Assembly: GCF_023273855.1 (NCBI RefSeq)
Contig: NZ_CP096884.1
Span: forward strand, 2,046,001-2,110,000
Origin: Seonamhaeicola sp. ML3
GTDB lineage: Bacteria > Bacteroidota > Bacteroidia > Flavobacteriales > Flavobacteriaceae
DNA: 64,000 nucleotides
Reading direction: 5' to 3'
Below are positions 1 to 64,000 of this stretch, one piece after another. The notes below the pieces were generated by a model. The model ran no database searches and was not told where the DNA came from. It saw only the letters and a list, made by a program, of their open reading frames with translations. Both the position numbers and the translations under genes were made by a program. Positions within the stretch are counted from its first letter, which is position 1, and each line of letters begins with the position of its first letter.

Positions 1-1058
1 AAGAATGGCAAGGCAAAGATATATAGCCAAGGTTTTCCTGGTACGAAAAGAAACCAAAGTAAAATATAGCCCACAATAGATATACCTTGTGAGAGTAAAA
101 ATGCATTTTTTTTACCCATTTTTTTTGACATCCAGGTTACTGTTGGTATAACAACAAATGTAGTCCCCAATGCCCCCAAACAACCAAATAAAGAAACCCA
201 GATACCACTTGCTCCAGCATCACCATTAAAAAGTTTGTATACTATTACAAAAAAAGTTAGTGCGGCTACGGTGTTGAATGCATTAAAGATTAAGAATGTT
301 GCAGCGCACAATTTTCTGAATTCCCTTAATTTAAAGGCTTCTACAAAAGAATAATAGTATGTTTTCTTTAAGCTGTTGCCAATATTGGTATAGTTTATAG
401 GTTCGTAATTTTTGTTTAAAGTAGATTCGCTTTTTATAAATATTGCTGGTATTAGTGCGCATATTGTACAAGGTATGGCTACCCAAATCGCCAATTCTCG
501 AGCAGCTACTTCAGCAGATGGAAACCAATTAGGGTCGTACATGATAATCCAAAATAAAGGAGCGATGACCCAGGCCCATTGACCAATCCATTGCGCAATA
601 GCCATAATATTAGTTCGTTCATGGAAATCATCACTCATTTCATAACCCATAGCAACATAAGGCACACTAAAAATAGTTAGGCCTAAATAGAAAACTAACG
701 ACCATAAAAAGAAATACCAAAAATTGTATTCTAAAGTATTCTCCTTAAAAAGTTGCCACATGAAAACGTATGCAATACCCATTAGTGTGGCGCCAATGAA
801 AACGTATTGTTTTCTTCGGCCATATTTAGATTTGGTATTATCGGAAATATAACCCATTAACGGGTCTGTGATAGCATCGAAAATTCTTGGAAAAAAGTAT
901 ATTAAACTCCACATCCACCCAGAGAAACCTAAGTCTTGAACTAAAACAACCATAAAAATACCCAGAATGGCGGGAAACATTTGGTTGGCTAGCATACCAA
1001 CTCCAAATGCCACTTTTTGTCCTAACGGAATTTTCTTTTTTGTTTTAATACTAGACAT
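1..1058 (-). CDS. GPH-family MFS sugar transporter, C-terminus cut by window edge
   Basis: An inner-membrane transporter of the glycoside-pentoside-hexuronide cation symporter type (MFS_2), likely importing glucan oligosaccharides. The ATG is at 1058 on the minus strand and the frame stays open to position 1, so about 352 residues are visible of an expected 470 to 480. The N-terminus has the family signature: PRIFDAITDPLMGYISDN, followed by SKYGRR. Multiple hydrophobic helices follow. It is a clear paralog of the complete transporter at 2714-4144; for example GKKNAF is shared near the visible end. It sits at the downstream end of the laminarin locus, about 30 bases after the 303-residue GH17 gene. 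The substrate is inferred from context only. Confidence 0.85.
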   Translation of the reverse strand, partial: MSSIKTKKKIPLGQKVAFGVGMLANQMFPAILGIFMVVLVQDLGFSGWMWSLIYFFPRIFDAITDPLMGYISDNTKSKYGRRKQYVFIGATLMGIAYVFMWQLFKENTLEYNFWYFFLWSLVFYLGLTIFSVPYVAMGYEMSDDFHERTNIMAIAQWIGQWAWVIAPLFWIIMYDPNWFPSAEVAARELAIWVAIPCTICALIPAIFIKSESTLNKNYEPINYTNIGNSLKKTYYYSFVEAFKLREFRKLCAATFLIFNAFNTVAALTFFVIVYKLFNGDAGASGIWVSLFGCLGALGTTFVVIPTVTWMSKKMGKKNAFLLSQGISIVGYILLWFLFVPGKPWLYIFALPF

Positions 1059-1087
1059 AGTTTTGAGAGAATATTATATTAGGTTTT

Positions 1088-1999
1088 TTAGAATTTTAAA
1101 TTTTCGTGTTTATCCCACAGTCCCCAATAGGCTCCAACGTCGCCCTCATCACCAGTTTTCCAAGACTCATCAAACGATGAAAAATAAAATATCGGGATAT
1201 TGTTTTGTTTGGTCCATTCAATAGTGTCTATGAAGTATTTCATAGCAGATTCCTCTCCAGCAATGGCACCATCAAGTCCGCCACCTTCGCTTGGCCAGCC
1301 CGTTTCGGTTATAATAATGGGCTTGCCTTGAGCAGTATCAACAATAGAACCATACATAGCCTGCATGTGGCCAAGTGCGTATTCAATGGGGCAGCCCTCC
1401 CAATAAGGATACAAATTGGCTAGCACAACATCTGTGCTTTCAACTAGAATGGGATGTCTTGAAAACTCATAGTAGGCATCCACATAGCCCACAGGAATAT
1501 CCAATCCAGCTAGTGCTTCCTTGACACGATTGATGTATTCTACTAATTCCTCAAGTGTTAAATCGTTTCTGTACAAAACTTCATTTCCAACAGCGGCTAC
1601 ATCTACATACCCTGATTTAGCCAAATCTATCAACCCAGCAATTTCTCGCTCATTATCTTCTTTATCATCGCCTAACCATGCTCCGACCAAAGTTTTAAGT
1701 CCGTGCTTTTTTGCCATCATAGGTACGTATTCGTTACCCTCAATACAGGAGAAAGACCGAATAGCAGAAACATGTGGTTTTAAAATTTTTACGCGTTCTT
1801 CAACTTGCTCTATACTAATATCATCTCCAGGAGACTGTCCATCTTTATACATACTGAAGCAAATACCATGAAACCCATCATGGATGGTTTTTCTCCATAG
1901 CGCTTTTAAATCATCTAATGAATACTCAGTGAGGTTAATCCCAACTGTTGCTATTTGGCTGTAGTTGGCTTCGTAATATGATTTTTCTCTGTAAGACAT
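1088..1999 (-). CDS. GH17 beta-1,3-glucanase-like enzyme, no signal peptide (303 aa)
   Basis: A compact TIM-barrel glycosidase of family GH17, which acts on beta-1,3-glucan. The catalytic motifs are visible: VAAVGNE with acid/base Glu140, and IIITETGWP with nucleophile Glu232. It is shorter than, and clearly diverged from, the two other GH17 genes in the locus (5687-6970 and 6973-8193). The start MSYREKSYYE has no hydrophobic segment, and only 37 bases separate it from the upstream gene, so a missed signal peptide is unlikely and the enzyme is predicted to be cytoplasmic. It could be an exo-acting or transglycosylating enzyme on imported oligosaccharides rather than an endo-laminarinase; the sequence alone does not decide this. 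Confidence 0.88.
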   Translation of the reverse strand: MSYREKSYYEANYSQIATVGINLTEYSLDDLKALWRKTIHDGFHGICFSMYKDGQSPGDDISIEQVEERVKILKPHVSAIRSFSCIEGNEYVPMMAKKHGLKTLVGAWLGDDKEDNEREIAGLIDLAKSGYVDVAAVGNEVLYRNDLTLEELVEYINRVKEALAGLDIPVGYVDAYYEFSRHPILVESTDVVLANLYPYWEGCPIEYALGHMQAMYGSIVDTAQGKPIIITETGWPSEGGGLDGAIAGEESAMKYFIDTIEWTKQNNIPIFYFSSFDESWKTGDEGDVGAYWGLWDKHENLKF

Positions 2000-2036
2000 T
2001 TTTCTTTTTTTTAATTTTGATGGTTTGTTCTATTGA

Positions 2037-2672
2037 TTAAAATACACCGCGGCAGTTCTTTCGGGTATAAATTTTAATTCTATCCACTTCCTTGGCGCCA
2101 GCTGGCATATCTTCCAGCTTTAGTCCAGGATAATCCTCTACTTCTTTCCATTGTGCTATTGTTTTGCTAAAGAATTCTGAAGCAGTAGTATCTGTTTCAT
2201 ATACAATCAAATCGTAACCTTCACCCAAATCTCCTCCAAAACGGGTCACAACTTGCCATTCGCCCTCTCTTTTATAAGATGTGTTCGTATGGTCCGATTG
2301 CGGATAGTATTTTTCGTCTGTAGGCTTTATAACAACCCAAATATCCTTAGTATGGTTCTCTGGATATACTCCCATAGTTAGTATTCTACAGTCCACAGAA
2401 TCTTGGTCTATTGGGGATATCACTTTTACATTTTCTATATTTCCGGTAATATTTAGTTTTTTTCCAATTGAAATTTGTTCCATTTGGCTGTTGGAGTTTA
2501 CTAAATCAGATGAATAGCTTCCGTAAATCATCATCAAGATTCCAATAACACCAAACGGAATAATAAGTTTACTGTTAAGTAAGCTTTTTCCAGAACTTCC
2601 TTTTTTACTGCCAAGAATAGCAACGAGTATTAAGAAGACTCCGATTAATAGTATTAATATTTTTGCTGACAT
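2037..2672 (-). CDS. Unknown two-TM membrane protein in the glucan locus
   Basis: I do not recognise this 211-residue family. Two hydrophobic helices lie at about residues 3-22 and 38-54, separated by a short lysine-rich loop. A soluble domain of about 150 residues follows, which topology would place outside the cytoplasm. That domain looks like a folded beta-rich module with conserved-looking stretches such as DIWVVIKPTD, GEWQVVTRFGG and YDLIVYETD. It lies between the MFS gene at 2714 and the GH17 gene at 1088, on the same strand with gaps of about 40 bases, so it is almost certainly co-transcribed with the sugar genes. A role in binding, or in assisting a transporter, is a guess. Confidence 0.8.
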   Translation of the reverse strand: MSAKILILLIGVFLILVAILGSKKGSSGKSLLNSKLIIPFGVIGILMMIYGSYSSDLVNSNSQMEQISIGKKLNITGNIENVKVISPIDQDSVDCRILTMGVYPENHTKDIWVVIKPTDEKYYPQSDHTNTSYKREGEWQVVTRFGGDLGEGYDLIVYETDTTASEFFSKTIAQWKEVEDYPGLKLEDMPAGAKEVDRIKIYTRKNCRGVF

Positions 2673-2713
2673 TTTTGATGTTTTTTAGTTATGAAATTTT
2701 ACAGGTCATATTT

Positions 2714-4144
2714 TTATAATACGCCTCTTCTTTCTTCTAGTTGAGCCTTAATATCTTTAGCTCTTTCCTCAGAAAGGCTATACTTCCACATCACCCATAT
2801 CGCTAGGGCAGCTGTTACAACAGGAACAACGATATCAGCGATTCTTAGTTTTGTTAAGGTCTCTACAGATTGTGTAGCTGCATCGCCCTCAAATCCAATT
2901 AATTTTAAAACCAATCCACTGGCTACTAAAGCTAATCCTTGTCCAAGCTTAACGACCCACCAATACAAGGCACCAAAAGTACCTTCCTTTCTGGGCATGC
3001 CGTTTCTAAGTTCATCCAAGTCGCAAACATCGGCAGTCATACTCATCATTAGTGTGAATAAACTTCCTAGGCCAAAAGACATAAAAGGCACAGGAATGAA
3101 CATTAGCAATACATTATCGGGGTCGAATGTCCACCACTTCAATATGTAGCCAACAATTGAGATGGCTGTTGAAATTATAAAAGCATTTTTCTTGCCCCAT
3201 TTATTGGCCATAGCCGATACTATTGGAATTACAAAAAAAGCAGATACCAATGCACCTATTGAACCAAACCAGGCTGGCCAAGTTCCAGTAGCACCGTAGT
3301 CTCCATTGAAAAGAAAAAACACTATGATAAAAAAGCTAAATGAAGCTACGATTTGATAACCGTTGAACACTAAAAATGTTGCCCCGCACAATTTCATAAA
3401 CGGCTTGTTTTTTACGGCTTCTTTGATACTTGCTATCAAATCTCCTAGATTACTAAAAATAGTCTTGAAGGTTAATTTCTTTCTGTTTCCCATGTTAGCT
3501 GCATCAATACCTCTACAAAAGATAGCTGGTAGCACACCTAACAGCAAACAACCAATACCTACGTAAATAGCCATTTGCCGCACACCATCTGCTTGAGTAT
3601 CAAAGAGGTCTGCGTTAGGGATAAGTGGCCAAAACCAAGGTACAATTACCCATGCTATTAAACCTACAGTTTGAGAAAAAGCCATTAATCTTGTACGTTC
3701 GTTATAGTCTGTAGTCATTTCAAAACCTAAGCCTACCAGAGGTGTTGCAAACATGGTGTTACCTATTAGGAAGACCATAGACATAATCAAGAAGTACCAA
3801 AAATTAAATGTAGAGGAGTTGTTCTCATCCATCTGCCATAGCATAATAAAGAATATGGCACTTAATATGGCACCTACAAAAATGTAAGGTCTTCTACGTC
3901 CGTATTTTGAACTTGTATTATCAGAAATAAACCCCATAACAGGATCTGTTATGGCATCAAAAAAGCGAGGTAAACCTCCTAGAAGTCCCGCCTGAAAGGG
4001 GTCCATTCCAAAAGCGGTGAGTAAAAAAAACATAAATACTCCAAGTGCCCCGGGAAGTAAATTTAAAACGAGGTGGCCTGCCCCAAAGGCTGCTTTCTGT
4101 CCAATAGGAACTTTATCGGCGGTGGCTGTTTTTACGTTTGGCAT
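2714..4144 (-). CDS. GPH-family MFS sugar transporter (476 aa)
   Basis: A complete inner-membrane symporter of the MFS_2/GPH type with about twelve hydrophobic helices. The signature GLPRFFDAITDPVMGFISDN followed by SKYGRRRP sits in the first loop region. Members of this family import glycosides and oligosaccharides with Na+ or H+. It lies between the GH30 gene and the small unknown membrane protein in one minus-strand operon. A second paralog occupies 1-1058, so the locus has two importers, perhaps for differently linked or differently sized glucans. In a locus with a cytoplasmic phosphorylase, this is the logical route for oligosaccharides from periplasm to cytoplasm. The exact substrate is inferred. 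Confidence 0.93.
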   Translation of the reverse strand: MPNVKTATADKVPIGQKAAFGAGHLVLNLLPGALGVFMFFLLTAFGMDPFQAGLLGGLPRFFDAITDPVMGFISDNTSSKYGRRRPYIFVGAILSAIFFIMLWQMDENNSSTFNFWYFLIMSMVFLIGNTMFATPLVGLGFEMTTDYNERTRLMAFSQTVGLIAWVIVPWFWPLIPNADLFDTQADGVRQMAIYVGIGCLLLGVLPAIFCRGIDAANMGNRKKLTFKTIFSNLGDLIASIKEAVKNKPFMKLCGATFLVFNGYQIVASFSFFIIVFFLFNGDYGATGTWPAWFGSIGALVSAFFVIPIVSAMANKWGKKNAFIISTAISIVGYILKWWTFDPDNVLLMFIPVPFMSFGLGSLFTLMMSMTADVCDLDELRNGMPRKEGTFGALYWWVVKLGQGLALVASGLVLKLIGFEGDAATQSVETLTKLRIADIVVPVVTAALAIWVMWKYSLSEERAKDIKAQLEERRGVL

Positions 4145-4182
4145 AATTAATTTAAAATTTTAGTTAGTTCAGTTTAGTATTA

Positions 4183-5670
4183 TTACGGAATTACAATAGT
4201 TTGAATAGCTTGAGCATCTATTGAAAATTCTGCATTCTTGTCGTTTAGCGATAAGTTTATGGTTTTTGGGGTGTTGTATTCGTTAAATAGGACCAAGGCA
4301 ATAGAACCATCTGGATTAGTTACAGCTGTAGAAAGGAGTTTTTCATCAGAGTTTTTTATGCCGATAACTTTAGCTTCGGGTCTTATGTATTTACTAAAAT
4401 GTGACATAGTATAGTAAAGTGGCGTAAAGTATACTTCGTCTTTATTTGGGTCTACAATAACAGGTGCAATACACCAATTTTTAAACCAATTTGGGCCGCC
4501 ATTTGTGTCTAGAACCATGTTCCAGTCTACCCAACCATCTACCCAGTTATTGAGACAGCCAATAATATCGCGTGCGTATCTGTTAACTGGTGCGTATTTT
4601 GGATGATAATGTTTGTCCTCTTCTGGTGCCCAATCCCATCCCCAATCTGTTGCTTCTTTTTTCCAATACCAGGCATCATCTTTCCAAACAGGTATTTGTG
4701 CATCAATGCAGGCTTCAGATTGTATTAGGTATTTGTCTGGAGCTTTGTGGTGAGCGTATTGTAGTTCTTCAGGAAAGACATGAAACGTGCTGGCATACCA
4801 GTGAATTGCTGTGCCATCAAAATATTTAGAGGTTTCTTCATTCTTAAATTGAGAATCTACCCATTCTTTTAAGTGTTCCCTGTTTTGGTCGTAACCTAAT
4901 ATTTTTAAATGTCCTTTACCGTCTCCTTCTAGTTTAGGACCTAAGTGATTTTGAACAAAATTGGTCATTTCAGCTGGGGTGAAATGCATGCTTTCCCAAT
5001 TGTTGCCGTTTCCTAGCGGTTCGTTTTCAACGGTGAAACCCCAAATATCTATGCCTTCGGCTTTGTAAGCATCTGCATATTTTGAGAAGAATAAAGCCCA
5101 AGTGTCATAATATTCGGGTAGCAATTTTCCGCCAACCCATTTTTTTTTGTCCTTCATCCAGGGAGCAGCGGTCCATGGCGATGCGAATATTTTAAAGCCA
5201 TCGCTAGATACCTCCATGGCTTCTTTAATAAACGGGATTAAATCATCTTTATCTTCTTCGATGGTAAAGTGCTCCAAATTTTTATCCTCTTCAACCGGTG
5301 TGTATGAATAGTTTGAAATTGAAAAATCGCAGGAATTCATGTGGGTTCTGGTCAAAGAGTAGTGTGCCCCATTTTTACTGAAATAGGCTTCGATAATACG
5401 TTTTCGGTTGTCTTTACTTAGTTTGTTTAGTAGATGTGCAGAAGCTTCTGTAAAAGCTCCACCAAAACCTGTAATTTTTTGATAGGTTTCTTCGGGGATC
5501 AGTTCAAGGGAAACTTTTTGATCATAACGATTAAACTCGGTGACATTAGATAATTGATTACCAGCAGCAGATGTTTCAAAAACTTCAATCTCTAAGGTTT
5601 TATTTTCTGAATTACAACTGATCATAATCGAGGTTATCAATAAAAAGGTTATGTGTTTTAGTTTTATCAT
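4183..5670 (-). CDS. GH30 beta-1,6-glucanase/glucosidase-like lipoprotein (495 aa)
   Basis: A glycoside hydrolase of family GH30, predicted to remove beta-1,6-linked glucose branches from laminarin. The N-terminus is a lipoprotein signal ending at Cys19 (SIMISC). Family marks include GFGGAFTEAS at about residues 68-77, acid/base Glu217 in VENEP, HWYAS at about 290, and nucleophile Glu319 in IQSEA. The C-terminus forms the usual small beta domain. The residues after the lipid cysteine are NSENK, not strongly acidic, so a periplasmic location is as likely as a surface one. Marine flavobacterial laminarin loci are known to pair GH30 with GH16 and GH17. A glucosylceramidase-like specificity is the alternative within the family. 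Confidence 0.9.
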   Translation of the reverse strand: MIKLKHITFLLITSIMISCNSENKTLEIEVFETSAAGNQLSNVTEFNRYDQKVSLELIPEETYQKITGFGGAFTEASAHLLNKLSKDNRKRIIEAYFSKNGAHYSLTRTHMNSCDFSISNYSYTPVEEDKNLEHFTIEEDKDDLIPFIKEAMEVSSDGFKIFASPWTAAPWMKDKKKWVGGKLLPEYYDTWALFFSKYADAYKAEGIDIWGFTVENEPLGNGNNWESMHFTPAEMTNFVQNHLGPKLEGDGKGHLKILGYDQNREHLKEWVDSQFKNEETSKYFDGTAIHWYASTFHVFPEELQYAHHKAPDKYLIQSEACIDAQIPVWKDDAWYWKKEATDWGWDWAPEEDKHYHPKYAPVNRYARDIIGCLNNWVDGWVDWNMVLDTNGGPNWFKNWCIAPVIVDPNKDEVYFTPLYYTMSHFSKYIRPEAKVIGIKNSDEKLLSTAVTNPDGSIALVLFNEYNTPKTINLSLNDKNAEFSIDAQAIQTIVIP

Positions 5671-5686
5671 AAATACCTATGCATAT

Positions 5687-6970
5687 TTATTTTTTTAAGG
5701 CCTCCCATTCTTCTCTGGTTGGTGGTACTTCGACATCATTCATTAAAGCATCTTTATTACCATTATAGGTTTTGGTAATTTCGTTTCCGTTGCGAGTCAA
5801 CCCTTTGAATGTGCCTTTGTCTACCTCATCCCAAAGCGCATATTTTGTTTTTCCATCTACAGTAAATAAACCAAAGTGCTTTTCGGAATTACCGGGATTA
5901 TCGCCACCTTTCCAAGGTTCGTCAAATCCTTCAAAATAGAAACAAGATAAACCTGCGTCATTGGTCCAATCTCGCATATGTTTGTAATAAAGCGCTTCTT
6001 TAAATTCATCGCAGGCTTTGGAACCATTGGTGCCGTAATGGCCAGAAGAAAAACTCGCCCATCCTGTTTCTCCAATATGAATGGGCTTATTAACCCCAAG
6101 GCTTTCCATATATTTTTTCACATTTTCAGTTTGTGCCATGGCATACTCCTTTGCTCTGAGCATTGAGATTTCAATTTTTTCCATATCCGTCTTCCCTTCC
6201 AAACCTTCTTGATCTAACCAAAATTCAGGTTGATAATGGGTGTCGTGCATAGGGTAGGTGTGTACAGATAGAAAGTCGACAGCCTTGATGAGTTTATTTA
6301 GATCCTCGACGTGATATTCTTCACCGCCACCGCCCCAAGAGGCAAAATTATCGGAACTTGTAACCCATAAATTGGGAGAAAGTTTGCCTTCCTTTTTTAA
6401 ATCTTGTAGATAGTTTACCCATTTAAGGATTACCCATGGTTCTACATAATAAGATGCTGCCCATTTAACCATAGCCTCATTACCTACGGCTATAACCTTT
6501 ACTATATCTGGATATTGATTGGCTAATGCTACGGCTTTTTCCATTTGTGGTTTGTTGTCTTCACTCTCTTCATTATGGATAGGTTCTTTGTCTGTCCAAG
6601 CATTTTTACAATCTATCCAAGCGCCAAGCATAACATACATTTCAAATTTGGGGTCTTTTTGTTTTAATTCACTTATGGCTTTTAGTAGGTTTTCTGCTTG
6701 TGGTTTGTGTACCTTATATGTTCTAACCGTACGAATCCCCATAGCATGTAATAGTAGCATATCATCTTTTAGTTCGTCTAGGGTAGGTTCAATATTGTGG
6801 TCTGGATATCTGTAGCCGCCATAAGACATGGCAAGGTATTTTGGGTTACCTAAGATATCTTTTGCCGTAAGTTCAGTTTTCTCTGTAGCACTAGATTCAA
6901 TATTTTCGTTTTTTCCTTCTTTGCAGGACCACATAACGCAGATTAAAAAAATGAATACAAACTTTTTCAT
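5687..6970 (-). CDS. GH17 beta-1,3-glucanase-like lipoprotein (427 aa)
   Basis: A GH17 glycosidase with a lipoprotein signal ending at Cys16 (CVMWSC). Acid/base Glu165 lies in VIAVGNEA and nucleophile Glu301 in IHIGETGW. It is a close paralog of the next gene upstream (6973-8193): long stretches such as EMYVMLGAWIDCKNAWTD are identical. The stop codon of that gene and this start are only two bases apart, so the pair looks like a tandem duplication that kept translational coupling. This copy is exported and the other is not. The likely role is periplasmic or surface cleavage of beta-1,3-glucan oligosaccharides; endo versus exo action cannot be told. Confidence 0.92.
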   Translation of the reverse strand: MKKFVFIFLICVMWSCKEGKNENIESSATEKTELTAKDILGNPKYLAMSYGGYRYPDHNIEPTLDELKDDMLLLHAMGIRTVRTYKVHKPQAENLLKAISELKQKDPKFEMYVMLGAWIDCKNAWTDKEPIHNEESEDNKPQMEKAVALANQYPDIVKVIAVGNEAMVKWAASYYVEPWVILKWVNYLQDLKKEGKLSPNLWVTSSDNFASWGGGGEEYHVEDLNKLIKAVDFLSVHTYPMHDTHYQPEFWLDQEGLEGKTDMEKIEISMLRAKEYAMAQTENVKKYMESLGVNKPIHIGETGWASFSSGHYGTNGSKACDEFKEALYYKHMRDWTNDAGLSCFYFEGFDEPWKGGDNPGNSEKHFGLFTVDGKTKYALWDEVDKGTFKGLTRNGNEITKTYNGNKDALMNDVEVPPTREEWEALKK

Positions 6971-6972
6971 GA

Positions 6973-8193
6973 TTAATAATTTATAGTTATTTCCTCTTTT
7001 CGAGGTGGCACGTGAACATCGATTAGCAAGTCTTTTAATTCGCCATTATAGGTTTTGGTAATAGTCTTGCCATCTCTTGTTAAGTTTTTAAAAATGCCTT
7101 GGTCTACCATATCCCAAATGGCATATTTGGCTTGGCCTTTTAGGTTGATGAGTCCAAAATGGTTCTCGGACCCTAGTTCGTTGTTTGCATCTTTCCACTG
7201 TTCATCAAACGCTTCAAAGTAAAAGCAGGAGATATTATTCTTGTTGCTCCAAGCCCTCATGAGTTGAAAGTACCTTCCTGATTTGTATTCGTCTGCAGCT
7301 TTTGATCCATCTGCACCATAATGTTCATTAGAAATGGTAGCCCAACCAGTTTCTCCAATATGTACAGGCTTATTTACACCAATACTTTTCATGTAGTTTA
7401 CAACACTGTCGTAATGATCTTTGGCAAAATTTAGAGCACGTTGCATACCAGATTCTATTTTATCGGCATCAGACCAATCATACTCGTGCTCTGGTACCAT
7501 CCAAAAAGCGGGATTGTAGTGAGAATTGTGCATAGGGTAAGTATGCATAGAAATATAATCTACCGTTCTAATTAATTCATTTAAATCTTCGGTATGATAG
7601 CTAGGGTCACCACCTCCCCAAGACGAAAAGTCGTCTGAACTGGTTATCCATAATTCTTTTGGTAATTCTCCATTCTGTTTTAATTCTTGTAAATACTTCA
7701 CCCATTTTAGTATGGTATTTGGTCGCACAAAATAACTTGTAGCCCATGTAACCATAGCTTCATTACCTACGGCTATTATTTTTACAATGTCTGGATATTG
7801 TTTCGCTAGTGCCACAGCTCTTTTGATTTCGCCTTCGTTTTGTTCGCTCTCAATGTCATGAATGGGTACCATATCCGTCCAAGCATTTTTACAATCAATC
7901 CAGGCGCCGAGCATCACGTACATTTCAAAACCAGGGATTTCTTTTTTTAATTCAGAAATAGCCCTTAGTAGGTTTGGAGCTTGTTGTAGTTGAACATTGT
8001 ATGTTCTCAATATTTTTATACCCATAGCCGACAATATTTTCATGTCTTCTTTTAGCTGTGCTATGGTTGGTTGAATATCACGAGTTTTTTCACGATAACC
8101 TCCATAGGATATTGCTAAATAGTTGGGGTTTCCCAATATATCGGCAGCAGTAATTTGCTTGTTCGGTTTCGATGTATTTTTACTTTGTGGCAT
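6973..8193 (-). CDS. GH17 beta-1,3-glucanase-like enzyme without signal peptide
   Basis: A second large GH17 enzyme and a sister of the lipoprotein at 5687-6970, with the same IIAVGNEA and HIGETGWA catalytic motifs. I place the start at the ATG at 8193 (MPQSKNTSKPNK); a TTG two codons upstream is possible but adds nothing. No hydrophobic signal exists, and only about 30 bases separate this start from the end of the phosphorylase gene, so there is no room for a hidden signal peptide. The enzyme is therefore predicted to be cytoplasmic. It lies directly after the phosphorylase gene, which suggests joint intracellular processing of imported oligosaccharides. Confidence 0.9.
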   Translation of the reverse strand: MPQSKNTSKPNKQITAADILGNPNYLAISYGGYREKTRDIQPTIAQLKEDMKILSAMGIKILRTYNVQLQQAPNLLRAISELKKEIPGFEMYVMLGAWIDCKNAWTDMVPIHDIESEQNEGEIKRAVALAKQYPDIVKIIAVGNEAMVTWATSYFVRPNTILKWVKYLQELKQNGELPKELWITSSDDFSSWGGGDPSYHTEDLNELIRTVDYISMHTYPMHNSHYNPAFWMVPEHEYDWSDADKIESGMQRALNFAKDHYDSVVNYMKSIGVNKPVHIGETGWATISNEHYGADGSKAADEYKSGRYFQLMRAWSNKNNISCFYFEAFDEQWKDANNELGSENHFGLINLKGQAKYAIWDMVDQGIFKNLTRDGKTITKTYNGELKDLLIDVHVPPRKEEITINY

Positions 8194-8225
8194 TAACAAT
8201 AAGTTGTGTTAGTATTTTATCTAGC

Positions 8226-11200
8226 TTATTTTTTTATTGAAACAACAATATGGTCTATATCACCTTTTCTTTCGAAAACTGACTGGGATGTTCCTAAATC
8301 CAGAGCACCATTATTAAAAATTAGTTTCTGATTGTTTTTTAGGTTTACTGTTACCTCTTCTTTCTCACCTAGTATATAGATTATTGGAATTTGACAATGT
8401 GTAAAAGCGAGAGAGTTACTAGGCAATTTAATATGCCTATCAGCTCCATAAATATCTTTATAGTCAAAAACCGAAGGGTTTTTAATAAATTCAGAATCTC
8501 TTAACAACCCTGGGTTAAAGGATAGGATTCCTGATTTTACAGAAACTCCCAGTTCTCCAATTCTGCTAAGTATATCTTCTTTTACTTGTCCGGTCATTCC
8601 TGGTTGTTGAGCTCCTTTAGTAGCAGGTGTATGCGAGTAAGGGTCTGTTGGGAATGCCCCATAAAGTGCTGGTGGTTTGTGGGCTCCAATTCCCGCTTGA
8701 ATTTCATAGTAATGCTCCAATAATCTTCCAATGGTTTCTTCGCTTTCCTTTTGATTAATGGCCTCAATACAATTTTCTTGAACAGCTAATAATAATTTAG
8801 AAACCATATGCCAGTAAATTGAGCCAAGTCCTTCAAAACCGAAGAAAGTTCCAGAACGTCCAGTGAATTCTTTATGGTTAAAGACTTCTTCGAAGGTGTG
8901 CAAGATTTGATTCTCCTCTTTGGATTTTAGGTTTGAATAGGTTTCAGGGAGGTTGTCTAAAGCATCTTTTAGACTATTGGCGTTATTGAAGTTTCCGTTA
9001 AAATGATACTTACCGTTGCAATCCTTTTCGATAATGAGATTGTTTCCATCTTCAACTAATTGTGATAGTAACGATGAAGCCTCAACAGCTTTAGAAGGAA
9101 TTACGTTTTTCTTTGTAAATCGAGGTAAATCCTTATCTGGATATAATATATAACTATATTGGTCATCTCTAAAAAGAGCACTCGCTTTGAGTCCGTCTAG
9201 TAGCTCTAGCGCTTCTTTCGGCGATAAATATCCTGCGCTCAATGCGGCAACCTGTCCTTCGAGCATTTCAGATAAATACTCAATGGTTATTTCTTCATTA
9301 TTACTTACAGACATAATGTTGTAGGCATGGTACATGTTGTCATGTCTTTTATTTGCCCTTATGGTATGCTCTAAATAAGTTTTCGTTATTGTAACAAACT
9401 CCAAAATATTGGAAGTTGTGATGTCTTGTTTTTCGCCAGAGAAACTGTTATCGTAAATATTTATTCTGTAATTACTGGCAGGGGAGGCTAAACCATCAAG
9501 AATTGTTTTTCTTTCTTTATTACTAATGCTTCCCTCAAGTAAGTGACTGTGTTTTATTAACGTGTCTACGGTACTGTTGAAGAATGTAGCGAGCTCTTTG
9601 GATATTTTTATATTTTCTACCTCACTTTTCTCTAAAACCTTTTCAAAAAAGTTAAAGAAACGTTGGAGGTAGCATAGCGTGACCATAGAAACACCATTTC
9701 CAACAAGGGCATTGTTTGCATCGTTCCATTCTGGTCTTTGAGTATTTAACCAAATACCACCCTCGGGAATAAAGTTGGATACTTTGGCCAATACAGTAGC
9801 TAATAATTTTTCTATTAGGTTTACATGGTATATTTGGCCGTTAGCAGCTTTTAAAAGTGCTGCGTCCGCTCCTAATGTACTACGCTCTTCATTAATTTTT
9901 GAATCAACGTCATGATTAAAGTCTATTGTGTCCTTTGAGTTTTTCAAAATATCTTCGTAAGACTTAATCGTGTAGGGTACATTGGCGTAAACGAACACAT
10001 TTTCTGTAAACAGATTTTCTAGAGTTTTGGGGTAATGATTTTCTATAAACTCTAAAAATTTAAGTAGATAGATGATTTGATGATCTCCCCAATACCCTAT
10101 GTAGGACCAAGGGTCGTCAGGTTCTATAACTTCCCAGTCAAAACCATCTTTAGTAACACGGTATGGGTTGTAGCCGTCAAATGTTGTAGCATTTAAAAAT
10201 TTATGAATCATGCTTTCTATAAACTGAGGGTAGGCATGCGCCAAAGCCTCCCAGTTTTGAAAAATATCACGCCAGTTACCCTCGTAATCTAGAATTTTAG
10301 AACCGTCTATTTCGCTAGTAGTGTTAATAGAAAACCTGTTCCAAGGTCTACTTGGGTCGCCATGTCTTCTACTAAATTTTAAAGGTAAATACTCGTAGCA
10401 TAATCGTTTAAAATCTGCATCTGTATGTGAATCTGCAAGGGTTCTTATAGTTTTTACAGTAAAAGTTTCGTTTAAGCTGTTTACTGTAGCATACTCCCTT
10501 TGGAAAACATTACTGTTGGCTTTTTCAAGATATTTCGAAAAATCATGTTTCTCTATGGTGTAATTGTCATCAAAAATGCCTCCACGCATGATATTAAAGA
10601 GAGTATTCGAAAAATGTCTAGTGTTTGTAATGGTATCAGCAGTTTTTTGTAAACCATCTGAAGATGCCGTTAACTTCACTAAATTCTCTGTTCCCAAATC
10701 AACATCAGCTTCTAGTTCATGAATTAATTGCATATTCTCTATTATATTCTTTTCCAATTCATGTACTTGAGAGACATTTTGATTGACATTAGCAACAAAA
10801 CCCCAAGAGGTTTCGCTGTTTGCTTCTATTTGAATTGATTTGTTTATGAAATAAGCTCCTTTTTCTGCCTTTATATCTTCTTCGGGAGACACAGATTCGC
10901 CTGATCTAAAGTTATTTAACTGTATTGAAGAAAGGAGGTAAGTCGGGTTTTCGATTCCATAAGACCAAACAGTATTAGCTTTTAACGCTTCACTAGGTTC
11001 TGCTTTATCAACTATTATGGCACTTAAGGTTAAAAGGCCAAGTCCAGATTCAGGAAGAAGTTCTGTCCTTTTGTAGGCGTCTACGAGGTTACTACGTGTG
11101 TTTTGAAGATTAGATTCAACACCCCATGGTAGTAAATTTTGTAGACCGTCTAAAACATTCAGATTAATTGGGTTTAAGTTGTGGTTTATTAATTTGGAAT

Positions 11201-11681
11201 GTTTTACAAAACCAAATTTATTTGAGCTCTTCCATGAATATCTAAAAGTTAACCCCAAGTCTAGGTTTATCTCTTCGAAAACAATTTTGTTTCCGTAAAT
11301 ATTCTTGTACAGATTTTGTTCGATATTGTAAATTCCAATTTGTCTTATACTGAAAGGTTCCCAAATTTTAAGTTGATTTTCGTGTATAACTTGGAAAATG
11401 GATTTGCTTCCAGTTATATCGGCAGACTCTGTAATCTTATCATCTGTATAGTATGGAAAGAGTGCGTATTCTGAATTTTTTCTTCCCGCAGATAGGCCAC
11501 CGTTGCTAGAAATGAACATCCAATGGTTAGAGTCTGAAACAATACTCATAAAGAAGGGACGCATTTTGTCACTATTCGATATTTTATAGTATGTTTCGTT
11601 TTCGAATTGAATCAGTTCTCCTTTGGTGGTTTTCATGGTGTTTGAAACTTTAAGCGCGTCTTTAAAGATTGCAGTTGACAT
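8226..11681 (-). CDS. GH149-like beta-1,3-glucan phosphorylase (1151 aa)
   Basis: A very large cytoplasmic enzyme with no signal peptide, built like the inverting disaccharide and oligosaccharide phosphorylases of the GH94-related group: an N-terminal beta-sandwich, a helical linker, an (alpha/alpha)6 barrel and a C-terminal beta domain. The segment TQRPEWNDANNALVGNG at about residues 646-662 carries the probable catalytic acid Asp654 in a WND motif. NPYRVTKDGFDWEV and DPWSYIGYWGDHQIIY are further barrel motifs that I associate with family GH149. GH149 enzymes cleave beta-1,3-glucan oligosaccharides with phosphate to give glucose 1-phosphate, and their length of about 1100 to 1200 residues matches. 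The neighbouring GH16, GH17 and GH30 genes support this. GH161 or another GH94 relative is the alternative. Confidence 0.82.
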   Translation of the reverse strand: MSTAIFKDALKVSNTMKTTKGELIQFENETYYKISNSDKMRPFFMSIVSDSNHWMFISSNGGLSAGRKNSEYALFPYYTDDKITESADITGSKSIFQVIHENQLKIWEPFSIRQIGIYNIEQNLYKNIYGNKIVFEEINLDLGLTFRYSWKSSNKFGFVKHSKLINHNLNPINLNVLDGLQNLLPWGVESNLQNTRSNLVDAYKRTELLPESGLGLLTLSAIIVDKAEPSEALKANTVWSYGIENPTYLLSSIQLNNFRSGESVSPEEDIKAEKGAYFINKSIQIEANSETSWGFVANVNQNVSQVHELEKNIIENMQLIHELEADVDLGTENLVKLTASSDGLQKTADTITNTRHFSNTLFNIMRGGIFDDNYTIEKHDFSKYLEKANSNVFQREYATVNSLNETFTVKTIRTLADSHTDADFKRLCYEYLPLKFSRRHGDPSRPWNRFSINTTSEIDGSKILDYEGNWRDIFQNWEALAHAYPQFIESMIHKFLNATTFDGYNPYRVTKDGFDWEVIEPDDPWSYIGYWGDHQIIYLLKFLEFIENHYPKTLENLFTENVFVYANVPYTIKSYEDILKNSKDTIDFNHDVDSKINEERSTLGADAALLKAANGQIYHVNLIEKLLATVLAKVSNFIPEGGIWLNTQRPEWNDANNALVGNGVSMVTLCYLQRFFNFFEKVLEKSEVENIKISKELATFFNSTVDTLIKHSHLLEGSISNKERKTILDGLASPASNYRINIYDNSFSGEKQDITTSNILEFVTITKTYLEHTIRANKRHDNMYHAYNIMSVSNNEEITIEYLSEMLEGQVAALSAGYLSPKEALELLDGLKASALFRDDQYSYILYPDKDLPRFTKKNVIPSKAVEASSLLSQLVEDGNNLIIEKDCNGKYHFNGNFNNANSLKDALDNLPETYSNLKSKEENQILHTFEEVFNHKEFTGRSGTFFGFEGLGSIYWHMVSKLLLAVQENCIEAINQKESEETIGRLLEHYYEIQAGIGAHKPPALYGAFPTDPYSHTPATKGAQQPGMTGQVKEDILSRIGELGVSVKSGILSFNPGLLRDSEFIKNPSVFDYKDIYGADRHIKLPSNSLAFTHCQIPIIYILGEKEEVTVNLKNNQKLIFNNGALDLGTSQSVFERKGDIDHIVVSIKK

Positions 11682-11707
11682 TTTTAGCTTGTGGTCGTTA
11701 AATATTA

Positions 11708-11740
11708 ATAAGGCTAGCTAGTTTTAATAGCTAGCCTTAT
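11708..11740 (-). terminator. Perfect 13-bp stem-loop inside the glucan operon
   Basis: The arms ATAAGGCTAGCTA (11708-11720) and TAGCTAGCCTTAT (11728-11740) are exact complements around a 7-base loop. The hairpin starts 8 bases after the stop codon of the 922-residue binding protein and ends 26 bases before the start of the phosphorylase gene. On the minus strand the bases after the stem are T-rich but not a pure T run. It could be a partial terminator or an RNA-stabilising hairpin that lowers expression of the cytoplasmic genes relative to the surface proteins. Confidence 0.6.
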
Positions 11741-11748
11741 GGTATGTG

Positions 11749-14517
11749 TTATTCTAATACTATATCGTCGAAATAGTAAGTTCCGCTAGAAGTAATGGCG
11801 CTATCGGCTTGATCATTATCAGGTTTTATAACCAATCTGAAATATGACGAAGGTGCAGGCATGGCCGTAAAACTAAATGTTACTTCTGTCCATGTGTTCG
11901 CCTCGGAAACCGTAGCAAAAGCTCCTGGTGGATTCCCTACGTTAGGGTCATCCTGAGCGACCTCAAAACGGAAGGTAGTATTCGGTTTACTAGAATAAAT
12001 TTTTATTTTAAACGTTCTGTTTGTTAAATCAGGGAAATTAGAGGCAAAGTTGTTTTGGATACCCGCAAAAAATTCTGCACCTGCATTCTTTTCAACTTTC
12101 AGAACATAATCTGATGTATTGATTCCACTTTTGTCAGGGTTTGCAACTAATTCAGAAGAAATCGTTCCGAAATTTTGGCTTGCTAAGAAAGTTTCGCATC
12201 CTTCAAAGTTAACGGGGAGTGCCGATGCTGCAACAAGTTCGCCCGAACAACCGCCACCAGAACTTCCTCCAGTGCCACCACCAGAACCTCCGTCTCCTTC
12301 AACTTTGGTGATGTCGTCTATGTAAAGAGAACCAGTGTTTGGCTTAGTTCCATCTTGATTTCCTACGTCTGGACGAATCAATATTCGGTTTACTCCAGCT
12401 GGAATGTTTTCTAATGTGAAAGTGAGTTCTACCCACTCATTGGCAGTAGTAATTGTTTGTACATTACCAACGGGTGCATTTGTTCCATCTACTTCTACTT
12501 GAAATAAAACATTGGTTGGAGCTACAGTGGAATAGAATTTTGCTTTGTAAACAGTGGTTGCTTGGTCTAAACCATCTCCGAAAACAAATCCTATGCCACC
12601 CCACCATTGGTTGCCATTGTTGTATGATGCTTCGTAGACATTAGCGCTAGTATTGATTCCGCCAGAAACTGGGTTGGCGATTAACGCCCCTCCGGTTTCG
12701 AATTCACCAACAGTAATTCCTGTTAGGTTATTTTCGAAATCTAGAACTACAGATTCTGTAGCACTACTTCCTCCTGATCCAGAACCGTATAGCATTAAAT
12801 CATCAAAATAATATGTATCTGTATTATTCGCATTAAGGTCAAAGAAGATTACTATTTTATTGAATTTACCACTATCTGCAGCATCAAAAGGGAACATGAG
12901 TTCTTCCCAACCATTAGTTACTGTTGTCGTCGTGAATTTCTCTGTATTATTACTTGGCATGCCAATCTCTTCCAGTTTAATTCTAACTTCTGTATTAGCT
13001 CTAGCAGACCATACTTTGATTTTTAATCCGGTGTTGGCGTTAAAGTCTAATTTTGCATCTAAATCTATCTGGTTATTGTCCCAAGGATTGTTGCCTAATT
13101 TGGTGATTTTTCCAACTTTACACGATTTATTTACATCGTTATCAAAGTCTGGGTTGTCAATCCATTCAAAATCGGCTCCATCTTCAATAATGCTAGATGT
13201 AGGGTCTGTCATGAATGTTAAATTGAAATCTGCTCCTCCCAAGGATTGCATAGCTTCGGCTTCGCAAGGGTCTGCAACTTCTCCGGCAACTTGTTCAATA
13301 TCATCTATATAAAACGTTCCTGCTGCTGTTCCTGGGCCATCAACAAACAAAACCATATCATTATATGATGCATCTGAAGCTAGGGTGAATGTCAATTCTT
13401 CCCATCCAGAACCTGTGTGGTTTACATCGGCTTCAACAGGGTCTGCAGTACCATCTTCGAACTTCAATTTAATTGGTAATGCTTGATCTGAGTAAAGTTT
13501 GAATTTTATGCCTTTGTCTGTTGTGAAATCAACCGGTGTGTCTAAATTGAAAAACGCGTTTTCCCAATTAGCGCCTACATTTACTATTTTTCCCACTTTA
13601 CTGGCCTCAGAATTAATACCTGATAATTCTGGATTATCAACAACTTCAAAAGATACATTGCCAACAATTTTAGCGGCATAATCAATACCGTTACAATCAA
13701 AATCTATAGGTACTTCTAAATTAGTCTGTAAACAAGGAATGTCTGTTGTATCTATTTGTGATATTCCATCTATATAAAATTTACCAGAAGTAGTTCCTGG
13801 GCCATCGACGAACATAGTAAATCTAGAATAACTTGAAGCAGAATCGAAGGTGAAGTATATTTCTTCCCAACCAGTACCACCGTGACTTGCTGTAGTTTCT
13901 ACAGGTGCGCCAGTACCTTCTTCTAATTTTAGTAATACATCAATGGGTGTATTAGACCAAAAAAGTACTTTTATCGTTTTCTTTTCTGTTAAATTGATAG
14001 GTGCTCCTAAATCAAAAAAGAACCCTTCAAAAGCAGCACCACTATTCGTGATTTCCCCAACTTTTGATGCGCTAGTATTTGCTCCAGATGGATCTGGGTT
14101 ATCTACTACGGCAAAAGCTGCTCCATTGAATGTAGAAGCCTCATATTTAGTGTTTTCACCATCAAAAGAAATTGGTAGTGTGGCCACCTCTGGTATTAAA
14201 ATAGTGATTTCGTCTTCAAAAGTATCTGAGGCCCCAGCTATATTATTTGCAACTAGACTTACGGTATATGTGCCGTTTTCATAAACTTTAACGGGGTCTA
14301 TTAGTGTGGAGTTACTACCATCTCCAAATGCCCATTTATAGGTATTGGCATTTTCTGATATATTTATAAATGTAACTGTTCCCGTATCTATGTCTATAGT
14401 GTAGGTAAAACCTGCTAAAACTCTAGGTAGAACAGTCTCATCGTCTTCACATCCTAAAAAGGATAAGGTCAATATCAATATTGATATATATTTAAATGTT
14501 TTCATTAATTGTTTCAT
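11749..14517 (-). CDS. Multi-module surface glycan-binding lipoprotein with PKD domain (922 aa)
   Basis: A lipoprotein (Cys23 after ILTLSFLG) whose acidic tail EDDE fits the surface-export signal described for Bacteroidetes lipoproteins. A PKD domain covers about residues 31-107 (KWAFGDGS). Five related beta-sandwich modules of about 130-150 residues follow; each starts near a WxDNPxxSG-like segment (VVDNPDPSG, VVDNPELSG, ANPDKSG), has a GWEE-like strand, and ends in YIDDI or YFDDI. A Gly/Ser linker precedes the last module. No catalytic motif is seen. It is most likely a surface scaffold that binds laminarin and plays the part of SusE/SusF-like proteins. It is followed downstream by a strong hairpin and the phosphorylase gene. 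Confidence 0.85.
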   Translation of the reverse strand: MKQLMKTFKYISILILTLSFLGCEDDETVLPRVLAGFTYTIDIDTGTVTFINISENANTYKWAFGDGSNSTLIDPVKVYENGTYTVSLVANNIAGASDTFEDEITILIPEVATLPISFDGENTKYEASTFNGAAFAVVDNPDPSGANTSASKVGEITNSGAAFEGFFFDLGAPINLTEKKTIKVLFWSNTPIDVLLKLEEGTGAPVETTASHGGTGWEEIYFTFDSASSYSRFTMFVDGPGTTSGKFYIDGISQIDTTDIPCLQTNLEVPIDFDCNGIDYAAKIVGNVSFEVVDNPELSGINSEASKVGKIVNVGANWENAFFNLDTPVDFTTDKGIKFKLYSDQALPIKLKFEDGTADPVEADVNHTGSGWEELTFTLASDASYNDMVLFVDGPGTAAGTFYIDDIEQVAGEVADPCEAEAMQSLGGADFNLTFMTDPTSSIIEDGADFEWIDNPDFDNDVNKSCKVGKITKLGNNPWDNNQIDLDAKLDFNANTGLKIKVWSARANTEVRIKLEEIGMPSNNTEKFTTTTVTNGWEELMFPFDAADSGKFNKIVIFFDLNANNTDTYYFDDLMLYGSGSGGSSATESVVLDFENNLTGITVGEFETGGALIANPVSGGINTSANVYEASYNNGNQWWGGIGFVFGDGLDQATTVYKAKFYSTVAPTNVLFQVEVDGTNAPVGNVQTITTANEWVELTFTLENIPAGVNRILIRPDVGNQDGTKPNTGSLYIDDITKVEGDGGSGGGTGGSSGGGCSGELVAASALPVNFEGCETFLASQNFGTISSELVANPDKSGINTSDYVLKVEKNAGAEFFAGIQNNFASNFPDLTNRTFKIKIYSSKPNTTFRFEVAQDDPNVGNPPGAFATVSEANTWTEVTFSFTAMPAPSSYFRLVIKPDNDQADSAITSSGTYYFDDIVLE

Positions 14518-14536
14518 TGTCTTTTTTTATTTTGAG

Positions 14537-15403
14537 TTAGTTACTTCTATTGTATACACGCACATAATCTACCAACATGGTTTGTGGGAATACGGTTTCA
14601 GCATTGGGTGAACCAGGTAATTCTCCACCAACAGCTACGTTAAGTATGATGTAGAATGGACCATTATTGAATACCCATTCCCCTTGGTCATCGGTTTCTT
14701 CAGAAACATCCTCTGGCGTTATTTGGTTATAAAGTACATCGTCTACATAAAAATTGATATAATCTGGTCCCCATTCTATACCGAATACGTGAAATCCGGT
14801 ATCAAACCTGTCATTTTCCAATTCATAAGATTTGCTTATGGATTCCCCTGCTGAATATCCCGGCCCGTGAACGGTTCCGAATATTTTAGAGGGTTCGTCT
14901 CCTAAATACTCCATGATATCTATTTCTCCTATTTGAGGCCAAATTTGTGTACCATTGGCATCATCTCCCAAGAGCCAAAATGCTGGCCAAATACCTTTGC
15001 CATAGGGTAATCTAATACGAGCCTCGTAACGTCCATAAGTTTGTTCAAACTTACCTTTAGTCAGTAGTCTTGCTGAGGTATAAGCAGCTCCTTCAAACTG
15101 TTCTTGTTTGGCTGTAATAATGAGTACACCATTTTGTACTGTTACATTTTCGGTACGGTCGGTGTAATATTGTAGTTCATTATTTCCCCAGCCATTGGTG
15201 CCTGTACCAATATCATAACCCCATATTTCAGAATTAGGAGCACCATCAGTATTAAATTCATCTGCCATCACCAAATTTGTAAAACTGGCGACGGTCTGTG
15301 TGTCGTCTGTTTCACAGCTGGATAGCATAAAAAGGAAAGCCATCACGAAAGTGGTGAAAAGCACCTGTTTTGTTATTGCTTTGTATATGTGTTTTATATT
15401 CAT
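14537..15403 (-). CDS. GH16 laminarinase lipoprotein (288 aa)
   Basis: An endo-beta-1,3-glucanase of family GH16 (laminarinase type). The lipoprotein signal ends at Cys30 (FMLSSC) and is followed by ETDD, an acidic tail that fits surface display. The catalytic signature GEIDIMEYLG gives nucleophile Glu160, Asp162 and acid/base Glu165. The upstream segment GIWPAFWLLG and the C-terminal LVDYVRVY are typical of the beta-jelly-roll fold. The length corresponds to a bare catalytic domain with no added carbohydrate-binding module. It lies between the two multi-domain binding proteins with gaps of 19 and 32 bases. Predicted role: first cuts in extracellular laminarin. Confidence 0.95.
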   Translation of the reverse strand: MNIKHIYKAITKQVLFTTFVMAFLFMLSSCETDDTQTVASFTNLVMADEFNTDGAPNSEIWGYDIGTGTNGWGNNELQYYTDRTENVTVQNGVLIITAKQEQFEGAAYTSARLLTKGKFEQTYGRYEARIRLPYGKGIWPAFWLLGDDANGTQIWPQIGEIDIMEYLGDEPSKIFGTVHGPGYSAGESISKSYELENDRFDTGFHVFGIEWGPDYINFYVDDVLYNQITPEDVSEETDDQGEWVFNNGPFYIILNVAVGGELPGSPNAETVFPQTMLVDYVRVYNRSN

Positions 15404-15435
15404 TGTTACGTTTTATTAAGTTTTATGTTGTCTAG

Positions 15436-16884
15436 CTACTCTGAATAGAAGTAAATGTTATCTAATATGAAGTCAGGTCCTCCGGCTAATATTATAGCTC
15501 CTAGGTTGTTCTTTTGGGAGGTAAGATCTCCACTTAAAGGAATATCAATAGACGACCAAGAACCCGGTGTTAGTCCGTCTGCAGTAAATCTAAAGTCTTT
15601 ATCGTCTCCATCAGGTGCACCTGTAAAGACATTAGTTTCTATTTCACCATTACCGCCCACGTCTCTTATTTGGAATTCTACACTGGTATCTGCAGATTGT
15701 GAGTAAATATCAACGTGCATGTGGCTTAATGTCGAAGCATTTACTGTATTGTTAAAAATAATTCCCGTGAAATTGTTATTAGAGTAGATTAACACATTAT
15801 TACCATTTAAATCAGCAATTGAAGTCTGAGTCGTCGAACCTCCAAAACCAGGATTGAAATTAATAGCCGTTTCTGATGTGTAGGCATCACTAAATACGGA
15901 TTTAACAGCAGCAGCTGGTCGGTTTGGTGTTGGGGAAGCTGGTAAATCACCACTAGATGTCACCTCAAAAGAACCATTAGCTTCAACACCGGCCAAACTT
16001 GCTGTTACCTTTGCCGTTCCTTGATTAAGAATGGTAATAATGCCTTTTTCATCTACCGAGGCAACACTAGGGTTTGATGAGGTAAATGAAAAATACGATG
16101 GAGTTGTAAATACGGTTACATTGCTCCCATTAACATTTGATGTTTGAGCTAATCCAACGCCTAAGTCAACGTTGCTACCGTTAAATGACTGCTGCACAAT
16201 ATCCTGTCCAAATAAGATACTAGGTTGTTGTTGTGCTATGGTTCCTAATTTTTCAAACTTGAGCTCATCAATCCAGAACGTCCAAGCTATCTCATTGCCG
16301 TTAGGCCCATCTGCAAAAGGATCAAACCCCCCTGCGGAAAACAAGAACATCCCAGTTTCTTGAATTAATTTTGAAGCATCTGGTATTGGAATTATATATT
16401 TCTTCCATCCAGATGTCATTTGAACAACCGTTGTAACTGCATAAGAGGGGTCACTTTCTGGACGGTCAAAATCAGTTCCAAATCCAACTTCTACAGTTCC
16501 AGATGTAGTTCCTAATGCCCAAAATGTAAGTGCGTCATATCCAGTAAGGTTTCTTCCTGCTCCACGGTCTTCAAAAATCCCACCTATAAAGTTTCCGTCT
16601 GGGTCGTTAGAGGCAGGTACATCAATTCTAATAGATGATCTTCCTTCGTAAGCCACATTGGTGTCTACACCAAAACCCTCTGTATTAGCACCTGACTTAG
16701 GATCAAAAGATCTGAAAAATTGATCTGTAAGTCCAACGGGGTCATCTATGTAGATTTCTGCTGTATTTGGGAAAGTAGCAAATACGGCTTCATCTGAAAG
16801 TTCTCTTTCGCAACTAATGAGAAGCGTAAACATGCATCCTAAAAAGAATGTCAATTTTGTATATGTAAGTTTTATATTTTTCAT
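15436..16884 (-). CDS. Surface glycan-binding lipoprotein with Big_2-like domain (482 aa)
   Basis: A lipoprotein (Cys25 in TLLISC) with an acidic tail ERELSDE. The N-terminal beta-sandwich, about residues 50-215, resembles carbohydrate-binding modules and ends in FWIDELKFEK. A bacterial Ig-like group 2 domain lies at about residues 235-310 (SSNPSVASVDEKGIITILNQ). A second beta-sandwich of about 165 residues ends with DFILDNIYFYSE. The modules recall those of the 922-residue protein, and no hydrolase motif is visible. It is encoded between the barrel-fusion gene and GH16 with 12- and 32-base gaps. I read it as a second laminarin-binding surface protein of the SusE/F or SGBP type. Confidence 0.8.
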   Translation of the reverse strand: MKNIKLTYTKLTFFLGCMFTLLISCERELSDEAVFATFPNTAEIYIDDPVGLTDQFFRSFDPKSGANTEGFGVDTNVAYEGRSSIRIDVPASNDPDGNFIGGIFEDRGAGRNLTGYDALTFWALGTTSGTVEVGFGTDFDRPESDPSYAVTTVVQMTSGWKKYIIPIPDASKLIQETGMFLFSAGGFDPFADGPNGNEIAWTFWIDELKFEKLGTIAQQQPSILFGQDIVQQSFNGSNVDLGVGLAQTSNVNGSNVTVFTTPSYFSFTSSNPSVASVDEKGIITILNQGTAKVTASLAGVEANGSFEVTSSGDLPASPTPNRPAAAVKSVFSDAYTSETAINFNPGFGGSTTQTSIADLNGNNVLIYSNNNFTGIIFNNTVNASTLSHMHVDIYSQSADTSVEFQIRDVGGNGEIETNVFTGAPDGDDKDFRFTADGLTPGSWSSIDIPLSGDLTSQKNNLGAIILAGGPDFILDNIYFYSE

Positions 16885-16896
16885 CGTAGTCTTATT

Positions 16897-19800
16897 TTAT
16901 TTGCCAATATTGATGTGTACATATGTTCTGATTTCCCATTCGTTTCCATTATCAAAACCAACTGGACTTAGTGTTGGTTCTGCAGGAAATGTATTTGGTG
17001 GTACTGCTGTTGGCGAATATCTTGGCGAGAATTGATCTAAAGATCTCCATATGCCTCTAATACCTATTTTAGTATCTGGAAGAATAAACCAATCTGGTTT
17101 ACCGATTGATGTCGAAATGTCAACCATATTTTGTACAGGGAAAGTTAAGTTGAAATCTCTGTGGTAATCGAAAGGTCCCCAATCGTTGATTTTAACTTGA
17201 TATTCAAACTTCCATTTGTTGTAAATCATTTTGATATCTGCTCCAAAACGTTCGATAGTTCTATCACTGTCTCCATTAGCTTGAGCGTTACCTCCATAGA
17301 AATTACCAATGATTCCCAGGTTTGGACTTACTTTTGAAACCACTCTTGAGCTTATTTCCCATAAGTCTCTAGCTGGTGCTGAATTAGGGAAAGCAAAAAA
17401 TGTACGATTTGCTAGGAACCCAATATGTGCATCTTGTGCCGTTGGTAGATGTCTGTAAACAAAACCTAGGTTAAATGCGAACTTGGCATCTTCGGCTCTG
17501 TCATTATCCCATTGATAGAACCAGGAACCTGGAGTAGGGTCGTAGGTTAATAATAATTCTCCTGCGGTGGTTTCTCTGTTGCCTCTTACAGCAAAAGGAT
17601 CATCGATAAAGTTTCTTAATCTTCCAGGATCACTTACGTCATTGGGAATGGGCGCAACTAAAGGCTTTTGCCACAAAAAGTTAGGAGCTATCTGCCAATC
17701 GCCAGTTGTAAATGTGAATCCTGATAAGATGTTGGTTTGGTTACCGCTACCTGTATCCTTTAATTTCCAACCAGTGAATGTTCTGGTGGCATCGGCGCCA
17801 CCATTAGCTACTAACCCCATGTATGCAGCTTGAGCATAGAAATTAAAAGCACCACCTTCGTATGTAAATTTAGCTTTACCACCCCAATTGTCATCAGAGT
17901 TTATTTTGTCTTCATAAACTACATAATTTCCTGGGCCGCCGGTTACATCTTGAAAAGAACTACCGTTAAGAGGGTTTCCTCCCCAGATACCACCTAATGA
18001 GATACCAAATTTTCCAAATTCACGCTCTAGTACTATTGTAGCTCTTTCGGTTGGCCATGGAGGAATAACACCACTTCGTACTTGGTTAGCATCTAAAAAT
18101 CGCCGTCCGTTAGCGTCAAATTCTAGACTTGTATCTAAATCTCTGTGGTATATACCGGTAATATCCCAATGGTGAAGATTTGTTCTGTACTTCATCAAAA
18201 ATGTTGGGTTTGCTCCCCACCACAATTGAGGTCCAAAAGCGGCTTTAAGACCTTTAAGAGAACCTTTGCCGTTAACTTCCATACCTAAAATTTCACCATT
18301 GTATATATCTAGATTAGGACCATAGTTTGCCTCAGGATAGAGTCCGAAAAAATCGCCTTCGTATCCCCAGTGGTAATGCCCAGTTCTATAAAAACCTTTT
18401 ATGTCTGCGATTTTCGTGTCCCATTCGAATTCAGCATTATATACTCGAACTCTATTGTTATCTGTAATAACAACTTCTTCTCCTTCGGAATTTTGTACAG
18501 TTATTGGTCTTCCTACATTCTCGTAGAAAATCTCATTGATAGGGTTTTGTGCAACATTCCCTAGTATATTAAAGTTAACTTCTGCTCGCATTTTGGAAGT
18601 TGGTTTTCCTTCAACACCAACGTAGTAAGATTGCATATGGTCGAAACCTAGTTGGTTAGGAAAGGTTTCTTCGTCAGGATTTGCTGTTTCAGGAGTTGTT
18701 AGTAGAGAACCACCTGTATTAAAAGTTGTGAATTCAGCTCTTAATCTACTCAGTTTTATTTTTGCCCCATCCATGGCATCAAGGGCTGCTTTGTCTCCTC
18801 TTGCTCTTAAAACAGCATCAGTAATATTTATGTTTTTAAAGTAATTTTGAATAAACTCTAAATTAACCCCTTCTCCGTAGGGATTGATAGCATGCGCATC
18901 TTTTAGGGTGTAGTAAGATGCTCTAGGGTAAAGGTCATATAGTCCTCGGCTATCAGTTGGTCCTTTGGCACATATACCGAACCATTCTTCATTCATGTTA
19001 TTGGAACCATTTTTAGTATCGTGGTAATATCCACCATTGCTCCAAGATGCACCAGTCTCATGAGAATCGGCATTTTCTCTATCGTCAAAGCCTAGTTTCC
19101 ACCAACCATCACTGAACTGAAATGTAAATCCTCCAATAGAATTTCCTACTTTTCCTAGTCCAGCAGCATTTTCGTAAATCTCTTTCCAATTTAGTAAGTT
19201 GTAGTGAGCCTGCCAATATTGGTCTTCTTTATCTGCTAGAGCGTTGTAAGCATCTGCGCCAAACTCAGTAAACATAACTGGGATTCCTAATTTGTCTTTT
19301 ACCACTTGAAAGAAATCGCCAAAAGACTCACCTCTATAGGTGTTTGCCCCATAGACATCAATATCTTTGCATTCTTCCGCAATTATATCAATGAATAGCA
19401 CATCACCGTTACATATAGCAACTGGGTGATTGGGGTCCATTGCTTTCATTTTTTTTGCGACTTCGTTCATTAGGCGATACATTGGTCTTCCTCTTTTTTC
19501 ACCTACTGCTCTTTTTTGTTCTTCGCCTTCAGGGAAATCTTCAGTTTCAGCACCTTGCCAGAATAAACCATAGTTATTTTCGTTACCCATCATGTACATT
19601 AGTATACCCGGAACATCCTTGTATTGTTTAACTAGGTCTATCATTGCGGAGACTAAATGTTCTTGTGTTTTTTGGTCTGAGTAGATTGTAACTGGTGTCC
19701 AAACACCATCTAGGGTTAGGCCATATCTTCCAAAAGAATGATTTAATAAGGTGTAAATACCATACTTTTCATAGATATATCTAACCCACTTAGGAGGAAC

Positions 19801-20085
19801 TCCCACATATTGCCTGATTACATTGACGTTCATATTCTTGAGAAGTCCCATTTCTGTATCTAATCCTGCCTTTATTACATCGTCAGATTGTTTGTAGAAA
19901 TTGGCGTTAGTAACGTCTGTACCTATGGGAACGTAATCCCAGTTCATACCGTTGATCATGAAGTCTTTGCCATTCACAACTAATTTAGAACCTTCTTCAT
20001 TGTGAATGATTTCAACTTTATCTGACTGAGCAAATAAAATTGATGTCATAAAGAAAAAGGTCACTACTAGAAATTTGTTTTTCAT
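16897..20085 (-). CDS. Clan GH-A glycosidase fused to predicted outer-membrane beta-barrel (1062 aa)
   Basis: A two-part secreted protein. Residues 1-20 are a signal peptide (FFFMTSILFAQ). Residues about 22-420 form a GH2-type (clan GH-A) TIM barrel: MINGMNWDYVPIG near the start, probable acid/base Glu169 in YMMGNENN, and nucleophile Glu274 in VMFTEFGAD. From about residue 440 to the end the sequence changes to alternating, aromatic-rich amphipathic strands with short turns and longer Gly/Asn/Asp loops, as in outer-membrane porins. The last strand reads NEWEIRTYVHINIGK. It is the first gene of the glucan operon, where susC would normally be. The fusion suggests an enzyme anchored on or in an outer-membrane channel. 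The glycosidase specificity is unknown; a beta-glucosidase-like or beta-glucan role is inferred. Confidence 0.78.
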   Translation of the reverse strand: MKNKFLVVTFFFMTSILFAQSDKVEIIHNEEGSKLVVNGKDFMINGMNWDYVPIGTDVTNANFYKQSDDVIKAGLDTEMGLLKNMNVNVIRQYVGVPPKWVRYIYEKYGIYTLLNHSFGRYGLTLDGVWTPVTIYSDQKTQEHLVSAMIDLVKQYKDVPGILMYMMGNENNYGLFWQGAETEDFPEGEEQKRAVGEKRGRPMYRLMNEVAKKMKAMDPNHPVAICNGDVLFIDIIAEECKDIDVYGANTYRGESFGDFFQVVKDKLGIPVMFTEFGADAYNALADKEDQYWQAHYNLLNWKEIYENAAGLGKVGNSIGGFTFQFSDGWWKLGFDDRENADSHETGASWSNGGYYHDTKNGSNNMNEEWFGICAKGPTDSRGLYDLYPRASYYTLKDAHAINPYGEGVNLEFIQNYFKNINITDAVLRARGDKAALDAMDGAKIKLSRLRAEFTTFNTGGSLLTTPETANPDEETFPNQLGFDHMQSYYVGVEGKPTSKMRAEVNFNILGNVAQNPINEIFYENVGRPITVQNSEGEEVVITDNNRVRVYNAEFEWDTKIADIKGFYRTGHYHWGYEGDFFGLYPEANYGPNLDIYNGEILGMEVNGKGSLKGLKAAFGPQLWWGANPTFLMKYRTNLHHWDITGIYHRDLDTSLEFDANGRRFLDANQVRSGVIPPWPTERATIVLEREFGKFGISLGGIWGGNPLNGSSFQDVTGGPGNYVVYEDKINSDDNWGGKAKFTYEGGAFNFYAQAAYMGLVANGGADATRTFTGWKLKDTGSGNQTNILSGFTFTTGDWQIAPNFLWQKPLVAPIPNDVSDPGRLRNFIDDPFAVRGNRETTAGELLLTYDPTPGSWFYQWDNDRAEDAKFAFNLGFVYRHLPTAQDAHIGFLANRTFFAFPNSAPARDLWEISSRVVSKVSPNLGIIGNFYGGNAQANGDSDRTIERFGADIKMIYNKWKFEYQVKINDWGPFDYHRDFNLTFPVQNMVDISTSIGKPDWFILPDTKIGIRGIWRSLDQFSPRYSPTAVPPNTFPAEPTLSPVGFDNGNEWEIRTYVHINIGK

Positions 20086-20313
20086 ATTCAGTATAGTTTT
20101 AGTTCAGATAAAATTAAGATTACATATTGTGAAATCTATATTTTTACCCACTACAAAAAGTATACATCTTAAAAAAACACGGTAATTTTTGATTAAATCG
20201 TAATTATACCCTGAAAACACTAATACTTTGGAAGTTTCTTTAGTTAAGTATTTTTGTAGGATTTTTTCGTAATGTTGTGGTAATGTATAGGTGTTTTGTC
20301 TAGTTGTGCAGGC
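20086..20313 (-). promoter_or_regulatory. Intergenic region upstream of the glucan operon
   Basis: These 228 bases separate the regulator stop from the first structural gene, by far the largest gap in the locus, so the operon promoter is expected here. The region is very AT-rich. I could not find a convincing match to the Bacteroidetes consensus (TTG, about 19 bases, TAnnTTTG); the nearest is TAGATTTC on the minus strand with a poorly spaced TTG. No clear terminator follows the regulator gene, so read-through is possible. Confidence 0.35.
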
Positions 20314-23106
20314 TTATATTTCCAAAATATAGTTTGTTAGGCTTTCTTCGTGGGGTAAATTCATTTTTTTTCTTAGCCTGTAGCGTTTAACTTCTACGCT
20401 TCTTGGTGAAATATTCAATAACGGAGCAATTTCCTTAGAAGATAGATTTAATCTTAAATAAGCACATAATCTAAGATCGTTTGGAGTTAGTTCTGGGTGT
20501 ATTTGTTTTACTTTTTTCAGAAAGTCTTTGTCAGCATTATTAAACGCTTCTTCAAATACTTTCCAATCATCTCTGTTGTTAAGATTCTGGTCAATTATCT
20601 TTACAATTCTTTTGACTTTATCGTTGTTTTCTATGTTGAGTAGTTCTAGTTTGATGCTATTTAAGAAGTCATTTTTCTTAATTAAGCTCATAGTTGATAT
20701 GCCCAGTTCTCTGTTCTTACCCTCTATATCTTGTCTCAACTTCTCGTTTCTAAAGCGCATTAGCTGTTGTTTATTCTCAAGTTCCTTAAGCTCTATTTCT
20801 CTCTCAGATCTTAGAATTATACGTTCGCGTTGTTTCCGGTAATACCTCTTATAGATGTTGTGGATTATTATTGAGATGAGTAATAAAGCCAAAACGTATA
20901 ACGCTATGGATAAATTACTCAAGTACCAAGGTCGCGCAATTGAGAATTTAAATACACCAATATTTTCAGTAAGGGTACTACCGTTTTTTGCTCTTACTTT
21001 GAATTGGTAAGATCCGTATGGTAGGTTTTTAAAAGAGGCTTTTGGGTTTAAGGACCAAGAACTCCAGTTTTTGTAAAAACCCTCTAATTTATATTGATAG
21101 TAGGTCTCTTGATATTTATTAAACTCAGGAACACTGTAGTGAAACTCTAGATTGTTCAGTTTGTTTTTAAAATTACCAATCTCATTTTTATTATGTTCTA
21201 AGCTAACTTTATTTTCTTGGTCTGTGATTTTTACTTCATCAATGGAGATGGTGTGCGCTGTTTCTTTTACTTTATCTAAATCTAATATGGTATAACCATC
21301 AGAAGTACCTATTAAAAAACTTTTGTTAAATAAGTGCGATATGTTCTCAGATCCTGTTAGGCCACGGGGAAGCTTTTCAGAAAAGGAAATTGAATTTAGC
21401 TTTGGTTTTGCCGATAAGCCACTAGAGGTAATGTAGTTAAGTTTGTTTTTAGAAAAGCCCCATAAAATATTGTTTTCTTGGTCTGCAATTAATTTTCCGG
21501 AAGTGAACTCTTGTTTCTTAAAGATTTGACTGAATAACGAGTCTTTTACAAAGCTATTTTGTTTTTTGTAGAATTGGTATACACCGTCTTTATTAGTGTA
21601 TAAAATCTTGTTGTTGTATTTAACCAAACTCGAATAAATACCTTTTTTAACGGATAAGTCCTGGTTAATCTCTATGATTTCTTTAAAGTCCTTATCCGTT
21701 TTTAATTTAAATACTCCCTTATACTCGTGATTTACAAATATGTATCCATTATATACTTCCAAGAACTTACTGGAAATATTAAAACCTTTAATTTTATTTT
21801 TTAATTCCCATGTGTCTCCAATGCGTTCAATAATACTTAGGCCGTTGTAATTGCCTTGCAGCAAAAGATTCTGTTTGTTTGGTAATTCTACAATGTTCCA
21901 TGTGCCATCTACATCAATCCTCTTTTTTATTTTGCCATTTTCAATAATAAAGGTTCCTAAATTATGTCCACAAAAAAGAGATCCTTTTAAATTACGAAGA
22001 GACCACACGGGACCTTCAGTTCCTTCTACGAATTTGAATTCATTAGAATCCGTTTTTTTGTAAAATAGCCCCTGGTTTGTTCCTAGGTACAAATAATTGC
22101 CTTGGATTGCTGATGCATATGTTGTTCCTATTTTTCCGGCTTGATCATGGAAAAACTGGAATGGTGATTCGAGATTTATGCAATTTATTCCATTTTCGAG
22201 AGCTAGCCATATGTTATTTTCGGCGTCCTCAAAAATATCATGTATTGAGTTGCTCAATAACCCTTTTGAGGAGTTGATAGAATAATCAACCGCTCCTTGT
22301 TTATTTATGTGATAAATACCGTTAGACCGAGTTCCTATTAAATAGCCTTTAGATGTTTTTTCTCCTCTGTAAGAGCTTAACATACTTAAGTCTTTGTTTG
22401 CAGGAATATCCCATTTTGTTAAATTTTGGTCTGGAGTTAATTGATAAATCCCGTTTTCCTCAGTTAGTAAAAGTGTATTTTTCCCCTCTTTAAAAATATT
22501 AACCAGATAGTTGTTTTTGATAATATCATGGTCACTTACCAACTGTTGTTTTCCTTGTTCGATTTTGTAAAGGCCTTGTTTAACCTTTTGGAAATAGACT
22601 GTCTTGTCTATTTTGAACATTTTATAAATTCTATTTTCGGAATCTAGCTTAGTATGTGTTTTATTTTCACTATTGTAGATGTAAATGCGTTTTAATGACT
22701 GGAAAAGTATATAATTGTCAATATTAATTATGTTCCAGAATTCTTCATCCTCTAAAAAATTAATATCAAGTTCTTTTGACAAAGAATAATAGGTGAGTTT
22801 TCCATTATCGGTTTTTTTCCAAAAGCCAAATTCTTGATAAGCGCCAGAATAAATTAGGTCGTCTATAACTTTTAAGGACCTCATTTTTCCACTAGGTGAG
22901 TTATAAAGTGTCCACTTTTCACCATTGAATTCTAAGAGTCCAACATTATTGGCTACATAAATGTGTTTATCTGAAGTTTGGTCGATGCACCAATTTTGAT
23001 TATCGGCTCCATAAATTTCTGGAGAATAGGATTGAATAGGTGGTAATTCTTGAGCAATCGAAAAAAAACTTACTAGCGCGTAAATAGTAAATATTGAATG
23101 CCTCAT
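20314..23106 (-). CDS. Membrane-spanning propeller/Y_Y_Y sensor with LuxR-type DNA-binding domain (930 aa)
   Basis: The likely transcription activator of the glucan locus. A signal peptide (residues 1-18) leads into a large periplasmic sensor made of repeated propeller blades (for example NGIYHINKQG, DIFEDAENNIWLALENG) and then a Y_Y_Y-type Ig domain (YQYKLEGFYKNWSSW; YGSYQFKVRAKNG). A single transmembrane helix lies at about 730-749, then a coiled coil of about 70 residues. The last 60 residues are a helix-turn-helix of the LuxR type (LTPNDLRLCAYLRLNLSSKEIAPLLNIS, quoted as the region 873-900). There is no histidine kinase or receiver domain, so it differs from hybrid two-component regulators and resembles SusR-like one-piece sensors. 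It lies just upstream of the operon on the same strand. Confidence 0.88.
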   Translation of the reverse strand: MRHSIFTIYALVSFFSIAQELPPIQSYSPEIYGADNQNWCIDQTSDKHIYVANNVGLLEFNGEKWTLYNSPSGKMRSLKVIDDLIYSGAYQEFGFWKKTDNGKLTYYSLSKELDINFLEDEEFWNIINIDNYILFQSLKRIYIYNSENKTHTKLDSENRIYKMFKIDKTVYFQKVKQGLYKIEQGKQQLVSDHDIIKNNYLVNIFKEGKNTLLLTEENGIYQLTPDQNLTKWDIPANKDLSMLSSYRGEKTSKGYLIGTRSNGIYHINKQGAVDYSINSSKGLLSNSIHDIFEDAENNIWLALENGINCINLESPFQFFHDQAGKIGTTYASAIQGNYLYLGTNQGLFYKKTDSNEFKFVEGTEGPVWSLRNLKGSLFCGHNLGTFIIENGKIKKRIDVDGTWNIVELPNKQNLLLQGNYNGLSIIERIGDTWELKNKIKGFNISSKFLEVYNGYIFVNHEYKGVFKLKTDKDFKEIIEINQDLSVKKGIYSSLVKYNNKILYTNKDGVYQFYKKQNSFVKDSLFSQIFKKQEFTSGKLIADQENNILWGFSKNKLNYITSSGLSAKPKLNSISFSEKLPRGLTGSENISHLFNKSFLIGTSDGYTILDLDKVKETAHTISIDEVKITDQENKVSLEHNKNEIGNFKNKLNNLEFHYSVPEFNKYQETYYQYKLEGFYKNWSSWSLNPKASFKNLPYGSYQFKVRAKNGSTLTENIGVFKFSIARPWYLSNLSIALYVLALLLISIIIHNIYKRYYRKQRERIILRSEREIELKELENKQQLMRFRNEKLRQDIEGKNRELGISTMSLIKKNDFLNSIKLELLNIENNDKVKRIVKIIDQNLNNRDDWKVFEEAFNNADKDFLKKVKQIHPELTPNDLRLCAYLRLNLSSKEIAPLLNISPRSVEVKRYRLRKKMNLPHEESLTNYILEI

Positions 23107-23124
23107 AACAATTAATTTAATAGC

Positions 23125-23144
23125 ACACTACACTAGTGTAGTGT
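23125..23144. promoter_or_regulatory. 20-bp perfect palindrome in the regulator leader
   Basis: ACACTACACT followed immediately by AGTGTAGTGT is an exact inverted repeat with no spacer. It lies 18 bases before the start codon of the sensor-regulator gene. With no T run and no loop, it looks more like an operator for a dimeric DNA-binding protein than a terminator. A TAAATTTG sequence on the minus strand at 23157-23164 matches the Bacteroidetes -7 element, but no matching -33 TTG was found at the right distance. Confidence 0.5.
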
Positions 23145-23288
23145 TTACAATATACTCAAATTTATTATTATCAGTGTATTTGTATGATACTTTGTATGGG
23201 TTACTGTGTGAAATTTCTAGTTGCAATAATTAATTTCAAAGTGCTTAAAATTGCAAACTTTAAATAAAACTTAATAGAGAATAATCAT

Positions 23289-23759
23289 CTAATCTACTTT
23301 TGTATAGTTTTCAGCATAAATATAATTCCCCAAACTATCTACCATGATTTGGGTAAAGCTATCTTCTGTTACAACGGCATTAAAAGACCATTTGTTACTG
23401 GTTTCTATTATTTTATTAACGGGTTTTGAGCCATAGTCCAATACCTCAGTGAATATGCCATCTTTAAGTGTGTAATCACCTACACCAAACCAATCTAAAG
23501 AATCAAAAGTTCTTAATTTACTCCACATAACTTTGTGTTTGGAAAACATTTTTCTTTGTTTACGCTCATCAGATGGCCATATGGTATCTGCTTTACCCTC
23601 TCTATAGTTGATGTAGCTTTCAATTTCCCATACACCTTCTAATGTGTATTCATTTTCATTTTCATTTGTCTCAGGTAAAGTATTGGATGTTTTGTCTTTT
23701 GAATTACAGCTTGCCAAAATTAAAAACGCTGTTAACAGGAGGTGTGCATAGTTTTTCAT
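23289..23759 (-). CDS. Small lipocalin-like lipoprotein (156 aa)
   Basis: A short lipoprotein (Cys18 in LILASC) followed by an Asn/Glu-rich linker and a domain of about 120 residues that begins LEGVWEIESYI and ends IYAENYTKVD. The opening Leu-x-Gly-x-Trp pattern and the strand-rich remainder are typical of the lipocalin-like proteins common in flavobacteria, which bind small hydrophobic molecules or have no known function. It lies on the same strand upstream of the sugar regulator but is separated from it by 182 bases with a palindrome, so it may not belong to the glucan locus. No functional residue can be assigned. Confidence 0.75.
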   Translation of the reverse strand: MKNYAHLLLTAFLILASCNSKDKTSNTLPETNENENEYTLEGVWEIESYINYREGKADTIWPSDERKQRKMFSKHKVMWSKLRTFDSLDWFGVGDYTLKDGIFTEVLDYGSKPVNKIIETSNKWSFNAVVTEDSFTQIMVDSLGNYIYAENYTKVD

Positions 23760-23919
23760 GTCTTAAAAGTTTAGTGAGTTACTCTTAAATTTACAAAAAA
23801 AAATGCATTTGTGAGTTTAGATAGATTTTAAATATCCAATCATAGTAAGTGTTAATAACTTCTATGTAAGTTTTCTGTTAAAAACTCTACTTTTGTTTCA
23901 CTAAATTAATATTAGAATT

Positions 23920-24900
23920 ATGTCTGAAATAATAGAAAGAGTTAAATGTCTCATCATAGGTTCTGGGCCTGCGGGTTATACCGCTGCTATTTATGCTGCA
24001 AGAGCTAATATGAAACCGGTTTTGTATCAAGGTACTCAGCCAGGCGGACAGTTAACAACTACAAATGAAGTAGAAAATTTTCCAGGATATCCAGAAGGCG
24101 TAACTGGGCCAGAAATGATGATGCAATTACAGGCACAAGCGCAACGTTTTGAGACTGATGTGAGAGATGGTTGGGTAACCAAGGTAGATTTTTCAGGTGA
24201 TGTGCATAAGGTTTGGGTAAATGATGTTAAGGAAATCCACGCCGATACTGTAATCATATCTACAGGAGCTTCGGCAAAATACTTAGGTTTAGAGTCCGAA
24301 CAGAAATACTTAAAATTAGGAGGAGGAGTTTCGGCATGTGCAGTATGTGATGGTTTCTTTTACAGAAATCAAGAAGTAGTAATTGTTGGTGCTGGAGATT
24401 CTGCTTGTGAGGAAGCACATTATCTGTCTAAACTTTGTAAAAAAGTAACCATGATTGTGAGGCGAGATGAGTTTAGAGCTTCCAAAATTATGGAGGCCAG
24501 AGTAAGAAACACCGAGAATATTGAAATTTTACATAATACAGAAACCGATGAGGTTTTAGGGGATGGACAAGTGGTTACTGGTGTTCGTGTGTTCAATAAT
24601 AAAACAGGTGAAAAGCATGACATTACTGCCACCGGGTTTTTTGTAGCTATTGGTCACAAACCTAACACAGATATCTTTAAAGATTATTTAGATTTAGATG
24701 AAACAGGTTACATAATCAACGTGCCTGGCTCTTCTAAGACTAATATTGAGGGGGTTTTTGTGTCTGGTGATGCTGCTGATCATGTTTACAGACAAGCTGT
24801 AACTGCTGCTGGAACAGGATGTATGGCTGCTCTAGATGCAGAACGTTATTTAGCTGCTAAAGATGCTTCTTTTGAAGTGTCTACATCTACCTATAATTAG
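23920..24900 (+). CDS. trxB: Thioredoxin reductase
   Basis: An FAD- and NADPH-dependent enzyme that reduces thioredoxin in the cytoplasm. The N-terminal FAD-binding motif IIGSGPAGYTAA lies at about residues 12-23, the redox pair Cys140 and Cys143 sits in SACAVCDGFF, and the NADPH-binding motif VIVGAGDSACEEA follows at about residues 154-166. The second FAD segment is GVFVSGDAAD near the C-terminus. The length of 326 residues is normal for the low-molecular-weight type. It is a single-gene unit with a clear terminator 16 bases after the stop codon, and it is divergent from the lipoprotein gene at 23289. Confidence 0.97.
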   Translation: MSEIIERVKCLIIGSGPAGYTAAIYAARANMKPVLYQGTQPGGQLTTTNEVENFPGYPEGVTGPEMMMQLQAQAQRFETDVRDGWVTKVDFSGDVHKVWVNDVKEIHADTVIISTGASAKYLGLESEQKYLKLGGGVSACAVCDGFFYRNQEVVIVGAGDSACEEAHYLSKLCKKVTMIVRRDEFRASKIMEARVRNTENIEILHNTETDEVLGDGQVVTGVRVFNNKTGEKHDITATGFFVAIGHKPNTDIFKDYLDLDETGYIINVPGSSKTNIEGVFVSGDAADHVYRQAVTAAGTGCMAALDAERYLAAKDASFEVSTSTYN

Positions 24901-24915
24901 AGAAACGAGTAAGAG

Positions 24916-24947
24916 AAAAGCCAAAGTTTTTAGTAGCTTTGGCTTTT
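24916..24947 (+). terminator. Rho-independent terminator after trxB
   Basis: AAAAGCCAAAG (24916-24926) pairs exactly with CTTTGGCTTTT (24937-24947) around a 10-base loop. The right arm ends in a T stretch, and the structure begins 16 bases after the trxB stop codon. Confidence 0.85.
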
Positions 24948-24983
24948 AATTATTATGAAAATGTGTTTTCTTTGGAAACTATT

Positions 24984-25001
24984 TTCAAATCGGGATGTGG
25001 C
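24984..25001 (+). repeat. Duplicated fragment of the tRNA-Pro 5-prime end
   Basis: TTCAAATCGGGATGTGGC at 24984-25001 is repeated exactly at 25093-25110, where it forms the leader and the first 11 bases of tRNA-Pro. The copy here stops at base 11 of the tRNA and continues into unrelated sequence, so it cannot fold as a tRNA. Confidence 0.85.
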
Positions 25002-25024
25002 CCTTCGACTTCGCTCAGGATAAA
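25001..25024. repeat. Possible dispersed CTTCGACTTCGCTCAGGA-type repeat
   Basis: The sequence CCCTTCGACTTCGCTCAGGA at 25001-25020 resembles a short intergenic repeat that I recall seeing scattered through many flavobacterial genomes. It directly abuts the tRNA fragment. Only one copy occurs in this window, so the repeat status rests on memory and not on the sequence shown. Confidence 0.35.
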
Positions 25025-25099
25025 CTGCACCACAGTTACATTTGAGTTTAGTAAAAAACCACTAAGCACTATTTGGGCTTATTAATAATTTATTCAAAT

Positions 25100-25174
25100 C
25101 GGGATGTGGCGCAGTCCGGTTAGCGTACACGGCTGGGGGCCGTGTGGTCGCAGGTTCAAATCCTGTCATCCCGA
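25100..25174 (+). tRNA. tRNA-Pro (anticodon GGG)
   Basis: A full 75-base cloverleaf. The acceptor arms CGGGATG and CATCCCG pair perfectly, followed by discriminator A and no encoded CCA. The D-stem is GCGC/GCGT, the anticodon stem CACGG/CCGTG encloses loop CTGGGGG with anticodon GGG, the variable loop is TGGTC, and the T-stem GCAGG/CCTGT encloses TTCAAAT. It reads proline codons CCC and CCT. It stands alone between trxB and manA. Its first 11 bases and 7 bases of leader are duplicated 109 bases upstream. Confidence 0.97.
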
Positions 25175-25255
25175 CTAAATATAAAAGTGATGTTTTGCAT
25201 CACTTTTTTAATTTTACAAAGTATCTTAGCACAATAACCTCAACTAACTCAGTTC

Positions 25256-26227
25256 ATGGCATTATATCCGTTAAAATTTTCACCTCTTTTTAAATACAGA
25301 ATATGGGGTGGAGTGAAGTTGAAAACTCACCTAAACAAAGATTACCTTGAAGAAAATATTGGGGAGTCTTGGGAGGTTTCCGATGTTAAAGGAGATGAAA
25401 CTACGGTTTTAAATGGCGCATTGTCGGGAAAAACACTAAGAGCACTTATAGCCGAGTACAAAGGAGATTTTGTTGGAGAAAGTGTTTATGAAAAGTTTGG
25501 CAATGAGTTTCCTTTGTTGATAAAATTCATTGATGCAAAAACACCATTGTCAATTCAAGTACACCCAAGTAATGAAATTGCTAAAGTACGGCATAATGCC
25601 TTTGGTAAAAACGAAATGTGGTATGTTATGCAGGCTGATGATGAAGCAGAACTTATTATTGGGTTTGAAAATGATATTACCAAGGAAGATTATCAAGAAC
25701 ATTTAATAAATAGTTCGGTTTTAGAAGTAATGCATCGTGAAAAAGTGCGTTCTGGCGATACGTTTTATATTCCAACAGGAAGAGTTCATGCGATAGGGGC
25801 AGGCGTTTTATTGGCTGAGATACAACAAACATCGGATGTTACTTATAGGATTTATGATTATGACAGAGTAGATGCTAAAACAGGCAAAAAAAGAGATTTG
25901 CATAACGATTTGGCTATAGATGTACTAGATTTTCAAGCCCAAGAAAGCTACAAAGCAGATTATGAGCTTGAGGTCAATAAATTCAATACCTTAGTACATT
26001 CCCCATACTTTAAGACGAATATTGTTCAGCTAAAAGGGCATGTAGAAAAAGACTATAGTAAATTGGACTCTTTTGTAATTTTTATGTGTGTAGAGGGTAA
26101 TGCTGAGGTTGTCTATCTTGAAGAAACTTATACACTTGATTATGGAGAAACCATTTTATTACCCGCTTGTTTGGATGCTGTGGTAATTAAATCGAACAGT
26201 GCGAAATTATTAGAGGTTTATTATTAA
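25256..26227 (+). CDS. manA: Mannose-6-phosphate isomerase, class I
   Basis: A zinc-dependent cupin enzyme that interconverts mannose 6-phosphate and fructose 6-phosphate in the cytoplasm, linking glycolysis to mannose-containing glycans. The metal-site motifs are visible: SIQVHPS at about residues 99-105, KNEMWYV at about 118-124 and GRVHAIGAG at about 174-182. At 323 residues it is the short type common in Bacteroidetes and Firmicutes, without the extra domain of enterobacterial ManA. It is a single-gene unit that begins 81 bases after tRNA-Pro and ends at a strong terminator. No link to the glucan locus is evident. Confidence 0.94.
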   Translation: MALYPLKFSPLFKYRIWGGVKLKTHLNKDYLEENIGESWEVSDVKGDETTVLNGALSGKTLRALIAEYKGDFVGESVYEKFGNEFPLLIKFIDAKTPLSIQVHPSNEIAKVRHNAFGKNEMWYVMQADDEAELIIGFENDITKEDYQEHLINSSVLEVMHREKVRSGDTFYIPTGRVHAIGAGVLLAEIQQTSDVTYRIYDYDRVDAKTGKKRDLHNDLAIDVLDFQAQESYKADYELEVNKFNTLVHSPYFKTNIVQLKGHVEKDYSKLDSFVIFMCVEGNAEVVYLEETYTLDYGETILLPACLDAVVIKSNSAKLLEVYY

Positions 26228-26247
26228 TTAATAAATTTACAAAAAGT

Positions 26248-26278
26248 AAAAGGTCTTCAAACTTGAAGACCTTTTTTT
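26248..26278 (+). terminator. Rho-independent terminator after manA
   Basis: AAAAGGTCTTCAA (26248-26260) pairs with TTGAAGACCTTTT (26263-26275) across a 2-base centre, followed by more T residues. It begins 20 bases after the stop codon of manA. The A-rich left flank would also let it serve the convergent GIN-domain gene. Confidence 0.88.
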
Positions 26279-26335
26279 GGTTGATTAATATTTTGCCGAT
26301 AGCGAGGAAATCTTTGAGTAAAAGATTACTGTTTA

Positions 26336-27064
26336 CTACCTCTTTTTGATACTGCCAGAAACATTGTTGCTTTTATTCACTGTTTCTGGATCACCATAAT
26401 ATTTTATATCCCCGCCGCTAGAGGCTTTTGCGATTAGTTCTTTGGAGGTATTTACAGTAATGTCAGCACCACTAGAAGCTCTTACGTTACTTGTTTCGGC
26501 CTCCAGATTACCAGATTTTATATCACTTCCGCTTGTCGCTTCAGCGACAAGGTTTTTGGTTTTCCCCGACAGCTTTAAATCGCTACCACTGGTTGATTTA
26601 CAATTTAAGTGAGATGTGTTTACTTGTAGTGTCATGTCACTGCCACTCGTTGTTTTAATTGTTAATTCGTCCGCAGTAATGGTATTGGTGGAATGTATAT
26701 CGCTACCACTGGTGGAAATGATGTTAGAAATGTCTTTAAAGCTAACATGTACCTTTTTGGCAGAATATCTTGAAATACTCTGTTTGGTATGGATTTTTAA
26801 AACACCATTTTCAATTTCGGTAAGAATGATATCGTGCAGGTTTTCGTCGGCTTCAACAGCGATACTTTCCTCATTGCTTTGAGTTAAGTATACATTTAAG
26901 CCTTCGGTAGCTTTAATTGTGCTAAAAGTTCCAGAAACATCTCTTTCCTCGGTAATTACGTTTCCATTTCCTTTTACACCGTTGCTAATGTTAATGTCAA
27001 AATTACACGATACTAAGAAAAGGCTTAATATGGCGGCAATAATAATTTTGATTAGAGTTGTCAT
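26336..27064 (-). CDS. GIN-domain (DUF2807) lipoprotein with SGSD ladder (242 aa)
   Basis: A lipoprotein (Cys20 in LFLVSC) with a putative autotransporter adhesin head GIN domain (DUF2807), which is very common in Bacteroidetes next to PspC and PadR genes. From about residue 110 to 225 the motif Ser-Gly-Ser-Asp or a close variant (SGAD, SGGD) recurs six times at 18- to 21-residue spacing, as expected for one per turn of a right-handed beta-solenoid. The function of GIN proteins is not established; a cell-envelope role is usual. It lies downstream of the PspC gene on the same strand with a 120-base gap. Confidence 0.9.
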   Translation of the reverse strand: MTTLIKIIIAAILSLFLVSCNFDINISNGVKGNGNVITEERDVSGTFSTIKATEGLNVYLTQSNEESIAVEADENLHDIILTEIENGVLKIHTKQSISRYSAKKVHVSFKDISNIISTSGSDIHSTNTITADELTIKTTSGSDMTLQVNTSHLNCKSTSGSDLKLSGKTKNLVAEATSGSDIKSGNLEAETSNVRASSGADITVNTSKELIAKASSGGDIKYYGDPETVNKSNNVSGSIKKR

Positions 27065-27184
27065 GATTATTCGTTTTTTGATTGTGATTTGATGTTTTTG
27101 TTTTTTTACTTCTTCAAATGTCTTTTAAATAAATGTCCTTTTTTAAATTAAGCGTATGAATTGTCGGTTTTTAATGATGAATTG

Positions 27185-29017
27185 TTAATCGTCTCTGGTT
27201 TTGATTTTCACACCATCAGAATTTATATCTACCTGTACTTCTTCGCTTTCGCTTTTAACACCATTGTTGTCTACTTTAATGCTTAACACTTCACTTTTTA
27301 TTTGTATACCTTCATCGTTGATTTTTATTCCAGAGGTGTTATCGTGAACATCAACGTCAACATCAAAAGAATCTTCTGTTGGGCAATCCAAGCAAACGGT
27401 GTCATCTTCAATAATTTTCAGGAATAGATTTGTTTGTTTTCCAGGAACAATGTTGTTTCTGTTCTTGTAGTAATTTAAGAACGATTTGGTATTGTTATTA
27501 AAGTTTACAATGGTGCCTTCAGGTAAATATAAAATGGCGGTTACATCCTGGTCACTTGTTTTGTTTTCAACTGGAGTTGACAAGAAAGTGTCAAGTAATA
27601 AAGTGCCATTAACCAAACGATAACCATAATTGATATTCTTGGCACGTTCAGAAGCTATTTCGTAACTGCTTCCATCAGCACTTTTTCTTATATGAATCGC
27701 GCCAACAGAATCTGTTGTAGACCGTACAGTAATTCTAACATCAGAATTATAAATGGTTCGTTCCCCGTTTTCGTTAGTAGCAATTTTAAAATTTCTTCTA
27801 TTACGGTAATACCCATCCATAATATCATTATTTACCATTTTTACTTTGAGCGTGTCTTGAGCTTTAATATTTAGTTCATGCTTTTCTGTGTAAAACTCGT
27901 CATGGCTATGCTCGCTAATTTCACGAACTCCAAAAACCGTAAGACCTATAATTGATATTAACCAAACACCCAAAAGTGTAAATTTCGCAGGGTTACCAAT
28001 AGACTTAGAGTTGTTGATTAAGATTTTTATACCCAAATAGAAAAGGAAGAAGAACGGTATTCCTACGGCAAATAACGTGAATAGAGATACCAACCATATT
28101 GGAGAATCTCCAGAATTAAACATATAGACATTCTCTGTCCATGGAATGTCAACAAAGTCTATAACACCAACCGATAGAAGGGAAACTGCTAAGGAAATAA
28201 TAGTTATTGCTCCTATAAATATTAATAATACGCCAATGAGCTTGGCAAATATTTTAAAGAAGAACATAAAAATCTCACCTATAGTCTCGAAAAAAGCACT
28301 AGAAGAAGATTTTGCCTTTTTAGTATGCTTTTTAAAATCTACATTTTTTGCAGCTTCTGAGGCACTTTTAGCAGCTCCGGAAACGGTATCGGACACATTT
28401 TTTGCAACATCAGTAACGGTTTCAGTAACATTGTCGAGCCCATCCTTGATTTTTTTTTCAATATTACTAATGTTTACAGGCTCCCCCGTCATCATTATTT
28501 TTTCAGCTGTCGTCTTGGCCTCAGGAACTAAAATCCATAAAAGGATATAGAGTAACACACCTGTTCCAGCGGCACTAAACAAGATGACCCAAGCTAAACG
28601 TACCCAAATGGCATCTATGCCAAAGTAATGCCCTAGACCAGAAGATACACCACCAACATAAGAGTTGTCGGTATCTCTAAAAAGTTTTTTTGTAGGAGCA
28701 TGCGTTCTTTTTTGAGATGATGATGCTTGAGGTTCATCTTCAAATATCTCATCGTCAACTAGGTAATCCTCGGGTTGTCCCATAATGGCAATTACCTCGT
28801 CTACCTCTTTAATACGTATAACTTCTTTATGGTTTTGTACACGCTCGTTAAAAAGTTCAGCAATTCTAGCTTCAATATCAGCTATAATTTCAGAGCGTCC
28901 TTGAGAGTCTGTAAATGAACGTTTTATAGCCTCAAGATAGCGTTGTAATTTAAGGTAAGCATCTTCATCAATGTGGAAAAAGATACCTGCTAAATTTATG
29001 TTGACTGTTTTATTCAT
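27185..29017 (-). CDS. PspC-domain membrane protein (610 aa)
   Basis: A large envelope protein. The N-terminal 90 residues (NKTVNINLAGIFFHIDEDAY) are the conserved cap of this flavobacterial family. The PspC domain follows at about residues 110-170 (NSYVGGVSSGLGHYFGID, then two hydrophobic stretches). An Ala/Lys/Val-rich helical linker is next, then three or four more transmembrane helices up to about residue 370, and a beta-rich C-terminal region that ends in repeated Asp/Asn/Gly turns. PspC domains belong to phage-shock type membrane-stress systems. The start overlaps the stop codon of the upstream PadR gene by four bases, so the two are translationally coupled and probably co-regulated. 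Confidence 0.92.
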   Translation of the reverse strand: MNKTVNINLAGIFFHIDEDAYLKLQRYLEAIKRSFTDSQGRSEIIADIEARIAELFNERVQNHKEVIRIKEVDEVIAIMGQPEDYLVDDEIFEDEPQASSSQKRTHAPTKKLFRDTDNSYVGGVSSGLGHYFGIDAIWVRLAWVILFSAAGTGVLLYILLWILVPEAKTTAEKIMMTGEPVNISNIEKKIKDGLDNVTETVTDVAKNVSDTVSGAAKSASEAAKNVDFKKHTKKAKSSSSAFFETIGEIFMFFFKIFAKLIGVLLIFIGAITIISLAVSLLSVGVIDFVDIPWTENVYMFNSGDSPIWLVSLFTLFAVGIPFFFLFYLGIKILINNSKSIGNPAKFTLLGVWLISIIGLTVFGVREISEHSHDEFYTEKHELNIKAQDTLKVKMVNNDIMDGYYRNRRNFKIATNENGERTIYNSDVRITVRSTTDSVGAIHIRKSADGSSYEIASERAKNINYGYRLVNGTLLLDTFLSTPVENKTSDQDVTAILYLPEGTIVNFNNNTKSFLNYYKNRNNIVPGKQTNLFLKIIEDDTVCLDCPTEDSFDVDVDVHDNTSGIKINDEGIQIKSEVLSIKVDNNGVKSESEEVQVDINSDGVKIKTRDD

Positions 29018-29355
29018 TTTTTTGTTGTTTTTTGGCTTGTTACTATGTTAACGGCGTTTTGTAGTTCGCTCCAAGTAGTATTTAATTCTTGTAAAAAAAG
29101 TTTTCCGGTTTCTGTTAAACCATAATATTTTCTTGGTGGTCCAGAGGTTGATTCTTCCCATCTGTAATTCAAGAGTCCAGCGTTTTTTAGTCGCGTTAGT
29201 AGCGGGTAAATTGTTCCTTCAACTACTAGCAACTTGGCGTCTTTTAAAGTGCTTAAGATTTCTGCAACGTAAGCATCGTCATCTTTCAAGACAGAAAGTA
29301 TGCAGAACTCCAAAACTCCTTTACGCATTTGTGCTTTTGTGTTTTCTATCTTCAT
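29014..29355 (-). CDS. PadR-family transcriptional regulator (113 aa)
   Basis: A small winged-helix repressor. The sequence has the PadR pattern: MRKGVLEFCILSVL in helix 1, DDAYVAEILSTL, the recognition region GTIYPLLTRLKNAGLL, the wing segment PPRKYYGLTETGK, and a C-terminal dimerisation helix. It is the first gene of the PadR/PspC/GIN cluster and overlaps the PspC gene by four bases, so it probably regulates its own operon. Its ligand is unknown. The ATG at 29355 gives the usual compact length for the family in flavobacteria. Confidence 0.93.
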   Translation of the reverse strand: MKIENTKAQMRKGVLEFCILSVLKDDDAYVAEILSTLKDAKLLVVEGTIYPLLTRLKNAGLLNYRWEESTSGPPRKYYGLTETGKLFLQELNTTWSELQNAVNIVTSQKTTKK

Positions 29356-29473
29356 AGTATCATTTCGTTTAATATTTTAAGACTGTTCATTTTTTGATTG
29401 ATTTGATTGATGATTGATTATTTTGATGAAATTGATTTTTGTTTTATGGCGCCTGCCTAACGCGGATCAGGCA

Positions 29474-29920
29474 TTACTTTAAAAAATTTATGGTTAACGG
29501 ATATCTATAATATTCTCCATCTCTGGCCTTTAAGCTCGCGATTACAATAAATATCAGCTCAAATATAAAAGCTAAAATGGCAAAGGCTCCCAAAGCACCA
29601 CCTATATAAAGTAGGGGGGAAGGTTTACCTAAGTTAATATGAAAATCCTGGAATCCATGAAAATCTATAAAGTCTATACCGTGAAATACTTTAAAAATAA
29701 AAAACGGAATAGTTAAGGTGCCTATAATAACGGCATATAGCAAAATGCTGATCTGAAAGTTTATGGCTTGCTTACCATGATAATCAACAAACTCAGATTT
29801 ATCTTTATTGGTTACCCAAAGAATGATGGGGCCAATAAAGTTTCCAAACGGGATAATAAACCTACTAAAGGTCGATAAGTGAATAAAGGTTGCAATGTTT
29901 TTTTGATGATTATTTAACAT
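29474..29920 (-). CDS. DUF4870 (Tic20-like) membrane protein
   Basis: A small integral membrane protein of about 148 residues with the DUF4870 signature FGNFIGPIILWVTNKDKSEFV (spanning roughly residues 24-44) and HGKQAINFQIS, followed by two more hydrophobic helices. I start at the ATG at 29920 (MLNNHQKN); the frame can be extended to a TTG at 29965, but the added residues are not typical of the family. It lies on the same strand about 120 bases upstream of the PadR gene, in the usual company of PspC-type clusters. Function unknown. Confidence 0.88.
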   Translation of the reverse strand: MLNNHQKNIATFIHLSTFSRFIIPFGNFIGPIILWVTNKDKSEFVDYHGKQAINFQISILLYAVIIGTLTIPFFIFKVFHGIDFIDFHGFQDFHINLGKPSPLLYIGGALGAFAILAFIFELIFIVIASLKARDGEYYRYPLTINFLK

Positions 29921-30079
29921 GATTTTTTTGATTGATATAAAAACATATAATAGTTTCTTATGCAAATATATGTCTAAAATAAGGTACTTTGTTACGCATA
30001 GTACTTAAAATTAACATAATTTTAACATTTAAAGTTGTTTTTTTATTTCATAAATTAGACAAGAATTAAAGTTTTAAAT

Positions 30080-30538
30080 ATGAAGTTAACTCCCAGTAAA
30101 CTAAATACTTTCAGTATGTTTAAGCTGCCCGCTGCCTATTTATGCGGAGTAAGAGTAAAGGAGCTAAATGCAAAAAAGTGTATGGTTTCTGTGAAACACC
30201 GTTGGATCAATCAGAATCCATTTAAATCTATGTTTTGGGCTGTTCAGGGTATGGCTGCAGAACTTTCTACTGCTGCTATAATGATTGGTAAAATTCAGGA
30301 CTCTGGAAAAAGCATCTCTATGCTGGTGGTTTCAAATGAAGCCAAGTACACCAAAAAAGCCACGGGAAGAATCAATTTTACCTGCGCTCAAGGAGAGCTC
30401 ATTGATAAAATCCTTAATAAGGCTATCGAAACAGGTGAAGGACAAACCATTTGGTTAGAATCTGTTGGGGTGAATGAAGAAGGAATTGCCGTTTCTATCT
30501 TTAGATTTGAGTGGAGTGTGAAATTGAAAAACAGATAG
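30080..30538 (+). CDS. DUF4442 hotdog-fold thioesterase-like protein (152 aa)
   Basis: A cytoplasmic protein of the DUF4442 family, which adopts the hotdog fold of acyl-CoA thioesterases. The typical sequence is seen: NTFSMFKLPAAYLCGVRV near the start, HRWINQNPFKSMFWAVQGM in the middle (about residues 45-63), and a Glu/Ala-rich helix containing AAELSTAA. No catalytic residue can be assigned with certainty. It appears to be translated with the next small gene, whose ATG begins two bases after this stop codon. Confidence 0.88.
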   Translation: MKLTPSKLNTFSMFKLPAAYLCGVRVKELNAKKCMVSVKHRWINQNPFKSMFWAVQGMAAELSTAAIMIGKIQDSGKSISMLVVSNEAKYTKKATGRINFTCAQGELIDKILNKAIETGEGQTIWLESVGVNEEGIAVSIFRFEWSVKLKNR

Positions 30539-30540
30539 TT

Positions 30541-30807
30541 ATGGCAATGTATTTTAAGAGATATTGGGATGAAGATAGGGAAGATGAATTTGGAAACTGG
30601 GGAAAGTCAGTTTGGTTCTTTGAAGTTGAGAAATCTGGTTTTATTTCTAAGCAAATTGAAAAATACAAAAATGGTAAAATATTAAAATATGACCAGCAGA
30701 ATAAAGAGGATGAATTTGGGATGCTAGGAGATCAGCAATTAGATGTTAGCGAGTTTTTAGACTTTGAGATATCAAAGGAAGAATTTGAAATTGTCTGGGA
30801 TGATTGA
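30541..30807 (+). CDS. Small acidic protein of unknown function (88 aa)
   Basis: A short, acidic, Trp-rich protein: MAMYFKRYWDEDREDEFG, then WFFEVEKSGFISKQIEKYKN, and a C-terminus ending EFEIVWDD. The pattern RYWDE...DEFG.WG.S.W.FEV is one that I recall from small uncharacterised bacterial proteins, some of which occur in immunity-like contexts, but I cannot name the family with confidence. The ATG at 30541 is preferred over a GTG 30 bases upstream that would overlap the DUF4442 gene. The two-base gap to that gene suggests co-translation. No signal peptide or membrane segment. Confidence 0.75.
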   Translation: MAMYFKRYWDEDREDEFGNWGKSVWFFEVEKSGFISKQIEKYKNGKILKYDQQNKEDEFGMLGDQQLDVSEFLDFEISKEEFEIVWDD

Positions 30808-30879
30808 AATAATTGGATTTGCGTTGTAACAAAATATTAATCATATCAACTTATAAACGAATCAAACAAAAAACAAAAA

Positions 30880-31680
30880 ATGACAGCACACGAAATTGAT
30901 TATACTATCTACGGTGAAGAGATGCAATACGTAGAAATAGAACTAGACCCTCAAGAAGCCGTAATTGCAGAGGCAGGAAGTTTTATGATGATGGATGAAG
31001 GCATTAAAATGGAAACCATTTTTGGCGATGGTTCTCAAAAAGATACGGGATTCTTAGGCAAGATTTTAGGAGCCGGTAAACGCATCTTAACTGGGGAGAG
31101 TCTATTTATGACTGCTTTTTACAATGAAATCATTGGTAAGAGAAAAGTCTCTTTTGCTTCGCCATATCCTGGAAAAATTGTTCCCATAGATTTAACGCAG
31201 TTCGGAGGGAAGTTTGTTTGCCAGAAAGATGCATTTTTATGTGCAGCCAAAGGCGTAAGTGTAGGTATAGAGTTCTCGAAAAAATTAGGACGCGGATTTT
31301 TTGGAGGTGAAGGGTTTATTATGCAGAAATTAGAAGGTGATGGTATGGCCTTTGTGCATGCCGGAGGTACAATGGCTAAAAAGGAATTAATGGCCGGAGA
31401 GACTTTAAAAGTCGATACGGGATGTATTGTTGGTTTTGACCATACAGTAGATTATGATATCGAGTTTGTAGGTGGTATAAAGAATACCATTTTTGGAGGT
31501 GAAGGTTTGTTCTTTGCCACACTTCAAGGGCCTGGAACAGTTTACATACAATCCTTGCCCTTTAGCAGATTAGCTGGAAGAGTCTTGGCCTCGGCACCGC
31601 AAGGCGGAGGTAAAAACAAAGGTGAAGGAAGTATTCTTGGTGGAATAGGGGATTTACTAGATGGAGATAACAGATTTTAA
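30880..31680 (+). CDS. AIM24/TIGR00266-family protein (266 aa)
   Basis: A conserved beta-rich protein of the TIGR00266/AIM24 family. It opens with [19 protein letters not shown] and [16 protein letters not shown], and has Gly/Phe-rich hairpins such as [12 protein letters not shown] and [19 protein letters not shown]. The C-terminus is a Gly/Lys-rich tail. Bacterial members have no established function; the mitochondrial relative Aim24 helps to organise the inner membrane. It has no signal peptide and is therefore cytoplasmic or membrane-associated. It follows the small acidic gene by 72 bases on the same strand. Confidence 0.92.
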
Positions 31681-31805
31681 ATGTTAAATTTAGGCCAAAT
31701 AAGATTTTTGATTGTAAATTTCACTAAATTTACCTCTAGAATATTTAAATCGAAGCCTATAAAATAAATCTACTTTTTAATTTAAAACCAAAACCTTAAT
31801 ATAAT

Positions 31806-32003
31806 ATGGCGAGAGCAATGTTAGAGTATACCAAGACTGTACTTAATAAAGTTAGTTTTGATGCTACGTTGTTTTGCAAAGAAGTACAAAAAGCAGTGTC
31901 CAGACTACTGCCCTACGAGATTGAAGAGCTTAAAATTTATATCATGTCTCTAGTACAGCAAAACCCTGAATTAAATCAATGTTTAATTTATTTAAAACCA
32001 TAA
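31806..32003 (+). CDS. Small conserved-looking protein (65 aa)
   Basis: A 65-residue protein with no signal peptide, predicted to be mostly helical: LEYTKTVLNKVSFDATLFCKE, then AVSRLLPYEIEELKIYIMSL. The codon use matches its neighbours, and the reading frame ends 3 bases before a strong terminator, which supports a real gene. I recall similar short proteins beside oxyR in flavobacteria but cannot assign a function. It is convergent with oxyR. Confidence 0.7.
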   Translation: MARAMLEYTKTVLNKVSFDATLFCKEVQKAVSRLLPYEIEELKIYIMSLVQQNPELNQCLIYLKP

Positions 32004-32006
32004 AAG

Positions 32007-32033
32007 AAAAGCGACCCTGAGGTCGCTTTTTTT
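32007..32033. terminator. Bidirectional terminator between the small ORF and oxyR
   Basis: AAAAGCGACC (32007-32016) pairs with GGTCGCTTTT (32021-32030) around a CTGA loop, with a 7-base T run. It lies in the 36-base gap between the convergent ends of the 65-residue gene and oxyR, and the A-rich left flank lets it work in both directions. Confidence 0.9.
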
Positions 32034-32039
32034 ATGCTT

Positions 32040-32981
32040 TTATTTGTTTGGTAACGGACTTATAATTTTTACATCTTGAAATGCAATAGCTCCTCTAATA
32101 ATTCCTGAAATAACATCTTGTAAGGCTTCTATTATCTGCATTTTAAGTTCACTTTTATGGTAAATAATGCTGACTTCTCTTGCTGGTGATGGCTCTTTGA
32201 AGTAATGTAGGTTTTCTTTTTCTTTTTCTCTTACATCTATGGTGTGTAAATATGGAAGAAGCGTCATACCTAAACCTTCATTAGAAAGTTTAATCAAGGT
32301 TTCAATACTTCCGCTTTCCAATTGAAATTTATCGTCTACATGGTTTTTAAAAACTTTACACAGGTTTATTACTCCATCTCTAAAACAATGGCCATCCTCA
32401 AGGAGTAAAATGTCGTCAATTTCTAAATCAGATGCGTCTATTTTGCCATGTCCGTGTAGTTTGTGGTTTTTTGGGATATAGCTAACAAAAGGTTCAAAAT
32501 AAAGTACCCGTTCTTTAATGTTATCATCTTCTAAAGGCGTAGCAGCAATGGCAGCATCTAAATGTCCATCTTTAATACGTGCCATAATCTCTTCTGTGGT
32601 TAACTCTTCTATTTTGAGTTTTACCTTAGGATGTTTTTTAATAAATGTTTTTAAAAACATTGGCAAAAGTGTAGGCATTATGGTTGGTATGATTCCAAGT
32701 TTAAATTCGCCTCCAATGAAACCCTTCTGTTGATCTACAATATCTTGGATTCTATAAGATTCGTTTACGATATTTCTAGCTTGGGTTACAATTTTTTTAC
32801 CCACCTCTGTTAATTCAATAGGCTTTTTGCTTCTATCAAAAATCTGGACATCTAATTGGTCTTCTAATTTTTGAATCTGCATACTCAATGTTGGTTGGGT
32901 TACAAAACACTTTTCTGCCGCTTTGGTGAAATTTTGGTGTTCAGCTACAGCTAAAACGTAGTATAATTGTGTAATTGTCAT
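32040..32981 (-). CDS. oxyR: Hydrogen peroxide sensor OxyR (LysR family, 313 aa)
   Basis: A LysR-type regulator. The N-terminal winged helix is TITQLYYVLAVAEHQNFTKAA with recognition segment CFVTQPTLSMQIQKLED. The redox centre is conserved exactly as in Escherichia coli: Cys199 and Cys208 in LLEDGHCFRDGVINLC, even at the same residue numbers, so it should sense peroxide by disulfide formation and activate antioxidant genes. The substrate domain contains the usual IIPTIMPTLLP segment. It is a single gene whose leader holds an inverted repeat at 33015-33047 that may be an autoregulatory site. No catalase or peroxidase gene is in the window. Confidence 0.93.
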   Translation of the reverse strand: MTITQLYYVLAVAEHQNFTKAAEKCFVTQPTLSMQIQKLEDQLDVQIFDRSKKPIELTEVGKKIVTQARNIVNESYRIQDIVDQQKGFIGGEFKLGIIPTIMPTLLPMFLKTFIKKHPKVKLKIEELTTEEIMARIKDGHLDAAIAATPLEDDNIKERVLYFEPFVSYIPKNHKLHGHGKIDASDLEIDDILLLEDGHCFRDGVINLCKVFKNHVDDKFQLESGSIETLIKLSNEGLGMTLLPYLHTIDVREKEKENLHYFKEPSPAREVSIIYHKSELKMQIIEALQDVISGIIRGAIAFQDVKIISPLPNK

Positions 32982-33014
32982 TGTTGCTAGTTAAGGTTAT
33001 AAAAGTATATAAAC

Positions 33015-33047
33015 AATTGATAAAAACTATAATAAAGATTGTCAATT
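33015..33047. promoter_or_regulatory. Inverted repeat upstream of oxyR, possible LysR-type site
   Basis: AATTGATAA (33015-33023) and TTGTCAATT (33039-33047) form an inverted repeat with one mismatch and a 15-base AT-rich centre, ending 34 bases before the oxyR start codon. LysR regulators usually bind such interrupted dyads near their own promoter. The site does not match the E. coli OxyR spacing closely. Confidence 0.4.
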
Positions 33048-33191
33048 ATAAATTAATTTTGGAATAGTTTATTATTATAGTTTTGTTTTTGAGATTATAT
33101 AAATAACGGACGAAAATGTTAAACGTTTCGTAATAATTTACCTAGTAAGCGAATTGATTCATTTTGTCTTCATGACATGATAAGAGATGCG

Positions 33192-34523
33192 TTATAATAA
33201 GCCTCTTGCTTTTATCTCTAAATACTTATTTATCGTATCTATAGTTAAATTCTCTGGGGTAGTAAGTATAGAGTAGATACCATATTTTTTCAGCTCGTTG
33301 ACTATCAGGCGTTTTTCGAAAGCAAATTTTTCAGCGATAACCTTATCGTAGGCTTGTTGAACGGTTTCGGCTTTATTCCTTATGAGACTATTTAGTTCGG
33401 TATTCTTAAAAAATATAACAACAAGAAGATGGCTTTTAGCAATACCTTTAAGATAGGGTAGTTGCCTGTGCAGTCCATCTAATGTTTCAAAATTGGTGTA
33501 AAGTAGTATTAAACTTCGGTGCGTAATATTTCGTTTAATATCTGCGTATAATCTTCCGTAGTCACTTTCAAAAAAATCGGTATTAACGTTATAAAGGGCT
33601 TCAAGAATTAAGTTCATTTGTGAAGTACGCCGTTCGGCAACTACACGATTTTCAACTTTTTTAGAGAAAGAAAAAATGCCAGCTTTATCCTGTTTTTTCA
33701 GTGCTACATTAGAGATTACCAAAGACGCATTAATCGCATAATCTAGAAGAGATAGTTCATTAAAAGGCATTTTCATGACACGACCTTTATCGATTACCGA
33801 ATAAATTGGCTGGGATTTTTCATCTTGATATTGATTGACCATTAATTGGTTTTTCTTGGCCGTTGCTTTCCAGTTTATGGTTCTTAAATCATCACCTTGT
33901 ACATATTCTTTAATTTGTTCAAATTCCATGGTATGTCCCAACCTACGCACCTTTTTAATACCATATTGGTTCAGATTATTGCTAATGGCCAATAAGTTGT
34001 ATTTACGTAACTGGATAAAGCTGGGATAGGTTGGCACCATATCACCTTCATTAAAACTGAATCGCCTTGCGACGAGTCCAAACACTGAGGTTGCGTAAAT
34101 GTTGAGTTTGCCGAAATGGTATTCGCCTCTTTCGGTTGGTCTTAATTCGTATTCCAGTTCATTAACGCTACTAGGTGCTAACTTTCTGTATATTTTAAAG
34201 TTTCTAACTTGAAATTGTTCTGGGATTTCATCAATAATTCTAATAAAAACTGGAAACGTGTAATAGTTCTCTATGCTTAAATGAATAGGGTTTTGGTCAC
34301 CATTTGAGAGTTTTTCGGGTAATGTTCTAACACCTTTAATACCTCTTTTCGCTCTAAAAAGAATTAAAGCGTCTAAAGCTGTAAGTACCACTAAAACCAA
34401 AAGTAAAAGTTTAACTGTGTTAAACCAAACTGGAAAAATAAAACTGATTACAAACAAAATCATGATGCCAATGCAGGCATAGAAAAATCGGTTTTGTATG
34501 TAAAAGGGTTTTAGGCGTTTCAC
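33192..34523 (-). CDS. DUF58 domain protein of the MoxR operon (443 aa)
   Basis: A membrane-anchored protein with two hydrophobic helices near the N-terminus (about residues 12-30 and 33-50), a beta-rich middle part, and the DUF58 core motif DLRTINWKATAKKNQLMVNQ (about residues 212-231), which leads into a vWA-like domain (DYAINASLVISNVALKKQDKAGIFSF region). DUF58 proteins work with MoxR AAA+ ATPases in the assembly or activation of metal-dependent or envelope complexes. The start is GTG at 34523 (MKRLKPFYIQ). It is the last gene of the minus-strand operon that begins with SpoIIM. Confidence 0.9.
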   Translation of the reverse strand: MKRLKPFYIQNRFFYACIGIMILFVISFIFPVWFNTVKLLLLVLVVLTALDALILFRAKRGIKGVRTLPEKLSNGDQNPIHLSIENYYTFPVFIRIIDEIPEQFQVRNFKIYRKLAPSSVNELEYELRPTERGEYHFGKLNIYATSVFGLVARRFSFNEGDMVPTYPSFIQLRKYNLLAISNNLNQYGIKKVRRLGHTMEFEQIKEYVQGDDLRTINWKATAKKNQLMVNQYQDEKSQPIYSVIDKGRVMKMPFNELSLLDYAINASLVISNVALKKQDKAGIFSFSKKVENRVVAERRTSQMNLILEALYNVNTDFFESDYGRLYADIKRNITHRSLILLYTNFETLDGLHRQLPYLKGIAKSHLLVVIFFKNTELNSLIRNKAETVQQAYDKVIAEKFAFEKRLIVNELKKYGIYSILTTPENLTIDTINKYLEIKARGLL

Positions 34524-34555
34524 TAATATTAGTTAAAAAGTTAAAAGTTAAAAAT

Positions 34556-35089
34556 TTATTTCCATTTCCAGTTTAGTTTGTTTTCTATTGGAATAGCAAG
34601 TTTGACAAATTCTTCCTTAAAATGATTTATATTTTTAATACCTCTTTTGGGAATAATAATAGAGGCATTTGTTGTAATATTTAAAAAGAAAGTCTCTTTG
34701 ATTTCCGTCAAGGATTTTATTTCGCTAATTTTTGTTTTTGTTTCTCCTGTAAAATCTTCGGTTATAATTAAGTCTGAGGTTACTTCTAATTTTATGGGTT
34801 TAAAAAAACTGTTCTTATAGTTGTTATTTACAGATTTTATATAATGCTTTCTATACCTATATTTTGTATAGATAGGGTATAGAATAAACCAAATTATAGA
34901 CAAGACTAGAAATATAATACTGAGGGTGGTTTTCCCCTTTGAATATTCCAAAAATGCGAAGACTAGGTAAATAGAAGGAATTAAAAATCTCATAATGAGT
35001 CTTCTCTTTTTTATACTTTCTGAATTGGAAGCAACAAATAGGTGATATTGAATAAAGTCGTCTTCATCTAGTGTATATTCTAACTTCAT
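34556..35089 (-). CDS. YcxB-like membrane protein (177 aa)
   Basis: A small membrane protein with two helices (about residues 33-46 and 53-71) between an N-terminal cytoplasmic segment beginning MKLEYTLDEDDFIQYHLF and a C-terminal beta-rich domain with ITEDFTGETKTKISEI and IIIPKRGI. This order matches the YcxB-like family. It sits between the MoxR gene (6-base gap) and the DUF58 gene (32-base gap), which are otherwise normally adjacent, so it looks like an addition to the operon. Function unknown. Confidence 0.75.
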   Translation of the reverse strand: MKLEYTLDEDDFIQYHLFVASNSESIKKRRLIMRFLIPSIYLVFAFLEYSKGKTTLSIIFLVLSIIWFILYPIYTKYRYRKHYIKSVNNNYKNSFFKPIKLEVTSDLIITEDFTGETKTKISEIKSLTEIKETFFLNITTNASIIIPKRGIKNINHFKEEFVKLAIPIENKLNWKWK

Positions 35090-35095
35090 TTTGGC

Positions 35096-36169
35096 TTACC
35101 TAGGAATTTCAACAGCTTCAATAATCTGCTTAATAATTTGTTTTGTGGTAATACCCTCCATTTCACGTTCTGGAGTTACAATGACCCTGTGCTGTAATAC
35201 TGGAATAGCGGCTTGTTTAATGTCTTCTGGCGTAACGAAATCACGTCCTCCCATGGCAGCAAAAGCCTTACTCGCTTTAAGTATAGCGATAGATGCTCTT
35301 GGCGAAGCGCCTAGATATAAAAATGGGTTGCTTCTGGTATTTACTATAATATCGGCGATATATTTTACTAAATGGGATTCAATAATGACTTGATTAACCA
35401 AGCCTTGGAATTTTGCAATTTGATCTTTTGATAGGTGAGCGGTAACCTTATCGGTCTTAGTGCCACCCTGTAATGCTTGTTCTCTGTTAATTATTTCTAT
35501 TTCTTCCTCAGCATTTGGATAGTCGATATCAATTTTGAACAAAAATCGGTCTAATTGAGCTTCAGGAAGTCTATATGTTCCCTCTTGTTCTACCGGGTTT
35601 TGTGTGGCTAATACTATGAAAGGTAGGTCCATAATATATTTATGACCATCTATAGTAATTTGACGTTCTTCCATTACTTCGAACAGAGCGGCTTGTGTTT
35701 TTGCTGGTGCTCTATTAATTTCATCAATAAGAATCATGTTAGAAAATATAGGGCCCTGTTTAAACTCAAATTCTGAAGATTTTACATTAAAAACAGAAGT
35801 ACCCAAGATATCACTAGGCATTAAATCTGGTGTAAACTGAATTCTACTAAAGCCTATATCTAGTGATTTAGCCAAAAGCTTTGCCGATATGGTTTTTGCA
35901 ACCCCAGGAACACCTTCAATTAGGGAATGCCCGTTGGCTAGAATGGAAGCAATCAATAAATCAATCATACCTTTTTGCCCAACAATCACCTTTCCTATTT
36001 CGGTTTTAATAAGCGCTATGCCGTCTTGCAGTTCGGTTAAGTCGATACGTGTTTTAAAATTTAAATTGTCACCAATTTCTGTATTTGCACCAGCAAGTGT
36101 GTCTTCAAATTCTTGTTGTTCGTTTTGAGGCTTTAAAGCGTCATCTTGTGGGTTCTCTAAATGCTCCAT
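35096..36169 (-). CDS. MoxR-family AAA+ ATPase (357 aa)
   Basis: A cytoplasmic AAA+ ATPase of the MoxR class. Walker A is GVPGVAKT at about residue 89, Walker B is MILIDEINRAP at about 145-155, and further signatures are FTPDLMPSDILG and ATQNPVEQEGTY (sensor 1). Sensor 2 is at LYLGASPRASI. The N-terminal 40 residues are an acidic, Gln-rich extension. MoxR ATPases act as chaperones for vWA or DUF58 partner proteins. The operon context (DUF4350, DUF4129, SpoIIM, DUF58) is the standard flavobacterial arrangement. Confidence 0.95.
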   Translation of the reverse strand: MEHLENPQDDALKPQNEQQEFEDTLAGANTEIGDNLNFKTRIDLTELQDGIALIKTEIGKVIVGQKGMIDLLIASILANGHSLIEGVPGVAKTISAKLLAKSLDIGFSRIQFTPDLMPSDILGTSVFNVKSSEFEFKQGPIFSNMILIDEINRAPAKTQAALFEVMEERQITIDGHKYIMDLPFIVLATQNPVEQEGTYRLPEAQLDRFLFKIDIDYPNAEEEIEIINREQALQGGTKTDKVTAHLSKDQIAKFQGLVNQVIIESHLVKYIADIIVNTRSNPFLYLGASPRASIAILKASKAFAAMGGRDFVTPEDIKQAAIPVLQHRVIVTPEREMEGITTKQIIKQIIEAVEIPR

Positions 36170-36172
36170 AAT

Positions 36173-37369
36173 TTATTTGGTATAAAAATCTTCAATTAAT
36201 CTGTTAAGCTCAAGCAAGTCTGTTTCGGTACAGTTACTTTTAGCCTTTAAATTTAAAATAAGCGTAATTAATGCTTTAATATCGTTTTTGTCTTTATTGG
36301 ATTTTAGACTTAAGTTTTTTATGAATTTGTCATCCAATAATTCAGTGTTTATATAGTATGTACGTCTTAAATGTTCTAAAAAGTACGTTATTTTTTTCTC
36401 AATAATAGTATTGTGGTCTTTAGTCTCATAGTAAAGATTACCTATGGTCTTGGTAAAGGCAATTGTTGAGTTTTCTAGTGGTTTAATAACTTTAACAATT
36501 CGTTGTCGTCTTTTAGAATTAAAAATCATGAAAAGAATTAAACTTACTAACGCCAGCCACCATGCGTTTCTTAAGGCCGGTTTGCTCAAAATAAACCTTA
36601 AAGGGGAGTTGCTCAAATTCGTATTGGTCTTATTTCGAGAATCAAAATGAATAACATCATCCTGTAAATAAGACATAACAGCAGCAGCATACTTTTTATT
36701 GTTGTTTTTTAGAAGATGATAGTTTGTGAAAGCTACGGGTTGTAGGTGCAGATAAATATTGCCCTGACCATGTTCTATCTTTACGAAGTTTACCTTGTTA
36801 ACAGCGTCGAATTTTTGATATCCCAAAACAGTTGTCGACAAGGAATCGAGTTTAGAAAAATAATTGTTACTAAGTCCTTTTTCTACCTTAATAGAGTCTT
36901 CTTTGAATAAGGGGTTTGCCAAACTAAATTCGGCACTTCCAATAAAATCATATGCATATTCAATTTTAGCAGAAAGGCTGTCTAAAATCATTTTTGGTGG
37001 ATAATTGGAAGCAATGAATACATCGTTACCATGTGATGCAAAGTCCAATAGTTCTTGAGCAGAAATATCATCTGTTTCAGAAAACCCTTTAATAAGCATA
37101 TAAGTTCCGCTTGTGTTGTATAGGCTGTCTTCCCAATTATATAAATCATCAAAATACTCATAAGGTGTGGTCTTAATAGACTTTACGTCGCTATTGGGAA
37201 ATAGGTTTTTTAGTTGGTCATGAAAAATAAATGTGCCATAGGGTTTTTTATGTAACTCGTTGTAGGTTTTAGACCAGTCTATAGGTTTTGGTTTAGAGAA
37301 ATCTATGGCAATTACAATAGCAAAAAGTAATACCAGAAGCCCTAAATATATTTTTAGTGTTTTATTCAT
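36173..37369 (-). CDS. DUF4350 membrane protein (398 aa)
   Basis: A protein with an N-terminal anchor helix (residues about 7-24, IYLGLLVLLFAIVIAIDF), a large extracytoplasmic domain of about 240 residues, a second helix at about 268-284 (AWWLALVSLILFMIF), and a cytoplasmic helical tail. The extracytoplasmic part has the DUF4350 pattern (SYRPKPYGTFIF-like opening, here NELHKKPYGTFIF, and DVFIASNYP). It lies between the MoxR gene and the DUF4129 gene with a 4-base overlap to the latter, so it is translationally coupled. Its job in the MoxR system is unknown. Confidence 0.88.
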   Translation of the reverse strand: MNKTLKIYLGLLVLLFAIVIAIDFSKPKPIDWSKTYNELHKKPYGTFIFHDQLKNLFPNSDVKSIKTTPYEYFDDLYNWEDSLYNTSGTYMLIKGFSETDDISAQELLDFASHGNDVFIASNYPPKMILDSLSAKIEYAYDFIGSAEFSLANPLFKEDSIKVEKGLSNNYFSKLDSLSTTVLGYQKFDAVNKVNFVKIEHGQGNIYLHLQPVAFTNYHLLKNNNKKYAAAVMSYLQDDVIHFDSRNKTNTNLSNSPLRFILSKPALRNAWWLALVSLILFMIFNSKRRQRIVKVIKPLENSTIAFTKTIGNLYYETKDHNTIIEKKITYFLEHLRRTYYINTELLDDKFIKNLSLKSNKDKNDIKALITLILNLKAKSNCTETDLLELNRLIEDFYTK

Positions 37370-38121
37370 GCTTCTACTGTTTTTAATAGTTTAGTAAAAG
37401 CATGTTTTGCTTTGTTAAATTCGTTTGGGTTTACATCGAACTCACCATACCAGATATAGTTGTACAGGTAAGAAGTGTATGCAAACTCTTTTTTTAAGTT
37501 ATCTTGAGTTATTTCATTTTGGTAGTCGCTGTTGGTTTTTTCAACATCATATTCTATAATCTCGGCTTGCGTTAAAAGTTTTAAAAGCCATAGGTAGTAA
37601 TATCTTATGGCTAAGCGGAAGTTGTTTTCGCTTTCGGCTTTTTTGATTAGTTTTTTAAAATCAACAGCATGAATATTAGTCTCAATATCGGTAACAGGAA
37701 TGATATTCTTATCGGAAGATTTCCCAAAAACCCAAGCCCCTTCCTTGTTGATAACGGCCTTAAAGATGAAGAATATAACTAATAGAAAAATTATAACACC
37801 AGCTATTTTTAAAGCCATATCTGTAGCTTCTGAAGCTTGACCTTCATTTTGTAAATCGAATAAATCTTTGAAAAAGTCATTCAGCCATTGTTTAAAACGA
37901 CTCCACCACCCAGAGTTTTCAACGTTTCGTTCGTAGATAAATTCTTCTTCAATATAAATATCGTTTAAATCGCTGAAGTGCCTTGGTGATATTTTGGTTG
38001 ACCTATCAACCTTTAAGCTATCGTTATTAATTGCAAGATGTTCTTGGTTTTGTGCAAAACAAGTTACGCTAAGCCATAGAAAAACGATATGTAATAACAG
38101 TCTTTTACTCACCAGATCCAA
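37366..38121 (-). CDS. DUF4129 domain membrane protein (251 aa)
   Basis: An N-terminal signal or anchor (residues 7-24) is followed by a periplasmic stretch of about 70 residues with EEEFIYERNVENSGWWSR, a transmembrane helix at about 103-125 (MALKIAGVIIFLLVIFFIFK), and a C-terminal cytoplasmic domain of the DUF4129 type with NNFRLAIRYYYLWLLKLL. Such proteins pair with DUF4350 and DUF58 in MoxR operons. It overlaps the upstream gene by 17 bases and the downstream one by 4, as in a tightly coupled operon. Function is not established. Confidence 0.88.
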   Translation of the reverse strand: MDLVSKRLLLHIVFLWLSVTCFAQNQEHLAINNDSLKVDRSTKISPRHFSDLNDIYIEEEFIYERNVENSGWWSRFKQWLNDFFKDLFDLQNEGQASEATDMALKIAGVIIFLLVIFFIFKAVINKEGAWVFGKSSDKNIIPVTDIETNIHAVDFKKLIKKAESENNFRLAIRYYYLWLLKLLTQAEIIEYDVEKTNSDYQNEITQDNLKKEFAYTSYLYNYIWYGEFDVNPNEFNKAKHAFTKLLKTVEA

Positions 38122-39049
38122 TTAGGTCGATATCATCTTTGGTATTAATGTTTTCTTTGCCCTCCTTTAAACCGTAATAAACGATGCCCTGGTTTAACTG
38201 AACGATGTTTCCAAGGATGGCGCCCAAAATAAATGAGATGAAAAAAACAGACATCATAATGATGGTAAATGTTAAACCAATTTCATCATTAGAGGGTTGG
38301 TCGCCGTCGTAGGTTGAAGAAAATAAACTTGCCATACCAAAAAAATACGGTATGAGGCCAACAACGTTTTGTGCTATATAGCTCATTAAATAAAAAATAC
38401 CAACGCTACCAATAGCAGCCCAAAATTTGCTCGTTATTAGAGACCATGAATATCCAAAACACTCCCAGATTCCCTTTTCATCATTTAAATATTCCATAAG
38501 CGTCATGGTGTAAAACAGCATGAAGCCTCCAAATAGCAATGGAATAGCTAAGATTCCTATAATGGTAATCATTAAAATAAAAGAGCATATACCCAAAACA
38601 ATAATTAATGGGATAAAGAGAAGGATACTACAGATTACAAAAACTCCAATCTTACCAAGGTTGTTCTTATAAGTAGAAATAATATCTTTCGTATCAAATC
38701 CTTTTCCCGAATTTTCGTTGTACAACTTTAAATAAATGGGCATGTAAGCATACGATACTGTTCCAGCAATTAAAGCGACAATCACGAAGAAGAATAAAAG
38801 CACTATGAACAATCCGAAATTATCATTCATAAAATTATCTATGGCAGACATATCCTGATTCCTCAATGCGCTACCAAAAATAAAATCAGTATAGAATTTT
38901 GTGAAGAAGTAACCCATTGCAAGCAGCAATAGAAGGAAAATACCATTAATGATGAAGTAGTGCTTAAAAAAATGCTTCCCATTTTGTTTTAGGAAGGCAA
39001 AAGTATCCTGAAAAAAATCACCAAATCCTCTAGACCTATATAACTGCAT
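38105..39049 (-). CDS. Multi-pass membrane protein of the MoxR operon (314 aa)
   Basis: An integral membrane protein with about six long hydrophobic helices and a short polar C-terminus. The N-terminal RGFGDFFQDTFAFLKQNGKHF is a soluble opening segment typical of this flavobacterial family, which resembles the membrane domain of glycerophosphodiester phosphodiesterase-type proteins. No catalytic motif is seen. It overlaps the SpoIIM gene by 14 bases upstream and the DUF4129 gene by 17 bases downstream. Role inferred only from its constant place in the MoxR cluster. Confidence 0.82.
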   Translation of the reverse strand: MQLYRSRGFGDFFQDTFAFLKQNGKHFFKHYFIINGIFLLLLLAMGYFFTKFYTDFIFGSALRNQDMSAIDNFMNDNFGLFIVLLFFFVIVALIAGTVSYAYMPIYLKLYNENSGKGFDTKDIISTYKNNLGKIGVFVICSILLFIPLIIVLGICSFILMITIIGILAIPLLFGGFMLFYTMTLMEYLNDEKGIWECFGYSWSLITSKFWAAIGSVGIFYLMSYIAQNVVGLIPYFFGMASLFSSTYDGDQPSNDEIGLTFTIIMMSVFFISFILGAILGNIVQLNQGIVYYGLKEGKENINTKDDIDLIGSGE

Positions 39050-40013
39050 GTTTCTTTTTTAGTTTTTTATTTAGAATAAATGGGTAAATCAAGTAGTAGT
39101 AAGATATTATACTTAGTGTAGTTAATATAATGCCAACAGATAGCCAATTGGGCATAACGTTAGAAAACCTTGTAACATAACCTTCTAAAATACCTGCGGC
39201 AATGGTAAAAGGGAAGGTGCTAATTAATATTTTAACCCCATCTTTAACCCCTATTTTAAATGAGGTCATCCTTGAGTATGTCTTTGGGAATAATATACTT
39301 GCACCAAGAATTAACCCAGCGGCACCTTCTATGACTATGGCGAAAATTTCCATAGAACCATGAATCCAAATCCCTCTAACACTTTCCCAAAGAACCCCTT
39401 CTTGATAAAAGAAATATTGAAAAGATCCCAGCATAATACCATTGTAAAGCATAACAAGCCCTGTGCCTAAGCCGCCAAAAACGCCAAATATGAAGCACTT
39501 TATTCCAACATAAAGATTGTTTAAGGTAATTCCAAAGGCACTTCCCCAGTTACTTCCTTTTTTGTAAACAGCTACAGGGTCCCCTTTTTCAATATTCTCA
39601 AGGGTCATGTTTACATAATAGTCACCCAGAATTAATCTAACGAAAGAGTCATCAAAAGCTGCAGATAGTGCTCCTATGGCTACAAAACTGAAGAAAATAA
39701 TGAAAGAGTATAATACGTATCGTCTGTATTGGTAAACAATTAGTGGGACTTCATTCTTCCAAAAGTGAACGACCCTATTAGTATCCTCGCGTTTGGTTTT
39801 ATAGATTTTTTGAAACGCTTTAGCTGCTAGGTTATTAAGGTATATTATGGTTTTACTTTTGGGATAGTAAGTTTGAGCATAAGATAAGTCGTTTACCAAA
39901 TGAATGTAAAGTGAAGCAAGCTCGTCTGGGTTTTTTAGGGTTTTTCCAAAAATAGCTTTTTCAAAGTTGAGCCATTTTTCCTTGTTTTGCTTAATAAAGG
40001 CAACTTCTCTCAT
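39036..40013 (-). CDS. SpoIIM-family (stage II sporulation protein M-like) membrane protein
   Basis: A 325-residue membrane protein related to SpoIIM, but found in a non-sporulating lineage. It starts MREVAFIKQNKEKWLNFEK, a soluble helical segment, followed by five or six helices. NNLYVGIKCFIFGVFGGLGTG (about residues 166-186) and GSMEIFAIVIEGAAGLILGA (about 219-238) are the family hallmarks. It is the first gene of the minus-strand MoxR operon and is divergent from the RDD gene, with a 93-base region between them for both promoters. The function in flavobacteria is unknown. Confidence 0.93.
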   Translation of the reverse strand: MREVAFIKQNKEKWLNFEKAIFGKTLKNPDELASLYIHLVNDLSYAQTYYPKSKTIIYLNNLAAKAFQKIYKTKREDTNRVVHFWKNEVPLIVYQYRRYVLYSFIIFFSFVAIGALSAAFDDSFVRLILGDYYVNMTLENIEKGDPVAVYKKGSNWGSAFGITLNNLYVGIKCFIFGVFGGLGTGLVMLYNGIMLGSFQYFFYQEGVLWESVRGIWIHGSMEIFAIVIEGAAGLILGASILFPKTYSRMTSFKIGVKDGVKILISTFPFTIAAGILEGYVTRFSNVMPNWLSVGIILTTLSIISYYYLIYPFILNKKLKKKHAVI

Positions 40014-40106
40014 AGAGAATCAAATCTACATAAATTTTTAATAAAGTACTTTATATCTTACAATTATTTAGGATAGATTTGTAACTTCATAACCTCATAT
40101 TTTTTA

Positions 40107-40853
40107 ATGGTAGAATTACAGATAAATACCACTCAAAACGTAAACATTAATTTTACTGCAGCCAGTATAGGTGAACGTATTTTGGCATATTTGGTTGATT
40201 GGTTAATCAAAATAGCCTATATCATTGTAGTCTATCAAATTACCTTTAATCTTTTTAAGATAGATGATGCCATAAGAGATTTAGATACGTGGTCACAAAT
40301 AACAATTATTTTGGTTTTTTATCTACCGGTTATATTTTATTCTTTAATATTTGAAACCCTTTTAGATGGGCAGACTATTGGAAAGCGTATTCTAAGAATT
40401 CAAGTGGTTAAGATTGATGGCTATCAAGCCTCTTTGGCAGATTTTGTAGTGCGATGGTTTTTTAGAATTGTAGACATGAATATTATGAGTGGACTTGTTG
40501 CTATTGTAGCGATTGTTTTTAGTAACAGAAATCAGCGGTTGGGCGACATGACTGCAGGTACTTCGGTTATAGCTCTTAAAAATAAGGTGAATATTAGCCA
40601 TACCATATTGGAGGATTTAAAAGAGGATTACGTACCCACCTATCCCAATGTTATTAAATTATCCGATAATGATGCCAGAATTATAAAAGAAACATTCACT
40701 AAAGCTAAAGAAAAAAGAGACTATCCTACACTTATTAAACTAAGAAAAAAGCTGATAGAAGTTGTTGAAATAAAAGAGGTGAAACAAAAGACCGATATGG
40801 AGTTTATAGATGTTATTTTAAAAGATTATAACTACTATACTCAGAACATGTAG
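40107..40853 (+). CDS. RDD-family membrane protein (248 aa)
   Basis: An RDD-domain protein with three or four transmembrane helices: IGERILAYLVDWLIKIAYI carries the Arg and Asp of the first helix, and TLLDGQTIGKRILRIQVV (about residues 87-104) the GQTxGKR loop. The segment NQRLGDMTAGTSVI completes the RDD signature. The C-terminal 75 residues are cytoplasmic and charged. RDD proteins may move ions or small solutes; the role next to SpoIIM and MoxR genes is not known. It is divergent from spoIIM and convergent with the cyclophilin gene. Confidence 0.93.
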   Translation: MVELQINTTQNVNINFTAASIGERILAYLVDWLIKIAYIIVVYQITFNLFKIDDAIRDLDTWSQITIILVFYLPVIFYSLIFETLLDGQTIGKRILRIQVVKIDGYQASLADFVVRWFFRIVDMNIMSGLVAIVAIVFSNRNQRLGDMTAGTSVIALKNKVNISHTILEDLKEDYVPTYPNVIKLSDNDARIIKETFTKAKEKRDYPTLIKLRKKLIEVVEIKEVKQKTDMEFIDVILKDYNYYTQNM

Positions 40854-40889
40854 TTCGTTTAATAAGTTCGTGGTTCTAGATTTCTGTTT

Positions 40890-41594
40890 TTAATCAATAA
40901 TTTCAACCTTTCTTATATAAACGTTTCTCATTGGCCATTCACCATCGTCGGTTTCTACGTTGGAGATTTTATCAACGACTTCCATACCCTTTATTACTTT
41001 TCCAAAAATGGTGAAATCACCATCCAAATGATGAGCACCTTCTTTTTGTTGCACAATGAAAAACTCATAAGGTGAAGCCAGTTTATGTGGATTTTTTATT
41101 TCACTGCTAGGCATGGAAATAACGCCACGGTGATGTTTAAAACCTCTTTTGGTATCTGGAGGTAAAAGATATCTTCCTATGTGTGCTCGTTTTTTAGAAG
41201 TGTATTTATCGTCACCATTACCACCTTGAATTATGAAATTGGGCACAACCCTGTAAAACTGCGTACCATCAAAATACTTTTGTTTGGTTAGAAAAATAAA
41301 GTTGGAGCGATGAAAGCGGGTTTCTTCAAATAATAAGATATCTATGTTTCCAAAATCTGTGAAAATTCTAACCTTATTTTCTTTGTGTTCTTCGTTGTAT
41401 TTTAAAAAGAACTCCATGGCACTTTTGGAGTCTAGCTTCGGAAATTCTCTTTCGGGTTCTTCTGAAACCTCCTTTTTTTTTGTCTTTTTTTCGGTTTTTG
41501 CTTGAGTGGTTTCTACTGTGGTTTTCTTTTTAGTTTGTTTATCTTCACAGTTCAAAAAAATCACAAAGAGAGCAGTAAGTAATATGTAGCGCAT
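40890..41594 (-). CDS. Cyclophilin-type peptidyl-prolyl isomerase, lipoprotein (234 aa)
   Basis: A cyclophilin that speeds proline isomerisation during protein folding in the cell envelope. The lipoprotein signal ends at Cys16 (FVIFLNC). A Lys/Thr/Glu-rich linker of about 45 residues precedes the catalytic domain, where FDGTQFYRVVPNFIIQGGN-like sequence (KYFDGTQFYRVVPNFIIQGG) starts at about residue 105. HHRGVISMPSS and DGDFTIFGKVIKGMEVVDKI follow. Its start codon lies only 5 bases from that of the divergent Nudix gene, so each promoter must overlap the other coding region. Confidence 0.93.
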   Translation of the reverse strand: MRYILLTALFVIFLNCEDKQTKKKTTVETTQAKTEKKTKKKEVSEEPEREFPKLDSKSAMEFFLKYNEEHKENKVRIFTDFGNIDILLFEETRFHRSNFIFLTKQKYFDGTQFYRVVPNFIIQGGNGDDKYTSKKRAHIGRYLLPPDTKRGFKHHRGVISMPSSEIKNPHKLASPYEFFIVQQKEGAHHLDGDFTIFGKVIKGMEVVDKISNVETDDGEWPMRNVYIRKVEIID

Positions 41595-41599
41595 ACCGA

Positions 41600-42241
41600 A
41601 TGAATTTCAACGAGTTCTTACAATCAATTTCAAAAATAGAAAATATACCGCTTCCAGCCGAAGCATCACAGTTTAAAATGGTGCCACCGTTTCGGCAAGA
41701 GCTAGTAAAACGTCAAAGAGAAGCCATGAAAACGGCTAAAAGAGCTGGTGTTTTAGCTTTGTTTTATCCAGATACACAAAACTTAACTAAATTGGTTCTC
41801 ATTTTAAGGAAAACCTACAATGGTGTTCATTCTGCCCAAGTAGGGTTTCCGGGAGGAAAGCTGGAGCCTCAAGATAATTCTTTACTGGATGCGGCTGTTA
41901 GGGAAACCTATGAGGAGATAGGTGTTCCTGTTGACCAAATAGAGGTGGTCAAAAAACTTACGGAAGTATACATTCCGCCTAGCAATTTTAATGTGCAACC
42001 TTTTATCGGAATCACGAGGAATAGTCCTTTTTTCGTAAAAGAGGAAGCCGAGGTTGAAGCTATTATAGAAGTAGATTTGTTACATTTTTTAGATGAAGAT
42101 ATCGTGATTTCAAAAAAAGTAAAAACATCGTATAATGTTGAAGTAGAGGTGCCTGCGTTTAAATTAAATGAATATGTGGTTTGGGGCGCAACGGCTATGA
42201 TGCTTAGCGAAATTAAAGATATTTTTAAGCGACTTCTGTAA
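41600..42241 (+). CDS. Nudix hydrolase, CoA pyrophosphatase type (213 aa)
   Basis: A cytoplasmic Nudix hydrolase. The Nudix box runs from GGKLEPQD through AAVRETYEEIGV (about residues 87-113). The preceding TYNGVHSAQVGFPGGK segment is the CoA pyrophosphatase (NuCoA) signature; such enzymes split CoA or its derivatives into 3-prime,5-prime-ADP and phosphopantetheine. Length and order fit this subgroup. It is followed 50 bases later by the acyltransferase gene. Substrate assignment is by family and not certain. Confidence 0.9.
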   Translation: MNFNEFLQSISKIENIPLPAEASQFKMVPPFRQELVKRQREAMKTAKRAGVLALFYPDTQNLTKLVLILRKTYNGVHSAQVGFPGGKLEPQDNSLLDAAVRETYEEIGVPVDQIEVVKKLTEVYIPPSNFNVQPFIGITRNSPFFVKEEAEVEAIIEVDLLHFLDEDIVISKKVKTSYNVEVEVPAFKLNEYVVWGATAMMLSEIKDIFKRLL

Positions 42242-42291
42242 ATTGTATATTTATTACATTTGTAGCCCTAACTAACAACGTACAATATTTC

Positions 42292-43089
42292 ATGGGATTG
42301 TTTAAGCGAAATCCTTTCGGACATATACTTTTCTTAAAAAAGTGGCTCATTAGAATTTTAGGAGCTATGAGTCATAGACGATTTCGGGGTTTCAATGAAC
42401 TTCAAATTGAGGGTTCTGAAATCATTAAGAATTTGCCAGATAAAAATGTGTTATTCATTTCAAATCACCAGACTTATTTTGCTGATGTGGTTGCTATGTT
42501 TCATGTGTTTAATGCTAGTCTAAGTGGAAGAGTTGATTCCATTAAGAATGTGGGTTATTTATGGAATCCTAAACTTAATATTTATTATGTAGCTGCAAAG
42601 GAGACCATGAAAGCTGGCTTGTTGCCCAAAATATTAGCGTATGTAGGTTCCGTAAGTATTGAGCGCACATGGAGGTCTGAAGGTAAGGATGTCAATAGAC
42701 AGGTTCGAATGAGTGATATATCAAATATTGGTAAAGCTTTAGGTGATGGTTGGGTTATTACGTTTCCGCAAGGGACAACCACTCCTTTTAAACCCATTAG
42801 GAAAGGGACCGCACACATTATTAAACGCTATAAACCTGTAGTTGTACCCATTGTTATTGATGGATTTAGAAGGTCTTTTGACAAAAAGGGTTTGCGTATT
42901 AAAAAGAAGAATATTTTACAATCAATGGAAATCAAAGCGCCATTAGAAATTGATTATGATGGCGAAACTACCGAGGAAATTGTTAGTAGAATTGAATTTG
43001 CCATAGAGCAGCACCCTTCGTTCCTTAAAGTACTAACACCAAAGCAAATTAAAGAGCAAGAAGAGCTTAATAAGCTCAGGGAGTGGTAG
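42292..43089 (+). CDS. 1-acyl-sn-glycerol-3-phosphate acyltransferase-like (PlsC family)
   Basis: A membrane-associated acyltransferase of the PlsC family (265 residues) that would transfer a fatty acyl group to lysophosphatidate or a related acceptor. Block I reads ISNHQTYFADV, with His59 and Asp65 separated by five residues rather than the canonical four. The block III region reads FPQGTTTPFKP, with Gln where FPEGT is usual. These substitutions look like a lineage variant rather than damage, because the frame and the rest of the fold are intact. It lies 50 bases after the Nudix gene, so the two may be co-transcribed. Confidence 0.88.
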   Translation: MGLFKRNPFGHILFLKKWLIRILGAMSHRRFRGFNELQIEGSEIIKNLPDKNVLFISNHQTYFADVVAMFHVFNASLSGRVDSIKNVGYLWNPKLNIYYVAAKETMKAGLLPKILAYVGSVSIERTWRSEGKDVNRQVRMSDISNIGKALGDGWVITFPQGTTTPFKPIRKGTAHIIKRYKPVVVPIVIDGFRRSFDKKGLRIKKKNILQSMEIKAPLEIDYDGETTEEIVSRIEFAIEQHPSFLKVLTPKQIKEQEELNKLREW

Positions 43090-43269
43090 GTTTTTTGAAA
43101 CTCATTAATACACTTTAATACAATAAATAAACTTGTGTCTAATGAGTGTGTTGTTAGTTTGTTGATTTGATTTACAGATAATTATTCGTTAAATTTGCCC
43201 AAAAGAGTTGTTTTTAATATCCGTGTATTGGTTTTAAGCATCTGTTATAATATCTCCAAATCATAAGCT

Positions 43270-44739
43270 ATGAATTGTTTTAATAATTTGAAAGTTCCTG
43301 CCATTTGTCTCATTTTTTTAATAATAGGTTTTAGTTGTTCTAATCAAACTGAAACGATTCAAAATAATGATGTTACAGAGGAAGAGGAACAGATAGAGGT
43401 AATTCTCCCCGATTTAGAAAAAGCAGCATTGAACTATTCCAATTTATGTGGTGGTTGCCATGGACAAAAGTTTGAGTCTTTTGTTGAAAGGGATTGGTTA
43501 TATGGTGGCAATTTTGATGATATAGTGAACTCAATATCAAATGGTTATAAATCGAATGGGATGCCTTCTTATGAGAACGTATTTAATAGTCAAGAAATCA
43601 AAGATTTAGCAAATTATATTCTTCAAGAAATTGATGATAAAACAAAGGAAGATATTGAGAAAGAAAATCCAAATCTTTCTGGGGTTATAGAGTCCGAAAA
43701 TCTTAATTTCCGACTAGACTTAATAACAGATAATCTTCCAGGTGTTCCCTGGGGAATGGTGCAATTACCTGATGGTGATTTTTTGGTTACTCAAAGAACA
43801 GGGAAGTTTTTTATGGTAACTAATGAAGGTACCGTATCCGAGATTTCTGGAGTTCCGGAAGTAGTAGCAGAAGGGCAGGGAGGACTTTTGGATGTTGTTC
43901 TGCATCCTAATTTTGAAGAAAATAATTTTATTTATCTAAGTTACTCGAGTGTAAATCCAGATAATTCAAACGAGAAAACGACTGCTGTTGCTAGGGGGCG
44001 ACTTTCGGGGACTGTTTTAGAGGGTGTGGTTGAGATTTTTACCGCGAAGCCATATTTGAAAAGTACCAGTCATTATGGGTCTCGATTGGTCTTTGATAAT
44101 GAAGGTTATCTTTTTGTAACTGTTGGAGATAGGAGTAATAGGGACATCTACCCCCAAGATTTAGATAACGATGTAGGAAAGGTGCATAGACTTAATGGTG
44201 ATGGAACAATACCTACAGATAACCCTTTTTATAGTTTTCCTGATTACAGTAAATCTGTTTACGGTCATGGTGTAAGGAATCCACAAGGTTTAGCCAAGCA
44301 CCCCGAAACTGGAGATATATGGGAAGGTGAACACGGGCCACGAGGTGGAGATGAAATTAATATTGTTAAAGCTGGAAAAAACTATGGTTGGCCCTTAATA
44401 ACTTATGGTATTAATTACAATGGTACCCTTATTACTGAACAGACGGCCATGGATGGTATGGAACAGCCTATCTTTTATTGGGATCCCTCTATAGCTCCTT
44501 GTGGAATGGATTTTGTTGCTAGTAATTTTTATGGTCAATGGGAAAATGACCTATTTGTAGGGTCTTTAAAGTTTAGATATCTACATAGGTTAAAAATGGA
44601 CGGAAACTCAGTAGTTGGTCATGAAGAACTGCTTAATGATATAGGTCGTGTTAGAGATGTGCAGATGGGTAAGGATGGTTATTTGTATATTTTGGTTGAA
44701 GGCCCTGGAAGGTTGATAAGACTAGTGCCTGAACAGTAA
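43270..44739 (+). CDS. Cytochrome c / PQQ-type sugar dehydrogenase lipoprotein (489 aa)
   Basis: An exported oxidoreductase with two domains. The lipoprotein signal ends at Cys23 (IIGFSC). A short class-I cytochrome c domain spans about residues 50-120, with the haem motif Cys60-Gly-Gly-Cys63-His64 and a possible axial Met98. Residues about 145-489 form a six-bladed propeller of the soluble glucose/sorbosone dehydrogenase family (GVPWGMVQLPDGDFLVTQR, GGLLDVVLHPNF, GVRNPQGLAKHPETGDIWEGEHGPRGGDEIN in residues about 338-370). Electrons from aldose oxidation would pass to the attached haem. The actual sugar is unknown; family members are often poorly active on glucose. A single-gene unit. Confidence 0.92.
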   Translation: MNCFNNLKVPAICLIFLIIGFSCSNQTETIQNNDVTEEEEQIEVILPDLEKAALNYSNLCGGCHGQKFESFVERDWLYGGNFDDIVNSISNGYKSNGMPSYENVFNSQEIKDLANYILQEIDDKTKEDIEKENPNLSGVIESENLNFRLDLITDNLPGVPWGMVQLPDGDFLVTQRTGKFFMVTNEGTVSEISGVPEVVAEGQGGLLDVVLHPNFEENNFIYLSYSSVNPDNSNEKTTAVARGRLSGTVLEGVVEIFTAKPYLKSTSHYGSRLVFDNEGYLFVTVGDRSNRDIYPQDLDNDVGKVHRLNGDGTIPTDNPFYSFPDYSKSVYGHGVRNPQGLAKHPETGDIWEGEHGPRGGDEINIVKAGKNYGWPLITYGINYNGTLITEQTAMDGMEQPIFYWDPSIAPCGMDFVASNFYGQWENDLFVGSLKFRYLHRLKMDGNSVVGHEELLNDIGRVRDVQMGKDGYLYILVEGPGRLIRLVPEQ

Positions 44740-44840
44740 TTCCAAAAGCTTAAAGTTTCTACTGTAATTTTTGTGTATTTAATGTTTCCTGTGAACTCCT
44801 TGAAAATTAATCATGACGTTTTAAAAATAAACTATCAAAA

Positions 44841-45080
44841 ATGAGACAGCTAAAATTAATTTGGGATTTTAGAGGGCCAGATGCTTTGAGAATAGCAGAG
44901 CATCATGTTGTCCATTTAAAAGAATATATAGTTGCAGAACATTTAAAGCTGAATATTACAGGGATTGAACCTGTAAATGACTCACATGCCATTGCGTTTT
45001 TAGTTGTTGAAGAAAGTGAAATGCGAGAAGTTAGGGACGCTTTAAAGCCTCACAGGGGGCAGTTATATAATTCAAATTAG
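44841..45080 (+). CDS. Small protein of unknown function (79 aa)
   Basis: A compact cytoplasmic protein: MRQLKLIWDFRGPDALRIAEHH at the start, then EYIVAEHLKLNITGIEPVND, and a C-terminus ending HRGQLYNSN. The regular alternation of strands and helices and the His-rich first helix suggest a folded domain, perhaps ferredoxin-like. I do not recognise the family. Codon use is like the neighbours and the ATG has an A-rich leader. It lies between the sugar dehydrogenase and topB genes with gaps of 101 and 86 bases. Confidence 0.72.
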   Translation: MRQLKLIWDFRGPDALRIAEHHVVHLKEYIVAEHLKLNITGIEPVNDSHAIAFLVVEESEMREVRDALKPHRGQLYNSN

Positions 45081-45166
45081 CTAAGTCTGGTTAATAACTC
45101 TTGATAACTCCACTTTAAATAGGTTTTCAATTTTTATATTTTGCGTTGTTAAAATTTAAAACGTAA

Positions 45167-47458
45167 ATGAAGGTTTGTATAGCTGAAAAGCCTAGTGTTG
45201 CCAGAGAAATTGCTGCTGTTTTGGGTGCAAAAACCAAACATGATGGTTATTTTGAAGGTAATGGTTATGCGGTTACGTATACCTTCGGTCATTTATGTAC
45301 TTTAAAGGAGCCCGTAGATTATAAGCCTTATTGGAAAAGCTGGGATTTAAACAATTTACCAATGCTACCTGAAAAATTTGAAGTTAAGGTAGTGGCTAAT
45401 TCTGGCATTCAAAAACAATTTAAGATTGTTAAAAGCTTATTCGAAAAAGCTGAGGTAGTCATAAACTGTGGTGATGCTGGTCAGGAAGGGGAACTAATCC
45501 AGCGTTGGGTAATGAATGAGGCTAATTATAAAGGTGATGTAAAACGCCTTTGGATTTCTTCACTTACTACCGAAGCCATAAAAGAAGGCTTTGAAAATCT
45601 TAAATCGGCAAAAGATTATGATAATTTGTACTATGCTGGTTTTTCTAGGGCCATTGGAGATTGGTTATTAGGCATTAATGCCACCAGATTATATACTGTT
45701 AAGCATGGTGGGTACAAACAAGTGCTTTCGGTTGGTAGGGTGCAAACACCCACTTTAGCTATGGTGGTAGATAGGTTTAGGGAAATAGAAAACTTTAGAC
45801 CAACACCATTTTGGGAGCTTCAAACCAAATATCGTGATACGCTTTTCAGTTATGAGGAAGGTCGTTTTTTTAAAAAAGAAAATGGGCAAATTTTAGCAGA
45901 TAAGGTAAAAGAAAGTGATTTTGAAATAGTTTCTATCACAAAAAAGAAAGGTAAGGAGTATGCACCCAAGCTATTCGATTTAACAGGACTACAAGTATAC
46001 TGTAATACCAAGTTTGGATTTTCTGCCGACGAAACACTTAAGATTGTTCAAAGTTTATATGAGCAAAAAGTAGTGACTTACCCAAGAGTAGATACCACAT
46101 TTTTACCAAGTGATATTTATCCAAAGGTTGAAGGGATATTAAAAAAGTTGACTAATTATGTAACCTTAGTGCAACCACTTTTAGGTAAAACCATTAAAAA
46201 ATCAACAAAAGTTTTTAATGATAAAAAAGTAACTGACCACCACGCAATTATCCCAACCGGTATGCAAAACCGTTTACAACCTGCCCAGCAGCAAGTGTAC
46301 GATATTATCGTTAGGCGTTTTATAGCGGTATTTTACGCCGATTGTTCTGTTGCGAATACCCATGTTATTGGAAAAGCTGCAGAGGTAACCTTTAAGACAA
46401 ACGGAAAAGAAATATTGGATAAAGGTTGGCGTATCGTTTTTGAGTCTCCAAATACTAAAGAAAAAGAACCCAATCTTTTGCCTAATTTTCAGGAAGGCGA
46501 AAAAGGGGCTCACGAACCTTCTTTTTTAGAAAAGGAAACTAAACCTCCAAACCAATTTACCGAGGCCTCTTTGTTACGTGCCATGGAAACAGCAGGGAAG
46601 CAAGTGGAAGACGAGGAAATGCGAGATTTAATGAAAGAAAACGGGATAGGAAGGCCATCTACTCGAGCTAATATTATTGAAACGCTTTTTAAAAGAAAAT
46701 ATATAAAGAGAAATAAAAAGCAGGTACTGCCAACAGATACAGGAATTCAGTTAATAGATACTATCCAAAATAGTTTATTGAAATCGGCCGAATTAACAGG
46801 GCGCTGGGAAAAGCAACTAAAGGATATTGAAAAAGGCGATTTTAGTGCAGGTGCCTTTATAAATAATATGAAACGTATGGTTGATGCCTTGATCTATGAA
46901 GTAAGAAGTGAAACAAGACGTGCGAATATTTCTTTTGAGGCTAATACGAAAAAAAACAAAGATAAAATCAAGGCAAAAAAGCATGCTGGAATTACTTCAG
47001 AAACTTGTCCCAAATGCAAAAAGGGGTCTATAATTAAAGGGAAGACAGCTTATGGGTGTAGTTCCTATAAATCTGGGTGTGATTTTAAAATGCCTTTTAA
47101 AGTTCATGATAAAAAGATATCGGAAAAGCAATTTCTAAGAATACTTCAAAAAGGTTCAACTGTTAATTTAAAGGGGTTTAAAATTGATTCCGGAACTGTA
47201 GAGGGGCTTTTGCGGTTCGGTGAAGACTTCAAACTAAAATTGGAGCCAAAACAAACCGTTTTACAATCTGAGCCTGAAGAATTGTTGTGTCCTAAGTGTA
47301 AAAAAGGAAAGATAATTAAAGGTAGTACAGCTTATGGTTGTAGTAGTTATAAGGAGGGATGCGATTTTAGAGTGTCTTTTAAAGTGGTAAAAGAAAAGAT
47401 TAACGGAGATGTGCTAACTAAACAACTGGTTTATAACATCTTAATCGATAATTTTTGA
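45167..47458 (+). CDS. topB: DNA topoisomerase III (type IA) with two C-terminal zinc ribbons
   Basis: A type IA topoisomerase (763 residues) that relaxes or decatenates DNA, usually with a RecQ helicase. The TOPRIM domain begins MKVCIAEKPSVAREIAAVLG and contains NCGDAGQEGELI. The active-site tyrosine is Tyr305 in VVTYPRVDTTFL. LMKENGIGRPSTRANIIETL is the conserved motif near residue 490. The C-terminus holds two zinc-ribbon repeats (CPKCKKGSIIKGKTAYGC and CPKCKKGKIIKGSTAYGC, each followed by a fourth Cys), separated by a linker with another small domain. Length and order are typical of Bacteroidetes TopB. Confidence 0.96.
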   Translation: MKVCIAEKPSVAREIAAVLGAKTKHDGYFEGNGYAVTYTFGHLCTLKEPVDYKPYWKSWDLNNLPMLPEKFEVKVVANSGIQKQFKIVKSLFEKAEVVINCGDAGQEGELIQRWVMNEANYKGDVKRLWISSLTTEAIKEGFENLKSAKDYDNLYYAGFSRAIGDWLLGINATRLYTVKHGGYKQVLSVGRVQTPTLAMVVDRFREIENFRPTPFWELQTKYRDTLFSYEEGRFFKKENGQILADKVKESDFEIVSITKKKGKEYAPKLFDLTGLQVYCNTKFGFSADETLKIVQSLYEQKVVTYPRVDTTFLPSDIYPKVEGILKKLTNYVTLVQPLLGKTIKKSTKVFNDKKVTDHHAIIPTGMQNRLQPAQQQVYDIIVRRFIAVFYADCSVANTHVIGKAAEVTFKTNGKEILDKGWRIVFESPNTKEKEPNLLPNFQEGEKGAHEPSFLEKETKPPNQFTEASLLRAMETAGKQVEDEEMRDLMKENGIGRPSTRANIIETLFKRKYIKRNKKQVLPTDTGIQLIDTIQNSLLKSAELTGRWEKQLKDIEKGDFSAGAFINNMKRMVDALIYEVRSETRRANISFEANTKKNKDKIKAKKHAGITSETCPKCKKGSIIKGKTAYGCSSYKSGCDFKMPFKVHDKKISEKQFLRILQKGSTVNLKGFKIDSGTVEGLLRFGEDFKLKLEPKQTVLQSEPEELLCPKCKKGKIIKGSTAYGCSSYKEGCDFRVSFKVVKEKINGDVLTKQLVYNILIDNF

Positions 47459-47516
47459 CTCAGACATCTTTATATTGATAACTTACTTTTTTTAGCCCAA
47501 AAAATCTAATTATACA

Positions 47517-48383
47517 ATGAACAATAATTTTATATTAAATTTTACTCCAACGGGTATGATTCCTACTAAGGAAATGACTGAGCATGTACCTCTATCTGTA
47601 GAAGAAATTGTTGAGGATGTGCATAGGGCAAATGAGATAGGTATAACTATGGTTCATCTTCATGCTCGTGATGAAGTTGGCGTACCTACTTATAAACAAG
47701 ACATTTATTCTAAAATAGTAGAGGGTATAAGAAAATATGCCCCAGAATTAGTATTGTGCATATCTCTCAGTGGAAGGAATTTTGGAGAACTAGAAAAACG
47801 TAGCGAACCATTGATGATGGAAGGCGTTTTAAAACCGGATATGGGAAGTCTTACGTTAAGTTCTTTGAATTTCAATAGAACAGCAAGTGTGAATAGTCCT
47901 GATATGGTTCAAAGCCTTGCCCGAATTATGAAAGAGAAAGGTGTCGTTCCTGAGCTTGAAGCTTTTGATATTGGTATGATAAATTATGCTAAATACCTAG
48001 AAAGAAAGGGGCTTCTGGAACCTCCATACTATTTTAATCTACTATTTGGTAACATAGCATGTTCTCAAGCAAATTTATTGCACGCAGGAGTTATGATTAA
48101 TGATTTACCTAAAGAATCATATTGGAGTTTAGCAGGTATCGGTAACGAGCAACTTAAAATGAATTCTTTATCCTTGGCATTTGGTGGAGGTGTTAGAGTT
48201 GGTTTAGAGGATAATATTTGGTTTGATACTAATAGAACAAGATTAGCAACAAACTCTGAGTTATTAGAGAGAGTTCATTTTATTGCGGAAGCTAATGGAA
48301 GAGATTTAATGACTGCTAAAGAATTCCGAGAACACTTGAACTTAGCTCCAGGAAATGGTCTTTACGGCAGAATAAATTCATAA
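47517..48383 (+). CDS. BKACE-type 3-keto acid cleavage enzyme (DUF849, 288 aa)
   Basis: A zinc-dependent TIM-barrel enzyme of the beta-keto acid cleavage family, whose founder Kce splits 3-keto-5-aminohexanoate with acetyl-CoA. The metal ligands are visible: His47 and His49 in VHLHARDE, with a further Glu in ELEAFD at about residue 142. The barrel ends with GGGVRVGLEDNIW. Family members act on diverse beta-keto acids and the substrate here cannot be read from sequence. It is followed 10 bases later by a hexapeptide acyltransferase gene, a pairing that suggests a small biosynthetic route for an acylated amino sugar or keto acid product. Confidence 0.9.
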   Translation: MNNNFILNFTPTGMIPTKEMTEHVPLSVEEIVEDVHRANEIGITMVHLHARDEVGVPTYKQDIYSKIVEGIRKYAPELVLCISLSGRNFGELEKRSEPLMMEGVLKPDMGSLTLSSLNFNRTASVNSPDMVQSLARIMKEKGVVPELEAFDIGMINYAKYLERKGLLEPPYYFNLLFGNIACSQANLLHAGVMINDLPKESYWSLAGIGNEQLKMNSLSLAFGGGVRVGLEDNIWFDTNRTRLATNSELLERVHFIAEANGRDLMTAKEFREHLNLAPGNGLYGRINS

Positions 48384-48393
48384 AACATTCATT

Positions 48394-49080
48394 TTGGAAG
48401 AAGATAAAGTATTAAATGTTTTAGGCTACTTGCCTATGAGTTTGAATATATTATTGGAAATTGTAGAGGAGTCAATAGGAATAAGCTCTTTCAATATTTA
48501 TAAAAATATAGCTGTAGATGATAAAGAAAATGCTTTTTCTCCTCATTCTAACTGGAATATAAATTTTTACGATTCTCTTAAGCCCAATTTTGACAAGGAT
48601 GAATTATTTGTTATTTCAGTTGTAGGTGTAAAGTCCAAAGAGCATGTTTATAAATGGTTCAAGGCGAGTACTAATGTGTGCGATAGCAAGTTTATCAATC
48701 TAATACATCCCAAAGCGTTTGTGTCTAAGTCTGTAAATTTGAATTACGGTTTACAAGTAGAACCTCAAAGTACTATAGCTGCATGCTCATCTGTAGGTTT
48801 TGGAGTAAATGTTAAACGAAATTCTAGTATTGGGCATCACTGTGAAATAGGTGATTTTGTGACTATAAATCCTGGTGCCACCATTAGTAGTTATGTGCAA
48901 ATTGGTCGAAATACAATGATTGGCTCGGGTGTATCCATTAAAGATAATGTTAAGATTGGTGATAACTGTATAATTGGTGTAGGAAGTGTAGTCGTTAAAG
49001 ATATACCAAGCAATTCGATTGCTTATGGAAATCCGTGCATAGTACATAAAAATAATGAAAAACAAAAGAGGGGTGGTTAA
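48394..49080 (+). CDS. NeuD/PglD-like hexapeptide acyltransferase (228 aa)
   Basis: A left-handed beta-helix acyltransferase of the sialic acid/sugar O- or N-acyltransferase type. The N-terminal 90 residues are a Rossmann-like PglD_N domain. From about residue 112 the sequence has hexapeptide turns (GFGVNVKRNSSIGHHCEIGD, IGRNTMIGSGVSIKDNVKIG), ending with a typical VVKDIPSNSIAYGNPC. The frame has no ATG at its start; TTG at 48394 is the best candidate. It lies 10 bases after the BKACE gene and overlaps the next gene by 26 bases, so the three form one transcript. The acceptor substrate is unknown. Confidence 0.85.
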   Translation: MEEDKVLNVLGYLPMSLNILLEIVEESIGISSFNIYKNIAVDDKENAFSPHSNWNINFYDSLKPNFDKDELFVISVVGVKSKEHVYKWFKASTNVCDSKFINLIHPKAFVSKSVNLNYGLQVEPQSTIAACSSVGFGVNVKRNSSIGHHCEIGDFVTINPGATISSYVQIGRNTMIGSGVSIKDNVKIGDNCIIGVGSVVVKDIPSNSIAYGNPCIVHKNNEKQKRGG

Positions 49081-49645
49081 AAACTTTATCATCTACAAGC
49101 CCTATGGTGTTCTAAGCCAGTTCAGAAGTAACGATTCAAAACAACAATCAAAGCAATTTTTAGGGAGTTTAGGAGATTTTCCAAAAGAAACTATGGCTAT
49201 TGGGAGGTTAGATGAAAAGTCTGAGGGTTTATTATTGCTAACTACCGATGGGAAATTAAGTGATTTTATAAATAGTAAAAAAATAGAAAAGGAATATTAC
49301 GCTCAGTTAGATGGTGATATAACTTTTGAAGCTATTTCTAAATTAGTAACAGGTGTTCAAATTGGTTTGAACGGTAAAAAGTATAAAACTAAGCCCTGTA
49401 AAGTTTTTAAGCTAGAGGAAGTTCCCGATTTACCTAAGCGTTCTAAAAAAATAAGGGATGATAGGCACGGACCAACGAGTTGGATTTCTGTTACTTTGAA
49501 TGAAGGTAAGTTTAGGCAGGTACGTAAAATGACTTCTGCTGTTGGCTTTCCTACTCTAAGATTGATACGCGTTAGAGTTGGTAAAATTCAACTTGGTAAA
49601 ATGGAAGTAGGAGCTGTTATAGAAGTTCCAGAAATAGATGTTTAA
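49055..49645 (+). CDS. Pseudouridine synthase of the RluE/RsuA family (196 aa)
   Basis: An RNA pseudouridine synthase. The catalytic motif is MAIGRLDEKSEGLLLLTTDG, with the catalytic Asp53. FIIYKPYGVLSQF opens the domain and EGKFRQVRKMTSAVGFPTLRLIRVRVG closes it (roughly residues 151-177). No S4 domain is present, so the protein resembles RluE, which modifies 23S rRNA near the peptidyl transferase centre, rather than RsuA. The ATG at 49055 lies inside the upstream gene; a GTG at 49073 is an alternative. Presumed single function; no odd residues. Confidence 0.93.
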   Translation: MKNKRGVVKNFIIYKPYGVLSQFRSNDSKQQSKQFLGSLGDFPKETMAIGRLDEKSEGLLLLTTDGKLSDFINSKKIEKEYYAQLDGDITFEAISKLVTGVQIGLNGKKYKTKPCKVFKLEEVPDLPKRSKKIRDDRHGPTSWISVTLNEGKFRQVRKMTSAVGFPTLRLIRVRVGKIQLGKMEVGAVIEVPEIDV

Positions 49646-49694
49646 CTACAAATAGGCTCATTAAAATAGGTCTAGATTAGTATCCTTTTATTAT

Positions 49695-50324
49695 TTAAAC
49701 TTCTAATTTTTTTAATTCGTTATAGTTTCTGTTCAATCGTTTCAACAGAAGACCGTAAATAAGCTTGTAGAAGAGCCAGATTACAAGAGTAAATATTGCT
49801 GTGACTAGTGTAATGATTACAACTAGTAAAATCAATCCGGTATTATCAGCTTTTTCAATGAGTTTTATGGCGTTAGGATCGTTTTGAAACGTATAATAAA
49901 TACCTATTATCATTGAGGCACCAACCATAATAAGGTTATAAAGCACGTAGTATTTAATTACTTTTCGTGTTCTTATTATATTTTCCATGAGCCTTCTCGC
50001 GCTGTCGGTTACTGAAATCGATTTATAAGATTTATATAGTAGGTATATAAAAAGAAGAATGATGCCATAGCTGAAAATAGTAAGTATCATCATGGTGCTG
50101 TCGGAGTAGACAGAGTCCAGACGTTCTCTATAACTGTCTGATGTGAAATAAGGGATTGAGTTGACCAAAATCCAGAAGAAAAGTTCTGCGATACTAATGT
50201 AGAAAAGCAGCTTAACAATAGAGGAAGATTTCTTGTGTAACATGGGCAAAATATCTTTAGCAGATAGTTTATCATGTTGTTTCTCCTTATTCCAATCTTT
50301 CTTTAATAAATCTAATCCATCCAT
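49695..50324 (-). CDS. Four-TM membrane protein paired with ECF sigma factor (209 aa)
   Basis: A membrane protein with a cytoplasmic N-terminus of about 35 residues (LLKKDWNKEKQHDKLSAKDIL), four hydrophobic helices, and a short charged tail. It starts 4 bases after the sigma factor stop codon on the same strand, the usual location of an anti-sigma factor. It does not have a classic zinc-binding anti-sigma domain, so the pairing is a guess from position. It may bind the sigma factor through the soluble N-terminal segment, or be an unrelated conserved membrane protein. Confidence 0.82.
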   Translation of the reverse strand: MDGLDLLKKDWNKEKQHDKLSAKDILPMLHKKSSSIVKLLFYISIAELFFWILVNSIPYFTSDSYRERLDSVYSDSTMMILTIFSYGIILLFIYLLYKSYKSISVTDSARRLMENIIRTRKVIKYYVLYNLIMVGASMIIGIYYTFQNDPNAIKLIEKADNTGLILLVVIITLVTAIFTLVIWLFYKLIYGLLLKRLNRNYNELKKLEV

Positions 50325-50328
50325 AGTT

Positions 50329-50823
50329 CTACGGATTTAAAATGGTTCTTAACTTGTTCTTAATTCTGTTCATCTTCACTCGTGCATTTACTTCGCTAAT
50401 ACCCATAGTTTCACTAATCTCTCTGTAGTCTTTGTCTTCTAAATACAAGAAAACAAGAGCTTTTTCAATGTCGTTTAATTGGTGTACGGCTTTATAAAGT
50501 ACTTTAAGCTGCTGTTCTTCGGTATCATCATAATCCTCAGATTTCATTTTAAAAGCTACACCATCATAATCTTGCGTACTAATGGTTCTCTTCGATTTTC
50601 TGTATAAAGTAATAGCTGTATTTAAACCAACTCTATACATCCAGGTGCTAAATTTGGAGTCGCCTCTAAATTTAGGGTACGCTTTCCATAACTGAATAGT
50701 TATCTCCTGGAACAAATCGTTATGCGCATCATAATTATTAGTATACAAGCGACAAACCTTGTGTATAATGTTCTGATGCTTCTCAAGAAGTTCAACAAAA
50801 TTCTGTTCTGATTCGTTTTTCAA
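50329..50823 (-). CDS. ECF-type RNA polymerase sigma factor
   Basis: An alternative sigma factor of the extracytoplasmic function class. Region 2 includes VCRLYTNNYDAHNDLFQEITI and FRGDSKFSTWMYRVGLNTAI; region 4 is EKALVFLYLEDKDYREISETMGI followed by NARVKMNRIKNKLR. No ATG is available in frame. I place the start at TTG 50823 (MKNESEQNFVELLEKHQ), which fits the family's usual length; a TTG at 50856 would add 11 residues. The next gene, 4 bases away, encodes a membrane protein that may control it. The promoter probably lies in the 280 bases before the divergent TonB-dependent receptor. Confidence 0.9.
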   Translation of the reverse strand: MKNESEQNFVELLEKHQNIIHKVCRLYTNNYDAHNDLFQEITIQLWKAYPKFRGDSKFSTWMYRVGLNTAITLYRKSKRTISTQDYDGVAFKMKSEDYDDTEEQQLKVLYKAVHQLNDIEKALVFLYLEDKDYREISETMGISEVNARVKMNRIKNKLRTILNP

Positions 50824-51134
50824 TGTGATGGTTTGGTTACAATGATAAGTAGCCAAATATTTTAAAATGTTACAACAAATCTTAAAAATAATATTTTAAA
50901 ACTCAATTTGTCTACTTCAAATTCGAAGTTTTAGGCCTTCGGGTTATAAAGGGGCTCAACGAAAAGTCGATAATCCACAAAGATAAAACTAAGACTGCTG
51001 AGTACTAGGCACACTCAAATAAAACCCAATTCATCCCTAAGATTTTACAGTTCGGTATCTAAAAATTTAAGGATTTTAAATGAGTATGCATTTTTGCCTT
51101 GTCAATCAATAATAACGAACAGAAAAGATAAATC

Positions 51135-53288
51135 ATGAAACAGTTAATAGTTATCTTAATCACTTTGTTAAGTATACATTTAAGTGCGCAGACCTCAATT
51201 ACAGGAAGTGTTTTAAATACAAAAAACGAACCTATTATAGGGGCCAATGTTTATTTAGAAGGTACTTATGATGGTTGTACCTCTAATGATACAGGAGCCT
51301 TTACATTCGAAACTACCGAGACAGGTACTCATACTTTGGTGGTTTCATACCTTTCTTATGAAACCTACACAATGGTTGGGGACTTATCATATATGAAAGA
51401 TTTGACCATCATACTAAAGGATGATGTTAATACGCTTGATGCTGTTGTGCTTTCAGTTGGAACTTTTGCGGCAGGAGACAACAGTAAGGTAAATGTGCTA
51501 AAACCCCTAGATGTTGTTACAACAGCAAGTGCATTGGGAGACTTTGTTGGTGCTTTACAAACGCTACCAGGAACATCAACCGTATCGGAAGATGGAAGAT
51601 TATTTGTTAGAGGTGGTGATGCCAACGAAACTCAAATATTTATCGACGGGATTAGAGTTTTTACACCATATACGCCCACAACCAATAATACGCCAACACG
51701 AGGACGGTATTCGCCTTTTTTATTCGATGGTATTACGTTTTCTACGGGTGGTTACTCAGCCGAATATGGACAGGCCCTATCTAGTGTTTTGTTGTTGAAT
51801 ACCATTGATGAACCAGATCAAGAAAAAACAGATATTGGAATTATGAGTGTTGGGGCAACATTGGGAAATACCCAAAAATGGAAAAAAAGTTCATTAAGTG
51901 TTAATGCATCTTACATTAATCTAACACCTTATTTAGAGTTGTATCCCGATAGAAACGCATGGGAAAAACCTTTTGAAACAGTTTCTGGGGAGGCTGTGTT
52001 TAGGCAAAAAGCAAATAATGGATTATTCAAATTATATGGTGCTTTCGATGCTACAAATTTTCAATTAACTCAAGAAGATATTAATCACCCAAACGGGGTA
52101 GGCTTCAAATTAAATAATGATAATGTATACGTTAATGGTTCTTATTCTGGAAAATTAAATAGTACTTGGAATGTGTTTGGGGGTTTGAGTTTTACGCATG
52201 CTAATAACCGCATTCAGTTTGATGCCAATAATGTTGATGATACAGAAAACTCCTTACATGCTAAAGTTAAGTTTAAAAATAGAATCAATAACAGGTTTAA
52301 GCTCTATTTTGGAGCAGAGTATTTTGCAACCAATTTTAAGGAAAAGTTCCAAAATGAGACAATTAACACACCTAGTTATGGTTTTGAAAATAATATAGCG
52401 GCTGCTTTTATAGAGGCTGATATTTTTACGTCGAAAGAACTTGCTTTTAAAACTGGCTTAAGAGCAGAGTATAGCGATATTTTTAATGATTTTACTGTAG
52501 CGCCCCGATTATCATTAGGATATAAAACGTCCAATAAAAGCCAGTTGTCTTTGGCTTATGGAAACTTTTATCAGAACCCTTCCAGCAATATTCTAAAGTT
52601 TGAACAAGATTTAAAACCTCAAAACACATCACATTATATAGTGAACTATCAATACAATGATGATGGACGCATTTTTCGAGCGGAAGCATATCTCAAAAAG
52701 TACAATAACCTAGTTAAGTTCGATACACAGTTTGCATCTTTCGATAGTAGTTTTAATAATTCTGGAAATGGGCACGCTAGCGGCATTGATTTCTTTTGGA
52801 GAGATAGTAGAACAATAAAGAATTTTGATTACTGGGCAAGTTACTCTTTTCTGGATACGAAGCGAAATTATAACAATTATCCTGTCGAGGCTCAACCTAA
52901 TTTTGCCAATACACACAATTTGTCTTTAGTAGGTAAGTATTTCATAACCGATTGGAAAAGTCAAGTTGGTTTTAGCTATGGATTTGCATCGGGGAGAACA
53001 TTTACAAATCCTAATATACCAGGATTTTTAAATGAAAAAACAAAGTCGTTTAACAGTTTGAGCTTGAATTGGGCTTATCTTGTATCTCCGCAAAAAATAC
53101 TGTATGCCTCGGTTAATAATGTACTGGGTTTTAAGAACATTAACGGGTATCAGTATTCGAATACTCCAGATTTAAATGGAGATTTTAACAGGCGAGCATT
53201 AAGACCAGCGGCAGATCAATTCTTTTTCATAGGTTTCTTTTGGACAATTAGTGAAGACAAGAAGAGTAATCAATTGGATAATTTGTAA
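51135..53288 (+). CDS. TonB-dependent outer-membrane receptor (717 aa)
   Basis: An outer-membrane transporter powered by TonB. Residues 1-19 are a signal peptide (ITLLSIHLSAQ). A CarboxypepD_reg-like domain follows at about 22-100 (ITGSVLNTKNEPIIGANVYLEG). The plug begins at about 115, and FVRGGDANETQIFIDGIRVFTPY is the plug core at about residues 156-178. A beta-barrel of about 480 residues ends with FFFIGFFWTISEDK. No SusD gene follows and the length is below that of SusC proteins, so a glycan-type SusCD role is unlikely; iron-complex, vitamin or peptide uptake is more likely. A long hairpin at 53286-53332 begins in its stop codon. Confidence 0.93.
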   Translation: MKQLIVILITLLSIHLSAQTSITGSVLNTKNEPIIGANVYLEGTYDGCTSNDTGAFTFETTETGTHTLVVSYLSYETYTMVGDLSYMKDLTIILKDDVNTLDAVVLSVGTFAAGDNSKVNVLKPLDVVTTASALGDFVGALQTLPGTSTVSEDGRLFVRGGDANETQIFIDGIRVFTPYTPTTNNTPTRGRYSPFLFDGITFSTGGYSAEYGQALSSVLLLNTIDEPDQEKTDIGIMSVGATLGNTQKWKKSSLSVNASYINLTPYLELYPDRNAWEKPFETVSGEAVFRQKANNGLFKLYGAFDATNFQLTQEDINHPNGVGFKLNNDNVYVNGSYSGKLNSTWNVFGGLSFTHANNRIQFDANNVDDTENSLHAKVKFKNRINNRFKLYFGAEYFATNFKEKFQNETINTPSYGFENNIAAAFIEADIFTSKELAFKTGLRAEYSDIFNDFTVAPRLSLGYKTSNKSQLSLAYGNFYQNPSSNILKFEQDLKPQNTSHYIVNYQYNDDGRIFRAEAYLKKYNNLVKFDTQFASFDSSFNNSGNGHASGIDFFWRDSRTIKNFDYWASYSFLDTKRNYNNYPVEAQPNFANTHNLSLVGKYFITDWKSQVGFSYGFASGRTFTNPNIPGFLNEKTKSFNSLSLNWAYLVSPQKILYASVNNVLGFKNINGYQYSNTPDLNGDFNRRALRPAADQFFFIGFFWTISEDKKSNQLDNL

Positions 53289-53332
53289 TTATTTGTAGAG
53301 AAAAAACACATGTTTTTATCTGCAAATAATTA
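53286..53332 (+). terminator. Long stem-loop overlapping the receptor stop codon
   Basis: TAATTATTTGTAGA (53286-53299) pairs with TCTGCAAATAATTA (53319-53332) with one G-T pair, and an inner AAAAAC/GTTTTT stem extends it to an ACAT loop. The stop codon TAA of the receptor gene is the start of the stem. No T run follows. It can end or slow transcription before the kinase gene, whose GTG start lies 42 bases further on. Confidence 0.6.
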
Positions 53333-53373
53333 ATTATATTGCTGTTGATTAATAATTTTAATAAATCATATTT

Positions 53374-54378
53374 GTGGGACAGGTCATAACATTCGGAGAG
53401 GTTTTAATGCGTATTTCACCTCGTGGCAAAAAGAAGTTCATTCAATCTAACGTGGTTGAGTTTTTTTTTGGTGGAACAGAATTAAATGTTGGTATTTCTA
53501 TTGCAAACTTTGGCGGAAAGGTTAAGCATATTAGTGTGGTTTCTGATGATTTTATTGGTGATACGGCTATTTCCTATATCAACAAGTTTGGGGTTAGTAC
53601 ATCTTCTATTGGCAGAACGAAAAGACCTTTAGGTGTTTATTTTTTTGAAGTTGGAGCAGTTATGAGACCCAGTACGATATCTTATAACCGGTCTCATTCA
53701 TCGTTTTCAGAAATAAAACCAGAAATGGTGAACTGGCAAAAAGCATTGGCAAAGGGAGAGTGGATGCATTGGACGGGTATTACGCCGGCATTATCTAAAA
53801 ATGCATTCGATATACTAAAGGCGGGTTTAACTTTAGCAAGGGAAAAAGGCATGACCGTTTCTGCAGATCCAACTTACAGAAGTGGTTTATGGAAATATGG
53901 TAAAGACCCCAAACAGGCATTAATTGAATTGTTAGAGCTTTCTACGGTCTTTATTGGGGGTATAAATGAAATGAACGAGGTTCTAGGTACTAATTATTCA
54001 TACTCTAACGAAGATTTTATTGAAGCCTCCAAGCAATTAATGCAAAAGTTTCCATCTATAGAGAAGGTGTTCGATAAGATACGCACTTCTTTAAACTCCT
54101 CATGGCATAAAATAAGAGCCAGAATGTGGAATGGGGAACATTTTCAGGAAACAGAAGATTTAGATATTACTCATATAGTGGATCGTATTGGTACAGGTGA
54201 TGCTTTTGCTGCAGGGTTGATTTATGGGCTTAGACGTTTTGACGATTTTAAAGCGATGAAATTCGCAAGTGCTGCTTGTGCTTTAAAACATACTTACGAG
54301 GGAGATGTTAACTTAACCACGGTAAACGAGGTTATGGGTATTTTAGACGGAAATACTTCAGGAAGATTTAATAGGTAA
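53374..54378 (+). CDS. PfkB-family sugar kinase, 2-dehydro-3-deoxygluconokinase type (334 aa)
   Basis: A ribokinase-like cytoplasmic kinase. The opening VITFGEVLMRISPRGKKKF and FFFGGTELNVGISIANFGGK match 2-keto-3-deoxygluconate kinase (KdgK), which phosphorylates KDG before aldolase cleavage. The ATP-site signature reads DRIGTGDAFAAGLIYGL with the catalytic base Asp276. The start codon is GTG. No KDPG aldolase or uronate genes are next to it, so the pathway partner must lie elsewhere in the genome. Other PfkB sugars cannot be excluded. It is about 85 bases after the receptor gene. Confidence 0.85.
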   Translation: MGQVITFGEVLMRISPRGKKKFIQSNVVEFFFGGTELNVGISIANFGGKVKHISVVSDDFIGDTAISYINKFGVSTSSIGRTKRPLGVYFFEVGAVMRPSTISYNRSHSSFSEIKPEMVNWQKALAKGEWMHWTGITPALSKNAFDILKAGLTLAREKGMTVSADPTYRSGLWKYGKDPKQALIELLELSTVFIGGINEMNEVLGTNYSYSNEDFIEASKQLMQKFPSIEKVFDKIRTSLNSSWHKIRARMWNGEHFQETEDLDITHIVDRIGTGDAFAAGLIYGLRRFDDFKAMKFASAACALKHTYEGDVNLTTVNEVMGILDGNTSGRFNR

Positions 54379-54416
54379 ATTATTAAACTTTTGTCTTCGT
54401 TTTATTTTAGTTCCCG

Positions 54417-54437
54417 AAGTTTCAGCAAACTTTTTTT
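54417..54437 (+). terminator. Weak terminator-like hairpin after the sugar kinase
   Basis: AAGTTT pairs with AAACTT around a CAGC loop, followed by a run of T to 54437. The six-base stem is AT-rich and weak. It lies 38 bases after the kinase stop codon. The remaining 240 bases to the tonB gene hold no gene that I can see. Confidence 0.4.
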
Positions 54438-54677
54438 ATCATTCTTGTTCGCAACTATAAAAGAGGTGAAATTCACTTATTATTCATGTTTTAGTTCGGT
54501 TAAAATAATCCACTAGTATTAAAAAAAACTTTTTCTATTCATTAAAATACTACCTTTTTAATGGAAAACACTTTGCTTAAGGTGTTGCTTTACAGTGTTT
54601 AAGGTCGGTTATTCATGATTTTGGTCATAGTTTAATACTATGTTTAATCATAACTTTAAGATATAAATTTTAGAGTC

Positions 54678-55412
54678 ATGAAACCAAAAAAGAATCCAAA
54701 CTTAGAAATTGGCCGCAATAGCAGCTTGTATTTTGCTATTGGGTTAAACTTGATGTTACTTTTTTCGTGGCAGATGTTAGAATTCAAGACTTACGAAAAA
54801 GATGTAGTATCTATTGACGTTTTAGAAATGGAGAATGAATTGGAAGAAGAAATTCCAATTGTTGATCAAATAGCAACACCTCCGCCACCACCACCGCCTC
54901 CAGCTGTAATTCAGGAGAATTTACAGATTGTAGAGGATGTAGAAGATGTTGAAGAAACCATAATCGAAAGTACTGAAACAAGTCAGGACGATGCCATAGC
55001 CGATGTTGTGGTAGAAGTTAGCGATGTTGAGGTTGTTGAAATTGAAGAGGAGGTAGAGGTAGCATTCGCTGTTATTGAGGATGTTCCTGTTTATCCAGGC
55101 TGTGAAGGGTTGTCTAAAGTTAAAACTAAGGCTTGTTTTCAAAAGAAAATACAAGAACATGTTATAAACCACTTTACTTACCCGCAATCTGCTTTAGATA
55201 TGGGTATTCAAGGTCGAGTTTCAGTTTTGTTTGTAATAAACTCCAAAGGCTATGTTTCAGGAATTAGATCCAGAGGGCCTGATAGGGTCTTAGAAAAAGA
55301 GGCAGAACGCATTATTGGTCTTTTACCAAAGATGAAACCTGGCAAACAAAGAGGTAAACCTGTTAAAGTATCTTATGCAGTGCCTATCTTCTTCAAGTAT
55401 CAGGAAGGTTAG
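54678..55412 (+). CDS. TonB energy-transducing protein (244 aa)
   Basis: A TonB protein that carries proton-motive-force energy to outer-membrane receptors. A single transmembrane helix lies at about residues 14-35 (SSLYFAIGLNLMLLFSWQM). A proline run of eight residues (TPPPPPPPPAV, about 73-83) and an acidic Val/Glu-rich spacer span the periplasm. The C-terminal TonB domain, from about residue 150, contains GRVSVLFVINSKGYVSGI and VKVSYAVPIFF. It is transcribed alone with a strong terminator 32 bases downstream. ExbB/ExbD genes are not in the window. Confidence 0.93.
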   Translation: MKPKKNPNLEIGRNSSLYFAIGLNLMLLFSWQMLEFKTYEKDVVSIDVLEMENELEEEIPIVDQIATPPPPPPPPAVIQENLQIVEDVEDVEETIIESTETSQDDAIADVVVEVSDVEVVEIEEEVEVAFAVIEDVPVYPGCEGLSKVKTKACFQKKIQEHVINHFTYPQSALDMGIQGRVSVLFVINSKGYVSGIRSRGPDRVLEKEAERIIGLLPKMKPGKQRGKPVKVSYAVPIFFKYQEG

Positions 55413-55444
55413 GGGTGTAAATCGTACTTTATATCAATGTGGGG

Positions 55445-55478
55445 AAGCCAAGAGATTACAAATCTCTTGGCTTTTTTT
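55445..55478 (+). terminator. Strong terminator after tonB
   Basis: AAGCCAAGAGATT (55445-55457) pairs perfectly with AATCTCTTGGCTT (55461-55473) around a 3-base ACA loop and runs into seven T residues. It begins 33 bases after the stop codon. Confidence 0.93.
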
Positions 55479-55581
55479 GATGATTTACGGTTCATCTCAC
55501 AAAAACAACAATTCGGTAATTCAATTTTTAAATATGTTGACTTTTGGGAGATATTTGTTTCACAATTAAAAACAAAATAAT

Positions 55582-56010
55582 ATGCAAAATCTAGCAACAA
55601 TTTTTTCTTTGATAGTTCTTAGTGTGTTTCAGGCAATGTATTCTCAAAGTGAAGAACAGAATACAATTACTGTTACGATCACAAATTTCGATACCAATCA
55701 AGGAAACGCAGTAATTGGTTTATACAATTCAGAGGGTGATTTTCTGGTAAAAAGTTATAAGAGCATACACACAAACATAACAAACCATAGTTGTAAAGTG
55801 GTATTTGAAAACATTCCCGATGGTGTTTACGCTATATCCATGTTCCACGATGAAAATGACAATAAAATACTAGACAAAGGCTCTTGGGGAATACCTAAAG
55901 AAGATTATGGTTGTTCTAATAACGCTAAGGGCTTTATGGGGCCACCAAAATGGAAGGATGCTAAATTCGAGGTAAAAGGAAAATCAATAAATCAACATAT
56001 AAAACTTTAA
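55582..56010 (+). CDS. DUF2141 domain secreted protein (142 aa)
   Basis: A small exported protein with a signal peptide (LIVLSVFQAMYSQ) and a beta-rich domain of the DUF2141 family: TVTITNFDTNQGNAVIGLYNSEGDF, then DGVYAISMFHDENDNKILDK (residues about 86-105), and a C-terminal GFMGPPKWKDAKFEV. The function of the family is unknown. It is the first gene of an operon that continues with a TPR-like protein, a LytS-type kinase, two 2TM proteins and a LytTR regulator, with gaps of about 13 to 32 bases. Confidence 0.9.
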   Translation: MQNLATIFSLIVLSVFQAMYSQSEEQNTITVTITNFDTNQGNAVIGLYNSEGDFLVKSYKSIHTNITNHSCKVVFENIPDGVYAISMFHDENDNKILDKGSWGIPKEDYGCSNNAKGFMGPPKWKDAKFEVKGKSINQHIKL

Positions 56011-56023
56011 AAATCAATCAAAA

Positions 56024-56647
56024 ATGAAAAATGTAATCATTATGGCCGTGTTGCTTATTACAGGGCTCGGACAATCTCAAAGTAATTATGAAAAAGGAAT
56101 GAACAAGGCTTTCGAGCTTTGGGGGCAAGGTAACCCAACAGAAGCTGCAAATTTATTCGAGAGAATAGCCAATGTAGAGCAGGATAATTGGTTGCCATCC
56201 TATTACGTGGCCCAAATTAATGTAATTTATAGTTTTGGAGAAAAGGATAAAGATAAGTTAACGTCGAAGTTGAAAAAAGCTCAGGATTTCATTAACGACG
56301 CCACTGCTATTTCTAAAAACAATCCTGAAATCATGGTGTTACAGGCCTTGTTGTATACGGCTTGGGTAGCGCACGATGGTGCAACTTATGGCATGACTAT
56401 GTCGCCAAAAGTAACCGAGATTTATGCTAAGGCAAAAGCCATTAATCCTAATAACCCAAGAGTGGTGTATTGTGAAACAGAGTGGAATATGGGGGCGGCC
56501 AAATTTTTTGGACAGGACACAGCACCGTTTTGTAAAGATTTAGAAAAAGCCTTAGAACTTTTTGCTAATTTTAAAGCTGAAACTCAATTTCATCCTAGTT
56601 GGGGAAAAGATCGCGTTGAATCGTTATTGAATTCTTGCGGACAATAA
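56024..56647 (+). CDS. TPR-like secreted protein (207 aa)
   Basis: An exported protein (signal LLITGLGQSQS) made of helical pairs of the tetratricopeptide type: YEKGMNKAFELWGQGNPTEAANLFERIA at residues 22-49, a second pair around DKLTSKLKKAQDFINDATAI, and a third around YAKAKAINPNNPRVVYCETEWNMGAA. The C-terminus is Trp- and Cys-containing. Function unknown; TPR proteins bind partner proteins. It lies in the same operon as the kinase and regulator genes, 13 bases after the DUF2141 gene. Confidence 0.88.
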   Translation: MKNVIIMAVLLITGLGQSQSNYEKGMNKAFELWGQGNPTEAANLFERIANVEQDNWLPSYYVAQINVIYSFGEKDKDKLTSKLKKAQDFINDATAISKNNPEIMVLQALLYTAWVAHDGATYGMTMSPKVTEIYAKAKAINPNNPRVVYCETEWNMGAAKFFGQDTAPFCKDLEKALELFANFKAETQFHPSWGKDRVESLLNSCGQ

Positions 56648-56679
56648 CGGAAACAAATTTTAATACTTAAAATAACGAA

Positions 56680-58023
56680 ATGAAACACCTAGTTAAAAAT
56701 ATAATAATCTGTTTTATAATTGGAATAACCGTGTTTTTAGCTGGGAGCTTCCTTTCTGATGGGTTTGATAATAAAAGTACCGAAGAATTATTGCTAAGCT
56801 TTGTGCTTTATCAACTTTACTCGTTCGTTATCGGGTTTTCCAACATGTATTTTTTCGATTATATGAATAATCGCTTTTGGAAGAAAAATGAAACCGTAAA
56901 GCGTATTTTAATAGGAGTTTTTGGTGCAACTTTAATTACTCTAGCGTGTTTGTTTGTTATGAATTTGCTGGTCGCTGTAAGTTTAAGAGGTTGGTCTGTT
57001 CAGCAGTTTTTATCAAATCAATCATTTGGTAATTATGAATTTGGTCTATGGGTTACGCTCATTGCTTTATTAATATTCCATGCTATTTATTTTTATAATA
57101 GATATCAACAAAACAGAATAAAAGAGCAAAAGGTAATTGCTGGTACCGCTAGTGCTAAATTCGATGCTTTAAAGAATCAGCTAGACCCACATTTTCTGTT
57201 TAACAGTCTAAATGTTTTAACTAGCTTAATTGATGAGAATCCAGATAAAGCACAAGATTTTACAACTTCGTTGTCTAAAGTATATCGTTATGTTTTGGAG
57301 CAAAAAAATAAGGAATTAGTTTCTGTAGATGAAGAACTGCAGTTTGCCAAAACTTACATGTCTTTGTTAAAAATGCGATTTGAAGACAGTATTGTTTTTA
57401 ACATGCCAGAAAAGGCTATCAATCCAGAAAGCAAGGTGGTGCCTTTGTCGCTTCAGTTATTGTTAGAGAATGCAGTTAAGCATAATATGGTTACCTCTAG
57501 TAAACCATTGCACATAAAGATTTTAGAAGAAGATGGGTATTTAATAGTTCAGAATAACCTACAGCCCAAGCAAATAGTGAAAAAGAGTAGCGGTGTCGGC
57601 CTAAGTAATATTATGCAGCGCTACGACTTATTAACCACAAGAAAAATAGATATCAATAAAGAATCAACTAAGTTTTCGGTAGCTATACCGATACTTACAA
57701 AACAAATATCGGTTATGAGACCAAAATCATCAAATGAAATAGACGACAGTTATTTGCGTGCTCGAAATCACGTAGAAGAGCTTAAAGGCTTTTATTATAG
57801 CCTAGTATCATACATTTTTGTAATTCCTTTTTTAGCTTTTATCAATTATAAGACCTATTGGAACTTCCAATGGTTTTGGTTTCCCATGTTAGGTTGGGGA
57901 ATAGGGTTGGTGTTTCAGGCCTTCAGAGTTTTTGTAAACGATGGTGCCTTTGGAAGAAACTGGGAAAAACGAAAAATTGAACAGTTCATGCGAGATGAGG
58001 AATCATCATCTCGATGGAATTAA
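56680..58023 (+). CDS. LytS/YehU-type sensor histidine kinase with C-terminal 2TM domain (447 aa)
   Basis: A membrane histidine kinase with four N-terminal helices (to about residue 145) followed by a cytoplasmic His_kinase domain. The conserved phospho-acceptor is His171 in LDPHFLFNSLN. The ATPase part has LLLENAVKHN at about residue 263 and GVGLSNIMQRY at about 306-316. After the kinase, about residues 355-447 form a second membrane module, the 2TM domain (RNHVEELKGFYYSLVSY, then two helices and EKRKIEQFMRDEE), which is shared with the next two genes. The partner regulator is the LytTR gene at 58702. Confidence 0.93.
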   Translation: MKHLVKNIIICFIIGITVFLAGSFLSDGFDNKSTEELLLSFVLYQLYSFVIGFSNMYFFDYMNNRFWKKNETVKRILIGVFGATLITLACLFVMNLLVAVSLRGWSVQQFLSNQSFGNYEFGLWVTLIALLIFHAIYFYNRYQQNRIKEQKVIAGTASAKFDALKNQLDPHFLFNSLNVLTSLIDENPDKAQDFTTSLSKVYRYVLEQKNKELVSVDEELQFAKTYMSLLKMRFEDSIVFNMPEKAINPESKVVPLSLQLLLENAVKHNMVTSSKPLHIKILEEDGYLIVQNNLQPKQIVKKSSGVGLSNIMQRYDLLTTRKIDINKESTKFSVAIPILTKQISVMRPKSSNEIDDSYLRARNHVEELKGFYYSLVSYIFVIPFLAFINYKTYWNFQWFWFPMLGWGIGLVFQAFRVFVNDGAFGRNWEKRKIEQFMRDEESSSRWN

Positions 58024-58035
58024 AAAAAACAACTT

Positions 58036-58365
58036 ATGAGACGATTAGAAGAAACAAATACAGAGGATAGATTTAGAAAGGAAGATGCTTATTTAAGAGC
58101 TCAAAAAAGAATAAAGGAGCTTAAAGGTTTTTATGCCCATGCTTTTTGGTACGTGGCCGTTAATATTTTTATTTTCGTGACTATCGGTGCGAATTCAAAC
58201 TGGAACGTTTGGCACTTTGGTACCTTTGCGACACCTATATTTTGGGGTATTGGCTTAGCTTTTCATGCCCTTGGTGTTTTTGGAAAGAATTTATTTTTCA
58301 GTAAATCTTGGGAAGAGAGACAAATCAAGAAGTTTCTCGAAGAAGATGAAAGGAGATTGAATTGA
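58036..58365 (+). CDS. 2TM-domain membrane protein (109 aa)
   Basis: A small membrane protein consisting almost only of a 2TM domain: AYLRAQKRIKELKGFYAHAFWYVAV as helix 1 opening, a second helix FATPIFWGIGLAFHALGVFG, and the C-terminal signature SKSWEERQIKKFLEEDERR. It closely resembles the C-terminal part of the preceding histidine kinase and the next protein, and so may pair with them in the membrane. The family occurs next to LytS/LytTR kinases in flavobacteria; function unknown. It lies 12 bases after the kinase stop. Confidence 0.9.
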   Translation: MRRLEETNTEDRFRKEDAYLRAQKRIKELKGFYAHAFWYVAVNIFIFVTIGANSNWNVWHFGTFATPIFWGIGLAFHALGVFGKNLFFSKSWEERQIKKFLEEDERRLN

Positions 58366-58367
58366 CC

Positions 58368-58700
58368 ATGGCATCCAAAGAGGATATAAACAAGTATTCC
58401 AAAGCTAAAGAGCGGGTTAAACATGTTAAAATGTTTTATTTGCATTTGGTGGGGTATTTTATAGTTGTAGTACTTTTGTTGTACAATGTTTATATTTTAG
58501 GAGAAAACAACCCATACAAAGATTTCTTTCTATGGTTTAATTCCATCATAATTATAGCTTGGACGGTTTTTATCATATTGCATGGTAGGTGGGTGTTTAA
58601 AGGCAAAACATTTTTCTCTAAATCATGGGAAGACAAGAAAGCTCGTGAATTTTTGGAAAAACAAAAAGATAAAGACGATAATACAAAAATTTGGGAATAA
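58368..58700 (+). CDS. 2TM-domain membrane protein, second copy (110 aa)
   Basis: The second stand-alone 2TM protein, with AKERVKHVKMFYLHLVGYFIV as the first part, a second helix NSIIIIAWTVFIILHGRWVF, and the terminal SKSWEDKKAREFLEKQK. I use the ATG at 58368; an in-frame TTG at 58362 would overlap the upstream stop codon. It is a diverged duplicate of the neighbour at 58036 and of the C-terminus of the kinase. It is adjacent to the response regulator (1-base gap), so all are co-translated. Confidence 0.88.
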   Translation: MASKEDINKYSKAKERVKHVKMFYLHLVGYFIVVVLLLYNVYILGENNPYKDFFLWFNSIIIIAWTVFIILHGRWVFKGKTFFSKSWEDKKAREFLEKQKDKDDNTKIWE

Positions 58701-58701
58701 C

Positions 58702-59457
58702 ATGAGAGTCATAATTATAGAAGATGAAAAACCATCGGCAAGACGTTTGCAACGTATGCTCGAAAAGTTAAATATTCAAGCCGAGACGATGCTACATTCT
58801 GTAGAGGAATCTTTGTCTTGGTTTCAGGAGAACGAACATCCCGATTTAATTTTTTTAGATATTCAGTTAAGTGATGGATTGTCCTTCGAAATTTTTGAGG
58901 CCATAACCATTAAATCGGCTATAATTTTTACCACTGCCTACGATGAATACGCACTTCAGGCCTTTAAGCTCAATAGTATCGACTATTTACTTAAGCCTAT
59001 TGATTCTGAAGATTTAAAAACCGCAGTCGATAAGTATAAGGAGCGTTCTCCAGAAAAACAGGCTGTGACTTTAGATTTTTCGGATATTAAGAAGCTATTG
59101 GTCAATCCTATAGATAGGGAATATAAGAAGCGATTTTCTGTAAAAGTCGGGCAGCATTTAAAACTCATAAATGTTGACGATATTGAGTGTTTTTACAGTG
59201 AAAACAAAGGCACTTATTTACATACTGCTGAAGGTAGAAATTATCTTTTGGATAAAACTTTAGACCAACTCGAGGACGAGCTGGAACCTCGCTCATTCTT
59301 TAGGATAAACCGAAAATTCTATGTGAATATCAATGCCATTAGGGATATGGTAAGTTACACCAATTCAAGGTTGCAAATTAAATTGAACTCTTACAAAGAG
59401 CAAGATGTTATTGTGGCGAGAGAACGTGTAAAAGATTTTAAATCTTGGTTGGAATAA
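58702..59457 (+). CDS. LytTR-type response regulator (251 aa)
   Basis: A response regulator with an N-terminal receiver domain (MRVIIIEDEKPSARRL; phospho-acceptor Asp53 in DLIFLDIQL; LLKPIDSEDL near residue 98) and a C-terminal LytTR DNA-binding domain (about residues 150-250, with DIECFYSENKGTYLHTAEG and FFRINRKFYVNINAI). The ATG at 58702 is the true start; an upstream in-frame extension into the preceding gene is an artefact. It is the partner of the LytS-type kinase at 56680. The stop codon is one base away from the stop codon of the convergent lpxB gene. Confidence 0.95.
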   Translation: MRVIIIEDEKPSARRLQRMLEKLNIQAETMLHSVEESLSWFQENEHPDLIFLDIQLSDGLSFEIFEAITIKSAIIFTTAYDEYALQAFKLNSIDYLLKPIDSEDLKTAVDKYKERSPEKQAVTLDFSDIKKLLVNPIDREYKKRFSVKVGQHLKLINVDDIECFYSENKGTYLHTAEGRNYLLDKTLDQLEDELEPRSFFRINRKFYVNINAIRDMVSYTNSRLQIKLNSYKEQDVIVARERVKDFKSWLE

Positions 59458-59458
59458 G

Positions 59459-60568
59459 TTAAGAAAGCCCCTCGTAAATCAATGTCGCTGTTTTTTCACT
59501 AGCACCTTTACCTCCAAGCGCTTTTTCGAGTTCGTAATAATCTTCAAAAAGCTTTTTTCGATTTTGGGTGTCCAGAATCTTTTCTAATTCTAACTTTAAG
59601 TTTTTCTTGTTGAAATTATTTTGAATGAGTTCAGTGACAACTTCCCTGTCCATTATGAGGTTTACAAGTGAAATAAACTTAAGTGTAATAATGCGTTTAG
59701 CAATATGATAGGAGATGGCACTGCCTTTGTAACAAACCACTTGAGGTACTTTAAACAAAGCGGTTTCTAGAGTTGCTGTCCCCGATGTTACCAAGGCTGC
59801 ATGCGATACACTCAATAAATCATAGGTTTTGTTTGGTATAAACTTAACATGGTCTGTTGTAATGAACTGCTCATAAAAACTGTAGTCTTGGCTTGGAGCG
59901 CCACCAATAACAAACTGATACGTTGGGAAATCATCCACTAAACTTAACATGACCGAAAGCATTTTCGTTATTTCCTGTTTTCGGCTTCCTGGTAACAATG
60001 CTATAATGGGTTTATCGCTTAAGTTGTGTGTTTTTCGGAATTCGTAATCATCAACTTGTACTCTATCAGAAATGGCATCAATTAAAGGATGGCCAACAAA
60101 TTCGGTATGATAACCGTATTTTTTATAAAATGGTTTAACAAAGGGAAGGATAACGAACATAGCATCTATATCGCGCTTAATAGCTTTGACCCTGCTGGCT
60201 CTAGATGCCCAAACTTGAGGTGAAATATAGTAATTGGTTCTAAAGCCCTCGGCTTTTGCCCATTTTGCAATACGTAAATTAAAACCAGAATTATCGATAA
60301 AAATAACAACATCTGGCTCGAATGCCTTGATGTCATCCTTGCAAAAAGAAATGAGTTTAAATATTTTTCTGAGGTTCATAATCACTTCAGAAAATCCCAT
60401 AAACGCACGTTCTTTGTAATGTTTAACAAGGGTGCCGCCAGTGGATTCCATGAGGTCGCCTCCCCAAAAACGAATGTCGGCATGAACGTCTTGGCGATAT
60501 AAAGCCTTCATAAGGTTAGAGCCATGTAGGTCTCCGGAAGCTTCTCCTGCAAGTATATAATATTTCAC
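59459..60568 (-). CDS. lpxB: Lipid-A-disaccharide synthase
   Basis: A membrane-associated GT19 glycosyltransferase that joins UDP-2,3-diacylglucosamine and lipid X to form lipid A disaccharide, an essential step in outer-membrane biogenesis. The opening MKYYILAGEASGDLHGSNLMKAL carries the GEASGDxHG motif (with GTG as start codon). Further motifs are FIDNSGFNLRIAKWAK and SPQVWASRASRVKAIKRDID. The UDP-binding region LLPGSRKQEI lies at about residue 194. The length of 369 residues is typical. It follows the surE and small membrane protein genes on the same strand with a 100-base gap. Confidence 0.95.
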   Translation of the reverse strand: MKYYILAGEASGDLHGSNLMKALYRQDVHADIRFWGGDLMESTGGTLVKHYKERAFMGFSEVIMNLRKIFKLISFCKDDIKAFEPDVVIFIDNSGFNLRIAKWAKAEGFRTNYYISPQVWASRASRVKAIKRDIDAMFVILPFVKPFYKKYGYHTEFVGHPLIDAISDRVQVDDYEFRKTHNLSDKPIIALLPGSRKQEITKMLSVMLSLVDDFPTYQFVIGGAPSQDYSFYEQFITTDHVKFIPNKTYDLLSVSHAALVTSGTATLETALFKVPQVVCYKGSAISYHIAKRIITLKFISLVNLIMDREVVTELIQNNFNKKNLKLELEKILDTQNRKKLFEDYYELEKALGGKGASEKTATLIYEGLS

Positions 60569-60670
60569 GTAATGCTAAGTGTTTTTGGTTTTAGGGTTTA
60601 CTTCTCGTTTAAGAAATGAATTGGCTATTAAAAATTGAATTTGATAAGGCATTAATCAAATCGATAGTAT

Positions 60671-60952
60671 TTAGAACAATTTAAAAACAAAAGTAAAAAC
60701 TGCAATAAAAACAGTGATTAATAGTACGCCTCTAGCTCTATAATCTTGCTTTTTCTTTATAAAAATAAAAAAGGCTATTAAATTTAAAACAGCACCCAAA
60801 CTAATTAGTTTTCCTAAAAAACCCTCATCGGCTGCAGCTTTAATTACGGTTGTAAAATCATCGCCGTTTCCCAGTAAGGAAGCTGTTGCTATCAAGCCAA
60901 TAGCATTGGCTACCAAACCAACAAAAATACCAATAAAAATGTCCTTTTTCAT
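60671..60952 (-). CDS. Small three-TM membrane protein (93 aa)
   Basis: A short hydrophobic protein with three helices: DIFIGIFVGLVANAIGLIA (residues 4-22), a second at about 48-65 (LISLGAVLNLIAFFIF), and a third VLLITVFIAVFTFVFKLF at the end. The turn between the second and third helix is Lys-rich (KKKQDYRARG), which points to the cytoplasm. Function unknown; the gene sits between surE (3-base gap) and lpxB, a position I recall as conserved in flavobacteria. Confidence 0.8.
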   Translation of the reverse strand: MKKDIFIGIFVGLVANAIGLIATASLLGNGDDFTTVIKAAADEGFLGKLISLGAVLNLIAFFIFIKKKQDYRARGVLLITVFIAVFTFVFKLF

Positions 60953-60955
60953 ATA

Positions 60956-61738
60956 TTAATTAGGATCGTTAAAGTTCCAATTGTTAATTGTTTTTATTGC
61001 TGAATACGCTGTTAAATCGAATTGGGTGGGAACCACAGAAATATATCCGTTTTCTAGGGCGTATTCATCGGTGTCTTTACCGCCATCGAGATTTACGAAT
61101 TTACCACTGAGCCAATAGTAATCCTTACCCGTAGGGTTTACACGTTTATCAAAAGCTTCCACCCAGTTTCCTCGTGCTTGTCTGCAAACCTTTATGCCTT
61201 TGATATCCTTTTCAGGGATATTCGGAATGTTAACATTAAGTACGGTGTCTTTGGGTAGTTTGTTATTTAAGACCTCTTTAGTGATCCTCTTAACAAAGGC
61301 TTCCGAAGCCTGAAAATCAGCATCCCAAGAATAATCTAGCAGAGAAAAACCAATAGCAGGAATCCCTTCTATACCGGCCTCTACAGCTGCGCTCATTGTG
61401 CCCGAATAAATAACATTGATTGAGGCATTAGAGCCGTGGTTAATACCAGATACACACAGGTCTGGTTTTCTGTCCAATAGTTCCCTAATGGCCAGTTTTA
61501 CGCAGTCTGCTGGGGTTCCAGAACATCGGTATTCCGTTTGTGGGCCATTATCGATGGTAACCTTATTAACATAAAGAGTAGCATCTACAGTAATGGCGTG
61601 CCCCATACCACTTTGCGGACTGTCTGGTGCAACTACGACAACATTACCAATAGTATTCATTATGTTTATTAAAGTTCTAATGCCCGGGGCGTTGATGCCG
61701 TCGTCGTTAGTCACTAGAATAAGGGGTTTTTCTGTCAT
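60956..61738 (-). CDS. surE: 5-prime/3-prime-nucleotidase SurE
   Basis: A divalent-metal phosphatase that removes phosphate from nucleoside monophosphates under stress. I start at the ATG at 61738, giving MTEKPLILVTNDDGINAPG; an upstream extension to 61810 adds residues unlike the family. The metal motif is TNDDG near the start and SGINHGSNASINVIYSGTM at about residue 93 carries the second part of the active site. The length of about 260 residues is usual. It is divergent from the protease gene at 61903, with both promoters in the 164 bases between them. Confidence 0.94.
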   Translation of the reverse strand: MTEKPLILVTNDDGINAPGIRTLINIMNTIGNVVVVAPDSPQSGMGHAITVDATLYVNKVTIDNGPQTEYRCSGTPADCVKLAIRELLDRKPDLCVSGINHGSNASINVIYSGTMSAAVEAGIEGIPAIGFSLLDYSWDADFQASEAFVKRITKEVLNNKLPKDTVLNVNIPNIPEKDIKGIKVCRQARGNWVEAFDKRVNPTGKDYYWLSGKFVNLDGGKDTDEYALENGYISVVPTQFDLTAYSAIKTINNWNFNDPN

Positions 61739-61902
61739 GACCTGAGTGATAAAAACACCGCTAAAATACATAATTTCACAAGGAAACCCTTGTTTTCTCT
61801 CCTTTAACAAAAAATTAGGGGGTATTTGCCGATGTTGGCATAGTTTTTTCTTTATTTTAGTGAATTATTACTATTTTTAATAGGACGCCAAAAAAACTAT
61901 TG

Positions 61903-64000
61903 ATGAGAAAAATTATGAAAAGGAATTATAAAGTTCTATCATTACTGCTGCTCTTAGCCTTTGCCTCGTGCAGTTTTACCACAAAAACATTCGATAACCC
62001 AGATAAGGATAAATTACTCGTTCAAATAATAACTTTTGTTTTGGAGCGTGGTCATTTTGATCCTATAGCTATGGATGATTCTTTTTCTGAAAATCTGTTT
62101 CAGAATTATATAGATGTAATGGATCCGTTAAAGCGCTATTTCTACGAATCGGATATTAAGGATTTTGAAAAATACAAGTACACGTTAGATGATCAACTAA
62201 AGGCAACCGATGTTACTTTTTTCAATATCACATACGATAGACTTGAAAAACGCATTGAAGAAGCTAAAGAAATTTACAGAGAAGTATTTTCTAAACCATT
62301 CGATTATACTATCGATGAAACTGTAGATACAGATTACGATAAGCACAGTTTTGCCAAGAACAAAAAAGAGCTCAAAGACCGTTGGAGAAAGCATATGAAA
62401 TTCGGTACCTTGTCTAATTACGATGACATCAAAATAGAGGAAAAGCAAAAGAAAGAAAAGGACCCTTCTTATGTGATGAAAAGTGATGAGGAAATTGAAA
62501 AACAAGCAAGGGAAGCGGCTTTTGAGTCTATAGAAAGTATCTACAGTGATGTTATTGATGATTTAAAAAGAGAGGATAGATTTGGAATCTACATAAACAC
62601 CATAGTTGAAGAGTTTGATCCTCACACCTACTATTTAGCTCCAAGAAACAAAGAGGCTTTCGATATGGATATGTCTGGGAAGTTAGAAGGTATTGGTGCC
62701 AGACTTCAGAAACGAATGGATTACATTAAAATTGTGGAATTGATTTCTGGAGGGCCAGCATGGAGAAGTAAGGAGCTTGAAGTAGAAGATGTTATTCTTA
62801 AGGTGAAGCAGGAGGATGAAGAATTCCCAATCGATATTGTTGGTATGCGCATTAATGATGCTATCAAATACATAAAAGGGCCTAAAGGCACAAAAGTAAC
62901 CTTGACCATAAAAAAAGTAGACGGTACTATCAAAGACGTTACCATTGTTAGGGATGTTGTGGAGTTGGGTGAAACCTACGCTAAATCATCGGTGGTAGAA
63001 AAAGATGGGAAGACATTTGGGATTATTAATCTACCGAAATTTTATGTCGATTTTAATGACTACAAGAACATAAACGCAGCGCAAGATGTAAAAAGAGAAA
63101 TTGAGCGTTTAAAAGAAGAGGGCATGGAAGGTCTTATCCTCGATTTAAGAAACAACGGAGGAGGTTCTCTGCCAACCGTAGTTGATATGGCTGGTTTATT
63201 CATCAAAGATGGACCTATTGTTCAGGTGCGTTCTACGGGTGCCAATAAGGAAGTTTTAAAAGATAGAGACCAGTCCATAACATGGGATGGACCTTTGGTG
63301 ATTTTGGTTAACGAAATCTCGGCATCAGCATCCGAAATTATGGCCGCAGCCATGCAAGATTATAAAAGAGCTATTGTTATAGGCGGTGAACAGACTTACG
63401 GAAAAGGGACCGTTCAAAGTGTTTATAACTTAAACGAGTTGGTGAGAAGCAGTACTAACGGAGATTTAGGAGCCTTAGCCTTCACCATTCAAAAGTATTA
63501 CAGAATTAATGGTGGCTCTGTACAGTTAGAAGGTGTGAAAAGCGACGTGAAAGTGCCTGGTCGTTTCAGTTTTATTGAAGTGGGAGAGAAGGAAAAAGAC
63601 AATCCGCTACCTTACGATGAGATTACTGCTGCAGAGTACACACCATGGGAGTATTATTTCGATTACGATGCAACTATCAAGAAAAGTAAGGCACGTATGA
63701 GCCAAAACGAACAGTTAAAACTTATCGAGGAAAATGCAAAATGGGTAAAAAGTAAGATTGATGAAGCTAAAACGGTTTCCTTGAATTATAATACTTTTAA
63801 AAAGGAGCAGGAATTGGAAAAAGAAGAAGGTAAGCGTTTTGATGCCATTTCTAAATATACCACCAATTTAAGTTTTAGGTCTCATGCCTACGAAAAAAAT
63901 CTGTTTACTCAAGACACAACCGATTTACAAGAAAAGCGTGAGCGTTGGCATGAAAGTTTAGCAAAGGATGTTTATGTCGAAGAAGCCGTAAATGTATTAG
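61903..64000 (+). CDS. prc: C-terminal processing protease (Prc/CtpA, S41), cut at window end
   Basis: A periplasmic tail-specific protease of MEROPS family S41. A lipoprotein signal (LLLLAFASC) is followed by a long N-terminal helical region with many Lys and Glu residues, a PDZ domain (about residues 240-340, with LEGIGARLQKRMDYIKIVE), and the protease core. The catalytic dyad is a Ser in the SASASE motif (about Ser475) and Lys501 in YGKGTVQ. The C-terminal domain (DUF3340-like) continues to the right edge at 64000 with no stop codon, so only the last few residues are missing. The start ATG at 61903 or 61915 are both plausible. It cleaves proteins at their C-termini. Confidence 0.95.
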   Translation, partial: MRKIMKRNYKVLSLLLLLAFASCSFTTKTFDNPDKDKLLVQIITFVLERGHFDPIAMDDSFSENLFQNYIDVMDPLKRYFYESDIKDFEKYKYTLDDQLKATDVTFFNITYDRLEKRIEEAKEIYREVFSKPFDYTIDETVDTDYDKHSFAKNKKELKDRWRKHMKFGTLSNYDDIKIEEKQKKEKDPSYVMKSDEEIEKQAREAAFESIESIYSDVIDDLKREDRFGIYINTIVEEFDPHTYYLAPRNKEAFDMDMSGKLEGIGARLQKRMDYIKIVELISGGPAWRSKELEVEDVILKVKQEDEEFPIDIVGMRINDAIKYIKGPKGTKVTLTIKKVDGTIKDVTIVRDVVELGETYAKSSVVEKDGKTFGIINLPKFYVDFNDYKNINAAQDVKREIERLKEEGMEGLILDLRNNGGGSLPTVVDMAGLFIKDGPIVQVRSTGANKEVLKDRDQSITWDGPLVILVNEISASASEIMAAAMQDYKRAIVIGGEQTYGKGTVQSVYNLNELVRSSTNGDLGALAFTIQKYYRINGGSVQLEGVKSDVKVPGRFSFIEVGEKEKDNPLPYDEITAAEYTPWEYYFDYDATIKKSKARMSQNEQLKLIEENAKWVKSKIDEAKTVSLNYNTFKKEQELEKEEGKRFDAISKYTTNLSFRSHAYEKNLFTQDTTDLQEKRERWHESLAKDVYVEEAVNVL

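Follow-up and report, generated by a model that had tools for sequence, protein, structure and literature searches.

Laminarin represents a very large flow of marine carbon (PMC11345257). In Bacteroidota, TonB-driven SusC/SusD pairs are usually held responsible for taking it up. One protein described in Formosa sp. Hel1_33_131 unites a transporter with a laminarin glycosidase: FORMB_24740 (FbGH17B), an MFS-GH17 fusion, is found in a kind of laminarin cluster that corresponds to the one reported here, and its authors propose that hydrolysis and uptake are coupled (PMC6246565). The fusion we describe is similar in plan; however, FORMB_24740 is an inner-membrane protein with a helical MFS part and a C-terminal GH17 domain, whereas ours has an outer-membrane-type barrel preceded by an N-terminal TIM barrel of another family.

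According to one review, fusions of outer-membrane pores with other domains are rare, and its section on such fusions names no hydrolase (PMC4827864). In the PgaA/PgaB system, an outer-membrane porin has a periplasmic N-terminal domain and is partnered by a glycoside hydrolase (PMC9384988). That system exports its glycan, its hydrolase is a separate protein, and the porin carries a TPR scaffold; the fusion, as read here, would differ in all three respects. A 2026 paper names a "GH2 beta-glycosidase" in Muricauda laminarin clusters together with GH16, GH149, GH17, GH30, and MFS proteins (PMC13188888). This is probably the same protein as the fusion, and SGIU01000001.1, which appears in that paper, is the contig of one of our loci (L062) and carries a full-length fusion homolog. 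The available text describes the Muricauda protein as GH2 only and does not mention a barrel. Our literature search, in which preprints were outside the scope and subscription papers were few, found no description of the barrel.

One reading frame, two domains

The gene is present as a single copy in the genome of Seonamhaeicola sp. ML3 and lies in the window, the whole stretch of 64,000 nucleotides that was analyzed. The plus strand across 16897-20085 is full of stops, and the open reading frame runs on the minus strand from 20085 to 16897, with the following features.

16897..20085, minus strand: focal gene, 1062-aa fusion of a glycosidase and an outer-membrane-type barrel, first gene of the operon
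20029..20085, minus strand: signal peptide, residues 1-19, read by eye
18862..20022, minus strand: TIM-barrel glycosidase domain, about residues 22-408 (Pfam, model, structure and profile matches)
19579-19581 and 19264-19266, minus strand: codons of Glu169 and Glu274
18760..18861, minus strand: predicted helical linker, residues 409-442 (AlphaFold2 model, helix 409-440)
16900..18759, minus strand: outer-membrane-type beta-barrel, residues 443-1062, ~24 predicted strands (models, Foldseek, strand statistics)

A single reading frame holds an N-terminal TIM glycosidase and a C-terminal outer-membrane-type barrel. The initial annotation had proposed such a fusion, and the observation was confirmed; the assignment of the two domain types is supported by two AlphaFold2 models (one of the barrel part alone), structure searches, and sequence statistics, the models being of medium confidence (pLDDT 74.8 and 71.7, pTM 0.53 and 0.70). 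The signal peptide is probably of the signal peptidase I type. The Gln20 that directly follows it is invariant in 81/81 rows, and 3 of these 81 show a lipobox-like motif within the first 70 residues. None of the 34 linker positions is invariant.

Glyco_hydro_2_C (PF02836) was the only Pfam family to reach its own cut-off in the 1062-aa protein (residues 32-292, 27.1 bits versus 21, E 2.8e-6), and the only other match listed was a sub-threshold beta-sandwich family at residues 940-987 (14.8 versus 27 bits). The AlphaFold2 model places the TIM domain at about residues 24-397. Its best PDB profile match was GH158 (3e-16), followed by GH2 (8.6e-14), and Foldseek also placed a GH158 endo-laminarinase nearest (E 6.9e-13). 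On these matches the domain appears closest to the GH158 endo-laminarinases, with GH2 second by a slight margin. Its nearest solved relatives, BuGH158 (6pal) and GH158(Pro) (9oro), share the catalytic pair: Glu169 (in GNENN) and Glu274 (in TEFG) fall on the glutamate pair of GH158 and GH2 structures in the alignment, which in GH158(Pro) lies in GNE and TEFG. In BuGH158, E137 and E220 serve as the clan GH-A acid/base and nucleophile (PMC7157763). GH158 enzymes have an Ig-like domain after the TIM barrel (PMC7157763), which is absent from the fusion, where the model shows a membrane-type barrel instead. Both glutamates and the preceding Asn168 were invariant in 128/128 aligned rows (119 after removal of those at least 97% identical).

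By definition, GH2 enzymes carry sugar-binding and Ig-like domains ahead of the TIM barrel, and Pfam found neither here, where only residues 1-31 precede the TIM match. An earlier description of the domain as a GH2-type TIM barrel was thus right about the fold and the glutamate pair but less so about the family, since GH158 is nearer by a small margin and no GH2 accessory domain was found. Stand-alone TIM relatives of ~340 residues exist at 25-28% identity.

In the C-terminal part, AlphaFold2 predicts 24 long strands over residues 443-1059 (617 residues), with shorter strands (e.g. 710-717 and 720-727) set aside as loop hairpins; counting this hairpin gives 26 strands and leaves the number even. 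Hydropathy alternation in the 24 strands was 2.62, against 1.50 +/- 0.23 in within-strand shuffles (0/5000 reached it), whereas this protein's TIM strands, which are shorter, gave 1.02 (mean of their shuffles, 2.12). In family averages, alternation was nearly nil in strands 1 and 19 (0.1 and 0.5). Mean loop length was 23.8 residues on one side and 4.8 on the other, a difference reached by 2 of 100000 permutations, and the short turns lie on the side that holds both ends of the domain. The protein thus shows the pattern of an outer-membrane barrel: behind a Sec-type signal peptide come amphipathic strands in even number, with short turns on the predicted periplasmic side and long loops on the predicted outer side. 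The strands are those of the model, however, and these tests therefore support it without being independent of it.

All 50 PDB matches listed by Foldseek for the barrel-only model were outer-membrane barrels (query TM-scores 0.23-0.40), many of the top ones TonB-dependent. Across both models, query TM-scores to known barrels were 0.16-0.40 with large rmsd; such scores and medium-confidence models leave some doubt about whether the barrel closes and how many strands it has. A profile search of the barrel part against PDB sequences gave no match. The initial annotation's reading of residues from about 440 to 1062 as porin-type strands is supported, as an outer-membrane-type barrel, by the models, the listed matches, and the alternation, while its figure of 14-18 strands was an underestimate. 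The tandem beta-sandwich fold it had named as the contrary outcome did not appear, and beta-sandwich or carbohydrate-binding modules were rejected as the C-terminal half on the strength of the alternation and loop-length tests together with the Foldseek matches. Like SusC-type TonB-dependent transporters, the fusion would be a large outer-membrane barrel associated with glycans in Bacteroidota clusters. In contrast to them, it has no detectable plug domain, Pfam and NCBIfam list no match to SusC, other TonB-receptor, or plug profiles at E up to 1, and an enzyme-type domain stands at its N terminus.

A beta-1,3-glucan operon and its relatives

The gene heads a run of 11 genes separated by ten gaps of 2-67 bases. 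The remaining genes, and the regulator upstream, are as follows.

15436..16884, minus strand: lipoprotein, 482 aa, bacterial Ig-like domain and sub-threshold CBM11 match
14537..15403, minus strand: GH16 lipoprotein (CETDDTQ)
11749..14517, minus strand: PKD-domain lipoprotein (CEDDETV)
8226..11681, minus strand: GH149 1,3-beta-D-glucan phosphorylase without an evident signal peptide (NF058639, 1791.9 bits versus cut-off 1150)
6973..8199, minus strand: GH17 protein without an evident signal peptide in this frame (27.9 bits, just below the 28.2 cut-off)
5687..6970, minus strand: GH17 lipoprotein (CKEGKNE)
4183..5670, minus strand: GH30 lipoprotein
2714..4144, minus strand: MFS sugar transporter (PF13347, E 2.9e-63)
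2037..2672, minus strand: 211-aa protein without a Pfam match, between the MFS and GH17 genes
1088..1999, minus strand: short GH17 protein without an evident signal peptide
20314..23106, minus strand: Y_Y_Y / LuxR-type regulator, 228 bases upstream of the focal gene

Judged by its GH149, GH17, GH30, MFS, and GH16 content, this is a beta-1,3-glucan operon; the GH149 protein matched structure 6hq6 at E 0. The GH16 lipoprotein, the only PF00722 match in the genome, is probably a surface endo-beta-1,3-glucanase, and the PKD-domain lipoprotein probably a surface glycan binder. The 482-aa lipoprotein also reads as surface-type from the acidic residues behind its lipobox cysteine (CERELSD). The GH17 lipoprotein is probably periplasmic, and the GH30 lipoprotein, by analogy with Formosa FbGH30, is a probable beta-1,6-glucosidase (PMC6246565). 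Variant B of the laminarin PULs combines GH16 with GH30 and two or more GH17, plus a SusC/SusD pair (PMC6298971); the operon has this set of enzymes, and no SusC/SusD pair was found within it. An upstream promoter scan was uninformative (1 plus-strand site versus 1.6 expected).

Both domains occurred in one frame in 127 of 129 loci. The exceptions were a TIM-only frame cut by a contig end (L017) and a barrel match without TIM that was a weak, unrelated match to a TonB receptor (L128); with both explained, the fusion appears obligate, and no barrel-only family was found among the 129 loci. Pairwise identities of the two domains were correlated (r = 0.70, 7021 pairs). Full-length copies were present in 16 of 98 genomes including the window's own, the other 15 at 63-86% identity, which rules out a chance frame or pseudogene. 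A homolog of the 482-aa lipoprotein followed as the next recognized gene in 78 loci out of 80; each of the remaining two ends at a contig end. Among 20 distant loci, this lipoprotein was found in 19, GH16 in 18, and SusC/SusD in 1; the regulator homolog, present in 69/80 loci, occurred in only 5 of these 20.

A proposed route for laminarin fragments

We propose, with a probability of about 0.57, that the fusion admits beta-1,3-glucan (laminarin) oligosaccharides through the outer membrane as a channel that has a glycosidase attached. Outside the cell, laminarin would be bound and cut by the surface lipoproteins (GH16, PKD, and Ig/CBM-like). The ~24-stranded, plug-less barrel would sit in the outer membrane with both of its ends in the periplasm, and the N-terminal TIM barrel would therefore hang beneath the pore. 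Conserved aromatic-rich loops would guide fragments into the barrel; on emerging, these would meet the periplasmic TIM domain, which would cut them, maintaining an inward gradient and stopping them from leaving. Periplasmic GH17 and GH30 enzymes, the MFS carrier, and the cytoplasmic GH149 phosphorylase would complete the pathway. Because enzyme and channel would be one protein, cleavage and uptake of an algal sugar may be physically coupled.

A bolder version, which we offer tentatively and would sooner bet against, is that this is a widespread TonB-independent mode of glycan uptake, in which a stand-alone core of fusion, lipoprotein, and GH16 replaces SusC/SusD and the enzyme at the periplasmic pore mouth powers transport by destroying each arriving oligosaccharide. 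A conserved protein named only as GH2 in the description found may be a second outer-membrane route, with enzyme and pore in one molecule. If so, there would be a further way of powering outer-membrane transport, and the annotation of laminarin clusters would change.

The fusion might instead be a secondary channel or product valve, with SusC/SusD nearby or elsewhere as the main uptake system; in Formosa, selfish uptake is attributed to SusC/SusD (PMC6246565). A SusC/SusD pair lies upstream on the same strand in 25 of 80 loci, so the fusion need not be the sole route there; the original claim that the protein stands where SusC usually stands holds for this operon, which has no SusC/SusD match inside. 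However, 69 loci have their 10-kb upstream flank complete, and of these, 42 lack both genes and 24 have both (one has SusD alone at the edge and two have SusC on the other strand), and the pair is nearly missing from the distant loci (1/20). The window's genome encodes nine SusC and ten SusD proteins outside the operon, and these might carry laminarin. When its nine SusCs were compared with 13 of the 25 SusCs from laminarin loci, identity was only 31-34%, whereas those 13 share 43-78% identity with one another, and by this comparison the genome is without a close laminarin-type SusC. We consider an accessory role unlikely.

An autotransporter-like barrel could pass the TIM domain to the outside, leaving helix 409-440 in the pore, so that laminarin is cut at the surface. 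The order of passenger, helix, and barrel is that of autotransporters, and in the AlphaFold2 model the helix immediately precedes strand 1. Classical autotransporters, however, have a C-terminal 12-strand barrel domain, whereas the fusion has 24 predicted strands over 617 residues and no Pfam match to an autotransporter profile. Predicted outer loops 5, 7, and 21 are 95-99% conserved, against 75% in the strands (loops 1, 3, 9, 11, and 23 are 52-68% conserved), and such near invariance is needless in a mere export pore; the operon also already has a surface-looking GH16 lipoprotein. Surface display is therefore quite improbable.

We know of no activity for the TIM domain, and its predicted place below the pore is where a plug or scaffold would be, as expected of a binding or gating domain that is no working enzyme; the invariance of Glu169, Glu274, and Asn168 in all 128 rows makes this very improbable. 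That the protein is not in the outer membrane and its last 620 residues form soluble beta-sandwich modules is extremely improbable given the alternation and loop-length tests and the 50 listed barrel matches, despite the moderate model confidence, the lack of a sequence match to a solved barrel, and the sub-threshold match at residues 940-987.

As a minor observation, stops occurred in 4 of 35 phylum matches: two (G505 and G573) each have a single TAA within an almost full match, a partial match (G676) has two stops, and a fragment (G578) has one.

A conserved fusion of a glycosidase and an outer-membrane-type barrel

The focal gene runs on the minus strand from an ATG at 20085 to a stop at 16897, a single open frame of 1062 residues that occurs once in its own genome. 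A hydrophobic signal peptide opens the product, and the Gln20 that comes after it was invariant in 81 of 81 rows. Pfam placed the GH2 TIM-barrel family at residues 32–292, over cut-off; the second and last listed match, a beta-sandwich family at 940–987, was sub-threshold (14.8 bits vs 27), and NCBIfam returned just two GH2 models, both far under their cut-offs. The single frame, two AlphaFold2 models (one of the whole protein, one of residues 424–1062) and a structure search bear out the proposal of the initial annotation that a glycosidase TIM barrel and an outer-membrane-type barrel are combined in one protein.

A TIM-domain profile built from 16 sequences, including eight stand-alone relatives (~340 residues, 25–28% identity), found a GH158 endo-laminarinase as its best solved match (E 3e-16) and a GH2 beta-glucuronidase as its second (8.6e-14). 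Using the full model, Foldseek placed GH158 in its first six rows, BuGH158 among them. The paired Glu169 and Glu274, singled out earlier, aligned with the acid/base and nucleophile positions of GH158 and GH2 and were invariant in 128 of 128 rows. The label "GH2-type" is right as to the Pfam family, but GH158 appears slightly nearer. Because neither the accessory domains of GH2 nor the Ig-like domain of GH158 were seen in the focal protein, we describe the domain as probably of the clan GH-A type and nearest to GH158 rather than assign it to either family. Kinship and context make a beta-glucan a more likely substrate than a galactoside or glucuronide. Some of the stand-alone relatives (L018–L025, loci in related genomes) have lipobox-like N-termini, and two of three tested touched the GH72 profile under its cut-off.

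A scan of genome contigs returned at least 589 relatives, of which the best 80 were retained; all 80 had frames of 1047–1110 residues, one reaching a contig end. Both domains lay in a single frame at 127 of the 129 loci examined (overlapping locus sets, 97 found with the whole-protein query); of the two exceptions, one is accounted for by the end of its contig and the other is a TonB receptor. Fusion is the rule among relatives. The barrel alone as query matched 35 of 395 genomes in a phylum search, some beyond the window's class (two matches partial with stops, two more with one stop each). A class search matched 18 of 395 genomes, one of the 18 through an unrelated TonB receptor.

A 2026 paper on laminarin clusters of Muricauda (available text of PMC13188888) includes a GH2 beta-glycosidase in its account of their genes and lists the contig of L062, a locus with a full-length fusion homolog; a Maribacter paper (available text of PMC11345257) mentions GH2 for laminarin clusters in relatives of Croceitalea and Croceivirga. 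No mention of the barrel part was found in the available portions of the literature on laminarin clusters, these two papers included. The joining of transporter and enzyme as an idea already has a precedent.

Predicted barrel architecture and a possible route of uptake

The C-terminal domain had been expected to form 14–18 strands, but both models agree on 24 long strands, a count that leaves out a few shorter ones taken as loop hairpins. Short turns (mean 4.8 residues) alternate with long loops (mean 23.8), and residue alternation within strands was well over that of within-strand shuffles, except in strands 1 and 19, which show little. Tandem beta-sandwich modules, the fold that would have spoken against a barrel, did not appear: the best 50 of 919 structural matches to the barrel-only model were all outer-membrane barrels, and the matches listed included TonB-dependent transporters, FimD, the Mtr complex, LptD, MOMP and OccK/Opd channels. 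Query TM-scores among the matches listed were low (0.23–0.40), and we therefore grade a closed pore no higher than likely. None of the solved barrels among PDB sequences was related to the domain by sequence.

Of the loops placed on the outer side, three (569–597, 621–627 and 969–981) are aromatic and nearly invariant (95–99% conserved vs 75% in strands), which suggests a conserved substrate path; assigned outer loops 1, 3, 9, 11 and 23 are poorly conserved (52–68%). The longest predicted periplasmic-side turn (residues 849–869; window 17479–17541, minus strand) is aromatic and 90% conserved, and could be a docking site for the TIM domain.

An even strand number would put both ends of the barrel domain in the periplasm, and hence the TIM domain there too. 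Fixed at the inner mouth of the pore, the enzyme would convert oligosaccharides on entry, keeping their concentration low and drawing more inward, a pull that would need no TonB. Such coupling would parallel, at the outer membrane, what the available text of PMC6246565 proposes at the inner membrane for an MFS-GH17 fusion of Formosa. We infer the step from modelled anatomy to coupled transport; on a bolder reading, the protein may form the core of a TonB-independent uptake system.

Relation to SusC/SusD and the probable laminarin operon

Eleven genes, separated by gaps of 2–67 bases, form the operon, which is listed here after the regulator that lies upstream of it:

Upstream of the focal gene: regulator with Y_Y_Y and LuxR-type domains
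16897–20085, minus strand: the fusion
15436–16884, minus strand: Ig/CBM-like lipoprotein of 482 residues
Next: GH16 lipoprotein
Next: PKD lipoprotein
Next: GH149 beta-1,3-glucan phosphorylase
Next: two GH17
Next: GH30
Next: MFS
Next: small protein
Last: third GH17

As far as the available text of these papers goes, the operon resembles the laminarin-induced clusters of Formosa (PMC6246565) and the variant B laminarin clusters of North Sea isolates (PMC6298971).

The fusion had been said to stand where SusC usually stands. This holds for the window's operon, in which no SusC/SusD profile match was found, but 25 of the best 80 of at least 589 loci have both genes upstream in the same orientation. 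For 69 of these 80 the upstream flank reached a full 10 kb; of the 69, 24 had both genes and 42 neither, one had SusD alone at the flank edge and two an opposite-strand SusC. At 20 distant loci (upstream flanks ~7–8 kb, one locus cut by a contig end) the pair occurred once, the 482-aa-type lipoprotein 19 times, GH16 18 times (once upstream of the fusion rather than downstream) and a Y_Y_Y/LuxR-type regulator only five times. In the window's genome, nine SusC proteins and ten SusD proteins score over cut-off outside the operon. Thirteen SusC taken from the 25 laminarin loci shared 43–78% identity with one another and at most 34% with those nine, and the genome's sole GH16 match lies in the operon. 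Therefore, the fusion often occurs without neighbouring SusC/SusD, and by sequence comparison this genome appears to lack an obvious laminarin SusC, although one of its distant SusC could still carry laminarin. A 717-aa frame at 51135–53288 (plus strand) aligns at its start with positions 1–100 of the SusC model (55.8 bits vs cut-off 368); it is not a full SusC.

The three lipoproteins adjoining the channel gene have acidic residues after the lipobox cysteine, like SDDFE, the surface-export signal derived for Flavobacterium johnsoniae (available text of PMC5080379); in the GH17 and GH30 lipoproteins this stretch is less acidic. By this analogy, we read the first three as surface proteins and the GH17 and GH30 lipoproteins as periplasmic. 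Of the genes compared, the one for the 482-aa lipoprotein keeps closest company with the fusion (78 of the best 80 of at least 589 loci and 19 of the 20 distant ones); its product may be a surface partner of the channel, as SusD is to SusC.

At 1088–4144 (minus strand), a gene for a 211-aa protein separates the MFS gene from that of a short GH17; in Formosa, the two are reported to be fused into one protein (available text of PMC6246565). The middle GH17 (6973–8199, minus strand) has no visible signal peptide and is followed after 2 bases by a lipoprotein GH17; it may be cytoplasmic, or its true start may lie elsewhere.
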